From Neocallimastix lanati (nom. inval.) (taxonomy: Eukaryota > Neocallimastigomycota > Neocallimastigomycetes > Neocallimastigales > Neocallimastigaceae): a stretch of 43,906 bases of DNA. Below, in pieces: positions 1 through 43,906 of this stretch. How positions within the stretch are numbered: position 1 is the first letter of the stretch; each line of letters begins with the position of its first letter. The notes below the pieces were generated by a model. The model was not told the DNA's origin. It was given only the letters and a program-made list of their open reading frames with translations, and did not search any database. The stretch spans positions 1-43,906 of the forward strand of contig JACVTC010000332.1 of the NCBI GenBank assembly GCA_016946835.1, given 5' to 3'. The position numbers and the translations under genes are program-made.

Positions 1-71
1 TAAATAGATCCTTCCATTCCCTTGTACTGTTATTAATACTTCTTCCTCCAAGAAGGAAATTAAACACTTTT

Positions 72-473
72 TCACACACACACTAGAATCAACATACAAA
101 CATTATTTTCAATACTATTACTAACATTACTAATAATACTATAACTATTATTATTATTACTATTACTATTATTACTATTACTATTATTACTATTACTATT
201 ATTACTGTAATTATTATTACTATTCCTATTATTACTATAACTATTATTACTATCACTATTATTACTATTACTATTATTACTATTACTATTATTAATGTTG
301 CTATTATTACTGTTGCTATTATTACTGTTGCTATTATCATTATTACAATTAAAAATATCATTTGTCTGGTGGCTACGGTTAAAAGCATTATATAAAAATA
401 AAACGTGATCATTAACTTTACTACGAATAGGATTGAAAAAATGGACAATCCATTCACCAAATGCTTTATCCAT
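72..473 (-). CDS. Asn-rich hypothetical protein (possibly first exon)
   Basis: I do not recognise this gene. The reading frame encodes 133 residues: a mixed N-terminus (about residues 1-42, MDKAFGEWIVHFFNP...) and then a long Asn/Ser tract of repeated SNN/NSN units made of AAT and AAC codons. The minus strand shows GTATGT at 97-92, a good fungal-type 5' splice site, just before the ORF ends. Codable sequence continues to the window edge (about 50-1), so the true gene may be spliced and extend off the left end. It is divergent from nothing; the tRNA-Ala gene lies 130 bp upstream on the same strand, across a poly-A/T tract that resembles an AT-rich promoter. The N-terminal segment argues for a real gene, but low complexity makes chance ORFs possible. 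Confidence 0.4.
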   Translation of the reverse strand: MDKAFGEWIVHFFNPIRSKVNDHVLFLYNAFNRSHQTNDIFNCNNDNSNSNNSNSNNSNINNSNSNNSNSNNSDSNNSYSNNRNSNNNYSNNSNSNNSNSNNSNSNNNNSYSIISNVSNSIENNVCMLILVCV

Positions 474-537
474 TGTTTGTTTAATTTTAATTAAAAAAAA
501 AAAAAAAAAAAATTAAAAAAAAAAAAAAAATTTGAAA

Positions 538-569
<32 letters not shown>

Positions 570-589
570 GTAAAAAAGAATTTCTTTTT
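474..589. other. A/T homopolymer spacer
   Basis: Runs of A up to about 28 nt, broken by short TTTGAA and GGGG pieces. No gene is seen. It probably serves as promoter-proximal spacer between the Asn-rich ORF and the 3' end of tRNA-Ala. Confidence 0.6.
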
Positions 590-594
590 AAAAA
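590..594 (-). terminator. Pol III terminator of tRNA-Ala
   Basis: On the minus strand a run of five T lies 11 nt past the tRNA 3' end, the usual Pol III stop signal. Confidence 0.65.
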
Positions 595-605
595 TAGTAG
601 TACAC

Positions 606-677
606 TGGAGATATCGGGGATCGAACCCGAGGCTTCTTGCATGCAAAGCAAGCACTCTACCACTGAGTTATATCCCC
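606..677 (-). tRNA. tRNA-Ala(UGC)
   Basis: The minus strand folds as a complete 72-nt cloverleaf. The acceptor GGGGATA pairs with TATCTCC and contains the G3-U70 wobble pair that marks alanine tRNAs. The D stem is ACTC/GAGT, the anticodon stem CTTGC/GCAAG with loop TTTGCAT (anticodon TGC), and the T stem TCGGG/CCCGA with loop TTCGATC; the discriminator is A. No intron is present and CCA is not encoded. A-box (TAACTCAGTGG) and B-box (GGTTCGATCCC) are intact, so the gene should be transcribed. Its 5' flank is a hotspot for retrotransposon insertion, and its 3' end matches the primer sites of elements C, D and X. Confidence 0.97.
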
Positions 678-691
678 AGTGGTAAAGAATG

Positions 692-1449
692 TGATACAGA
701 TTGGAATTCTTAAGCATAAAATTATTAGAAAGCTTGAATAATATCTAACCTATTCAACAACAAATTAATAAATTAAAATTTGAAATTAAAATCATAATAA
801 AAAAATTTATTTTAATTAAATTCTAAAACTCGAAATTATACTTTAATTCTATTTTAATTTTTAAAATAATGAAATATTAATGTTAATTAATTTCTCTTTT
901 TAATTAAAAGTAAATAGTTTGTAAACAATTTTTTCTTTTTTTTTATTATTTTGAATTCTTTGTTTATAATAATTCTTGTATTAATTGTTTATTTGTTTAT
1001 TTTATTGTTTATTTTTATAAATATAATTATTCTTAATTATTTTATTATTAAAAATTGTAAATACTTTAAATTATTGTAAAAATATAAATACTTGTAAATA
1101 TTTTATAAAATTAATTTCTCGTTGTTATTAGAAATGTAATAAAAAAAATAATAACCAAATATTATAATAATAAATAATAATAAAAATTAATAAATAATAA
1201 TAAAAATTAATAAATATAATAATAAAAATTAATAAATATAATAATAAAAATTAATTCTAAACACAAAAGAAATGTATAATTTTGAAAAATTAATAACAAT
1301 TCAGTGTTAAGCTAGAATAATAATAACTTAATTATTAATAATAATAACATAAATTCATTTATATTAAATTTATATTAATTCAAACTTGATACATCTATTA
1401 TCACTTTTGAAGTAATAACTTCAAATTAAGATAATAGAATCGTTTGTCA
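692..1449 (+). repeat. 5' LTR of element A
   Basis: Starts TGATACAG and ends TTTGTCA. It repeats at 6839-7599. A TATA box (TATAAATA, 1083-1090) likely starts the genomic transcript. The rest is AT-rich with TAATAATAAAAATTAA-type short repeats that account for the length difference from the 3' copy. Confidence 0.93.
1083..1090 (+). promoter_or_regulatory. TATA box in 5' LTR A
   Basis: TATAAATA preceded by an A run. The same octamer occurs at a similar place in the LTRs of C (9221-9228), D (25493-25500) and E (41431-41438). Confidence 0.55.
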
Positions 1450-1451
1450 AT

Positions 1452-1467
1452 TGGTGGAGAGTGAGTG
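1452..1467 (+). other. Primer binding site of element A
   Basis: TGGTGGAGAGTGAGTG begins 2 nt after the LTR. The leading TGG would pair with tRNA CCA. The remainder does not match tRNA-Ala(UGC), so a different tRNA primes; that tRNA is not in the window. Confidence 0.6.
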
Positions 1468-1526
1468 ATATAACTCCTATAAGAGTAAGTTATATCTATT
1501 TTAATTATTCAAGTAGATTTAAGTAG

Positions 1527-1567
<41 letters not shown>

Positions 1568-1637
1568 AATTATTAGGACGAGTGTTAGAATACTCGGTTA
1601 TACGTTGTTTTTGAGTGTATTCAATAAGCTCATTTGC

Positions 1638-1784
1638 AACTCGTTTAGACGAATCTATTTGGTTAGAGACTGCGTAAAGGATTACTATAAAAGACGTAAT
1701 CTAATCCCATATCTCTTCAACAGAGTGAGGTTGCAGTAAACGAGTTAACAACGGTTAATGCGCTTAGATCACCGAAGGTCTAAG
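1638..1784 (+). other. Structured leader RNA of element A
   Basis: A 10-bp perfect stem (AACTCGTTTA 1638-1647 with TAAACGAGTT 1737-1746) encloses a hairpin GATTAC/GTAATC (1680-1685/1696-1701) and a small hairpin CTC-TTCAACA-GAG (1713-1725). It is followed by the hairpin CTTAGA/TCTAAG (1763-1784) with loop TCACCGAAGG, identical to the loop in element D. No protein is encoded between the primer site and gag. Possible roles are packaging, dimerisation or translation; none is shown by the sequence. Confidence 0.6.
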
Positions 1785-2096
1785 ATTAAATATATAGTTT
1801 TAAAATTTTCTTTTAAGGGTTTACTTGTTCCCTTTTTGTTATATTAACACCGCCGGTTTTTTTTTTATAGTTGTGAGGCAAAGGTGTTAATTAAAATAAA
1901 ATTGTATACAAATACTACTATCTACAGTCGAAAGAATAATTAAAAAAAAAAAAAAAAAAAAAAAAATTTTTTTCTTTTTGCAAGAATAAATAAAAAAGAA
2001 ATAAGTAAAATAATTCATAAATTCATAAATTAAGATAAGCGAAAATATAAATTGTAAGGTTTCTTTTTAAAATTTATAAATAAAATAATAATAATA

Positions 2097-3065
2097 ATGG
2101 AAAATTCAACCAAGGCAATAACCTTTAATAGGTTACCTATATTAGGGAAGGATAAGGTTTCCTTTGAGGAATGGCATTTTTCGTATGAACGCTGGTGTAA
2201 AGCTAATAAAATAGAAGAAGAAGAAGATAAAATTGAATACTTAATCTCCTTAACTACAGATATAGCGAGAACCATTGTATTCAATTCATTAAACAAAGAA
2301 GCACCAGATAGTTACAAAACTATAATAAATAAATTAAGAGGACATTTCAGAGTCTCTACCTCTAAAAATGCCAGATTATTGGAATTATCTACAGTCATTA
2401 TTAAAAAAGGGGAAAGAATTTCTGAATTTGATGTAAGATTCAATACCCTATGTAATCAAGTGAATTTAGAAATTAGTGACAAAGTTATCACTTCATATTA
2501 TATTAATGCTTTTAAGAATTGGGGTAAAATTTATGAAGCCTTATTAGAAGAGGAACCAACCTCACTTCAGGATGCAATGAAAATAACATCCAAGAAAGGA
2601 AAAATTATTGCTTTAATGGAAGAAAATAAAAATAAATATAAAAAATTACACGGAGTTAACAAGAAAGAAATAAAAGATTTCAATGAATCTAAAAATTATA
2701 ATAATAATTATAACAATTATAATTATAGAAATGATTATTTTTCAACTTCAAATTCCAGATCGAATAATAAGCAATATAACAACAATAATAATAATTATAA
2801 TCGTTACGATAATAAAAATAAACATAATGATAACTATAATAACAATATAAGAAATAATAGGTATAAAATGCAATCAAGAGAAGAAATAAACAAAGGAATT
2901 GAACATAGAATGAACACTTTAAGGTACCCTCAATCAACAATAGAAGATTTAGATGACATTACAAAAAAATTAGAACAATTAAAAATAAATTTTTGTGTAC
3001 AATGTAAACGAATTGGTCACAAAATGAATGATTGCCCTGAAAACGACGAAAGCCATTTAAATTAA
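2097..3065 (+). CDS. gag: Gag of element A
   Basis: This 322-residue structural protein should assemble the particle and bind RNA. The N-terminal two thirds is capsid-like helical sequence (FEEWHFSYERWCK... and a region around ERISEFDVRFNTLCNQ typical of Ty3/gypsy gag). An Asn/Tyr-rich low-complexity linker lies at about residues 195-265. A single CCHC knuckle (CVQCKRIGHKMNDC) is near the C-terminus. The ATG at 2097 is the first in frame after a stop-rich leader. The gene ends SHLN-stop, where the last sense codons form the slippery heptamer, so a fraction of ribosomes should enter pol. Pol lies in the -1 frame. Confidence 0.93.
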   Translation: MENSTKAITFNRLPILGKDKVSFEEWHFSYERWCKANKIEEEEDKIEYLISLTTDIARTIVFNSLNKEAPDSYKTIINKLRGHFRVSTSKNARLLELSTVIIKKGERISEFDVRFNTLCNQVNLEISDKVITSYYINAFKNWGKIYEALLEEEPTSLQDAMKITSKKGKIIALMEENKNKYKKLHGVNKKEIKDFNESKNYNNNYNNYNYRNDYFSTSNSRSNNKQYNNNNNNYNRYDNKNKHNDNYNNNIRNNRYKMQSREEINKGIEHRMNTLRYPQSTIEDLDDITKKLEQLKINFCVQCKRIGHKMNDCPENDESHLN

Positions 3066-3105
3066 TAATCGGGAGTACGCAATCTCCCAGGACAATTAAA
3101 ATTGC
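3056..3105 (+). promoter_or_regulatory. -1 ribosomal frameshift signal, element A
   Basis: The heptamer TTTAAAT (3056-3062) is in the correct phase (T TTA AAT). The gag stop follows at once within an 8-nt spacer (3063-3070). Stem 1 is GGGAG 3071-3075 with CTCCC 3084-3088. Stem 2 pairs loop GCAAT 3079-3083 with ATTGC 3101-3105, giving an H-type pseudoknot. The layout is the same in C, D and E, with a different stem 2. Confidence 0.88.
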
Positions 3106-6100
3106 AAATGAAAATGAAAATGAAAATGAAAATGAAAATAATTTCGAAAGAAGTGAAAATGACAAAGAAAATTTCACTAAAGAAGAAAGTAATATTGAAA
3201 GAAATTCTTCAAACTTTATCGGTACAGTACAAAAGAGAAAAACTTCGACAAGAAAATTAAATAACAAATCTATAGTAAAGCCTTCATTATTAAGTGAACC
3301 CAAAACAAAATTAGTAAAACAACAAAAGAAAGTAATTAAAGATGCTAGAAGAAGAAAGCTTAGCAATTCTGAAGAAAATGAACCAAATACTAGTGATGAT
3401 ATAGTGATGGAAGTTAATGAAGAAGAAAATAGCAATGAAAATGAGATTAATGGAGCCTCATATATTGAAAGTAATAATGAAAAAGAATCAGAAAAACCAA
3501 AAACTATTAAGAAAAGAAAAATGACCAATATCCAAATGTTAAATGAAAATGAAAAGTTTAGTATAACTGAAGAAGCTAATAACCTTTTTCCAAAAATTAG
3601 TTTATCTCAATTATTATCTGCAAGTCCGTCCATTAGAAAAGAACTTGAACAAGGTTGTAAACCAAGAGTTGAGAAAATTCTTTGTTCCTTAACTAATACA
3701 AGTCTTCCTATTATTTGTGGTGAAATAGATAATAAGACATTTAAAATCTTATACGATACCGGTGCAAACGTTAATGTTATAACAAATAATTGTCTAGGCA
3801 AACTAAAACATAAAGTAATTAAACAATGTGAAAATTTAGAAGATATTACCATTGTGGATGGTACTAAAGTAACTACAAATAGTTACATTGAATTAAAAAT
3901 AAACGTAAATAATAGATTAACTATTACAGAAAAATTCTATGTAATTAATTATACGAATCCATATTTTGAAATTATATTTGGTAGAGGAATTCAGAAAAAG
4001 TATCGTTTGTATATAGATCCAGATGATGATGCTGTCTACCAGAAAATTAAGAAAGGAATTAAACAAGTAACCTATATAATTAATAGTAAATCAGAAATAC
4101 CTCTTGTTAATTCCATTATTATAGAAAAAGATGAACAACAAGAGTTCATCGATACATTAAATAAAATTATTGAATCTGTCCCGGAAAAATTTAAGACAGA
4201 ATTTAAAAATTTAATTGAGAAGTATAAAAACTGTATGGCAACTTCAATGTCACAATTAAGTACAGCTAATTTAGAACCACATTCAATTGTGACAATTAGT
4301 AATAAACCTATAAAATTAAAACCATACAAATTATCAAAAGAGCATGCAGATATTCTTAAATCGGAAATAATTAAACTATTAGAAAAAGGACTTATAGTTC
4401 CTTCACATTCTCCATGGTCTTTTCCTGTTCTATTAGTTCAAAAGAAAAATGGGAAATGGAGAATGTGTATTGATTATCGCAAATTAAATGAAATTACTAT
4501 AAAAGATTCTTACGCACTACCATTTATAGATGAACTAATTTATTCAGTAAATGGTGCGACGGTATTCTCCGCATTAGACTTATATTCTGGATATCATCAA
4601 ATTCCAATGAATCCAGAAGATATAGAGAAAACAGCATTTACCACAAAATTCGGCAATTACAATTTTAAAGTAATGCCATTTGGCCTTACCAATGCTCCCG
4701 CTACCTTCCAACGGGAGATGAATAGAATATTACTTCCTTTAATCGGTAAATGTTTATTTGTTTACTTAGATGATATTGTAATTTATTCAAGAACTCTTGA
4801 TGAACATCTTAAACATTTAAAGTTAGCTTTTGAAATATTTTCTAAATACAATCTTTCTCTTAACTTACAAAAATGTAAATTCTTTCAAGAAAGTGTTGAA
4901 GTATTAGGTCATGTTCTAACATCAAAAGGATTAAAAACAATTCCATCAAAAGTACAAAGTATTGCTTTGTGGGACAATCCTAAAGATGTAAGTGAACTTC
5001 GTTCTTTTTTAGGTTTAGCTAGTTATTATAGAAAATTTATTCAAAATTTCTCAATTATTGCTGACCCTCTTTTTAAGTTATTAAAAAAGAATTCAAAATA
5101 TATATGGTCAAATGAATGCGAAGAAGCTTTCGAAAATATTAAAGAATGTTTACTTAATGATCCAATATTAAGTTACCCAGATTTTAAAAAGGAATTCATC
5201 ATTCGTACTGATGCTTCTCTTAAAGGTATTGGTGGTGTTCTTTTACAGAAGGAAGAGGATAGTCTTGAACATCCTATCTGTTGCGTAAGTAGAACACTCT
5301 CTACATCTGAAAAGAATTACTCCGTAACGGACTTAGAAGGATTAGCTGTTATATTTAGTTTAAAATATTTTAGTCAATATATATTAAGCAATAAAAATTT
5401 AACAAAATTTATTACGGATCATAAACCATTACTTGGGTTTTTCAAAAAAAGCATTCCTACTTCTAATCGTCATGCAAGATGGATAGAAGAATTTAACAAA
5501 TATAAGATTGAACTTATTTACGAGAAAGGAAAGAAAAATGTATTCGCTGATGCGTTATCAAGATTACCTTCTAAAAATTCAAAAGGAATTATTCAATGCG
5601 CTAATGCAATATTAGCCGACTTTAATCCAAGGGATTTGGATCTACCAGAAGGTATAATAAAATACTTCACTAAGAATTATCAAGTTGTTGATAATACTCT
5701 ATATTATAAAAAAGATGATCTTTATTTAAAAGTCATCTATAAAGATGAAGACAAAAAGGATATTATTAATCGTGCCCATTTAGTAGGACATGAAGGAGCA
5801 GAGAAAACTACTAATAGAATTATGCAATCTTACTATTGGCCTGGCATTTGGAATGATGTAAGAATGTGGATAAAAAGTTGTCACAAATGTCAAACATGCA
5901 GGCCTAAACCATTTCCAAAAAGTTCTGGAGATAATGCTACCCCTGTTGAACAACCATTTACTAGAGTAGGACTCGATATAATAGGACCGTTACCAACTAC
6001 TAAAAATGGTAACAATTATATAATAACCTTAGTCGATTATTTTACCAAGTGGGTTGAAGCTAAAGCAATCCCGAACATGAAATCCGAAGAAGTAATAAAA

Positions 6101-6826
6101 TTTCTTGTTGAAATATTTACAAGACATGGACCACCTGAAATAATAATTACCGACAATGGTAGTTCCTTTATCTCTGAAGTAACAAAGATGATGATTGACC
6201 TTTATGGTTCATGGGTTCATTACGTTTCCCCGCATCATCCTGAATCGAATGGAATGATTGAGAATCGAAACAGAGAAATAGGGAAGTTATTAAGATTATT
6301 AGTAGAAAATGAGTCTGAATGGGATGAATATCTTCCATCGGCTTTATGGGCCTTAAGAACTACTAAAAATTCAAAAACAAAATTTAGTAGTTTCGAATTA
6401 CTTTATGGCAGACACGACACTTGGCCATTAGAAGTCATGTTCCCCGATATTTATAAAGATCCAAATGAATCAGAAGAAGAATATATATTTCGACGTTTCT
6501 TAAGACATCAAAATTGGGTAAAACAGGCTACTGAATATTCAGAATATGCAAATAAATATTGGGAACACCGTATTGGATTTCAAAATGCACTAAAGAAGAA
6601 ATATAAACCAGGAGATTACGTAATGATAAGACTTATAGGAAGAAGTAAATTAAATCCTTACTTTTACGGACCTTTTAAAGTTGTTAATAAACAAAAATTC
6701 AATACCTTAGTATTAGAAGATCCAACTACTGGAAAACTCTTAAATAGAAATGTTCATATTAAAAATGTTTTTCCATATGTACTTCAAGAAAATTCTTTGA
6801 CTTCAAGGGACGAAGTCATCTCTTAA
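3062..6826 (+). CDS. pol: Pol of element A (PR-RT-RNaseH-IN), -1 frame
   Basis: The frame is open from 3041, so it joins gag by -1 frameshifting; the first ATG is only at 3404. A charged Asn/Glu-rich N-terminal part comes first. The aspartic protease has canonical DTGAN (Asp codon 3755). Reverse transcriptase follows with YLDD (4763-4774), then RNase H with RTDAS, DLEG and TDHKP. The integrase has an HHCC zinc motif (HLVGHEG...CHKCQTC) and D,D-35-E at codons 5975, 6152 and 6260. The C-terminus has a GPY/F-like module (YFYGPFKVV). No chromodomain is evident. All catalytic residues are present, so the element could be active. Confidence 0.95.
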   Translation, partial: LIIGSTQSPRTIKIANENENENENENNFERSENDKENFTKEESNIERNSSNFIGTVQKRKTSTRKLNNKSIVKPSLLSEPKTKLVKQQKKVIKDARRRKLSNSEENEPNTSDDIVMEVNEEENSNENEINGASYIESNNEKESEKPKTIKKRKMTNIQMLNENEKFSITEEANNLFPKISLSQLLSASPSIRKELEQGCKPRVEKILCSLTNTSLPIICGEIDNKTFKILYDTGANVNVITNNCLGKLKHKVIKQCENLEDITIVDGTKVTTNSYIELKINVNNRLTITEKFYVINYTNPYFEIIFGRGIQKKYRLYIDPDDDAVYQKIKKGIKQVTYIINSKSEIPLVNSIIIEKDEQQEFIDTLNKIIESVPEKFKTEFKNLIEKYKNCMATSMSQLSTANLEPHSIVTISNKPIKLKPYKLSKEHADILKSEIIKLLEKGLIVPSHSPWSFPVLLVQKKNGKWRMCIDYRKLNEITIKDSYALPFIDELIYSVNGATVFSALDLYSGYHQIPMNPEDIEKTAFTTKFGNYNFKVMPFGLTNAPATFQREMNRILLPLIGKCLFVYLDDIVIYSRTLDEHLKHLKLAFEIFSKYNLSLNLQKCKFFQESVEVLGHVLTSKGLKTIPSKVQSIALWDNPKDVSELRSFLGLASYYRKFIQNFSIIADPLFKLLKKNSKYIWSNECEEAFENIKECLLNDPILSYPDFKKEFIIRTDASLKGIGGVLLQKEEDSLEHPICCVSRTLSTSEKNYSVTDLEGLAVIFSLKYFSQYILSNKNLTKFITDHKPLLGFFKKSIPTSNRHARWIEEFNKYKIELIYEKGKKNVFADALSRLPSKNSKGIIQCANAILADFNPRDLDLPEGIIKYFTKNYQVVDNTLYYKKDDLYLKVIYKDEDKKDIINRAHLVGHEGAEKTTNRIMQSYYWPGIWNDVRMWIKSCHKCQTCRPKPFPKSSGDNATPVEQPFTRVGLDIIGPLPTTKNGNNYIITLVDYFTKWVEAKAIPNMKSEEVIKFLVEIFTRHGPPEIIITDNGSSFISEVTKMMIDLYGSWVHYVSPHHPESNGMIENRNREIGKLLRLLVENESEWDEYLPSALWALRTTKNSKTKFSSFELLYGRHDTWPLEVMFPDIYKDPNESEEEYIFRRFLRHQNWVKQATEYSEYANKYWEHRIGFQNALKKKYKPGDYVMIRLIGRSKLNPYFYGPFKVVNKQKFNTLVLEDPTTGKLLNRNVHIKNVFPYVLQENSLTSRDEVIS

Positions 6827-6838
6827 GGGCCGACGAAT

Positions 6839-7599
6839 TGATACAGATTGGAATTCTTAAGCATAAAATTATTAGAAAGCTTGAATAATATCTAACCTAT
6901 TCAACAACAAATTAATAAATTAAAATTTGAAATTAAAATCATAATAAAAAAATTTATTTTAATTAAATTCTAAAACTCGAAATTATACTTTAATTCTATT
7001 TTAATTTTTAAAATAATGAAATATTAATGTTAATTAATTTCTCTTTTTAATTAAAAGTAAATAGTTTGTAAACAATTTTTTCTTTTTTTTTATTATTTTG
7101 AATTCTTTGTTTATAATAATTCTTGTATTAATTGTTTATTTGTTTATTTTATTGTTTATTTTTATAAATATAATTATTCTTAATTATTTTATTATTAAAA
7201 ATTGTAAATACTTTAAATTATTGTAAAAATATAAATACTTGTAAATATTTTATAAAATTAATTTCTCGTTGTTATTAGAAATGTAATAAAAAAAATAATA
7301 ACCAAATATTATAATAATAAATAATAATAAAAATTAATAAATAATAATAAAAAAAATTAATAAATATAATAATAAAAATTAATAAATATAATAATAAAAA
7401 TTAATTCTAAACACAAAAGAAATGTATAATTTTGAAAAATTAATAACAATTCAGTGTTAAGCTAGAATAATAATAACTTAATTATTAATAATAATAACAT
7501 AAATTCATTTATATTAAATTTATATTAATTCAAACTTGATACATCTATTATCACTTTTGAAGTAATAACTTCAAATTAAGATAATAGAATCGTTTGTCA
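6839..7599 (+). repeat. 3' LTR of element A with polypurine tract
   Basis: Starts TGATACAG directly after the plus-strand primer region CTTAAGGGCCGACGAAT (6822-6838), which follows the pol stop. It is 3 bp longer than the 5' LTR. It ends TTTGTCA, followed by the AATG duplication and the rest of LTR B1. Confidence 0.92.
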
Positions 7600-8536
7600 A
7601 ATGAATTAATAACCTTTATTTTATTATTAATAATTCTTTACTAAATTGTACTTTCCTATATTCTTGATAACCTAAACTTAATAATAAAATTTAATTTATT
7701 TTGATATAAATTAATTTTAACTTGTAAATAATGTAAATAAATTTAATTAATTATTTTATTGTTATTAAATATATGTATATTAAAATACAATTGTAAATAT
7801 TAAAATTATACTTTTAAGATACTAAACTATTAAAACTATTAATTAAATATTATTATAAAAATTATTATAAATTATTAATATTATAAAATTATTAAAATTA
7901 TTAATTAAATATTATTCTAAAAATTATTATAAATTATTAATATTATAAAATTATTAAAATTATTAAATATTATTATAAAAATTTATATATTATAACTATT
8001 AAATATTATTATAAAATTATTAAGATTATTAATTAAATTTATTATTAAAAATTATTATTAAAAATTTTTACTTATTATAAAAATTATTATTTAAATATTA
8101 TCAAATTTATTAATTAAATATTATAAAAATTTTATTTTATTTTGAAAATAATTACAAGTATTATTTAAAATAATTAAAGATTATTAAATTTATTATATTA
8201 ATCTTTAAAAACAATTTATTTAACTTAAAAATATCAAAGAAAATAGTAAAAACTATTTTCTATATATTTATTTTATAATTATTTTTAATTAAATTATATT
8301 TGAATATTATATTATTATATTTATAAAAATTAAAACAAAAATGAATTATTGATATAAAATTAATTCAATAATTCTATAAAATTACTTAAATTATAAACAA
8401 TTAATTATACTTTAAATTTATAAAAAAATATAAATATTGTAACAATTTCTTAAAAATTAATATGTGTACTTTAAATAATAAAATTTTATATTAATAAAAA
8501 AATAAATAACTTTTAATAAAGAATTATTTTTTTTTT

Positions 8537-8586
8537 ATTTAAAATCAAAGCAGGGTAATACCCGTCCCCCCTGCTTGATTTTAAAT
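8537..8586 (+). repeat. GC-rich hairpin near the 3' end of LTR B1
   Basis: Arms 8537-8555 and 8569-8586 pair along about 18 bp with one bulged A (core AGCAGGG/CCCTGCT) around a loop containing TAATACCCGTCC. The same hairpin is at 16631-16681 in LTR B2, where the C run is one longer. It stands out in otherwise AT-only sequence. A role in RNA 3' end formation or encapsidation is possible. Confidence 0.7.
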
Positions 8587-8630
8587 ATCTAAGTGTCAAC
8601 CCCGAGTCTACCACCAGTATTTGATATTGT

Positions 8631-9416
8631 TAATACAGAATGAACAAATAATACTAATTGTGCTAGAATAATATAAATTATTCTAACCTTATAGATTATT
8701 CTATTCTATATAATTGGAACTTTCCAATATTCTTCAAATATTACTAAATAGAAATCTTAAGTTAATAAATCACTAATTAACTTATAATTCCTTTTTGAAT
8801 TATCGATCCTATTCCATTATAATGTATTAAAAATCTTTAGCCAAGAATATTGTCCTTGCCCACTTAATATATTAATATTATATTTCTTTTGTATTATGTT
8901 ATATTGAAAATAATCAAATCTATTTAATTAGTTATTAAAATTTTCGTTATCAATTTAAATTTATTTTTAATTACTAAATTTAACTAAACCACAATAAAAT
9001 ATTCTGTATAATCTCTTTATTTTTATTTTATATATATTAGTATTAAACTATTATTAAATAATTAATAATTCAATAATATATAACTACTATTTATAACAAT
9101 AATATTATTAACTAAAATAATAATTCAATTTCAATTTAAATGTTTTATTTATAAAAATAATTAGTAATTAGTTTATTAAAAAAATAGTTAGGCTTTACAA
9201 ATTTTAATTTGATAAAAAAATATAAATACATGTAATTTTAGTGAAATAAAATATAATCAATAACTTTCTTTTTATTAAATAAATAATTATATTATTATTT
9301 TTCTTTTATAAATTTAAATAAATAAATATTGATTTTAAAACAAATTATTTTTTTATTGTAATTTTATTATTTGTGTTAATTATTATTATATTCCTAAAAT
9401 TATATGAACCATACCA
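8631..9416 (+). repeat. 5' LTR of element C
   Basis: 786 bp, from TAATACAG to CATACCA. A perfect 9-bp hairpin (TAGAATAAT/ATTATTCTA) lies near the 5' end. GGCTTTACA (9191-9199) stands about 22 bp before TATAAATA (9221-9228); the same pair of motifs recurs in LTR E, suggesting a shared promoter. Confidence 0.92.
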
Positions 9417-9424
9417 TGAAAAAT

Positions 9425-9442
9425 TGGTGGAGATATCGGGGA
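9425..9442 (+). other. Primer binding site of element C (tRNA-Ala)
   Basis: TGGTGGAGATATCGGGGA is the exact complement of CCA plus the last 15 nt of the tRNA-Ala(UGC) encoded at 606-677. It starts 8 nt after the LTR. Confidence 0.92.
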
Positions 9443-9600
9443 ATATAATAATAAATTAATACATTAGGGATAAAATTATAATATTAATAAATAATTTTTC
9501 TAATAAAACAAATAATTTTTTTTAAAAAACAATTTTTATATTTTTAACTAATTATTATTAATTGTTAAAAATATTAATTAATATTAAATTAAACTAATAT

Positions 9601-9766
9601 TCGTGCATAGATTTCCGGGTTAAGTTTATCCTACATAGTAATTGGGCTAGTAGGCTCTGGACTGCTATTTTTTATATTGAAAATAGTAACCGTGGCACAC
9701 GCGTGGCATGACACCTTTCAAGAGGTAAGCTGCACGTCAGACAGTGTGTACTATCAGATTGCACGA
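9601..9766 (+). other. Conserved structured leader domain, element C
   Basis: TCGTGCA (9601-9607) pairs with TGCACGA (9760-9766). An internal hairpin CTATTTT/AAAATAG (9665-9671/9680-9686) has loop TTATATTG. The primary sequence between is strongly conserved with 26329-26488 in element D, and both stems show compensatory changes there. It lies about 160 nt upstream of gag and has no ORF. Confidence 0.75.
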
Positions 9767-9923
9767 TTATTATAATTTAATAAATGATTAATAATAATAA
9801 ATAATTAATAATTTTATTAGTTAAAAGATTTATTTTTTTTTAATTTTTTTTTTATTTTTATTTTTTATAACAATTTATACATTACGAGGTTTAGCATTCT
9901 ATAGATACAATAAATTTTATTTA

Positions 9924-10841
9924 ATGAGAACATCCAGTACTTCCAGTACTCCAACAGAGAGTACTCCAGAAAGTAAGCTTAGCTTCAGAGAATTAAAGAA
10001 AGAATTAAAAGATTTTGAAAAGCTTACTAAACAAAACCTTGACATCAACTCCTGGGCAAATGAGTTAAAGGCATGGATAAAATACCAACATATCAAGGAT
10101 CCTGAAACTATTTTTACTGCTTGTATATTAACGGCTTCTGGAGAACCAAGAGAAATTATCCAAGAACTAGAAGATGGAAATGACCTTACTGAAGATGAAG
10201 ATTCTGATTTCGATAGCGATAGTGAAGGAGAAGATGATGAAGAAAGTGAATCTACTACCACCTACCCAAGCCTTGATGAAATCATAAATCATCTGAAGAC
10301 TTTCTATGGACTTAAAGAAGATCAAACCAACTTGTTACGAGAATTGCGTTCCATGAAAATAAAGAAGAACGAGAAAGTTAAAGATTTTAATGTCCGTTAT
10401 AGATCTTTGTACCATAAATTGGATAAAAAGAGAAGAAGAAAAATTAGTGTTTTAGATTATGCAGATTCCTTAACCAATAATCCTGACGCATGGAGAAAGG
10501 TTATGCTTAAAGACCATATTTCTATTACCAAAGCGTTCGCTATAGCTGAAAAAGTTGATCGTTTATCTATTAAAAATAGTACTGAATATTATGATAAGAC
10601 TCATTACAATCTCCTTAACTCTAAAAGTAATTTTAATAAGAACATTTCAAATGATTTTAACAAACCAAAAACACACAAAAATGTATCTATAGAAAATATC
10701 ACTAACAAGATGAAAGAAATGAAAATTAGTACTTGCTGGTTTTGTAGCAATGAAGGACATACCAAACGAAACTGTCCTAAATTAAATTCTATATTGGAAA
10801 ATAACCGCAAGAAGTTTTATGAAAATCATTTAAACCACTAA
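9924..10841 (+). CDS. gag: Gag of element C
   Basis: A 305-residue gag. The N-terminus has the block LSFRELKKELKDFEKLTKQNLDINSW shared with D and E. A strongly acidic tract (about residues 90-112, EDEDSDFDSDSEGEDDEE) follows, then the helical segment around RELRSMKIKKNEKVKDFNVRYRSLYHKL. One CCHC knuckle (CWFCSNEGHTKRNC) is near the C-terminus. The ATG at 9924 starts the conserved block almost at once. It ends HLNH-stop on the frameshift heptamer. The acidic tract is conserved in place but not in sequence in D and E, which suggests a flexible spacer. Confidence 0.94.
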   Translation: MRTSSTSSTPTESTPESKLSFRELKKELKDFEKLTKQNLDINSWANELKAWIKYQHIKDPETIFTACILTASGEPREIIQELEDGNDLTEDEDSDFDSDSEGEDDEESESTTTYPSLDEIINHLKTFYGLKEDQTNLLRELRSMKIKKNEKVKDFNVRYRSLYHKLDKKRRRKISVLDYADSLTNNPDAWRKVMLKDHISITKAFAIAEKVDRLSIKNSTEYYDKTHYNLLNSKSNFNKNISNDFNKPKTHKNVSIENITNKMKEMKISTCWFCSNEGHTKRNCPKLNSILENNRKKFYENHLNH

Positions 10842-10881
10842 AAGGGAGTAGAAGCACTCCCATCGTCAAAAAAATTGCTTC
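10829..10881 (+). promoter_or_regulatory. -1 ribosomal frameshift signal, element C
   Basis: Heptamer TTTAAAC (10829-10835), an 8-nt spacer with the gag stop (10836-10843), stem 1 GGGAGT 10844-10849 with ACTCCC 10856-10861, and stem 2 GAAGC 10851-10855 with GCTTC 10877-10881. The phase T TTA AAC is correct for entering the pol frame. Confidence 0.9.
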
Positions 10882-13800
10882 AGTCTGCCATCGTCCCAAA
10901 ATAGTTGACTTAAAAGAAGATGATGATTATGAAGAAACTGCTGATTTCCAAGAAGGTACTACTGCGGATTATTACGAAGATTTTGATGATAAGTCGGATG
11001 GTTCCAAAGAATTGAATTACTTAGTAAACGTTATAAAGAGAAAGGCAAATCATAAAGATGAAGAGACTAGTGACCAAAGAGAAAAGAGGGTTCACCGTAG
11101 TCTAAGAGATGATCCTAAGCCAATAGTTACTCCAGGTTTACGAAAACAAAAAGAAAATCAATTAAGGGGAACATCGCGACCAGTCAAAAAGCCAACAACT
11201 CAATTACATCCTTCGATTATGGTTCAACCTAGAATAGAAAAAGAAAAGAGAATTGAGAAAGAGCTAAGAGATAAGGAAAGAGCTAGTACTAGTACTTCTG
11301 TGGAAAATAATAATAATAATAGTAATGTTAATGTTATTAATGAAGAAACTTCTCAGGAAGAAAATAATTCTAAACAAACTTTAAATAAATTAATTCAAGA
11401 AAAATCATCAGAAAAGTCAACTGAAATTATGCCAACTAGAATTCCAAAAAGAATACAAATGCAAACTGATTGTGATAGTTATGACGTGATCAAAGATTTA
11501 AACTCCAGTAATTGCAATATTACATTTGGACAATTATTGGACGTTGCTCCAAAGATACGGTCTCAAGTATCACAAGGACTTAAATTAGAAAAGAATAATA
11601 CTAAAATTTCAGGTGCAGTGGATAATATGTGTGCTACTACAATAATAACGAACAATATAGATCATACATATAAAAGTAAACATCATGAACCACAAGAAGA
11701 TGATATTGCTATGGTTGATGTAATAGTAGATGGAGTTCGTGGTAAGGCTTTAATAGATTCATGTAGCAACTTAAGTATTATCACAAAGCAATTTTTAGAT
11801 AAATTACCTTATCAGTATGAACCTATAGGAGTTAGTGCAGGACGAATACGTTTAGCAACGATGAATGATGATTACTCAGAAGATGTGTTAATCAAAGTTC
11901 CCGTAAAAATTAATGAACTAGAACTACTTGTTACGTGTAGAATTATAGACAAGGAGGATCCATTCTATGATATATTAATCAACTTCAAAACTCAAATTGA
12001 TAACCAGTTATTTATACATCCAATTAGATATAGTCTTTGTCGATTTAATGATCAAGGTTTAATTGAAGAAATTGCACCTATTAATAATGAATATGATGAC
12101 GAAGAAAAATTATTATGTGTAATCAAAGCATTGAATCACCAAGAAGCTAAGCAACAATTGAAAACGATTGAAGGATTACCACCCATAAAATATATATATG
12201 ACACAGTTTTTCAAAGTACAATTAATTCAAATTATAGAGAAGCTATTACTAAATTACTTGAAGAATATATTGATATAATTGCAACTTCTTCTGAAGAATT
12301 AACACCTTCAGATTTATCACCACACAAAATTATTCTTAAGGAAGGAGTTAAACCTATTAAACAAAAATTTTATCGACTTAGTAAATTAAAAACAGATATC
12401 TTAAAAGAAGAATTAACCAAACTCATATATAAACGATTAATTGAACCTTCATGTTCAGAATGGTCATCACCAGTAGTACTTGTGCCTAAAAAGAACGGTA
12501 AATGGCGCCTGTGTATTGACTATAGGAAAGTAAATGAAGCAACTAAGAAGGATTCTTATTCTTTACCAAATATTGAGGAAATTTTTGATAGCTTAGATGG
12601 AGCAAAAATCTTCTCAACATTAGATCTTTATTCCGGTTATCATCAAATATTAATGGATGATGATAGTGTTGAAATCACTACCTTTACAACTAAGTTCGGA
12701 AACTACCAATTCAAGGTAATGCCCTTCGGTTTAACAGGTGCTCCAGCTACATTCCAAAGAGAAATGAACCGTATACTATTTCCCTTAATAGGAAAATGCG
12801 TCTATAACTTTATCGATGATATTTTAATCTACTCAAGAACTGAAGAAGAACATCTAGAACATCTTAAACAAGTCTTAGAAATATTCAAGGAACATAAGTT
12901 AAAAATCAATATCGAAAAGTGTTCTTTCATGCAAACTGAGGTAGAAGTACTTGGACATAAAGTATCCTCAGAAGGTTTAAGTCCATTGGAAAACAAAGTT
13001 GAAGCTATTAAAGAATGGAAGGCTCCCTCTAACATTCATGAACTTCAATCATTTTTAGGAGCCATTGGATATTATAGAAATTTTATTAAGGACTTTGCAA
13101 AAGTTACTGCTCCTCTCTGCACTCTATTAAGAAAAGGTGTTAAGTTTGAATGGAAAAAGGAACAAGAAGAAAGTTTTAAAATTCTTAAGGAAAGATTAAT
13201 CAATGCCCCAATATTAAGATTTCCTAGATTCGATAGAGAATTTATTATAAGAACAGATGCTTCCTATGATGGTATAGGCGGTGTGCTTTTACAAAAGGAT
13301 GATGAAACTGGAAAGGAACATCCGGTTCATTATATTAGTAGAAGTTTATCTAAATCGGAAAAGAATTATGGAATTACGGATCTAGAAGGTGCTGCTCTAA
13401 TTTACTGTATTAATAAATTAAAATCTTATATTATGGGAAATCCTAAGCAAACTATAGTATATACAGATCATAGACCATTAATCGGATTACTTAAAAGTAA
13501 GGAACCACAAAATTCTCGTCATACTAGATGGTGTTTGACTGTCAGTATGTTAGGAATTGATTTACGATATGAAACTGGAAAGAATAATGTTGTCGCAGAT
13601 GCTTTATCAAGAATGAAAAATGAAAAAGAAAAAGTTGTCTTAACAACACAAATTATCAAGGAACAAGATGAAAACCTGCTTTCAAGAACCATTAAGGAAT
13701 TTATTGAAGAAAAATTTACGACAATTGATGGTGTGGACTACTATGTTGATGGCAATAATTATAGAAAATTAGTTACAGATACAAAAGAAAAACTTCAATT

Positions 13801-14833
13801 AATTTTTCAAGCACACAGTATAGGACACGAAGGGTATTACAAGACATACCAACGTTTGAAAAAGAGCTACTATTGGAACAATATGGTTAATGACATTAAG
13901 CGAATTATAGGTAAATGTGAAAAATGTCAATTAAATAAATCTCAACCATACCCTGAACCAACGGAAGATAAACCAACTGAAGTGGAAGGACCATTTACAC
14001 ACTTAGGATTGGACATTATAGGACCTCTAAATAAAACCAGAAATAATAATCAATATATAATCGTTGTGGTTGATTATTTTACTAAATGGGTTGAGGCAGA
14101 GCCCACTGAAAATGTTACTTCTCAGGATGTGATAAAATTTTTAATTAATGTATTTGCTCGACACGGTGTACCTCAAATTATCACTACTGATAATGGAACA
14201 CAATTTACATCAGATATGACAAAAATCTTCCTTGATTTATATGATGTATATGTTAAATTTATCACTCCATATCATCCTGAAAGCAATGGTTTAGTTGAGA
14301 ATCGTAATAAAGAAATTGGAAAATTATTACGATTACTAGGACAACAACACAAAGAATGGGATGAAATTTTACCATCTGCACTTTGGGCTTTAAGAACTAC
14401 TAAAAACTCAATCACCAACCATTCAAGTTTTGAATTAGTTTATGGAAGGGAGGACCAACAACCTTTTGACATTGCTGCCAGACCAACTAAGGGTATAAAT
14501 AAGTCTTCTGACGAAATTCTACTGGAAAAATTTGTATCACACTACCAATGGGTAATGGAGGCCGCATCTAATATCAAAAATGCTTCGAAATATTGGGCTA
14601 CTAGGAGAGAAGAAAAGATAAGTATGAATCAAGCTAAAAGAATAAAACCAGGTGATTTAGTACTAGTAAGAAACTTTAATCGAACTAAATTAGAACCTTA
14701 CTTTGTTGGACCTATGAAAGTGGTAAAGAAACAATTCAATACAGTCACTTTAGCCGATCCTGCTACTAATATACAAATGAATCGTAATGTTCATTTGAAA
14801 AATATTGTCAAGTTTAACTCAGCTTCTACCTAG
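10835..14833 (+). CDS. pol: Pol of element C (PR-RT-RNaseH-IN), -1 frame
   Basis: Open from the heptamer without a stop; the first ATG is at 11012. A long basic/charged N-terminal region precedes the protease-like domain, whose active-site loop reads DSCSN (Asp codon 11756) where D-T/S-G-A/S is expected. RT carries FIDD (12809-12820), then RNase H (RTDAS, DLEG, TDHRP). Integrase has HHCC (HSIGHEG...CEKCQ) and D,D-35-E at codons 14012, 14189 and 14297. The end is a GPY/F-like module (YFVGPMKVV). Apart from the protease glycine, all catalytic residues are present. Confidence 0.95.
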   Translation, partial: PLKGSRSTPIVKKIASVCHRPKIVDLKEDDDYEETADFQEGTTADYYEDFDDKSDGSKELNYLVNVIKRKANHKDEETSDQREKRVHRSLRDDPKPIVTPGLRKQKENQLRGTSRPVKKPTTQLHPSIMVQPRIEKEKRIEKELRDKERASTSTSVENNNNNSNVNVINEETSQEENNSKQTLNKLIQEKSSEKSTEIMPTRIPKRIQMQTDCDSYDVIKDLNSSNCNITFGQLLDVAPKIRSQVSQGLKLEKNNTKISGAVDNMCATTIITNNIDHTYKSKHHEPQEDDIAMVDVIVDGVRGKALIDSCSNLSIITKQFLDKLPYQYEPIGVSAGRIRLATMNDDYSEDVLIKVPVKINELELLVTCRIIDKEDPFYDILINFKTQIDNQLFIHPIRYSLCRFNDQGLIEEIAPINNEYDDEEKLLCVIKALNHQEAKQQLKTIEGLPPIKYIYDTVFQSTINSNYREAITKLLEEYIDIIATSSEELTPSDLSPHKIILKEGVKPIKQKFYRLSKLKTDILKEELTKLIYKRLIEPSCSEWSSPVVLVPKKNGKWRLCIDYRKVNEATKKDSYSLPNIEEIFDSLDGAKIFSTLDLYSGYHQILMDDDSVEITTFTTKFGNYQFKVMPFGLTGAPATFQREMNRILFPLIGKCVYNFIDDILIYSRTEEEHLEHLKQVLEIFKEHKLKINIEKCSFMQTEVEVLGHKVSSEGLSPLENKVEAIKEWKAPSNIHELQSFLGAIGYYRNFIKDFAKVTAPLCTLLRKGVKFEWKKEQEESFKILKERLINAPILRFPRFDREFIIRTDASYDGIGGVLLQKDDETGKEHPVHYISRSLSKSEKNYGITDLEGAALIYCINKLKSYIMGNPKQTIVYTDHRPLIGLLKSKEPQNSRHTRWCLTVSMLGIDLRYETGKNNVVADALSRMKNEKEKVVLTTQIIKEQDENLLSRTIKEFIEEKFTTIDGVDYYVDGNNYRKLVTDTKEKLQLIFQAHSIGHEGYYKTYQRLKKSYYWNNMVNDIKRIIGKCEKCQLNKSQPYPEPTEDKPTEVEGPFTHLGLDIIGPLNKTRNNNQYIIVVVDYFTKWVEAEPTENVTSQDVIKFLINVFARHGVPQIITTDNGTQFTSDMTKIFLDLYDVYVKFITPYHPESNGLVENRNKEIGKLLRLLGQQHKEWDEILPSALWALRTTKNSITNHSSFELVYGREDQQPFDIAARPTKGINKSSDEILLEKFVSHYQWVMEAASNIKNASKYWATRREEKISMNQAKRIKPGDLVLVRNFNRTKLEPYFVGPMKVVKKQFNTVTLADPATNIQMNRNVHLKNIVKFNSAST

Positions 14834-14856
14834 CTTGAGTCTTAGCGGGGGCATCT

Positions 14857-15642
14857 TAATACAGAATGAACAAATAATACTAATTGTGCTAGAATAATAT
14901 AAATTATTCTAACCTTATAGATTATTCTATTCTATATAATTGGAACTTTCCAATATTCTTCAAATATTACTAAATAGAAATCTTAAGTTAATAAATCACT
15001 AATTAACTTATAATTCCTTTTTGAATTATCGATCCGATTCCATTATAATGTATTAAAAATCTTTAGCCAAGAATATTGTCCTTGCCCACTTAATATATTA
15101 ATATTATATTTCTTTTGTATTATGTTATATTGAAAATAATCAAATCTATTTAATTAGTTATTAAAATTTTCGTTATCAATTTAAATTTATTTTTAATTAC
15201 TAAATTTAACTAAACCACAATAAAATATTCTGTATAATCTCTTTATTTTTATTTTATATATATTAGTATTAAACTATTATTAAATAATTAATAATTCAAT
15301 AATATATAACTACTATTTATAACAATAATATTATTAACTAAAATAATAATTCAATTTCAATTTAAATGTTTTATTTATAAAAATAATTAGTAATTAGTTT
15401 ATTAAAAAAATAGTTAGGCTTTACAAATTTTAATTTGATAAAAAAATATAAATACATGTAATTTTAGTGAAATAAAATATAATCAATAACTTTCTTTTTA
15501 TTAAATAAATAATTATATTATTATTTTTCTTTTATAAATTTAAATAAATAAATATTGATTTTAAAACAAATTATTTTTTTATTGTAATTTTATTATTTGT
15601 GTTAATTATTATTATATTCCTAAAATTATATGAACCATACCA
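14857..15642 (+). repeat. 3' LTR of element C with polypurine tract
   Basis: Follows the plus-strand primer CTTAGCGGGGGCATCT (14841-14856), shared in form with D and E. The sequence matches the 5' LTR except for a T-to-G change seen near 15035. It ends ACCA, then TTGT and LTR B2. Confidence 0.93.
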
Positions 15643-15646
15643 TTGT

Positions 15647-16708
15647 TGGTAAAGAATGAATTAATAACCTTTATTTTATTATTAATAATTCTTTACTAAA
15701 TTGTACTTTCCTATATTCTTGATAACCTAAACTTAATAATAAAATTTAATTTATTTTGATATAAATTAATTTTAACTTGTAAATAATGTAAATAAATTTT
15801 AATTAATTATTTTATTGTTATATTATTAAATATATGTATATTAAAATACAATTGTAAATATTAAAATTATACTTTTAAGATACTAAACTATTAAAACTAT
15901 TAATTAAATATTATTATAAAAATTATTATAAAATTTTTAAAATTATTAATTAAATATTATTATAAAAATTATTATAAAATTATTAAAATTATTAATTAAA
16001 TATTATTCTAAAAATTATTATAAATTATTAATATTATAAAATTATTAAAATTATTAAATATTATTATAAAAATTTATATATTATAACTATTAAATATTAT
16101 TATAAAATTATTAAGATTATTAATTAAATTTATTATTAAAAATTATTATTAAAAATTTTTACTTATTATAAAAATTATTATTTAAATATTATCAAATTTA
16201 TTAATTAAATATTATAAAAATTTTATTTTATTTTGAAAATAATTACAAGTATTATTTAAAATAATTAAAGATTATTAAATTTATTATATTAATCTTTAAA
16301 AACAATTTATTTAACTTAAAAATATCAAAGAAAATAGTAAAAACTATTTTCTATATATTTATTTTATAATTATTTTTAATTAAATTATATTTGAATATTA
16401 TATTATTATATTTATAAAAATTAAAACAAAAATGAATTATTGATATAAAATTAATTCAATAATTCTATAAAATTACTTAAATTATAAACAATTAATTATA
16501 CTTTAAATTTATAAAAAAATATAAATATTGTAACAATTTCTTAAAAATTAATATGTGTACTTTAAATAATAAAATTTTATATTAATAAAAAAATAAATAA
16601 CTTTTAATAAAGAATTATTATTTTTTTTTTATTTAAAATCAAAGCAGGGTAATACCCGTCCCCCCCTGCTTGATTTTAAATATCTAAGTGTCAACCCCGA
16701 GTCTACCA
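15647..16708 (+). repeat. LTR B2, solo LTR
   Basis: 1062 bp, TGGTAAAG to TCTACCA, flanked by TTGT at 15643-15646 and 16709-16712. It matches LTR B1 with extra ATTATTATAAAA-type repeat units and one more C in the GC hairpin (16631-16681). Its left duplication is shared with element C. Confidence 0.9.
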
Positions 16709-16712
16709 TTGT

Positions 16713-17309
16713 TGATACAATACAGCTAGAAATACGCAAGAAAATTAACAAAAGAGAAAATACTATAATAATATAGTGAAAAATAATTACAATATATAAT
16801 ATACTAAATCATTATATAAATAGATTAAAAATTAATTAGACAGCCAATAATATTCAAGATAAAATTAATTAATAAATTTAAAAGAAGAGAATGAAATAAA
16901 AGTTAAAGAGAGAGTTTTCTTGTTGTTTTAAAAATTCTAATTGAGTAAAATAATAGTTTTAGAGAAGTTATAGTTTAGTTTAAATAATTAAGTAATTACT
17001 TATAGTTAAAGGATAAGAGTTGAATCCTACAATTATAAGTAAAATTATTATTAAGATATTAATATAAATTGAATTATTAGAGATAGATAAAAATCATTAT
17101 ATTCAGAGGAATATAAATATAATTGTAATAATTTATGTAAAATAAATAAATAAATAAAAACAAGATTTAAAAAGAAATAAATAAATTTTATTATTTGTGT
17201 AAATTATTATTTATTATCTTTGAGTTGGAATATATTATTTTACAAATTCCCTATTTGCTCGACCTCGTTATAAATAGAAATTTGATACTTTATTACTTAT
17301 ATTGTATCA
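16713..17309 (+). repeat. LTR F, solo LTR
   Basis: 597 bp from TGATACAA to TTGTATCA, bounded by TTGT at 16709-16712 and 17310-17313. No second copy is in the window, so the call rests on TG...CA ends, duplication and its place in the stack. TATAAATA is near 17270. Confidence 0.75.
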
Positions 17310-17315
17310 TTGTGT

Positions 17316-18054
17316 TGTAAAGAATTATAATTATTTTTCAAAATAATTATTATTCTTTATTAAATGTTAAAATTAAGATATAAAATAGTTTTATGATTAA
17401 TAACGTTACTAGGTTAATATGTTGAATTATATATTAATAATCCAACAATAATTAATTAATAATAATATAAAAATAATATAAGATAAATAGTTAAGTTATT
17501 TAAACACTTAATATCTAAGAATATTTTAAATAATAATTTCTTTGAAGGATTTATGAAAATATTTATTTATTGAATTATTAGTATATAATTATTGTAAGTA
17601 CAATAACCTTACTAAGAACATAAAAGATAGATTTTTACATCTTTCTTTTATACTTTGTAAGTTACATAATAATAATATTTAATTATAAGATATTAATAAT
17701 ATAGTAATATGAATATTAATAAAATATTAAGATAATAACAATATCGATATGTTTAAAATATTTAATATAACTAAATAAATTTAATTTATAATTATATAAT
17801 TAATTTGAATAATTAAAAATAGTAGTTAATATATATGATGTAAACATATATATAAACATAATATAAATAAATACATGTGACGTCATATGTAGATAATTGA
17901 AATTATTAATATAAATCTTATTTACTAATATTCTCAGAATTATTAGGCCTAAGATAATTCCTTAAATATTAAATAAGAATTTATATTAATTATTAATTAT
18001 TTAAATATATATATTATTTATAATTAAATAAATAATATTTGTTAACTATTGAAA
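17316..18054 (+). repeat. LTR-like sequence K (end uncertain)
   Basis: Begins TGTAAAGAATTATAATT with a near-terminal inverted repeat (TAAAGAAT...ATTCTTTA), the pattern seen at the start of LTRs B, E and G. No matching end or duplication was found. It contains the palindrome TGACGTCA (17878-17885). No ORF is present; the rest is AT-rich. Confidence 0.4.
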
Positions 18055-18899
18055 TGTAAATAACTGAAATTGAGATTTCAATTCAGTTATAATTTCAACA
18101 TAAAAAATTAATATTTAAAGTTTATTATTTTATAAAATTTTATGAATAATTTTATTAATTATGTCACATAGTAATTATTAATTAATGTTATTGTTTTAAA
18201 ATTTATTTACATTAAATTAAATTATCAATAATTAATATATTAAATTATAATAATGTATTATTGTATTAAAATAATGGTAAATTCTATTTAATTAAGAAAA
18301 ATTAAATTGTATTAAAATGATAATTTTATTTAATCAAGAAATAATTAAATTATATTATTTCTTGGACTTTTAATTAAGATAATTAAAAGAATTAATTATT
18401 TAATTATACTTGTGATTAAATATTAATAAAATTAATATATAATTAGTTAATAAGTTTTCTCCCTTATTCGGGTTTTCTTATTAACTAAAGATTGATGTAA
18501 TTAAACACCAATCGAGATCTATCTAGTTTTTTCTTCTAATCTTTTTCTAGATAGAGATAATTTTCCAAGATTAGAAATCAAATTAATATAAATAGGACTC
18601 TTGATTCTTCTAAAAATAATCAAGAGTTATTATTATAAGAAATTATAATAATTAACACAAATATTTTAAAATTACTTTTAATAAAAAATTTTTATAATAA
18701 AATAATTTCTAAAATACTTTTAACCTACTTTTAGTGTTGTTTATTATAATCTTATAATAAACTCTAAGTTTTTAAATTTTCGTTTTCAATTTTTATATTA
18801 TATTTTTTAATTTTATCTCAATTAATAATATTTTTTATTATTAATTGTAGAAAGAATTAATTATTAATATAATTAAATATTTTTAATTAATTCTATACA
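18055..18899 (+). repeat. LTR-like sequence L (family of LTR G)
   Basis: About 845 bp, starting TGTAAATAACTG with a hairpin and ending CTATACA. The block from the TATCTAG/CTAGATA region through ATAAATAGGACTCTTGA to a hairpin opening CTCAAT and closing ATTGTAG parallels LTR G at 33180-33620. The flanks do not show a clean duplication. Confidence 0.5.
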
Positions 18900-18902
18900 T
18901 TT

Positions 18903-19625
18903 TGTAATAGCTATACTAAAACTAAAATTAATTAATATAACTATTATCTACAATTTTAATATTATTTTTACATAATATTAAAATTGAGAAAATAAAATTA
19001 AAAAAAATAAAAATTATACTTAATTATACAGAGTTTATTATAAGTAAATATAACAAACAATAACCAAGCAACGGCAGAATAGTAGTTGAAAATATTCTTT
19101 AAAAAAAGAAAAAACCTTTTATGATTAATAACAGTTTTTTTGATATATAAATAAAAAATTTATTTTATTTGTTATTATTTATTATATTTTCTTAAAATAA
19201 TAACTCTTGATTTCTCAAAGAGAATTCAAGAGTCCTATTTATATTTTTTAAAAAATTAATCGGTTAAATAAATTTGTTTTCTAATCTTAACAAAAAATCT
19301 ATTTAGGAAAAGATTAGAAGAAAAACCTAAATAGTTTTTCGATCAATATTCTAATCATATTGATCATCGTATAATTAAAGAAAACCTATTTGTTAGGAAA
19401 AACATTAATTACCGATTTTCTAATTAATTATAAAATATTAAATATTGATAGGATAGGAATTAATGAAAAAACAAAGATTTTTTTTTTTTTTCATTTAAAA
19501 AATAAAGATTAAATAATATGATAGATTAGATACATTTATAGTTTATAATACATTATAAAATACATAATTCATTTTAATTAAAATAACTAATATTTTTATG
19601 GTAAAATATTAAATACAAATTTACA
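18903..19625 (-). repeat. LTR-like sequence M, inverted copy of the G/L family
   Basis: Reads on the minus strand like L and G: the CTCAA...TTGTAG hairpin, then AATAAACTCT, CTCTTGA and the paired CTAAATAG blocks (19200-19350). L and M meet tail to tail around 18900. The outer boundary near 19625 (TTTACA) is a guess. Confidence 0.45.
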
Positions 19626-19758
19626 TAATTTTTTGTAAAATTCTATTTAAATGAATAATAATAATAAGTAAATAAATTTTATATTATTAATATAAATGTA
19701 TAAATTATAATATGTAAATAAATTTAGATCAATATATGAAAATATAACTATTAAATAA
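19626..19758. other. AT-rich sequence, nothing recognised
   Basis: No ORF, RNA or clear repeat. It separates M from the truncated element X and contains the unmarked deletion or truncation point. Confidence 0.5.
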
Positions 19759-22695
19759 ATTTATAAGTTAAAGGCTCAAGCTGATAATAGGTTAATTGTA
19801 ATCCCTTACAAAAAAATCTTAGTTCATTCGTTAGAAGATGGTTCTTATGATACCTTAGCAGTTTTAAATCAGAACATCCCTGAGGAAAAATATATATGTT
19901 TCATAGAGAAAGTAAATGATAATAAATTTAATGAAAATGGTGATTCTACGGTGTGTGCAGTTAACAACATTACGAAACCTCCTTACAATTCTCCGGATCT
20001 TCCTCCTACTTCTTCTAACTATCCTTCCACTAACAACCTTTCTCCAACTGAATATATTCACCTTGCAGAATTCGTCAACAATCTTGATGAAGAATACGCT
20101 TCTGATCTGGTATCGATGTTGGAAAATAATCTGGAAGTCTTGGCTACCTCTTCAGAAGAGTTATCGCCTTCTTTATTGACTCCTCACCATATTGATTTAA
20201 AACCTGATGCCACTCCAATAAAGCAAAGAGCTTACCGTCTCTCCAAAGCTAAATCTGACATTCTTAAAAGTGAAATAGGTAAACTTATTGAGAAAAATCT
20301 TATTACCCCGTCCAATTCCCCATGGTCAAGTCCTGTGGTGCTGGTTCCAAAACATAATGGCAAGTGGAGACTCTGTGTTGACTATCGAAAGGTCAACCAA
20401 GTAACTATTAAGGACGCATATTCCCTCCCCCTGATTGATGAAATTTTCGACAGTTTAGATGGTGCTACCATTTTTACTACATTAGACCTCTTTAGTGGGT
20501 ATCACCAGATACCCATGGATCCGGAAAGTATACCTGTCACTAGTTTCACAACTCTTTACGGTAATTATAGTTTTAGAGTTATGCCTTTCGGGCTGACTAA
20601 TGCTCCCGCGTCGTTCCAGCGGGAGATGAATCGGATTCTTTTCCCTCTTATTGGTCGATGCGTATATATATTCTTGGATGATATTTTGATTTTTTCCAAA
20701 AATAAAGTTGATCATATTAAACACATTAATGAAGTTCTAACAATCTTTAAACAATATAAATTAAAAATCAATCTGGAAAAGTGTACTTTTATGAAAACTG
20801 AAGTTCTTGTTTTAGGTCATCTATTAACTAGTAAAGGTCTGAAACCCCAAAGTAACAAGGTAGAAGCTATTTTAAATTGGCAACCACCTAAAAATATTTC
20901 TGAATTAAGATCATTTCTTGGAGCTGTTGGTTACTATAGACAGTTTATTCCGAACTATTCTTCTATGTCTGAACCTTTGTGTAGGCTTTTGAAGAAAAAC
21001 GCTAAGTTTATTTGGTCTTCTGATCAAGATTTATCTTTTAAGTTTTTACAACAAAAATTAATGGAATCGCCAGTCCTTACATTTCCTAACTTCAATAAAC
21101 CATTCCTTGTCAGAACGGATGCTTCCTATACTGGCTTAGGCGGAGTTCTTCTTCAGATGGAGGAAGAGACTGGGATGGAGTTACCCATCCACTATATTAG
21201 TCGTTCCTTGAATAAGGCAGAGAGACACTATAGCGTTACAGACTTAGAAGGTGCTGCCTTGTTCTATTGTATTTCAAAATTTAAGCAATACATTCTAGGT
21301 AATAAAATTCCATCAAAAGTAATAACAGATCATAAACCTCTTATTGGTCTATTACAGAATAAAGAACCAGCTAATGCCAGACATGCAAGATGGTGTCTTT
21401 TAGTAAGTTCTTTAAATATTATCTTGGAGTATGAAAAAGGTAAAAACAACGTTGTAGCTGATGCGCTTTCCCGTTTAAAATCTAAAGAAGATAAAATATT
21501 GGCTAACCGAAATGAAAACGAAGAAGAAGAAAATTCTTTAGAAGAAGTCAATACTGATTTAATTAACAAATTTTTAAAAGAAAAATTTTTCAAAATTGAA
21601 GGAGTTACCTACTTTAAGGACAAAGATAACTACAGACAGGTAATTGACGATGACAGTAAAAAGATGGAATTAATTTTAAAGGCCCACAAAATTGGTCACG
21701 AAAGAATAGAAAAAACATATGAAAGATTAAAAAAGAAATTTTATTGGAAAAATATGTTTGCCGATGTAAAAAGAGTAATTGGAAATTGCCATACCTGTAT
21801 TATTAACAGAAGTCAAAAGTATCCAGAACCAACAGAACAGTATCCTTCAAAAGTGGAAGGCCCCTTCACTCACATGGGTTTAGACATCGTAGGTCCGCTT
21901 CCGGTCACAAAAAAGGGTAATCAATACATAATTGTTACAGTAGATTACTTTACGAAATGGGTGGAAGCCGAGCCACTCCAAACGATTACCTCCCAAGATG
22001 TTACCGCCTTTTTAAGTAATGTTTTTGCTAGACACGGTGCCCCAGAAGTCATTACAACAGATAATGGTGTTCAGTTTTCCTCCGATTTTACAAAATTATT
22101 TTTGGATCTTTATGATGTTTACGTAAGATTCACTTCCACTTATCACCCGGAGTCAAATGGGTTAACTGAGAATCGAAACAAAGAGATTGGGAAATATCTT
22201 CGCTTGCTGGCAAATAAATACCAAGAATGGGATGAATTACTTCCTGCTGCACTTTGGGCCTTACGTACAGCTAACAATTCGACCACTAAGTTTTCAAGCT
22301 TTCAGTTAGTTTATGGCAGAACCGATCATCAGCCCTTTGAATTACTCATTAGTTCTCCGCAGTTAGAAGACAAAAATCGATCTAAAGATGAAATCTTAAT
22401 GGAAAAATTCGTAAGGCATGCCCAGTGGATTAAGGAAGCCTGCAATAACGTTAAAAATGCTAACAAATACTGGTCTATAAGAAGGAACGAAAAACTTTCA
22501 ATGGACAAAAGCCAAGAACTGAAGCCTGGCGACAAAGTTTATGTTCGGAATTTCTCAAGAACCAAATTAGAACCCTACCTCGTTGGTCCATTCGAAGTAG
22601 TAAAGGTACAATTCAACACTGTGACTTTGGCTGATCCTAACTCAGGTGAACTATTAAAAAGAAATGTTCACTTTAAAAATTTAATTAAGGTATAA
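19759..22695 (+). pseudogene. pol: 5'-truncated pol of element X
   Basis: The frame opens after a stop at 19756 and coding similarity begins at KAQADNRL (about 19768), which aligns with KTQIDNQL just after the protease of element C. Gag, protease, leader and 5' LTR are therefore missing. What remains is intact: RT with FLDD (20671-20682), RNase H (RTDAS, DLEG, TDHKP), integrase HHCC (HKIGHER...CHTC) and D,D-35-E at codons 21883, 22060 and 22168, and a GPY/F-like end (YLVGPFEVV). Codon use is less A-biased than in A, C, D and E, with more C/G third positions (20400-20640). It cannot transpose alone but could be a source of enzyme only if transcribed. Confidence 0.9.
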
Positions 22696-22741
22696 AATTA
22701 ATTTTACTTTTCCAGAGAAAAGTCTTAAAGGGAGGAGATCA

Positions 22742-23256
22742 TGCTAAAGAATAAAATAAAAATATGATAAACTTAATTATTTTCAAATAATTAAGTAAAA
22801 TATTACTTTATTTAATTTTTAGATTTTTAACCTTAATAAACTTTTCAATTAAACTTTTTAATAATTAAATTAATATTAATTAAAATAAAATAAATTATTA
22901 ATTGTTTATTCTTAATATTTTAAAAATATTTTTGTAATATTAAATTATACTTTATTTTGTTTATTTAAAAATAGTAAAATATCAATTATAAAATAATAAC
23001 TTTTTAATTAAAGTCTAAATAACTTTTTTTAAATTATACTTTAATAATTATATATATATTTTTAATATATAAATAAATATTATTAAGAAATTTTAATTAA
23101 TTAAATAATTAAATAATTTATATTTTTATAATTAAAGCTTAAATTATAAATGAATTATAAAAAGAATGTAATTTTCTTTATAAAAAAAAATTATATTAAA
23201 AAAAAAATAAAAACAATAAAAATAAAATTATTATTATTATTCCCTGAACCTTACCA
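22742..23256 (+). repeat. LTR X
   Basis: Starts TGCTAAAG after the purine-rich AAAGGGAGGAGATCA (22727-22741) that follows the pol stop, and ends CCTTACCA. About 515 bp, so it is the 3' LTR of the truncated pol. Unexpectedly a primer site follows it. Confidence 0.8.
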
Positions 23257-23261
23257 TAATT

Positions 23262-23280
23262 TGGTGGAGATATCGGGGAT
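23262..23280 (+). other. Primer binding site after LTR X (tRNA-Ala)
   Basis: TGGTGGAGATATCGGGGAT matches the complement of tRNA-Ala(UGC) plus CCA over 19 nt, 5 nt after an LTR end. A primer site belongs after a 5' LTR, so this LTR also acts as the left end of a second, deleted copy. Confidence 0.9.
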
Positions 23281-23401
23281 AATAATAATAATAATAATAA
23301 TAGTAATAATAATAAAAGTATATATTATTTTTATTAAATTATATAAAAAAAAAATAAAACAATAAAATAAAATTATTATTATTATTCCCTGAACCTTACC
23401 A
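23281..23401 (+). repeat. Leader remnant and repeated LTR X end
   Basis: About 55-70 nt of TAA-repeat leader, then a second copy of the last ~65 bp of LTR X (homologous to about 23190-23256), ending CCTTACCA at 23401 and followed by TTTT. The internal region and most of the second LTR are missing. Confidence 0.75.
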
Positions 23402-23405
23402 TTTT

Positions 23406-24036
23406 TGATACGGAACTAACTAATAATTCATATTATACTATTGGAAATTATAATTAAGTTTAATAACTTTATGTATTAAATATTTTAAACTATTTTTATA
23501 ATTCCAAAATTTTATTCTTAATTTAAAAAATTATTATTTAATTAAATTGATTAATGACTAATTATTAAAAAAATCATTATTTAATTAAATTAATTAATGA
23601 CTAATTATTAAATAATTATTATCTTATATTAATTAAATTGTTTTATTGTTATATTTAATTATTATTAATATTAAATTGTTTCAAGAATTATATTATCAAA
23701 AATATTACCAATAATTTTATTGTTAAATTTTTTAATTTTATCATTAATAATATTTGTCATTAAAGATAATATTAATTATATTAGTATTAATATTTTTATT
23801 ATTAAAATAACTCTTAAAAAATATTATTTAAAATCACATGTAATAATTATACTAATAAGAATTAAAATAATTTAAATTATTATAAAAATTCATGTAGTAA
23901 AAAAGTATAAAAGAAAAAGAAAATACTTAATAAAAAATCAGGAGTTAAAAAAATAAAAAAACGGAAAGTGAAATTAAATTATTAACTAATATATTATTTT
24001 CATTTTTTTTTTGAAGTTTATTGTGTACTTGCACCA
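23406..24036 (+). repeat. LTR H, solo LTR
   Basis: 631 bp from TGATACGG to TTGCACCA, with TTTT on both sides (23402-23405, 24037-24040). No second copy in the window. The ends resemble other LTRs here (TGATAC..., ...ACCA). Confidence 0.72.
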
Positions 24037-24040
24037 TTTT

Positions 24041-24185
24041 TGGTAAAGAACGAACATATAATGGATTATTAATTAGAATTTCAACTTACTTTAGAATTCA
24101 TTATATTATTCTTTACTTAATATTACTTTACTATATTTTCTATACTAAAATATTTTCTAAATATATATATTTTTTTTTATATTAT
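24041..24185 (+). repeat. 5' LTR fragment of element E
   Basis: Starts TGGTAAAGAACG and follows 40692 onward for about 140 bp, with a C-to-T change near 24097 and an altered TA/T run, then stops at unit J. It includes the terminal inverted repeat ATATAATGGATT...TTCATTATAT. Confidence 0.85.
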
Positions 24186-24700
24186 TGTAACGAATATTGG
24201 AATATCCGTGTTTTAAAGAGTGTAACACAATAGGTAAGCACTTTTTGATTAATAAGTAATTTGGTTTTTTAAAATATAGTTTTATTAATTAAGAAATTTA
24301 AAAATATTAATTATAAAGATTAATTATTGTAATATTTCGAATTACTTATTAATTAATTCAATAATTAATAAAAACACAATTTTTAGAATATTATTTTTTT
24401 TTTTTTGGCTGCGAAATTCACTCCTATTTATAGTTTTTCAAAATTTAAATCCATAAAAATTTAAAACCATAAAATCATTAAAAAGTTTCATAAAAATTGA
24501 TTATTTTCGGTTAAAAAGAATCTAAAAGAAATAATGATAAAAGATAAATTAAAATAGAATTTCTATCTGATTTGTTTCTATTAATTTCTAAGAATTTCTT
24601 TTGTTAATTTTTTACAGAAATTTATACAGAAACAAATACAGAAACAAATACAGAAATGAAGTATAAAAATTCTTTAAAATTTAAATGATATAAAATTTTA
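24186..24700. other. Body of unit J, no ORF
   Basis: AT-rich. It includes a run of T (24390-24403), the minus-strand TATA motif, and a short direct repeat ACAGAAACAAAT near 24628-24650. No coding sequence is supported. Confidence 0.5.
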
Positions 24701-24705
24701 GTAAA

Positions 24706-24770
24706 GGTGTGAGTCGAACCCTAGTGGTTCAGGCTGAGGTCATAGTGACTAACCACTATGCCAGCATTCT
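24706..24770 (-). ncRNA. tRNA-like A-box/B-box sequence (degenerate)
   Basis: The minus strand has a full A-box match (TGGCATAGTGG, 24763-24753) and a near-perfect B-box (GGTTCGACTCA) about 35 nt later. The D-arm area reads CATAGTGGTTAGT as in fungal Asp/Glu tRNAs. Acceptor and T stems do not pair, so it is not a functional tRNA; hairpins CATAGTG/CACTATG and TAGTGGTT/AACCACTA form instead. It may be a tRNA remnant, a SINE-like promoter or a Pol III promoter within J. The D and G insertions lie where they would for a real tRNA. Confidence 0.45.
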
Positions 24771-24785
24771 AATTTCTAATTTTTT

Positions 24786-25266
24786 TGATAAGAATGTACT
24801 AAATAATGCATTCTTAATTAAATCTACGATTTATTTCTAATACATTATGTGTACATTATTATTTTTGTACTTTAATAAATTTTTAAATCCAAAGATCAAA
24901 AATTAAATCAAAAATTATATTAAACTTTATATTTTTATATTAAATCTTATATTAATAGTAATATTTTTATATATTTAAAACTTATATTAGCAATATTAAT
25001 AATAAATCTTATTTTTTTTTATATTAATAATGAAAATTTATATTAATAATATTTTTATATATTGATAATTAAAAATTTATATATTATATTTTAACTTTTA
25101 TTATAAAATTTTATATCGAAATGTTTTATTTTATATTGAAAAATATTTTATTTTATTAAAAACCTTTATATTAGAATAGTATTTTTATTTTTATTTGAAT
25201 ATTTTAACAGATTGTAATAAAAATTATAGCCAATTAAATAAATTCTTATTAGTAATATTTTAGATA

Positions 25267-25320
<54 letters not shown>

Positions 25321-25633
25321 TTTTATTAATATTATAAATGTATTTTATTTATATTGTTATAATTAAATTTTATATAATTGATTATAAAATTCAATTTAAA
25401 TTTAATAGTTTTTATAAAAAAAAAAAAAAAAAAAAAAAAATAAATAAAATGTAATTTAGTGGCAAGAACAACTTTCATGCCTTGAAAAAAAGTATAAATA
25501 GTTGTAAATTTTGCTACCAATTTTTAAAAATCATAAAATAAAATCAAATAAATTTATAAATAAAAATAATAAATAAATAAATAAAATTTGTGTTCCTTAC
25601 TTTATTTTTATTTAATTCTCTAAAACCTTAACA
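24786..25633 (+). repeat. 5' LTR of element D
   Basis: TGATAAGAATG to CCTTAACA. Near-terminal inverted repeats TAAGAATG/CATTCTTA and AATGTAC/GTACATT. Two long A runs (25273-25318, 25416-25440) precede TATAAATA at 25493-25500. Confidence 0.94.
25493..25500 (+). promoter_or_regulatory. TATA box in 5' LTR D
   Basis: TATAAATA, 134 bp before the LTR end; repeated at 32647-32654 in the 3' LTR. Confidence 0.6.
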
Positions 25634-25639
25634 TTTATA

Positions 25640-25657
25640 TGGTGGAGATATCGGGGA
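25640..25657 (+). other. Primer binding site of element D (tRNA-Ala)
   Basis: TGGTGGAGATATCGGGGA, 6 nt after the LTR, identical to the site in element C and complementary to tRNA-Ala(UGC). Confidence 0.93.
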
Positions 25658-25947
25658 ATTAAATAGAAATAATAGTAAATAACATAGATTTTTTTTAATT
25701 TTTTTTTATTTTATATTGATAAACAAGTAAGTCGTTAATCCTTTGATTAACCTATGGCGCTTGTTTGATATATATATATAAAAAAAAAATTTTTTTTAAA
25801 TAAGTAAAATTAAGATTCTAAAAAAACAAATTTTGTAAAATTATAACAAGGAGCGGATAGAGCTCATACACAGTGTATTCTCAGATAGCAACAAATTAAC
25901 TCTATTCATAGTAGGTTATTGAATAGTAGTTAATTTGGAGATTAATT

Positions 25948-26077
25948 GGAAAGTAGACGAAGGTATTTGGTTACCGACCCGGTAATAATAGTTCAACCTT
26001 CAACGTTTCAACACACGAAGGTGCGGGTACTTTCCAAGCACTGGCGAATAAGGAGCTTACGTCACCGAAGGCGTAAG
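25948..26077 (+). other. Structured leader domain 1, element D
   Basis: GGAAAGTA (25948-25955) pairs with TACTTTCC (26028-26035), enclosing TTACCG/CGGTAA (25971-25985) and ACCTTC/GAAGGT (25996-26022); the latter is capped by the heptaloop TTCAACA (26007-26013). Next is the hairpin CTTACG-TCACCGAAGG-CGTAAG (26056-26077). Element A has the same plan with different stem sequences. Confidence 0.65.
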
Positions 26078-26328
26078 ATTGTTTTTTTTTATATAATTTT
26101 TTTTTACTTTTCTTTGTGCTAGTTATAAGGCACTTTATTATATAAAGTATCAGACTTTGGCTAACTTCGCCATTTAAATTTTTTTTATTTTTTTTTATTA
26201 CTGGTACTTTATTTGTTATATAATTCCTGTAATAGAATCTTAATTTACTTTGAAAATATTGTGTTTTTAGTTAATTTTTATTAGTTAATAAAAATATTAT
26301 TGAATACTTTTAAAATTTTTTTTTATTC

Positions 26329-26488
26329 CGTACATAGATTATCGGATTAAGTTTATCCTACATAGTAATTGGGCTAGTGGGCTCTGAACTGCTATATTTT
26401 ATATTGAATATAGTAATCGTGGCACACGCGTGGCATGACACCATTAGGTAAGCTGCACGTCAGACAGTGTGTACTATCAGATTGTACG
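26329..26488 (+). other. Structured leader domain 2, element D
   Basis: Closing stem CGTACA (26329-26334) with TGTACG (26483-26488); internal hairpin CTATATT/AATATAG (26392-26413) with loop TTATATTG. Homologous to 9601-9766 in C, where the pairs are CGTGCA/TGCACG and CTATTTT/AAAATAG, so base changes are compensated. Confidence 0.78.
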
Positions 26489-26657
26489 ACAATAAAGATT
26501 ATTTTTTTGTATTTAATAATTATAATTAATTAATAATTTTATTAGCTATAACAATACAATATTTATCGTTTAAAAAGAAAAATTTTTGAAAGGTGAAAAT
26601 AATAAATAAAACTTTGCTTCTAAATTTATTACTACAAATATACTAAATTACAAAATT

Positions 26658-26847
26658 CAAGTGGTCGATAAAGATTTCGAGCTTGAAAAATATTCTATTA
26701 AGTTGTCGATAAAGATTTCGAACTTAAAATTATTCTATTAAGTTGTCGATAAAGATTTCGAACTTAAAATTATTCTTAAAAAAGTAGTCGAAAAGAACCT
26801 CGTGCTTTATAATTTCTACTAAGTTGTCGATAAGGATTTCGAGCTTA
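26658..26847 (+). repeat. Five tandem hairpins upstream of gag, element D
   Basis: Copies at 26658-26685, 26698-26727, 26738-26767, 26781-26808 and 26820-26847, spaced about 40 bp. Plan: outer stem around AAG/CTT, a 5'-side bulge, inner stem CGA/TCG, loop close to TAAAGATT. Outer stems vary with pairing kept (CAAG/CTTG, TTAAGTT/AACTTAA, AAAG/CTTT, TAAG/CTTA). The array ends 170 nt before the gag ATG. Confidence 0.78.
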
Positions 26848-27017
26848 TACTTACTAAAGAAAGCAAATAAAATTATTATTTTCAAAAATTACTAAGATAT
26901 ATTGTTTTAAAATTTGATTCGATATTAAATTACTTGTTAAATTATATTTTTAAAGTTGGACTTTCAAATTTAATAACCTCGTTAATTTACAATAAAAAAT
27001 TATTAACTAAAAACGAA

Positions 27018-27923
27018 ATGTCTACTAAAAGTACTTTAAGTTTTAAAGAATTAAAGAAAGAATTACGAGACATAGTGAAGCTTAGCAAGGACAATTTAGA
27101 TATAAAGTCCTGGGCTACTGAATTAAAACTTTGGATCAAGATACAAGGTATCACAGATCCGGAAACAATATTTAATGCTTGTTTACTTACCAGCTCTGGT
27201 GAAGTACAACGCGTTATTGAAGATTTGGGAGAAGATAGTGATGATGAAAGTGATGATTCATCAGATGAAGAAGAAGATGATGAAGAAGAAAATGTTGATG
27301 ATGATAAATTTCCTTCTCTTGAAAAAATTATTTCAAGTCTTGAAAATTTTTACGGTATTAAAGAAGACCAAAATTTACTTCTTAAAGAACTTCGTGCAAT
27401 GCGAATTAAAAGAAACGAAAAGATTAAAGACTTTAATGTAAGATATAGAACTTTGTACACTAAACTTGATAAAAAGAGAAGAAAGCGCATTGGTGTACTA
27501 GATTATATTGACTCTATTCAAAATAATTATGAAGCCTGGAAGAAATTATCCCTTAAAGATGATATAAGTATGGAGAAAGCTTTCAAAATTGCCGAGAAAG
27601 TAGATAGACTTTCTGTAAGGAACAATAATATTAATACCTATAATGTTAATAATTCCCAGCATAATCAAAATAATCAAAACAGTACTACTTCAAGACTTTA
27701 TCCTAAAAGAAGAAACGAAACTTTCCAAACAAGTCAAACAAATAATAAACTGAAACCTCAAGATATTATAGAAGAATCAACCCAGAAAATGAGAAATTTA
27801 TCTGTTAAAACTTGCTTCTTCTGTAAGGAAGAAGGTCATTACTCATACTATTGCCCTCAATTAAATAAGATTATGGAAAAAAATAAAAAAGAAATATATT
27901 CCAAAAAGTCTTTAAACTTCTAA
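27018..27923 (+). CDS. gag: Gag of element D
   Basis: 301 residues from the ATG at 27018; the frame is open upstream to 26934 but conservation starts at STLSFKELKKELRD, so I chose this start. An acidic tract (about residues 75-97, SDDESDDSSDEEEDDEEE) lies between the N-terminal block and the helical segment around RAMRIKRNEKIKDFNVRYRTLYTKL. An Asn/Gln-rich linker precedes one CCHC knuckle (CFFCKEEGHYSYYC). It ends SLNF-stop across the slippery heptamer. Expected role: particle assembly and RNA binding. Confidence 0.94.
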   Translation: MSTKSTLSFKELKKELRDIVKLSKDNLDIKSWATELKLWIKIQGITDPETIFNACLLTSSGEVQRVIEDLGEDSDDESDDSSDEEEDDEEENVDDDKFPSLEKIISSLENFYGIKEDQNLLLKELRAMRIKRNEKIKDFNVRYRTLYTKLDKKRRKRIGVLDYIDSIQNNYEAWKKLSLKDDISMEKAFKIAEKVDRLSVRNNNINTYNVNNSQHNQNNQNSTTSRLYPKRRNETFQTSQTNNKLKPQDIIEESTQKMRNLSVKTCFFCKEEGHYSYYCPQLNKIMEKNKKEIYSKKSLNF

Positions 27924-27963
27924 ATGGGAGCAGAAGCACTCCCAATGACAAAACAATAGCTTC
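27911..27963 (+). promoter_or_regulatory. -1 ribosomal frameshift signal, element D
   Basis: Heptamer TTTAAAC (27911-27917), 8-nt spacer with gag stop (27918-27925), stem 1 GGGAG 27926-27930 with CTCCC 27939-27943, stem 2 GAAGC 27933-27937 with GCTTC 27959-27963. Confidence 0.9.
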
Positions 27964-30900
27964 ATTAAATAATTTACAAAATAATACTTTTACCAAGAAT
28001 ACCCCAATTGATAATAATTCCTTTAATAAAGAATCTGAAGAATCTGATTTTAGTGACACAACTGAAAGTGAGGATAATATCATTATAAATGCTATAAAAA
28101 GAAAAATGAATGATAATAACAGCGAAAAGGAAGAAAATAATTCCAAGAAAGTACATAAAAGTTTAAAAGATAATCCACGTCCTTTCGCAACTCCTGCTTT
28201 AAGAAAGAAGAAAGAAAATGAGCTACATAATAAACCAAATAAAGTTTATAAAAATCAAATACTTCCTTCAATTTTAACTCAACCAAATATTAACAAAGAA
28301 AAACAAAAAGAAAAGGAATTAAGAAATATAACAAGAGTAAGAGAAAGTAAAGAAGAAAACAACAATTATTCATCAAAAGGAAAGGAAAAAGTTGAATCTG
28401 AAGATATACTTGTAATCGATAATGAAATAGAAGATCTAGAAATGAATAAAGATAATCAACAAAATAAAACTAATACTTTGGAAAAATTAATTTCAACAAA
28501 AACTAAAGAAACTAATAATGAAAATACTCAGTTAGTAAAAAGGAATATCAAAATGATGAATAATAAAGAACCTTACAATATTATGGATGATTTAAATAAT
28601 CTTAAATCCAGTATTACGATAGGTCAACTCTTGAATGCATGTCCGAAAATTCGTTCACAATTAACTCAAGGTTTAAAGTTAGAAAAATCTAAAATAATTG
28701 GAACTGTAGACAATGTAATAGCACGAACTTTATTAGTGAATAACTATGATCATAGCTACATAAGTAAAAGTAATGAAGTAGCCGAAGAAGACTTAGCAAT
28801 GGTTGATGCAAGTGTTGACGGAGTAATAGGAAAACTTTTAATTGATTCTTGTAGTAACCTAAGCATCGTTACTAAGCAGTATTTTGATAAATTACCTGGT
28901 GAATATGAAACAGTTGGAAAAAGTCGTGGAAGAATCCAACTAGCAACACAAGATGAAGAATACTCGGAAGGAATTATTGTTCGATTACCAGTAAAAATTA
29001 ATAATTATGAATTTAATGCGGACTTTAGAATTATTGAGAAAGAAGACTCTTTTTATGATATGTTAATAAACTTTAAAACTCAAATCGATCATTGTTTATT
29101 TATTCATCCAACCTTAAACAGTCTATGTAAACTTTTGTCAAAAAGTGAATACGAAGAAATAGCTAAAATAAATAATCAATATTATGATGAAGAAAGTATA
29201 ATTTGCACTATTAGAAAAGTTAAAGAAACGAATAATGAAAAGGAAATTATAAAGGAATTAACTCCAATGGAATTTATTGAGAGTGATGAATTTTTAAGTA
29301 CCTTAAATAAAGATTATAAAGAACAAATTATTAAAATTCTCAAAGAAATGATTGACATAGTTGCCACTTCAACAGAAGAACTAACTCCTTCTAAACTTTC
29401 ACCACATAAGATTCGTTTAAAAGCAAATGCAAAGCCAGTAAAATTAAGAAGTTATAGGTTAACTAAATTAAAATCAGATATCTTAAAAGAAGAACTTACA
29501 AAACTTATTAAGAAAGGATTGATAGAACCATCCTGTTCAGAATGGTCATCTCCAGTAGTACTTATTCTAAAACACAATGGAAAGTGGCGCTTGTGCATTG
29601 ACTACCGAAAAGTCAATGATATGACAGAAAAAGATTCTTATTCAGTTCCATATATAGATGAAATTTTTGATAGTCTCGGAGGAGCTAAAATATTTACAAC
29701 TCTTGATTTATTTTCTGGTTTTCACCAAATCTTAATGGATGAAGAAAGCGTTGAAGTAACCACTTTCACTACTAAGTTTGGAAATTATCAATTTAAGGTT
29801 ATGCCTTTTGGACTTACTGGAGCTCCCTCAACCTTCCAAAGAGAAATGAATAAAATTTTATTCCCTTTTATTGGTGAATTTGTTTATGTATTTATTGATG
29901 ATGTTTTGATCTATTCAAAAAGTATCGAAGAACATTTAATTCATATTAAACAAGTATTAGAAGTATTTAAAGAAAACAAGTTAAAAATTAATATTGAAAA
30001 GTGCCATTTTCTTCAAACTGAAGTTGATGTATTAGGTCACAAACTTACTACTAAAGGATTAAGTCCCATGGAAAGTAAAATAACAGCTATTAAGAAGTGG
30101 GAAGCCCCTTCATCAATTCATGAATTAAGATCATTTCTAGGAGCAATAGGGTATTATCGTGACTTTATCCCTAAATATGCTCAAATTACCTCACCTTTAT
30201 GTAAATTATTGAAAAAGAATACTAAATATGAATGGAATAAAGAACAACAAGAAAGCTTTGAACTCCTAAAAGAAAAATTAATCAATGCACCTATTCTAAA
30301 ATTTCCGTCATTTGACAAACCTTTTATCATTAGAACTGATGCTTCGTATAATGGAATTGGTGGAGTTCTTTTACAAAAAGAAGAAGAAACCGGTAAGGAG
30401 CATCCAATACACTTTATAAGTAGAAGTTTGAAGAAAGCTGAAAAGAATTATGGTATCACAGATTTGGAAGGAACAGCTTTATTCTACTGTATGACTAAAT
30501 TTAAATCTTATATTGAAGGAAATCCATTACCTACAACTATTTACACAGATCATAAACCATTAGTTGGTTTATTTAAAAATAAAGAACCTTTGAATGCAAG
30601 GCAAACAAGATGGTGTCTAACCGCTAGTATGCTTGGAATTAATATAAAATATGAATCAGGTAAAAAGAATGTGTTAGCTGATGCTCTTTCAAGAATGAAA
30701 AGTAAGGAAGAGAGAAAGATATTATTAACAAAAATTACTAATGGAAATAATGAAGAATTATTATCTAAAGTTATAAAGGAATTTATTAATGAAAAGTTTA
30801 CTGTTATTGATGGTGAAGATTACTTTATCGACAATGGAAATTATAGAAAATTAATAACGGACGAAAATGAAAGGTTTAAATTAATTTTAGAAGCTCATAA

Positions 30901-31921
30901 TATTGGCCACGAAGGATATTACAAAACATATCAAAGACTTAAGAAAAACTTTTATTGGAATCATATGATTAAAGATATCAAAAGAATTGTTAGTAATTGT
31001 GAAAAATGCCAATTAAATCGTCCTCAACCATATCGAGAACCAACCGAAAACCATCCAACTAAAGTGGAGGGTCCCTTTGTGCATTTAGGATTAGATATTA
31101 TAGGACCGTTACCAAAAACAAGAAATAATAATCAATATATTATAGTAACTGTTGATTACTTTACCAAATGGGTTGAAGCCGAACCCACTGAAAACATAAC
31201 TTCTTCTGATATAATTAAATTTTTAATAAACGTTTTTGCAAGACATGGTGTACCTCAAGTTATTACTACTGATAATGGAGTCCAATTCACTTCTGATATG
31301 ACTAAAATCTTTCTTGATCTTTATGATGTATATGTTAAATTTGTAGCTACTTACCACCCTGAATCAAATGGTCTTACTGAAAATCGAAACAAAGAAATTG
31401 GAAAATTACTTCGTTTATTAGGAAGGAAAAATCAAGATTGGGATGAAGTTTTACCTTCTGCTTTATGGGCACTTCGAACTACCAAAAATACAGCTACTGG
31501 ACATTCTAGTTTTGAATTGGTATATGGAAGAGAAGACCAACAGCCTTATGATATAGCCATAAGAACAATTGAAAATGCAGGTAAATCATATGATGAAATT
31601 TTAATGGAAAAATTTGTTCGTCATTATCAATGGACTAGAGAAGCATGCGAAAATGTGAAGAATGCTAACAAGTATTGGGCAACAAGACGAGAAGAACAAA
31701 TAAGTATGAAAAAAGGAAAAGAATTAAAGGCTGGTGATCTTGTTCTTGTTAGAAACTTTAGCCGCACTAAGCTAGAACCATATTACAATGGACCATTTAA
31801 AATTTTAAAAATTCAATTCAACACGGCAACCCTAATCGATCAGAAGACTGGAAAGCAACTCGATAGGAATGTTCACTTTAAAAATTTAGTAAAGTTTAAC
31901 TCCGCTTACAGAGAAGCTTGA
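27917..31921 (+). CDS. pol: Pol of element D (PR-RT-RNaseH-IN), -1 frame
   Basis: Open from the heptamer; first ATG 28106. A charged Asn/Lys/Glu-rich N-terminal region is followed by a protease-like domain with DSCSN (Asp codon 28844) instead of DTG/DSG. RT has FIDD (29891-29902), RNase H has RTDAS, DLEG and TDHKP. Integrase has HHCC (HNIGHEG...CEKCQ) and D,D-35-E at codons 31094, 31271 and 31379. It ends with the GPY/F-like YYNGPFKIL. No stops or frameshifts; with near-identical LTRs this element looks competent. Confidence 0.96.
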   Translation, partial: LLNGSRSTPNDKTIASLNNLQNNTFTKNTPIDNNSFNKESEESDFSDTTESEDNIIINAIKRKMNDNNSEKEENNSKKVHKSLKDNPRPFATPALRKKKENELHNKPNKVYKNQILPSILTQPNINKEKQKEKELRNITRVRESKEENNNYSSKGKEKVESEDILVIDNEIEDLEMNKDNQQNKTNTLEKLISTKTKETNNENTQLVKRNIKMMNNKEPYNIMDDLNNLKSSITIGQLLNACPKIRSQLTQGLKLEKSKIIGTVDNVIARTLLVNNYDHSYISKSNEVAEEDLAMVDASVDGVIGKLLIDSCSNLSIVTKQYFDKLPGEYETVGKSRGRIQLATQDEEYSEGIIVRLPVKINNYEFNADFRIIEKEDSFYDMLINFKTQIDHCLFIHPTLNSLCKLLSKSEYEEIAKINNQYYDEESIICTIRKVKETNNEKEIIKELTPMEFIESDEFLSTLNKDYKEQIIKILKEMIDIVATSTEELTPSKLSPHKIRLKANAKPVKLRSYRLTKLKSDILKEELTKLIKKGLIEPSCSEWSSPVVLILKHNGKWRLCIDYRKVNDMTEKDSYSVPYIDEIFDSLGGAKIFTTLDLFSGFHQILMDEESVEVTTFTTKFGNYQFKVMPFGLTGAPSTFQREMNKILFPFIGEFVYVFIDDVLIYSKSIEEHLIHIKQVLEVFKENKLKINIEKCHFLQTEVDVLGHKLTTKGLSPMESKITAIKKWEAPSSIHELRSFLGAIGYYRDFIPKYAQITSPLCKLLKKNTKYEWNKEQQESFELLKEKLINAPILKFPSFDKPFIIRTDASYNGIGGVLLQKEEETGKEHPIHFISRSLKKAEKNYGITDLEGTALFYCMTKFKSYIEGNPLPTTIYTDHKPLVGLFKNKEPLNARQTRWCLTASMLGINIKYESGKKNVLADALSRMKSKEERKILLTKITNGNNEELLSKVIKEFINEKFTVIDGEDYFIDNGNYRKLITDENERFKLILEAHNIGHEGYYKTYQRLKKNFYWNHMIKDIKRIVSNCEKCQLNRPQPYREPTENHPTKVEGPFVHLGLDIIGPLPKTRNNNQYIIVTVDYFTKWVEAEPTENITSSDIIKFLINVFARHGVPQVITTDNGVQFTSDMTKIFLDLYDVYVKFVATYHPESNGLTENRNKEIGKLLRLLGRKNQDWDEVLPSALWALRTTKNTATGHSSFELVYGREDQQPYDIAIRTIENAGKSYDEILMEKFVRHYQWTREACENVKNANKYWATRREEQISMKKGKELKAGDLVLVRNFSRTKLEPYYNGPFKILKIQFNTATLIDQKTGKQLDRNVHFKNLVKFNSAYREA

Positions 31922-31939
31922 GTCTTCGTCGGGGCATCT

Positions 31940-32420
31940 TGATAAGAATGTACTAAATAATGCATTCTTAATTAAATCTACGATTTATTTCTAATACATT
32001 ATGTGTACATTATTATTTTTGTACTTTAATAAATTTTTAAATCCAAAGATCAAAAATTAAATCAAAAATTATATTAAACTTTATATTTTTATATTAAATC
32101 TTATATTAATAGTAATATTTTTATATATTTAAAACTTATATTAGCAATATTAATAATAAATCTTATTTTTTTTTATATTAATAATGAAAATTTATATTAA
32201 TAATATTTTTATATATTGATAATTAAAAATTTATATATTATATTTTAACTTTTATTATAAAATTTTATATCGAAATGTTTTATTTTATATTGAAAAATAT
32301 TTTATTTTATTAAAAACCTTTATATTAGAATAGTATTTTTATTTTTATTTGAATATTTTAACAGATTGTAATAAAAATTATAGCCAATTAAATAAATTCT
32401 TATTAGTAATATTTTAGATA

Positions 32421-32473
<53 letters not shown>

Positions 32474-32787
32474 TTTTATTAATATTATAAATGTATTTTA
32501 TTTATATTGTTATAATTAAATTTTATATAATTGATTATAAAATTCAATTTAAATTTAATAGTTTTTATAAAAAAAAAAAAAAAAAAAAAAAAAATAAATA
32601 AAATGTAATTTAGTGGCAAGAACAACTTTCATGCCTTGAAAAAAAGTATAAATAGTTGTAAATTTTGCTACCAATTTTTAAAAATCATAAAATAAAATCA
32701 AATAAATTTATAAATAAAAATAATAAATAAATAAATAAAATTTGTGTTCCTTACTTTATTTTTATTTAATTCTCTAAAACCTTAACA
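31940..32787 (+). repeat. 3' LTR of element D with polypurine tract
   Basis: Preceded by CTTCGTCGGGGCATCT (31924-31939), just after the pol stop. It repeats the 5' LTR apart from A-run lengths and ends CCTTAACA, then TTTT. Confidence 0.94.
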
Positions 32788-32791
32788 TTTT

Positions 32792-33651
32792 TGTAAGAAT
32801 CTATAATTATTTGCTAACAAATAATTATATTTTCTTAGTTAAATTATTATAACTATAACTTTATGTAATTACATATAATATTTATTAAATTTATTTAATT
32901 TAATTTTAAATATTCATTAATTTAACAAAATTTATTTAATTAATTTTAAATAATATATTTACAATATGTTAAATTCTCTACTGTAACTAATGTATTTTGT
33001 ATTGTATTCTATTCTGTATTTTATAATGTATTCTGTATTTTATTAACTATTTAATTTTATATTTTTAATATAAGGATAAATTATATGATCGAAATATCTT
33101 TTATTATTTTATTCTTTTATTTTCGATCATTAGATTGGAAAATCGGTTAATTAAGATTTTTTCCAATTACTTTTTAGAAGTAATCGGTTTTACTTAATTA
33201 ATGCGATGATCGATATGGATAGAATATCGATCGAAAACTTATCTAGGTTTTTCTATCTAATCTTTTCCTAGATAAGAGATTTGTTAAGATTAGAAAACCC
33301 TTTCTTATTTAACCTTATTTTCATAAAAAAATATAAATAAGGCTCTTGAGTTCTCTTTGAGAAATCAAGAGTTATTATTATAAAAAAACATAGTTATAAT
33401 AGTAACATTTTTATATTTTTAACTTTAATAAATTAATAAAAATATTTTATTCAAAAACATATTTTTAAGATCAATTTATACAAACAATTCTTCTCTTACA
33501 TTTTGTGTTATTATTATAATTAATTTTATAATAAACTCTACATTAAAGGTAAAAAAAATTTATTTTATTTTATTTTCTCAACTTAATGAATTAGTCGTTA
33601 AGTTGTAGCTAATAATTCTATTTTGAGTTAGTTCTTAATAGAATTATTACA
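32792..33651 (+). repeat. LTR G, solo LTR
   Basis: 860 bp, TGTAAGAATC to GAATTATTACA, with TTTT on both sides (32788-32791, 33652-33655). A perfect 12-bp hairpin (TATAATTATTTG/CAAATAATTATA) lies at the start. ATATAAATAAGG near 33330 is the likely TATA box, followed by CTCTTGAG. Related to L and M. Confidence 0.75.
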
Positions 33652-33676
33652 TTTTTTTAAGATTCGTTACAATTAT

Positions 33677-33722
<46 letters not shown>

Positions 33723-34364
33723 TTGGAAAACTTTAGTCTTTGTAGTAACTTTATTTAATTATAGATTATAGATAAAAAATAATAATAAAAAATAAATAAT
33801 AAAAAGTTAACAAATTTACGAAGTTAATATTCGAGTAAGACAGTGTTAGCTTGCAGGATATTAATTTCATAAACTCTTATTTACAATTTTGCAAGGTTTT
33901 GTAGATTGTAAACGCGAGTATCTCAAGGAACAAATCCTTGACAATTAGGCAAATACGCCCTAGAACTATAAAACCTTCATGCTGAAGGCAACTACACACT
34001 TCAACAGGTGATAGTTTGTTCACTCGCGCAGAAAATAAGAGGTGGGTCAGGTTCGATCCCTGATAAAACCCTGGTCATTCTTGTGAAGTGACGTTAAAAT
34101 ATATAGTTTTTTTTATTTTTATTTTAGGCTTTTATAAATTTGTTCGCCTATTATTATTATTATTATTTTTTTTTTCAATAAAATAAAAATATATATATAT
34201 ATTTTTTTCCTTTTATTAAAATAATAAATATTTCATTAATAAATTTTTTTTAATAAATAATAAATTAAATTTTTCTTTAGTGTAGAACAAACTTTTTAAA
34301 AAAAAAAAAAAAAAAAAATTTTTTTTTTTAACCAATAGTATTATCATAGATATAGATTTATATA

Positions 34365-34419
<55 letters not shown>

Positions 34420-35629
34420 TTTAATTAATGATAAATATTAAAATAATAAGCAAAAAAATTTTTTTTTTTGTAGTACAAATTTTTAATTTTTTTTAAATAA
34501 GAATAAATTTTATAAATAAATTTTTTTTTTTATATTAATAATTCTAAATAATAAATTGTAATTTTTTTTATGTTTATCATTTTATTTTATTTTTTTTAAT
34601 ATATACATGTACAATATATATATATAGAATATATAAAATTAGATTATTATTATTATTTTTCAAATAAGTGTATTATTTTTATGATTTTATATAATTAAAT
34701 TTTTTTTTTTTTTTTGAAATTTTTTTTTTGTGTGTGTTAAATTTTCTATTATTCGTTATATAATTAATTAAATTTTAATTAAAAAGAAAAATATAAATAA
34801 GCTGTCTTACAACTCTCTACGCGGGATAGTTGAACACCCACACATAATACTTTATTGTTTTGATCTTGTTGATACTGGGAAGGATACGTTATTATCTTCT
34901 TTATTACTAACAATAAGTTAGCCAAATTAAAAAGAATTTAATATTGCTACCTTCTTTTTATTAAGTTTCTTAATAATTAACAATCGACATTATCAACTTA
35001 TCAATAAAGAGCTAAGGGGACTTATTGTAAGAAGGGTTAACAAGCTATATATTTGATGGTTCAACACTATATAGTTTGGCTTGTATTTTAACTTTTTATT
35101 TAATATTTCATTAAATGTTATAACAAAGAATTAATAGAATAATAAATATATACAAAAAAGAAATAAAAATAAAAATAAATATATATTATTATTATTATTT
35201 AAGTATTTATACAATTTGTTTTATGTTATATTAATTATTTTAATAAAGGAAATAAATATATTAAATAAAATTAAATAAAGAAGTTATTACTACAAATAAA
35301 TAAAAAAAAATTAAGATATACATATTCTGTGTATTAATGCTTAAGAGAATATAATAAATATTAAAATTCATAATAAAAAGCTTCAGATTTTCAAATTGCG
35401 TTTTTGAGTCTGAATTAATTTTTTTTTGTTTCAGATTTTCGGAGGGTGTTTTCGAGTCTGAATTAATTCATTAGATTTTCAGAGAGAGATTCTGAGTCTG
35501 AATTATTATTGGAATAAAGAATTGAATTGTCAGAGGGTTTTCTGAGTCCATAATTATATTATTATAAAACAAAGATAAATTTATTTTTTTTGTTATTAAA
35601 TATATTTTTAAAGTAAACATATTTTTAAA
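33677..35629 (+). other. Leader of element E with structured RNA
   Basis: About 1.9 kb with long A/T runs (33680-33720, 34370-34415) and no supported ORF. Domain 1: CGCGAGT (33913-33919) with ACTCGCG (34022-34028), enclosing CAAGGA/TCCTTG (33924-33940), AACTAT/ATAGTT (33964-33969/34011-34016), CCTTC/GAAGG (33974-33988) and a TTCAACA loop (34000-34006). A T-arm-like hairpin follows at 34047-34063. Domain 2: TCTTACAA (34805-34812) with TTGTAAGA (35025-35032). No primer site is present. Confidence 0.6.
35382..35550 (+). repeat. Four tandem hairpins upstream of gag, element E
   Basis: Copies at 35382-35414, 35430-35462, 35471-35502 and about 35529-35550. Outer stem TTCAGA/TCTGAA (degraded in copies 3 and 4), a TT bulge, then inner stems that differ but pair: TCAAA/TTTGA, TCG/CGA, TCAGA/TCTGA, CAGA/TCTG. 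The sequence is unrelated to the D array, but plan and position (119 nt before the gag ATG) match. Confidence 0.7.
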
Positions 35630-35668
35630 TTGGATATCATAGCATTAATACCATTTTTAAATTTTCAA

Positions 35669-36562
35669 ATGGCTGAAAATAAAATCAATTTTAAAGAATT
35701 AAAAAAGGAATTAAAAGATATCGAGAAAATTTCAAAGGAAAATCTCGATATCAAATCTTGGGAATCAGAAATCCGATTATGGATAAAACTTGAGGAAGTT
35801 ACTGATCCCAAAAAGATTTTTACCGCCTGCTTACTCACGTCTACTGGAGAGCCTCGCGAAGTTATCCAGGATTTAATTGACAGTTACAGTACCGATTCTG
35901 AATCAGAAAGTGAGGACGAAGAAGAAGAAGAATCTGATTCAGAAGAAAAGAAAAAAGATGAATATCCTTCCTTAAAGGAAATTGTAGAAGCACTAGAAAC
36001 TTTTTATGGTCTTAAAGAAGACCAGAATATGTTACTTCGTGAGCTCCGTGCCTTAAGAATTAAAAGAAATGAGCGAGTAAAAGACTTTAATACTCGTTTC
36101 CGATCCATATATTTGAAATTAGATAAGAAAAGAAAGAAGCGAGTCAGTGTTCTCGATTATATTGATGCTCTTAGGAACAATGAAGAAGCTTGGAAAAGGG
36201 TCTCCCTTAAGGATGACATTTCTTTAAATCGGGCGTTTGACATTGCCGAAAAAGTTGATAGAGTAATGAATTTGAGACCCTCAAAAGAATACTCAACTGA
36301 AATTGTCAACCCAAGAATAAATATCAGGAATAATTATCAAAACAACAGAAAAGTAGTAAGGGAGAATTATGAAGTTAGAACCCCAAAAAGAAATAAAGAT
36401 TACGAATTGGAGGACTTAACAAAAAAAAAGAAAAATCTTACCATTAAAGCCTGTTTTTATTGTAGCGATCCAGGACATTTGCAGTATAATTGTCCTAAGT
36501 TAAATGCAATTATTCAAGAAAATAAGAAACGGTTATATAGTGGAAAATCTTTAAACCACTAA
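35669..36562 (+). CDS. gag: Gag of element E
   Basis: 297 residues from the ATG at 35669 (MAENKINFKELKKELKD), chosen because similarity to C and D gag starts here; the frame is open to 35630. The acidic tract is at about residues 71-96 (SESESEDEEEEESDSEEKKKD), then RALRIKRNERVKDFNTRFRSIYLKL, and one CCHC knuckle (CFYCSDPGHLQYNC). It ends SLNH-stop over the slippery heptamer. The frame is intact although the element lacks a working 5' LTR. Confidence 0.93.
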   Translation: MAENKINFKELKKELKDIEKISKENLDIKSWESEIRLWIKLEEVTDPKKIFTACLLTSTGEPREVIQDLIDSYSTDSESESEDEEEEESDSEEKKKDEYPSLKEIVEALETFYGLKEDQNMLLRELRALRIKRNERVKDFNTRFRSIYLKLDKKRKKRVSVLDYIDALRNNEEAWKRVSLKDDISLNRAFDIAEKVDRVMNLRPSKEYSTEIVNPRINIRNNYQNNRKVVRENYEVRTPKRNKDYELEDLTKKKKNLTIKACFYCSDPGHLQYNCPKLNAIIQENKKRLYSGKSLNH

Positions 36563-36602
36563 AAGGGAGAGGAAGCATTCCCTATAAAAATAAAATAGCT
36601 TC
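36550..36602 (+). promoter_or_regulatory. -1 ribosomal frameshift signal, element E
   Basis: Heptamer TTTAAAC (36550-36556), 8-nt spacer with gag stop (36557-36564), stem 1 GGGAG 36565-36569 with TTCCC 36578-36582 (one G-U pair), stem 2 GAAGC 36572-36576 with GCTTC 36598-36602. Confidence 0.88.
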
Positions 36603-39600
36603 ATTACAATACAAATCCATTCCTAGTAGTACAAATGATTATAATAAGGAAGAAAAAGAAGATGCTTCCTATACTAATGAAACTCACAAAGAATCCGATA
36701 ATGAGAATGATGTAGAATTTATAGTTAGTGCGACAAAAAGGAAGTTGACGACTAACGATGAAACTAGTGAAAATAATGAAAAGAGACAACGTAAAAGTCT
36801 CAAAGATAATCCTACCCCTATAACAACTCCTGCAATAAGAAAGATAAAAGAGAAAGAAATAGAAAATAGAATAATTGTTAAAAATAAAAATCAACTACAT
36901 CCTTCGATAATGGCGCAGCCTAATATAAATATTGAGAAAGCCAAAGAAAAACAAATTCGAAATAAAGAAAGAGCTAACTTTGGAAATAACAAGGGAAAAA
37001 GGAAGGAAAGGGAGGATAATATTACTATAAGAGAAAAGCATAGTCTGGATTCTTCAAAACAAAGAAATAGCCTCAGTACTACTAGTGATAAAATGCATCA
37101 ACGATTAAATAAATTAATCGATAATGAAAACGATAAAATTATTAAAACAAAACAAATCTATGAAATGGAAGTTATTGAAGTTCCTGAAAAGCTTAATGAC
37201 GAAGGTCATGAGAATATTACATTACAGAAGCTCATAGATTTTCAAGAGCCTAAAGAAAAAGCAACAATTAGTAGAACGCTTAGGAACATCAAGATGTGTA
37301 AGGATCAGGAAGAATATGATGTTTTACAAGATTTGAATGAAACCAAGTGTAATATTAGTTTCGGTCAGCTCCTCAATGTTTCTCCAAAAGTCAGAAGTCA
37401 AGTAAGTCAAGGATTAAAATTAGAAAAACCTGAAAAGAAAATAATAGGTGCATTAAACAATACTATTGCTGCTGCTACTTTGGTAAATAATATTGATCAC
37501 TCTTATATTAGCAAAAGTAAGGAAACCTCAGAAGAAGATATTGCCATGGTTGATGTAACAGTAGATGAAATTCCTGGTAAAGCACTTATTGATTCTTGTA
37601 GCAATCTCAATGTTATCACAAAAAAATTTTATGAGAAATTACCTGGAAATTATGAAGAAGTAGGTATTAGTCGTGGAAGGATACGTTTAGCGACTAAGAA
37701 TGATGAGTATTCGGAAGGAATCATTGTACGAATACCTGTTAAGATTAATGATTATAAAATGATAGTAGATTTTCGTATAATTGATGATGATAACCCATTT
37801 TATGATTTGTTGATTAATTTTCAAACTCAAGTAGAACACAATCTTTTTATCCATCCTATAAGATATAGTTTATGTCAATTTAATTTTCAAGGACTAATCG
37901 ACGTTATAGCTCCTATTAATAATAATTTCCAAGAAGAAGAAAAATTAGTATGTATAGTAAGGAAAATACTTGAAGATGAAGACACAACTAATGAATTAAA
38001 GAAACTTGAAGGTCTATCTCTGCAAGAGTATATCCATGATGAAAAATTTTTAGCAAGCCTTTGTAAAGATTATAAAGATGTAATAGAAAAATTACTTGAA
38101 GAAAACTTGGACATTATAGCGACATCTTCTGAAGAATTAACACCGTCAGACTTGGCCCCTCATAAAATTAACTTGAAAGCGAACGCAAAACCTGTTAAAC
38201 AAAGATGTTACAGAGTAACCAAATTTAAATCGGATATTATTAAAGAAGAACTAATTAAACTTATTAAGAAAAAGCTAGTTGTACCATCTTATTCAGAATG
38301 GTCTTCACCTGTTGTTGTGGTCCCAAAGGCTAATGGAAAATGGAGATTGTGTGTGGACTACCGCAAGGTGAATGATCTAACCGAAAAAGACTCTTATGCC
38401 CTTCCATATATTGACGAGATATTTGACAGTCTAGATGGTGCCAAAATCTTTACTACTATGGATCTATACTCAGGTTATCATCAAATCCTAATGGACGAAG
38501 AAAGTGTTGAAATAACCAGTTTTACAACCAAATTTGGCAACTACCAATTCAAAGTTATGCCTTTTGGATTAACTGGAGCTCCGGCTACCTTCCAACGGGA
38601 AATAAATAGAATTTTATTTCCTTTAATCGGAAAATGTGTTTTCAACTTTATTGATGATATACTTATATATTCAAAAACTGTCGAAGAACATATCCAACAC
38701 ATAAAACAGGTATTAGCAATCTTCAAGGAACATAAATTAAAAATTAATATTGTAAAATGTCACTTTATGCAAACGGAAGTTGAAGTTCTTGGTCACAAGA
38801 TTTCTACTAAGGGTCTTAGTCCTCAAAATAGTAAAATTGAAGCAATTAAAGCCTGGAAAGAACCCACGAATATACATGAGTTAAGATCATTCTTAGGTGC
38901 TGTAGGATATTATAGGAACTTTATAAATGAATATGCTCAAACCTCAGCTCCTCTTTGTAAGCTATTAAGAAAAGGCGTAAAATATAAATGGAATAATGAA
39001 CAAAAACAAAGTTTTACCAAATTAAAAGAAAAATTAATTAATGCTCCTATTTTAAAATATCCTGATTTTTCCAAAGAATTCATTATTCGAACAGATGCAT
39101 CATATGAAGGTATTGGTGGAGTTTTATTGCAGAAAGACGAATCAGAAATAGAACACCCGATTCATTTCATTAGCCGTAGCTTAACCAAAGCAGAAAAGAA
39201 TTATGGAATAACCGATTTGGAAGGAACGGCTTTATATTATTGTATTACTAAATTAAAACCTTATATTATGGGAAGCCCCTTTAGAACCATAGTTTTTACA
39301 GATCACAAACCTCTACTAGGTTTATTTAATAATAAGGAACCGAATAATGCACGACAAACAAGATGGTGTTTGACTGCAATTATGCTAAAAGTGGATATTC
39401 GCTATGAGCAAGGTAAAAAGAATGTAGTAGCCGACGCTTTATCTAGAATGAAGAACGATAAAGAACAAAAGGTATTAGCTATAAAAACGAATAAAGATGA
39501 TGAAAATGATTCACTTTCTAAAGTAATTAAAGAATTTATTGAAGAAAAATTTACAAAGATTGATGGTATAGATTATTTTATAGATGGAAATAATTATAGA

Positions 39601-40668
39601 AAACTTGTTACCGAAACAAATGAAAAACTAAAATTAATTCTCGAAGCACATCATGTTGGCCATGAAGGTTATTATAAAACATATCAAAGACTTAGAAAAA
39701 GTTACTACTGGAATGATATGGTCAACGATATAAAACGGATAATTTCAAAATTCGAAAAATGTCAGTTAAATCGCCCTCAGCCATATCCAGAACCAACCGA
39801 AAACATTCCAACAGAAGTTGAAGGCCCTTTTACTCATCTTGGACTTGATATTATTGGTCCTTTAATAAAGACTGGTAATAAAAACCAATATATCATTGTT
39901 GCGGTGGATTATTTCACAAAGTGGGTGGAGGCTGAACCTACTGAAAATATTACATCTAAGGACATCATTAAGTTTTTAATAAATGTTTTCGCTAGACATG
40001 GAGTTCCTCAAGTCATTACAACGGATAATGGCATTCAATTCACATCGGATATGACTAAAATATTCCTGGACTTATATGATGTTTACGTAAAATTTACCAC
40101 TACCTATCACCCAGAAAGTAATGGATTGGTTGAAAATAGGAATAAAGAAATTGGTAAATTATTGAGATTACTTGGTGAAGAAAATAAAGACTGGGATGAG
40201 GTATTACCTTCAGCCTTGTGGGCCCTTAGAACTACAAAGAATTCTGTAACCAAACATTCTAGCTTCGAATTAGTTTATGGTCGTGAGGATCAACAGCCTT
40301 TCGACATTGCTGCTAGACCTACACAAGGAGTGAATAAATCTTCAGATGAAATTCTTTTAGAAAAATTTATTTCACATTATAGGTGGACCATGGAAACAGC
40401 TGAAAATGTAAAGAACGCAAGTAAATATTGGGCCAATCGAAGGGAAGAAAAAAATAGCATGAAAAATTCCAAAAACATAAGAATCGGTGATTTAGTTCTT
40501 GTTCGAAATTTTAGTCGTTCTAAATTAGAACCTTATTTTGTCGATCCTTTAAAAGTAATAAAAAAACAATTTAATACCGTAATACTTGCGGACCCAAATA
40601 CTATGATTCAAATGAATCGTAATGTTCATTTGAAAAATATAGTAAAGTATAACTCAACTATAGATTAG
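36556..40668 (+). CDS. pol: Pol of element E (PR-RT-RNaseH-IN), -1 frame
   Basis: Open from the heptamer; first in-frame ATG 36745. It has the longest N-terminal charged region of the four. Protease-like domain with DSCSN (Asp codon 37591). RT FIDD (38647-38658); RNase H RTDAS, DLEG, TDHKP; integrase D,D-35-E at codons 39847, 40024 and 40132. Two changes suggest decay: the first Cys of the integrase HHCC motif is Phe (codon 39751, KFEKCQ against KCEKCQ in C), and the GPY/F glycine is Asp (YFVDPLKVI). The reading frame has no stops, so loss of function, if real, is by missense. Confidence 0.93.
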   Translation, partial: PLKGRGSIPYKNKIASLQYKSIPSSTNDYNKEEKEDASYTNETHKESDNENDVEFIVSATKRKLTTNDETSENNEKRQRKSLKDNPTPITTPAIRKIKEKEIENRIIVKNKNQLHPSIMAQPNINIEKAKEKQIRNKERANFGNNKGKRKEREDNITIREKHSLDSSKQRNSLSTTSDKMHQRLNKLIDNENDKIIKTKQIYEMEVIEVPEKLNDEGHENITLQKLIDFQEPKEKATISRTLRNIKMCKDQEEYDVLQDLNETKCNISFGQLLNVSPKVRSQVSQGLKLEKPEKKIIGALNNTIAAATLVNNIDHSYISKSKETSEEDIAMVDVTVDEIPGKALIDSCSNLNVITKKFYEKLPGNYEEVGISRGRIRLATKNDEYSEGIIVRIPVKINDYKMIVDFRIIDDDNPFYDLLINFQTQVEHNLFIHPIRYSLCQFNFQGLIDVIAPINNNFQEEEKLVCIVRKILEDEDTTNELKKLEGLSLQEYIHDEKFLASLCKDYKDVIEKLLEENLDIIATSSEELTPSDLAPHKINLKANAKPVKQRCYRVTKFKSDIIKEELIKLIKKKLVVPSYSEWSSPVVVVPKANGKWRLCVDYRKVNDLTEKDSYALPYIDEIFDSLDGAKIFTTMDLYSGYHQILMDEESVEITSFTTKFGNYQFKVMPFGLTGAPATFQREINRILFPLIGKCVFNFIDDILIYSKTVEEHIQHIKQVLAIFKEHKLKINIVKCHFMQTEVEVLGHKISTKGLSPQNSKIEAIKAWKEPTNIHELRSFLGAVGYYRNFINEYAQTSAPLCKLLRKGVKYKWNNEQKQSFTKLKEKLINAPILKYPDFSKEFIIRTDASYEGIGGVLLQKDESEIEHPIHFISRSLTKAEKNYGITDLEGTALYYCITKLKPYIMGSPFRTIVFTDHKPLLGLFNNKEPNNARQTRWCLTAIMLKVDIRYEQGKKNVVADALSRMKNDKEQKVLAIKTNKDDENDSLSKVIKEFIEEKFTKIDGIDYFIDGNNYRKLVTETNEKLKLILEAHHVGHEGYYKTYQRLRKSYYWNDMVNDIKRIISKFEKCQLNRPQPYPEPTENIPTEVEGPFTHLGLDIIGPLIKTGNKNQYIIVAVDYFTKWVEAEPTENITSKDIIKFLINVFARHGVPQVITTDNGIQFTSDMTKIFLDLYDVYVKFTTTYHPESNGLVENRNKEIGKLLRLLGEENKDWDEVLPSALWALRTTKNSVTKHSSFELVYGREDQQPFDIAARPTQGVNKSSDEILLEKFISHYRWTMETAENVKNASKYWANRREEKNSMKNSKNIRIGDLVLVRNFSRSKLEPYFVDPLKVIKKQFNTVILADPNTMIQMNRNVHLKNIVKYNSTID

Positions 40669-40691
40669 CTTGAGTCTTAGTGGGGGCATCT

Positions 40692-41528
40692 TGGTAAAGA
40701 ACGAACATATAATGGATTATTAATTAGAATTTCAACTTACTTTAGAATCCATTATATTATTCTTTACTTAATATTACTTTACTATATTTTCTATACTAAA
40801 ATATTTTCTAAATATATTTTTTTTTTTATATTTTTATTAAAAGTTTCTAAAATATTATCAATAATTTTATATTTTTATTATTAATATCAATATCTATAAT
40901 TTAACCTTAAATTTTATTATTTTATTAAAGTGTTTATTATCAATATTAATATTTTATTTTTATTTTCAAATATATTATTATATTATTATTATATTGTATC
41001 AATATTAAACTTGTATTCTTTTTAGTATTTTATTTTATTTTAAATTGATTATTTTATATTTTTATTCCCCACAAATAAAATCAAATCTTAATTGATTAAT
41101 AATAAATATTAAATATATTATAGTTTTTAAATTTATTTTATATAAAATATAAGAATATTATATTAACATTCTTGATTAAAATAACTTTATTTTTCTGTAA
41201 AATCTTTTTAAATTTTGTTTGTTACTTTTCGTATATATTAAATAATTTAGTTTTAGTATATGAAAAATAATATAAAATTATGTAAACAAAATTTATTAAA
41301 ATAAAAATACTTATGAATTAGTTAATTTAAATTAATATAAAATTTTAAGTAATTAGTAATAGTAAATATTTTTTTTAAATATGATAATAAAATGTAGAAA
41401 GGCTTTACATATTTATTTTTTTTCAAAAAGTATAAATAAGTGAAGTTTTTCAATAATTAAAATGTAGACAGAAAAAATATTAAAAATAAATAATTAATAA
41501 AAATTCTAATAAAACCCGAACCATAACA
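40692..41528 (+). repeat. 3' LTR of element E with polypurine tract
   Basis: 837 bp, TGGTAAAGAACG to ACCATAACA, after the plus-strand primer CTTAGTGGGGGCATCT (40676-40691). Near-terminal inverted repeat TAAAGAA/TTCTTTA with ATATAATGGATT/AATCCATTATAT inside. GGCTTTACA (41401-41409) precedes TATAAATA (41431-41438). TTTT follows. Confidence 0.9.
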
Positions 41529-41532
41529 TTTT

Positions 41533-42181
41533 TGATACAAGATAAAAAGAAAAATAATGATATTTTAAAATTATTATTAAATTATATTAATTATATAAAG
41601 TTTGTAAAATATATATTATTATAAAATTAATTATATAAAAATGATGAATTATATTAATTATAAATCATATAAAATAATATTATTATAGTATAAAATTTAA
41701 TTATTATAATATAAACTTTTATATTAATGTTTATATAAAATATAATAATTATGATTTAATATAGAGATAATAATTATAAAAAAAAATATATAAAAATATT
41801 ATTATAAAAAAAAAAAACTTGTTAATAAATTATTGATATATGTTAATTAGTAATAGTTGATTTAATATAAGAAAAATGTTTTAATTAGTTAAGATAGTAG
41901 TTTAGTTATTAGTTTTAATAAAATCAGTTGTTTAAGTAATTAATTGTAGAATATTATAATTAAATTATAATTATTAATAGTAAATTAATATGATAAAAAT
42001 AATATAAAATAAAATAAAATAAAATAAAATAAAATATTACAAAACAAATATCCTAAAATAAAAATTTTAAATAACTAAATAAAATAATTAATATTATTAT
42101 TAGAATATATAATTTAATACAATTCCCCAGTGTAGCGCCCAAAACTATTGTAAATACGAATATTTAAAATATATCGTATCA
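41533..42181 (+). repeat. 5' LTR of element 6
   Basis: About 649 bp. The boundary is inferred from TG...CA ends, the TTTT junction and the primer site 6 nt beyond; the 3' copy is outside the window. A short AATAA-A repeat is at 42000-42035. GTGTAGCGCCC (42130-42140) is the only GC-rich part and pairs across the primer site. Confidence 0.72.
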
Positions 42182-42211
42182 TATTTTTGGTGGAGAATCC
42201 GGGCGCTGCAC
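42130..42211 (+). other. Primer site of element 6 inside a U5-leader stem
   Basis: The primer site starts TGGTGGAGAATCCGGG at 42188. GTGTAGCGCCC (42130-42140) pairs with GGGCGCTGCAC (42201-42211) over 11 positions (one G-U), overlapping the 3' part of the primer site. This resembles the U5-leader stem of retroviral primer regions. The priming tRNA is not in the window. Confidence 0.65.
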
Positions 42212-42402
42212 TATTAAATTATATGAAAATAATAATAATATTATAAAAAAAAAAAATTTATTTTTTTTTATTAAAATATATATATATAATAGTAAAAATA
42301 AATAAATAATATTAGAGATAAGTTGAACTAAATAAGAAAATAAATTACGTATTAAATATAAGTTTTGTTTCATTTTTTTCCTTTTTTAGTAGTTAGTTAA
42401 TA

Positions 42403-43906
42403 ATGGTTGACGCTTCCAAAGTAAAACGTGATCTACCATATCTATGTGACTATGGTAAAGACATAGACACATGGATAGAAGATTTTAAGGGTGTCATGGA
42501 AATGCATGACATCCAAGATTCATCTAGAATTTTTGTATGGCTAAAAATAGCCGTTGAGGCTGACTTGAGGAACGTTTTGAAATCATTAGTAACCACTCGG
42601 AATAATATCACAAGGTATCCAAACTATAAAGAAGTGCAATCAGCTATTGAAAAGTATATGGATATAAAACCAGCTGATAAATGCTCAGTTTTAAAAAATC
42701 TGAAAATAAAACCAAATGAAAATATAAAGAATTTTAACTACCGTTATTTAACCTTGTATCATCGATTAGATAGAGATTATCAGAAGATTATATCAGTCGA
42801 TGATTATTTAAATTCAATAAAATCAAGAATATATGTTCATTCTCAAATTCTCTTAGCCGAATGTGATACCTTGTCGGATGCTTTTGAAGTGGCTGTAAGA
42901 GCCGAGAAAGCCGAAAAAAGGACCATAGGAAATAATGAATTTCTCAACACTTCTATGGTCTTCCAAAATAATTCTAATTGTCAAAATTCTTTATTAGAAC
43001 ATCCATTATATAGAGGATTGACCGAAGGAAATAGGGATTTAGATAATTCTATACAAAATGCGTATTATGTGGGCAATGCTGATCTGTTTTCTACTGGTCG
43101 ATATCGTCAAGAAAGATTTAATTCAAGGTATAATAATAACAACAATAATAATAATCAATTTAGAAATTTTACTTGCTACCTCTGTAGCGAACCAGGTCAC
43201 AAAGCAAGAGAATGTAACAAAAGAAATTTAAGAAATAAAAATAAATCTCTTAATTATAGTCAGGATCAAAATCAATTAATGACCTTCGGAAAATTTAATT
43301 CTGTATTTTATAATGAAAATAATTATAATAATAATGGAAATAGAATGTTTAATAACGGAAATAATGGAAATAATTATAATATTAATAATAATAATAATAA
43401 TAATAATTATAATACTCTATATGGTAATAATAATTATAAAAGTAATTATAATAACAATAATAATAATTATAATAATTTCTATAACAGTAATATTAATAGT
43501 AGCAATAATAGTAATTATAATAATTTCAATAACAGTAACAATAATAATAATAATAATTTCAATAACAGTAACAATAATAATAATAATAATTTCAATAACA
43601 GTAACAATAATAATAATAATAATTTCAATAACAGTAACAATAATAATAATAATAATAATTTTGGTAACTATAATAATAATTCCAATAATAATAATATTAA
43701 CAATGGTAATTATAATTTTAGGAACAACAACAATAGAGGAAAAAATAATTATAATAACAATAATAATTATAATAATAACAATTATAGCAATAATAATTAT
43801 ATTAATAGCAATTATAACAATAATAATTATAATAACAATAATATGTATAATAACAATAATAATTATAATAGAAATAATAATTATAATAGTAATAGTAATT
43901 ATGGAA
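42403..43906 (+). CDS. gag: Gag of element 6 (partial, 3' end outside)
   Basis: Over 500 codons are open from the ATG at 42403 to the window end. The N-terminus (MVDASKVKRDLPYLCDYGKD...) and the segment KPNENIKNFNYRYLTLYHRLDRDYQK align in pattern with the gag helical region of C, D and E, but there is no acidic tract. A CCHC knuckle (CYLCSEPGHKAREC) lies at codons around 43170-43211. After it comes an extraordinary Asn-rich tail (Asn with Tyr, Phe, Ser, Gly) of more than 200 residues, including four 33-bp tandem units. In A, C, D and E the knuckle is near the end of gag, so the tail may be a gag extension or the N-terminal part of a gag-pol fusion; the pol frame is not visible. Confidence 0.88.
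   Translation, partial: MVDASKVKRDLPYLCDYGKDIDTWIEDFKGVMEMHDIQDSSRIFVWLKIAVEADLRNVLKSLVTTRNNITRYPNYKEVQSAIEKYMDIKPADKCSVLKNLKIKPNENIKNFNYRYLTLYHRLDRDYQKIISVDDYLNSIKSRIYVHSQILLAECDTLSDAFEVAVRAEKAEKRTIGNNEFLNTSMVFQNNSNCQNSLLEHPLYRGLTEGNRDLDNSIQNAYYVGNADLFSTGRYRQERFNSRYNNNNNNNNQFRNFTCYLCSEPGHKARECNKRNLRNKNKSLNYSQDQNQLMTFGKFNSVFYNENNYNNNGNRMFNNGNNGNNYNINNNNNNNNYNTLYGNNNYKSNYNNNNNNYNNFYNSNINSSNNSNYNNFNNSNNNNNNNFNNSNNNNNNNFNNSNNNNNNNFNNSNNNNNNNNFGNYNNNSNNNNINNGNYNFRNNNNRGKNNYNNNNNYNNNNYSNNNYINSNYNNNNYNNNNMYNNNNNYNRNNNYNSNSNYG
43524..43656 (+). repeat. 33-bp in-frame tandem repeat, four copies
   Basis: Units start at 43524, 43557, 43590 and 43623 and are nearly identical, each encoding an 11-residue FNNSNNNNNNN-type block. 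The length keeps the frame. Confidence 0.88.

Follow-up and report, generated by a model that had tools for sequence, protein, structure and literature searches.

The stack of Ty3-like elements and solo LTRs upstream of a tRNA-Ala gene in the window (i.e. the whole stretch of 43,906 nucleotides analysed, C260:1-43906, from an assembly of 199 Mb in 762 contigs) is very probably the product of repeated integration of the Ty3 type, with the Pol III initiation complex setting the position. Beyond this one gene, an identified LTR edge lies 11-18 bp upstream in 47 of 72 unique tRNA 5' flanks (Ala, Val, Asn, Trp and Arg), and foreign LTR edges were also found next to tRNA-like promoter boxes within the LTRs of a chromovirus.

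Results

Junctions of the stack

The window has a G+C content of 23% and carries, in outward order from the tRNA gene, B1 (with element A inside it), C, B2, F and J (Table 1). The tetranucleotide TTGT is present in all four spacers from C through the end of F, and at the base composition of the window the chance of three further TTGTs at fixed places is approximately 1.4e-7. When the flanks of B1 are joined, the sequence reads tRNA, AG, 13 bp and then C, with -15 as the final base ahead of C; in tRNA-Ala this base lies 22 nt from U8. The junction series TTGT-C-TTGT-B2-TTGT-F-TTGT, reported in a preliminary description of this DNA, proved exact to the base in the window letters, and the positions given there for B1 (at -2, with CCAG) and A (after -14, with AATG) were likewise as stated. 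Duplications of 4 bp surround A, B1, C, B2 and F; a clear target duplication was also looked for around J and was not found. The strand sense of B was taken from the primer site in locus L015, and the five long pol ORFs of the window (those of A, C, D and E, and one at 19951-22695) are all on the plus strand, pointing away from the minus-strand tRNA gene. B1 at -2 straddles the tRNA start (window 676-691), unlike the other identified copies that were read. The far end of the window (42188-43905) holds an element cut off by the window end, in which a sequence resembling a primer site precedes an ORF that has an Asn-rich tail as well as a zinc knuckle.

Table 1. Features of the window, with positions relative to the tRNA start where given
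Feature	Position	Strand	Remarks
tRNA-Ala (TGC), target	606..677	-	Rfam 677-606, so +1 = 677
CCAG, target duplication of B1	676..679		tRNA +2 to -2; other copy 8614-8617
B1 solo LTR	680..8613	+	Parts 680-691 and 7604-8613, split by element A; at -2
AATG, target duplication of A	688..691		-11 to -14; other copy 7600-7603
Element A, full-length Ty3-like	692..7599	+	LTRs 692-1449 and 6839-7599
Element A ORFs	2097-3065; pol 3404-6826	+	
A primer-binding site	1452..1469	+	tRNA-Trp 3' end plus CCA, match judged by eye
TTGT, tRNA side of C	8627..8630		-12 to -15
Element C, full-length Ty3-like	8631..15642	+	LTRs 8631-9416 and 14857-15642
Element C ORFs	9924-10841; pol 11012-14833	+	
C primer-binding site	9425..9442	+	Complement of tRNA-Ala 3' end plus CCA
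TTGT between C and B2	15643..15646		
B2 solo LTR	15647..16708	+	
TTGT between B2 and F	16709..16712		
F solo LTR	16713..17309	.	No strand assigned
TTGT beyond F	17310..17313		
J LTR	17316..18899	.	-17, 2 bp farther out; 3' limit and sense inferred from likeness to G
Chromovirus T LTR, larger part	24186..24785	-	First 16 bases at 33656-33671; 5-bp duplication ATAAT outside
tRNA-like A-box/B-box sequence in T LTR	24703..24771	-	
Element D, full-length Ty3-like	24786..32787	+	TTTT on both sides; 22 nt from A-box T of T LTR
G LTR	32792..33651	+	Second insertion at same TTTT in T LTR

These junctions support, as their simplest reading, repeated landing at one position, with newcomers arriving between the tRNA gene and the older copies. 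The stack could alternatively be an assembly artefact or the outcome of recombination between elements, given that the B2 and F junctions are known from one contig only and that 43 full-length copies of the C LTR scored 99-100% alike, which favours misassembly. However, contig C36 (521199 bases), although it stops short of B2 and F, repeats the tRNA/A junction (L029) as well as that between B1 and C (L085). Stacks of a similar kind, with different spacers, were also encountered at other places (tRNA-Ser-ACTT-C-ACTT-H, E-GAAA-C-GAAA-B and tRNA-Thr-GCAA-A-GCAA), and the identical short duplications around each copy would not be expected from recombination; artefact or recombination is thus a very improbable source of the stack. 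Further 4-bp duplications were found at L086, L094, L095, L080/L081 and L102/L103.

Order and age of the copies

Element A is younger than B1, in which it is nested, and this part of the insertion order originally proposed stands. The remainder of that order we infer: if each copy landed adjoining the tRNA gene, F would have arrived before B2 and B2 before C, with B1 and A afterwards. The paired LTRs of A, C and D show 0 differences in 758 positions, 1 in 786 and 0 in 848, respectively, and B1 and B2 differ by 3 substitutions in 1022 and 40 gap letters. Judging from their LTR pairs, the full-length copies are young, and they are not orderable by age because paired LTRs differ by 0-1 substitutions; LTR divergence was thus uninformative as a clock, and the suggestion that older copies lie farther out draws on nesting here, no order being gained from LTR dating. 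As for the proposal of one fixed position hit repeatedly, the repeated landing is borne out but a single exact base is not, given a play of 1-3 bp and the outlying B1.

LTR edges at tRNA genes across the genome

The tRNA genes were sampled from best-match lists, covering 39 of the 40 matches listed for Ala, 20 of 63 for Arg/Asn, 13 of the 40 listed for Val (where L079 was chosen for its LTR and is hence biased) and 8 of the 40 listed for Trp (where L019 was a chance encounter at the point where an Ala stretch ends). The resulting 89 tRNA rows were reduced to 72 by dropping those Arg genes that lie behind an Asn gene, together with 8 flanks that were nearly identical. Edges were identified by family termini, with at most 4 edits, in a search 8-25 nt upstream, and all 47 fell at 11-18 nt; the other 25 of 72 flanks have no identified family within 8-25 nt (with a family library lacking F), and a looser repeat-edge test was positive in 55 of 72. 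When junction distance was plotted relative to tRNA genes, as had been proposed, a sharp peak was obtained, with a mode of 14-15 bp for the main clade. The dinucleotide CA, with which LTRs usually end, occurs at 13, 14, 15 and 16 nt in 12, 11, 17 and 22 of the 72 flanks, respectively. Targeting specific to tRNA-Ala was not borne out, being ruled out by Arg, Asn, Val and Trp flanks that also carry LTR edges. Two large clusters of tRNA-Arg and tRNA-Trp gene matches were noted (C555:170732-399007 and C555:881891-1016606), with one of the C555 tRNA-Arg matches, L061, read as Arg, as was a tandem array of five tRNA-Ala matches approximately 3.85-4.3 kb apart (C268:712126-727991, L018).

In the main clade, which comprises families A, B, C, D, E, H, I, M and P, 31 of 33 copies are divergent from the tRNA gene (binomial p 1.3e-7), and the G/J/K group, of which only the sense of G is established, is divergent in 5 cases and convergent in 9. 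At no more than 3 edits the respective counts are 31 versus 1 and 5 versus 6, since four convergent calls need 4 edits. Convergence is sound for C at L042 and probable for A at L075/L076. The senses of A, B, C, D, E, H, I and M were taken from primer sites or ORFs, that of P from the tract ahead of its second copy and that of G from pol in L020, and those of J and K rely on likeness to G.

As C primes with tRNA-Ala and sits at a tRNA-Ala gene, the primer tRNA might be thought to guide an element to its own gene, and the primer sites of both C and D match tRNA-Ala. However, D was found at tRNA-Trp, Arg and Val genes, and A, with its tRNA-Trp primer site, at Ala, Arg and Val genes; the family-by-tRNA table thus contradicts a choice of target by the primer tRNA, and this explanation is exceedingly improbable. 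The 18-nt tRNA-Ala primer-binding site has 901 exact copies in the genome (reversed control, 0), with those of the window at 9425, 23262 and 25640. Among the 100 copies listed of these 901, adjacent sites less than 12 kb apart are on the same strand in 18 cases and on opposite strands in 1, those at 12-40 kb in 18 and 5, and those beyond 40 kb in 15 and 17; this head-to-tail order at short range speaks for repeated targeted integration.

A second position farther upstream

Full elements of another Ty3-like group, the protein domains of which were read in L024, start approximately 64-67 bp upstream of tRNA-Ala in L024, L027 and L028, with 5-bp duplications and with pol directed toward the tRNA gene. 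Ty3-like or LTR-like ends at this distance from tRNA genes are also present in flanks L020, L054, L119, L120 and L121, and the CA dinucleotide has a further peak at 65-68 nt, in 5-7 of 72 flanks. L020 additionally holds a full copy of G, the flanks of which do not match each other. Among known elements, the non-LTR element TRE5 inserts approximately 50 bp from tRNA genes (PMC5006619) and Ty1 insertions are spread over approximately 1 kb (PMC5911963); the portions available of these two accounts name no Ty3-type element at approximately 64-67 bp.

tRNA-like boxes within LTRs

In the window, D and G both lie at TTTT of one T LTR, the tRNA-like sequence of which (24703-24771) carries the letters of an A box and a B box. 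Neither this sequence nor the related boxes in L086 and L071 had a match by ARAGORN or Rfam. As a tRNA gene, 24703-24771 was rejected on this ground and because identical copies occur in same-strand pairs, mostly 4.5-6.1 kb apart; the one such pair that was read constitutes the LTRs of T. T (T1) is a chromovirus, the polyprotein of which (1399 residues) comprises Gag, protease, RT, integrase and a chromodomain, the last located at the integrase C terminus (PF00385, E 9.2e-18). Diverged versions of the A-box/B-box sequence also occur in two further repeat families, T2 and T3, and T2 starts with approximately the same letters as T; their same-strand pairs, approximately 5.2-5.3 and 6.2 kb apart, respectively, suggest that these boxes also lie in LTRs.

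A first look gave 215, 323 and 174 candidates for T1, T2 and T3, of which 40 each were scored. From the 40 listed for each, 20 box copies were taken (among exact matches for T1 and T3), some of which may be duplicate loci. Of these 60 copies, 41 have their native sequence upstream, 16 an identified foreign LTR edge and 3 other non-native sequence. The 16 edges lie 21 (two), 22 (five), 23 (seven), 25 (one) and 26 nt (one) from the A-box T, i.e. 14 of 16 at 21-23 nt, compared with 22 nt at the tRNA-Ala gene of the window. Family sense is established for 15 of these foreign edges, with 14 pointing away from the box and 1 toward it (D in L133). The position therefore appears to be set by the promoter boxes and not by the tRNA product. 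By analogy with tRNA genes, LTR-borne boxes may bind TFIIIC, and the case stands about evenly balanced for the wider proposal that protein-coding chromoviruses carry working Pol III boxes in their LTRs, recruit TFIIIC/TFIIIB and act as mobile landing pads for stacking elements.

Element ends as a starting point

The converse test, read by eye, covered C starts in 20 stretches and 12 A starts. Six of 18 C LTR starts are preceded by a polypurine tract and are hence 3' LTRs. The 12 others comprise 3 at a Pol III gene or box (L086, L102 and L085, the last being the window's own C site, in contig C36), 8 that adjoin another LTR-like end with 2-4 nt between, and 1 (L087) that lies 67 nt from tRNA-Cys. 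Of the A starts, 3 are at a Pol III gene or box (L071, L079 and L080) and 9 adjoin LTR-like ends at 7 nt or less, L065, L067 and L073 having one common flank. In these last three, a D LTR and an M-type LTR stand head-to-head and, by eye, A is inserted one base off the shared spacer.

Such sites raise the alternative that elements target the ends of existing LTRs, copying the spacer each time, and that the tRNA gene was the first landing place only. Most A and C sites away from a tRNA gene or box do adjoin an LTR-like end, by eye at 2-7 nt, and same-family tandem copies are present at L098 and L104. Nevertheless, edges of a dozen families lie at about equal distance from tRNA genes of five species, spacers vary by 1-3 bp within stacks (J versus F in the window; A in L071 and L080), and A sits inside B1 and not at its end. 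Furthermore, insertions in T1 and T2 keep tRNA spacing from the box, some bases inside the LTR rather than at its end. Targeting of LTR ends is, on this evidence, improbable.

Element proteins and phylogeny

The five pol ORFs of the window place RT and RNase H ahead of integrase, which is the Ty3/gypsy (Metaviridae) order; the A ORF at 2097-3065 and the C ORF at 9924-10841 had no Pfam match. Among relatives of solved structure, Ty3 Gag-Pol is the best match to the C polyprotein (E 2.5e-105), making the initial comparison with Ty3 an apt one. The nearest named protein relatives of this polyprotein, 3 of the 120 matches listed, bear the label Orpsp1, that of the gut fungus Pecoramyces (Orpinomyces) C1A, and the host is thus probably an anaerobic gut fungus. 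The integrase part of C alone scored better with foamy-virus integrase (E 1.7e-34) than with Ty3 (E 1.8e-18). A pol tree of 15 rows has a fully supported branch with A, H, C, D and E on one side and, on the other, T, the G element found in L020 and the type represented by L024; tRNA targeting thus occurs on both sides of this branch.

Discussion

Under the favoured mechanism, the insertion point of Ty3-like elements would lie at a set distance from the A box of a Pol III gene, with the integrase docking, as may be supposed from Ty3, on TFIIIB, itself placed by TFIIIC on the A and B boxes. A new copy would occupy the tRNA-adjacent place and displace older copies outward, such that the short target duplication would be copied into every spacer. 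The site would be set by distance rather than by flanking sequence, because A landed at -14 in B1 at a time when all sequence on the upstream side of -2 was already that of B1. A/B-box sequences in the LTRs of other elements may be read by the same machinery as tRNA genes. Certain observations stand against repeated, Pol III-positioned integration: the -2 location of B1 departs from the common one, and C at L087, a 4-bp duplication versus the 5 bp of Ty3 and the 25 of 72 flanks without an identified family count against it. The better match of the C integrase part, taken alone, to foamy-virus integrase than to Ty3 counts against it as well.

Insertion upstream of tRNA genes is an already known kind of targeting, described for Ty3, DGLT-A, Tj1 and several Yarrowia elements (PMC5911963); this and the following comparisons hold for the portions of the cited accounts that were available. 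Ty3 of Saccharomyces cerevisiae, which produces a 5-bp duplication with cuts at -6/-2 from the transcription start (PMC8632968), resembles the elements described here in its RT-RNase H-integrase order and in its insertion just upstream of Pol III genes; it differs in the length of its duplication (4 bp for A, B1, C, B2 and F), and the stacks and LTR-borne box hits seen here do not feature in that portion of the account. DGLT-A of dictyostelids inserts at a similar distance, approximately 15 bp upstream of mature tRNA genes (PMC5006619), but in both orientations (PMC5911963), whereas the main clade here is divergent in 31 cases and convergent in 2. Tj1 of Schizosaccharomyces japonicus is likewise a Ty3/gypsy-type, orientation-biased element upstream of tRNA genes, with a fixed orientation in the direction of the Pol III gene at 5-11 bp (PMC4600332); the main clade, in contrast, points in the opposite direction and lies at 14-15 bp. 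The position of B1 may be compared with that of the dictyostelid non-LTR element NLTR-A, at 2-6 bp (PMC5006619).

The closest likeness to the T boxes is found in the Helenus TRIMs (Kojima 2024), which also occur in fungi and carry in their LTR a tRNA-like sequence of promoter boxes, the RNA fold of which is not tRNA-like (PMC10886601). T1 shares such a sequence in its LTR, and the same setting is presumed for T2 and T3; the 5-bp duplications of fungal Helenus families are a further likeness. Helenus elements are, however, non-autonomous and differ in this from T with its encoded polyprotein; hits on the box by other elements at tRNA spacing are not described in the available part of PMC10886601. 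In the literature searched, which covered few subscription papers and is weak evidence of absence, no gut-fungus elements at tRNA genes and no chromoviruses with promoter boxes as integration targets were found, and in its available part PMC6875170 mentions the gut-fungus phylum merely as a screen group. The LTR-borne landing sites look new.

Most of what has been established on Pol III targeting comes from yeasts and social amoebae, and the present case is apparently that of an early-branching fungus. What this genome adds is scale, the one-way orientation of one clade and LTR boxes apparently used as landing sites. With an LTR edge at the expected distance in 47 of the 72 sampled tRNA genes, it constitutes a large natural record of targeting, in which three variables that are usually tied are separated, namely the flank (for which B1 was substituted), the tRNA fold (not detected in the LTR boxes) and the distance from the box (approximately constant). 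The divergent bias of one clade, the reverse of that of Tj1, makes the orientation rule testable. If the LTR boxes do serve as landing pads, every new chromovirus copy would seed a fresh safe site, and the target site would itself be a transposon.
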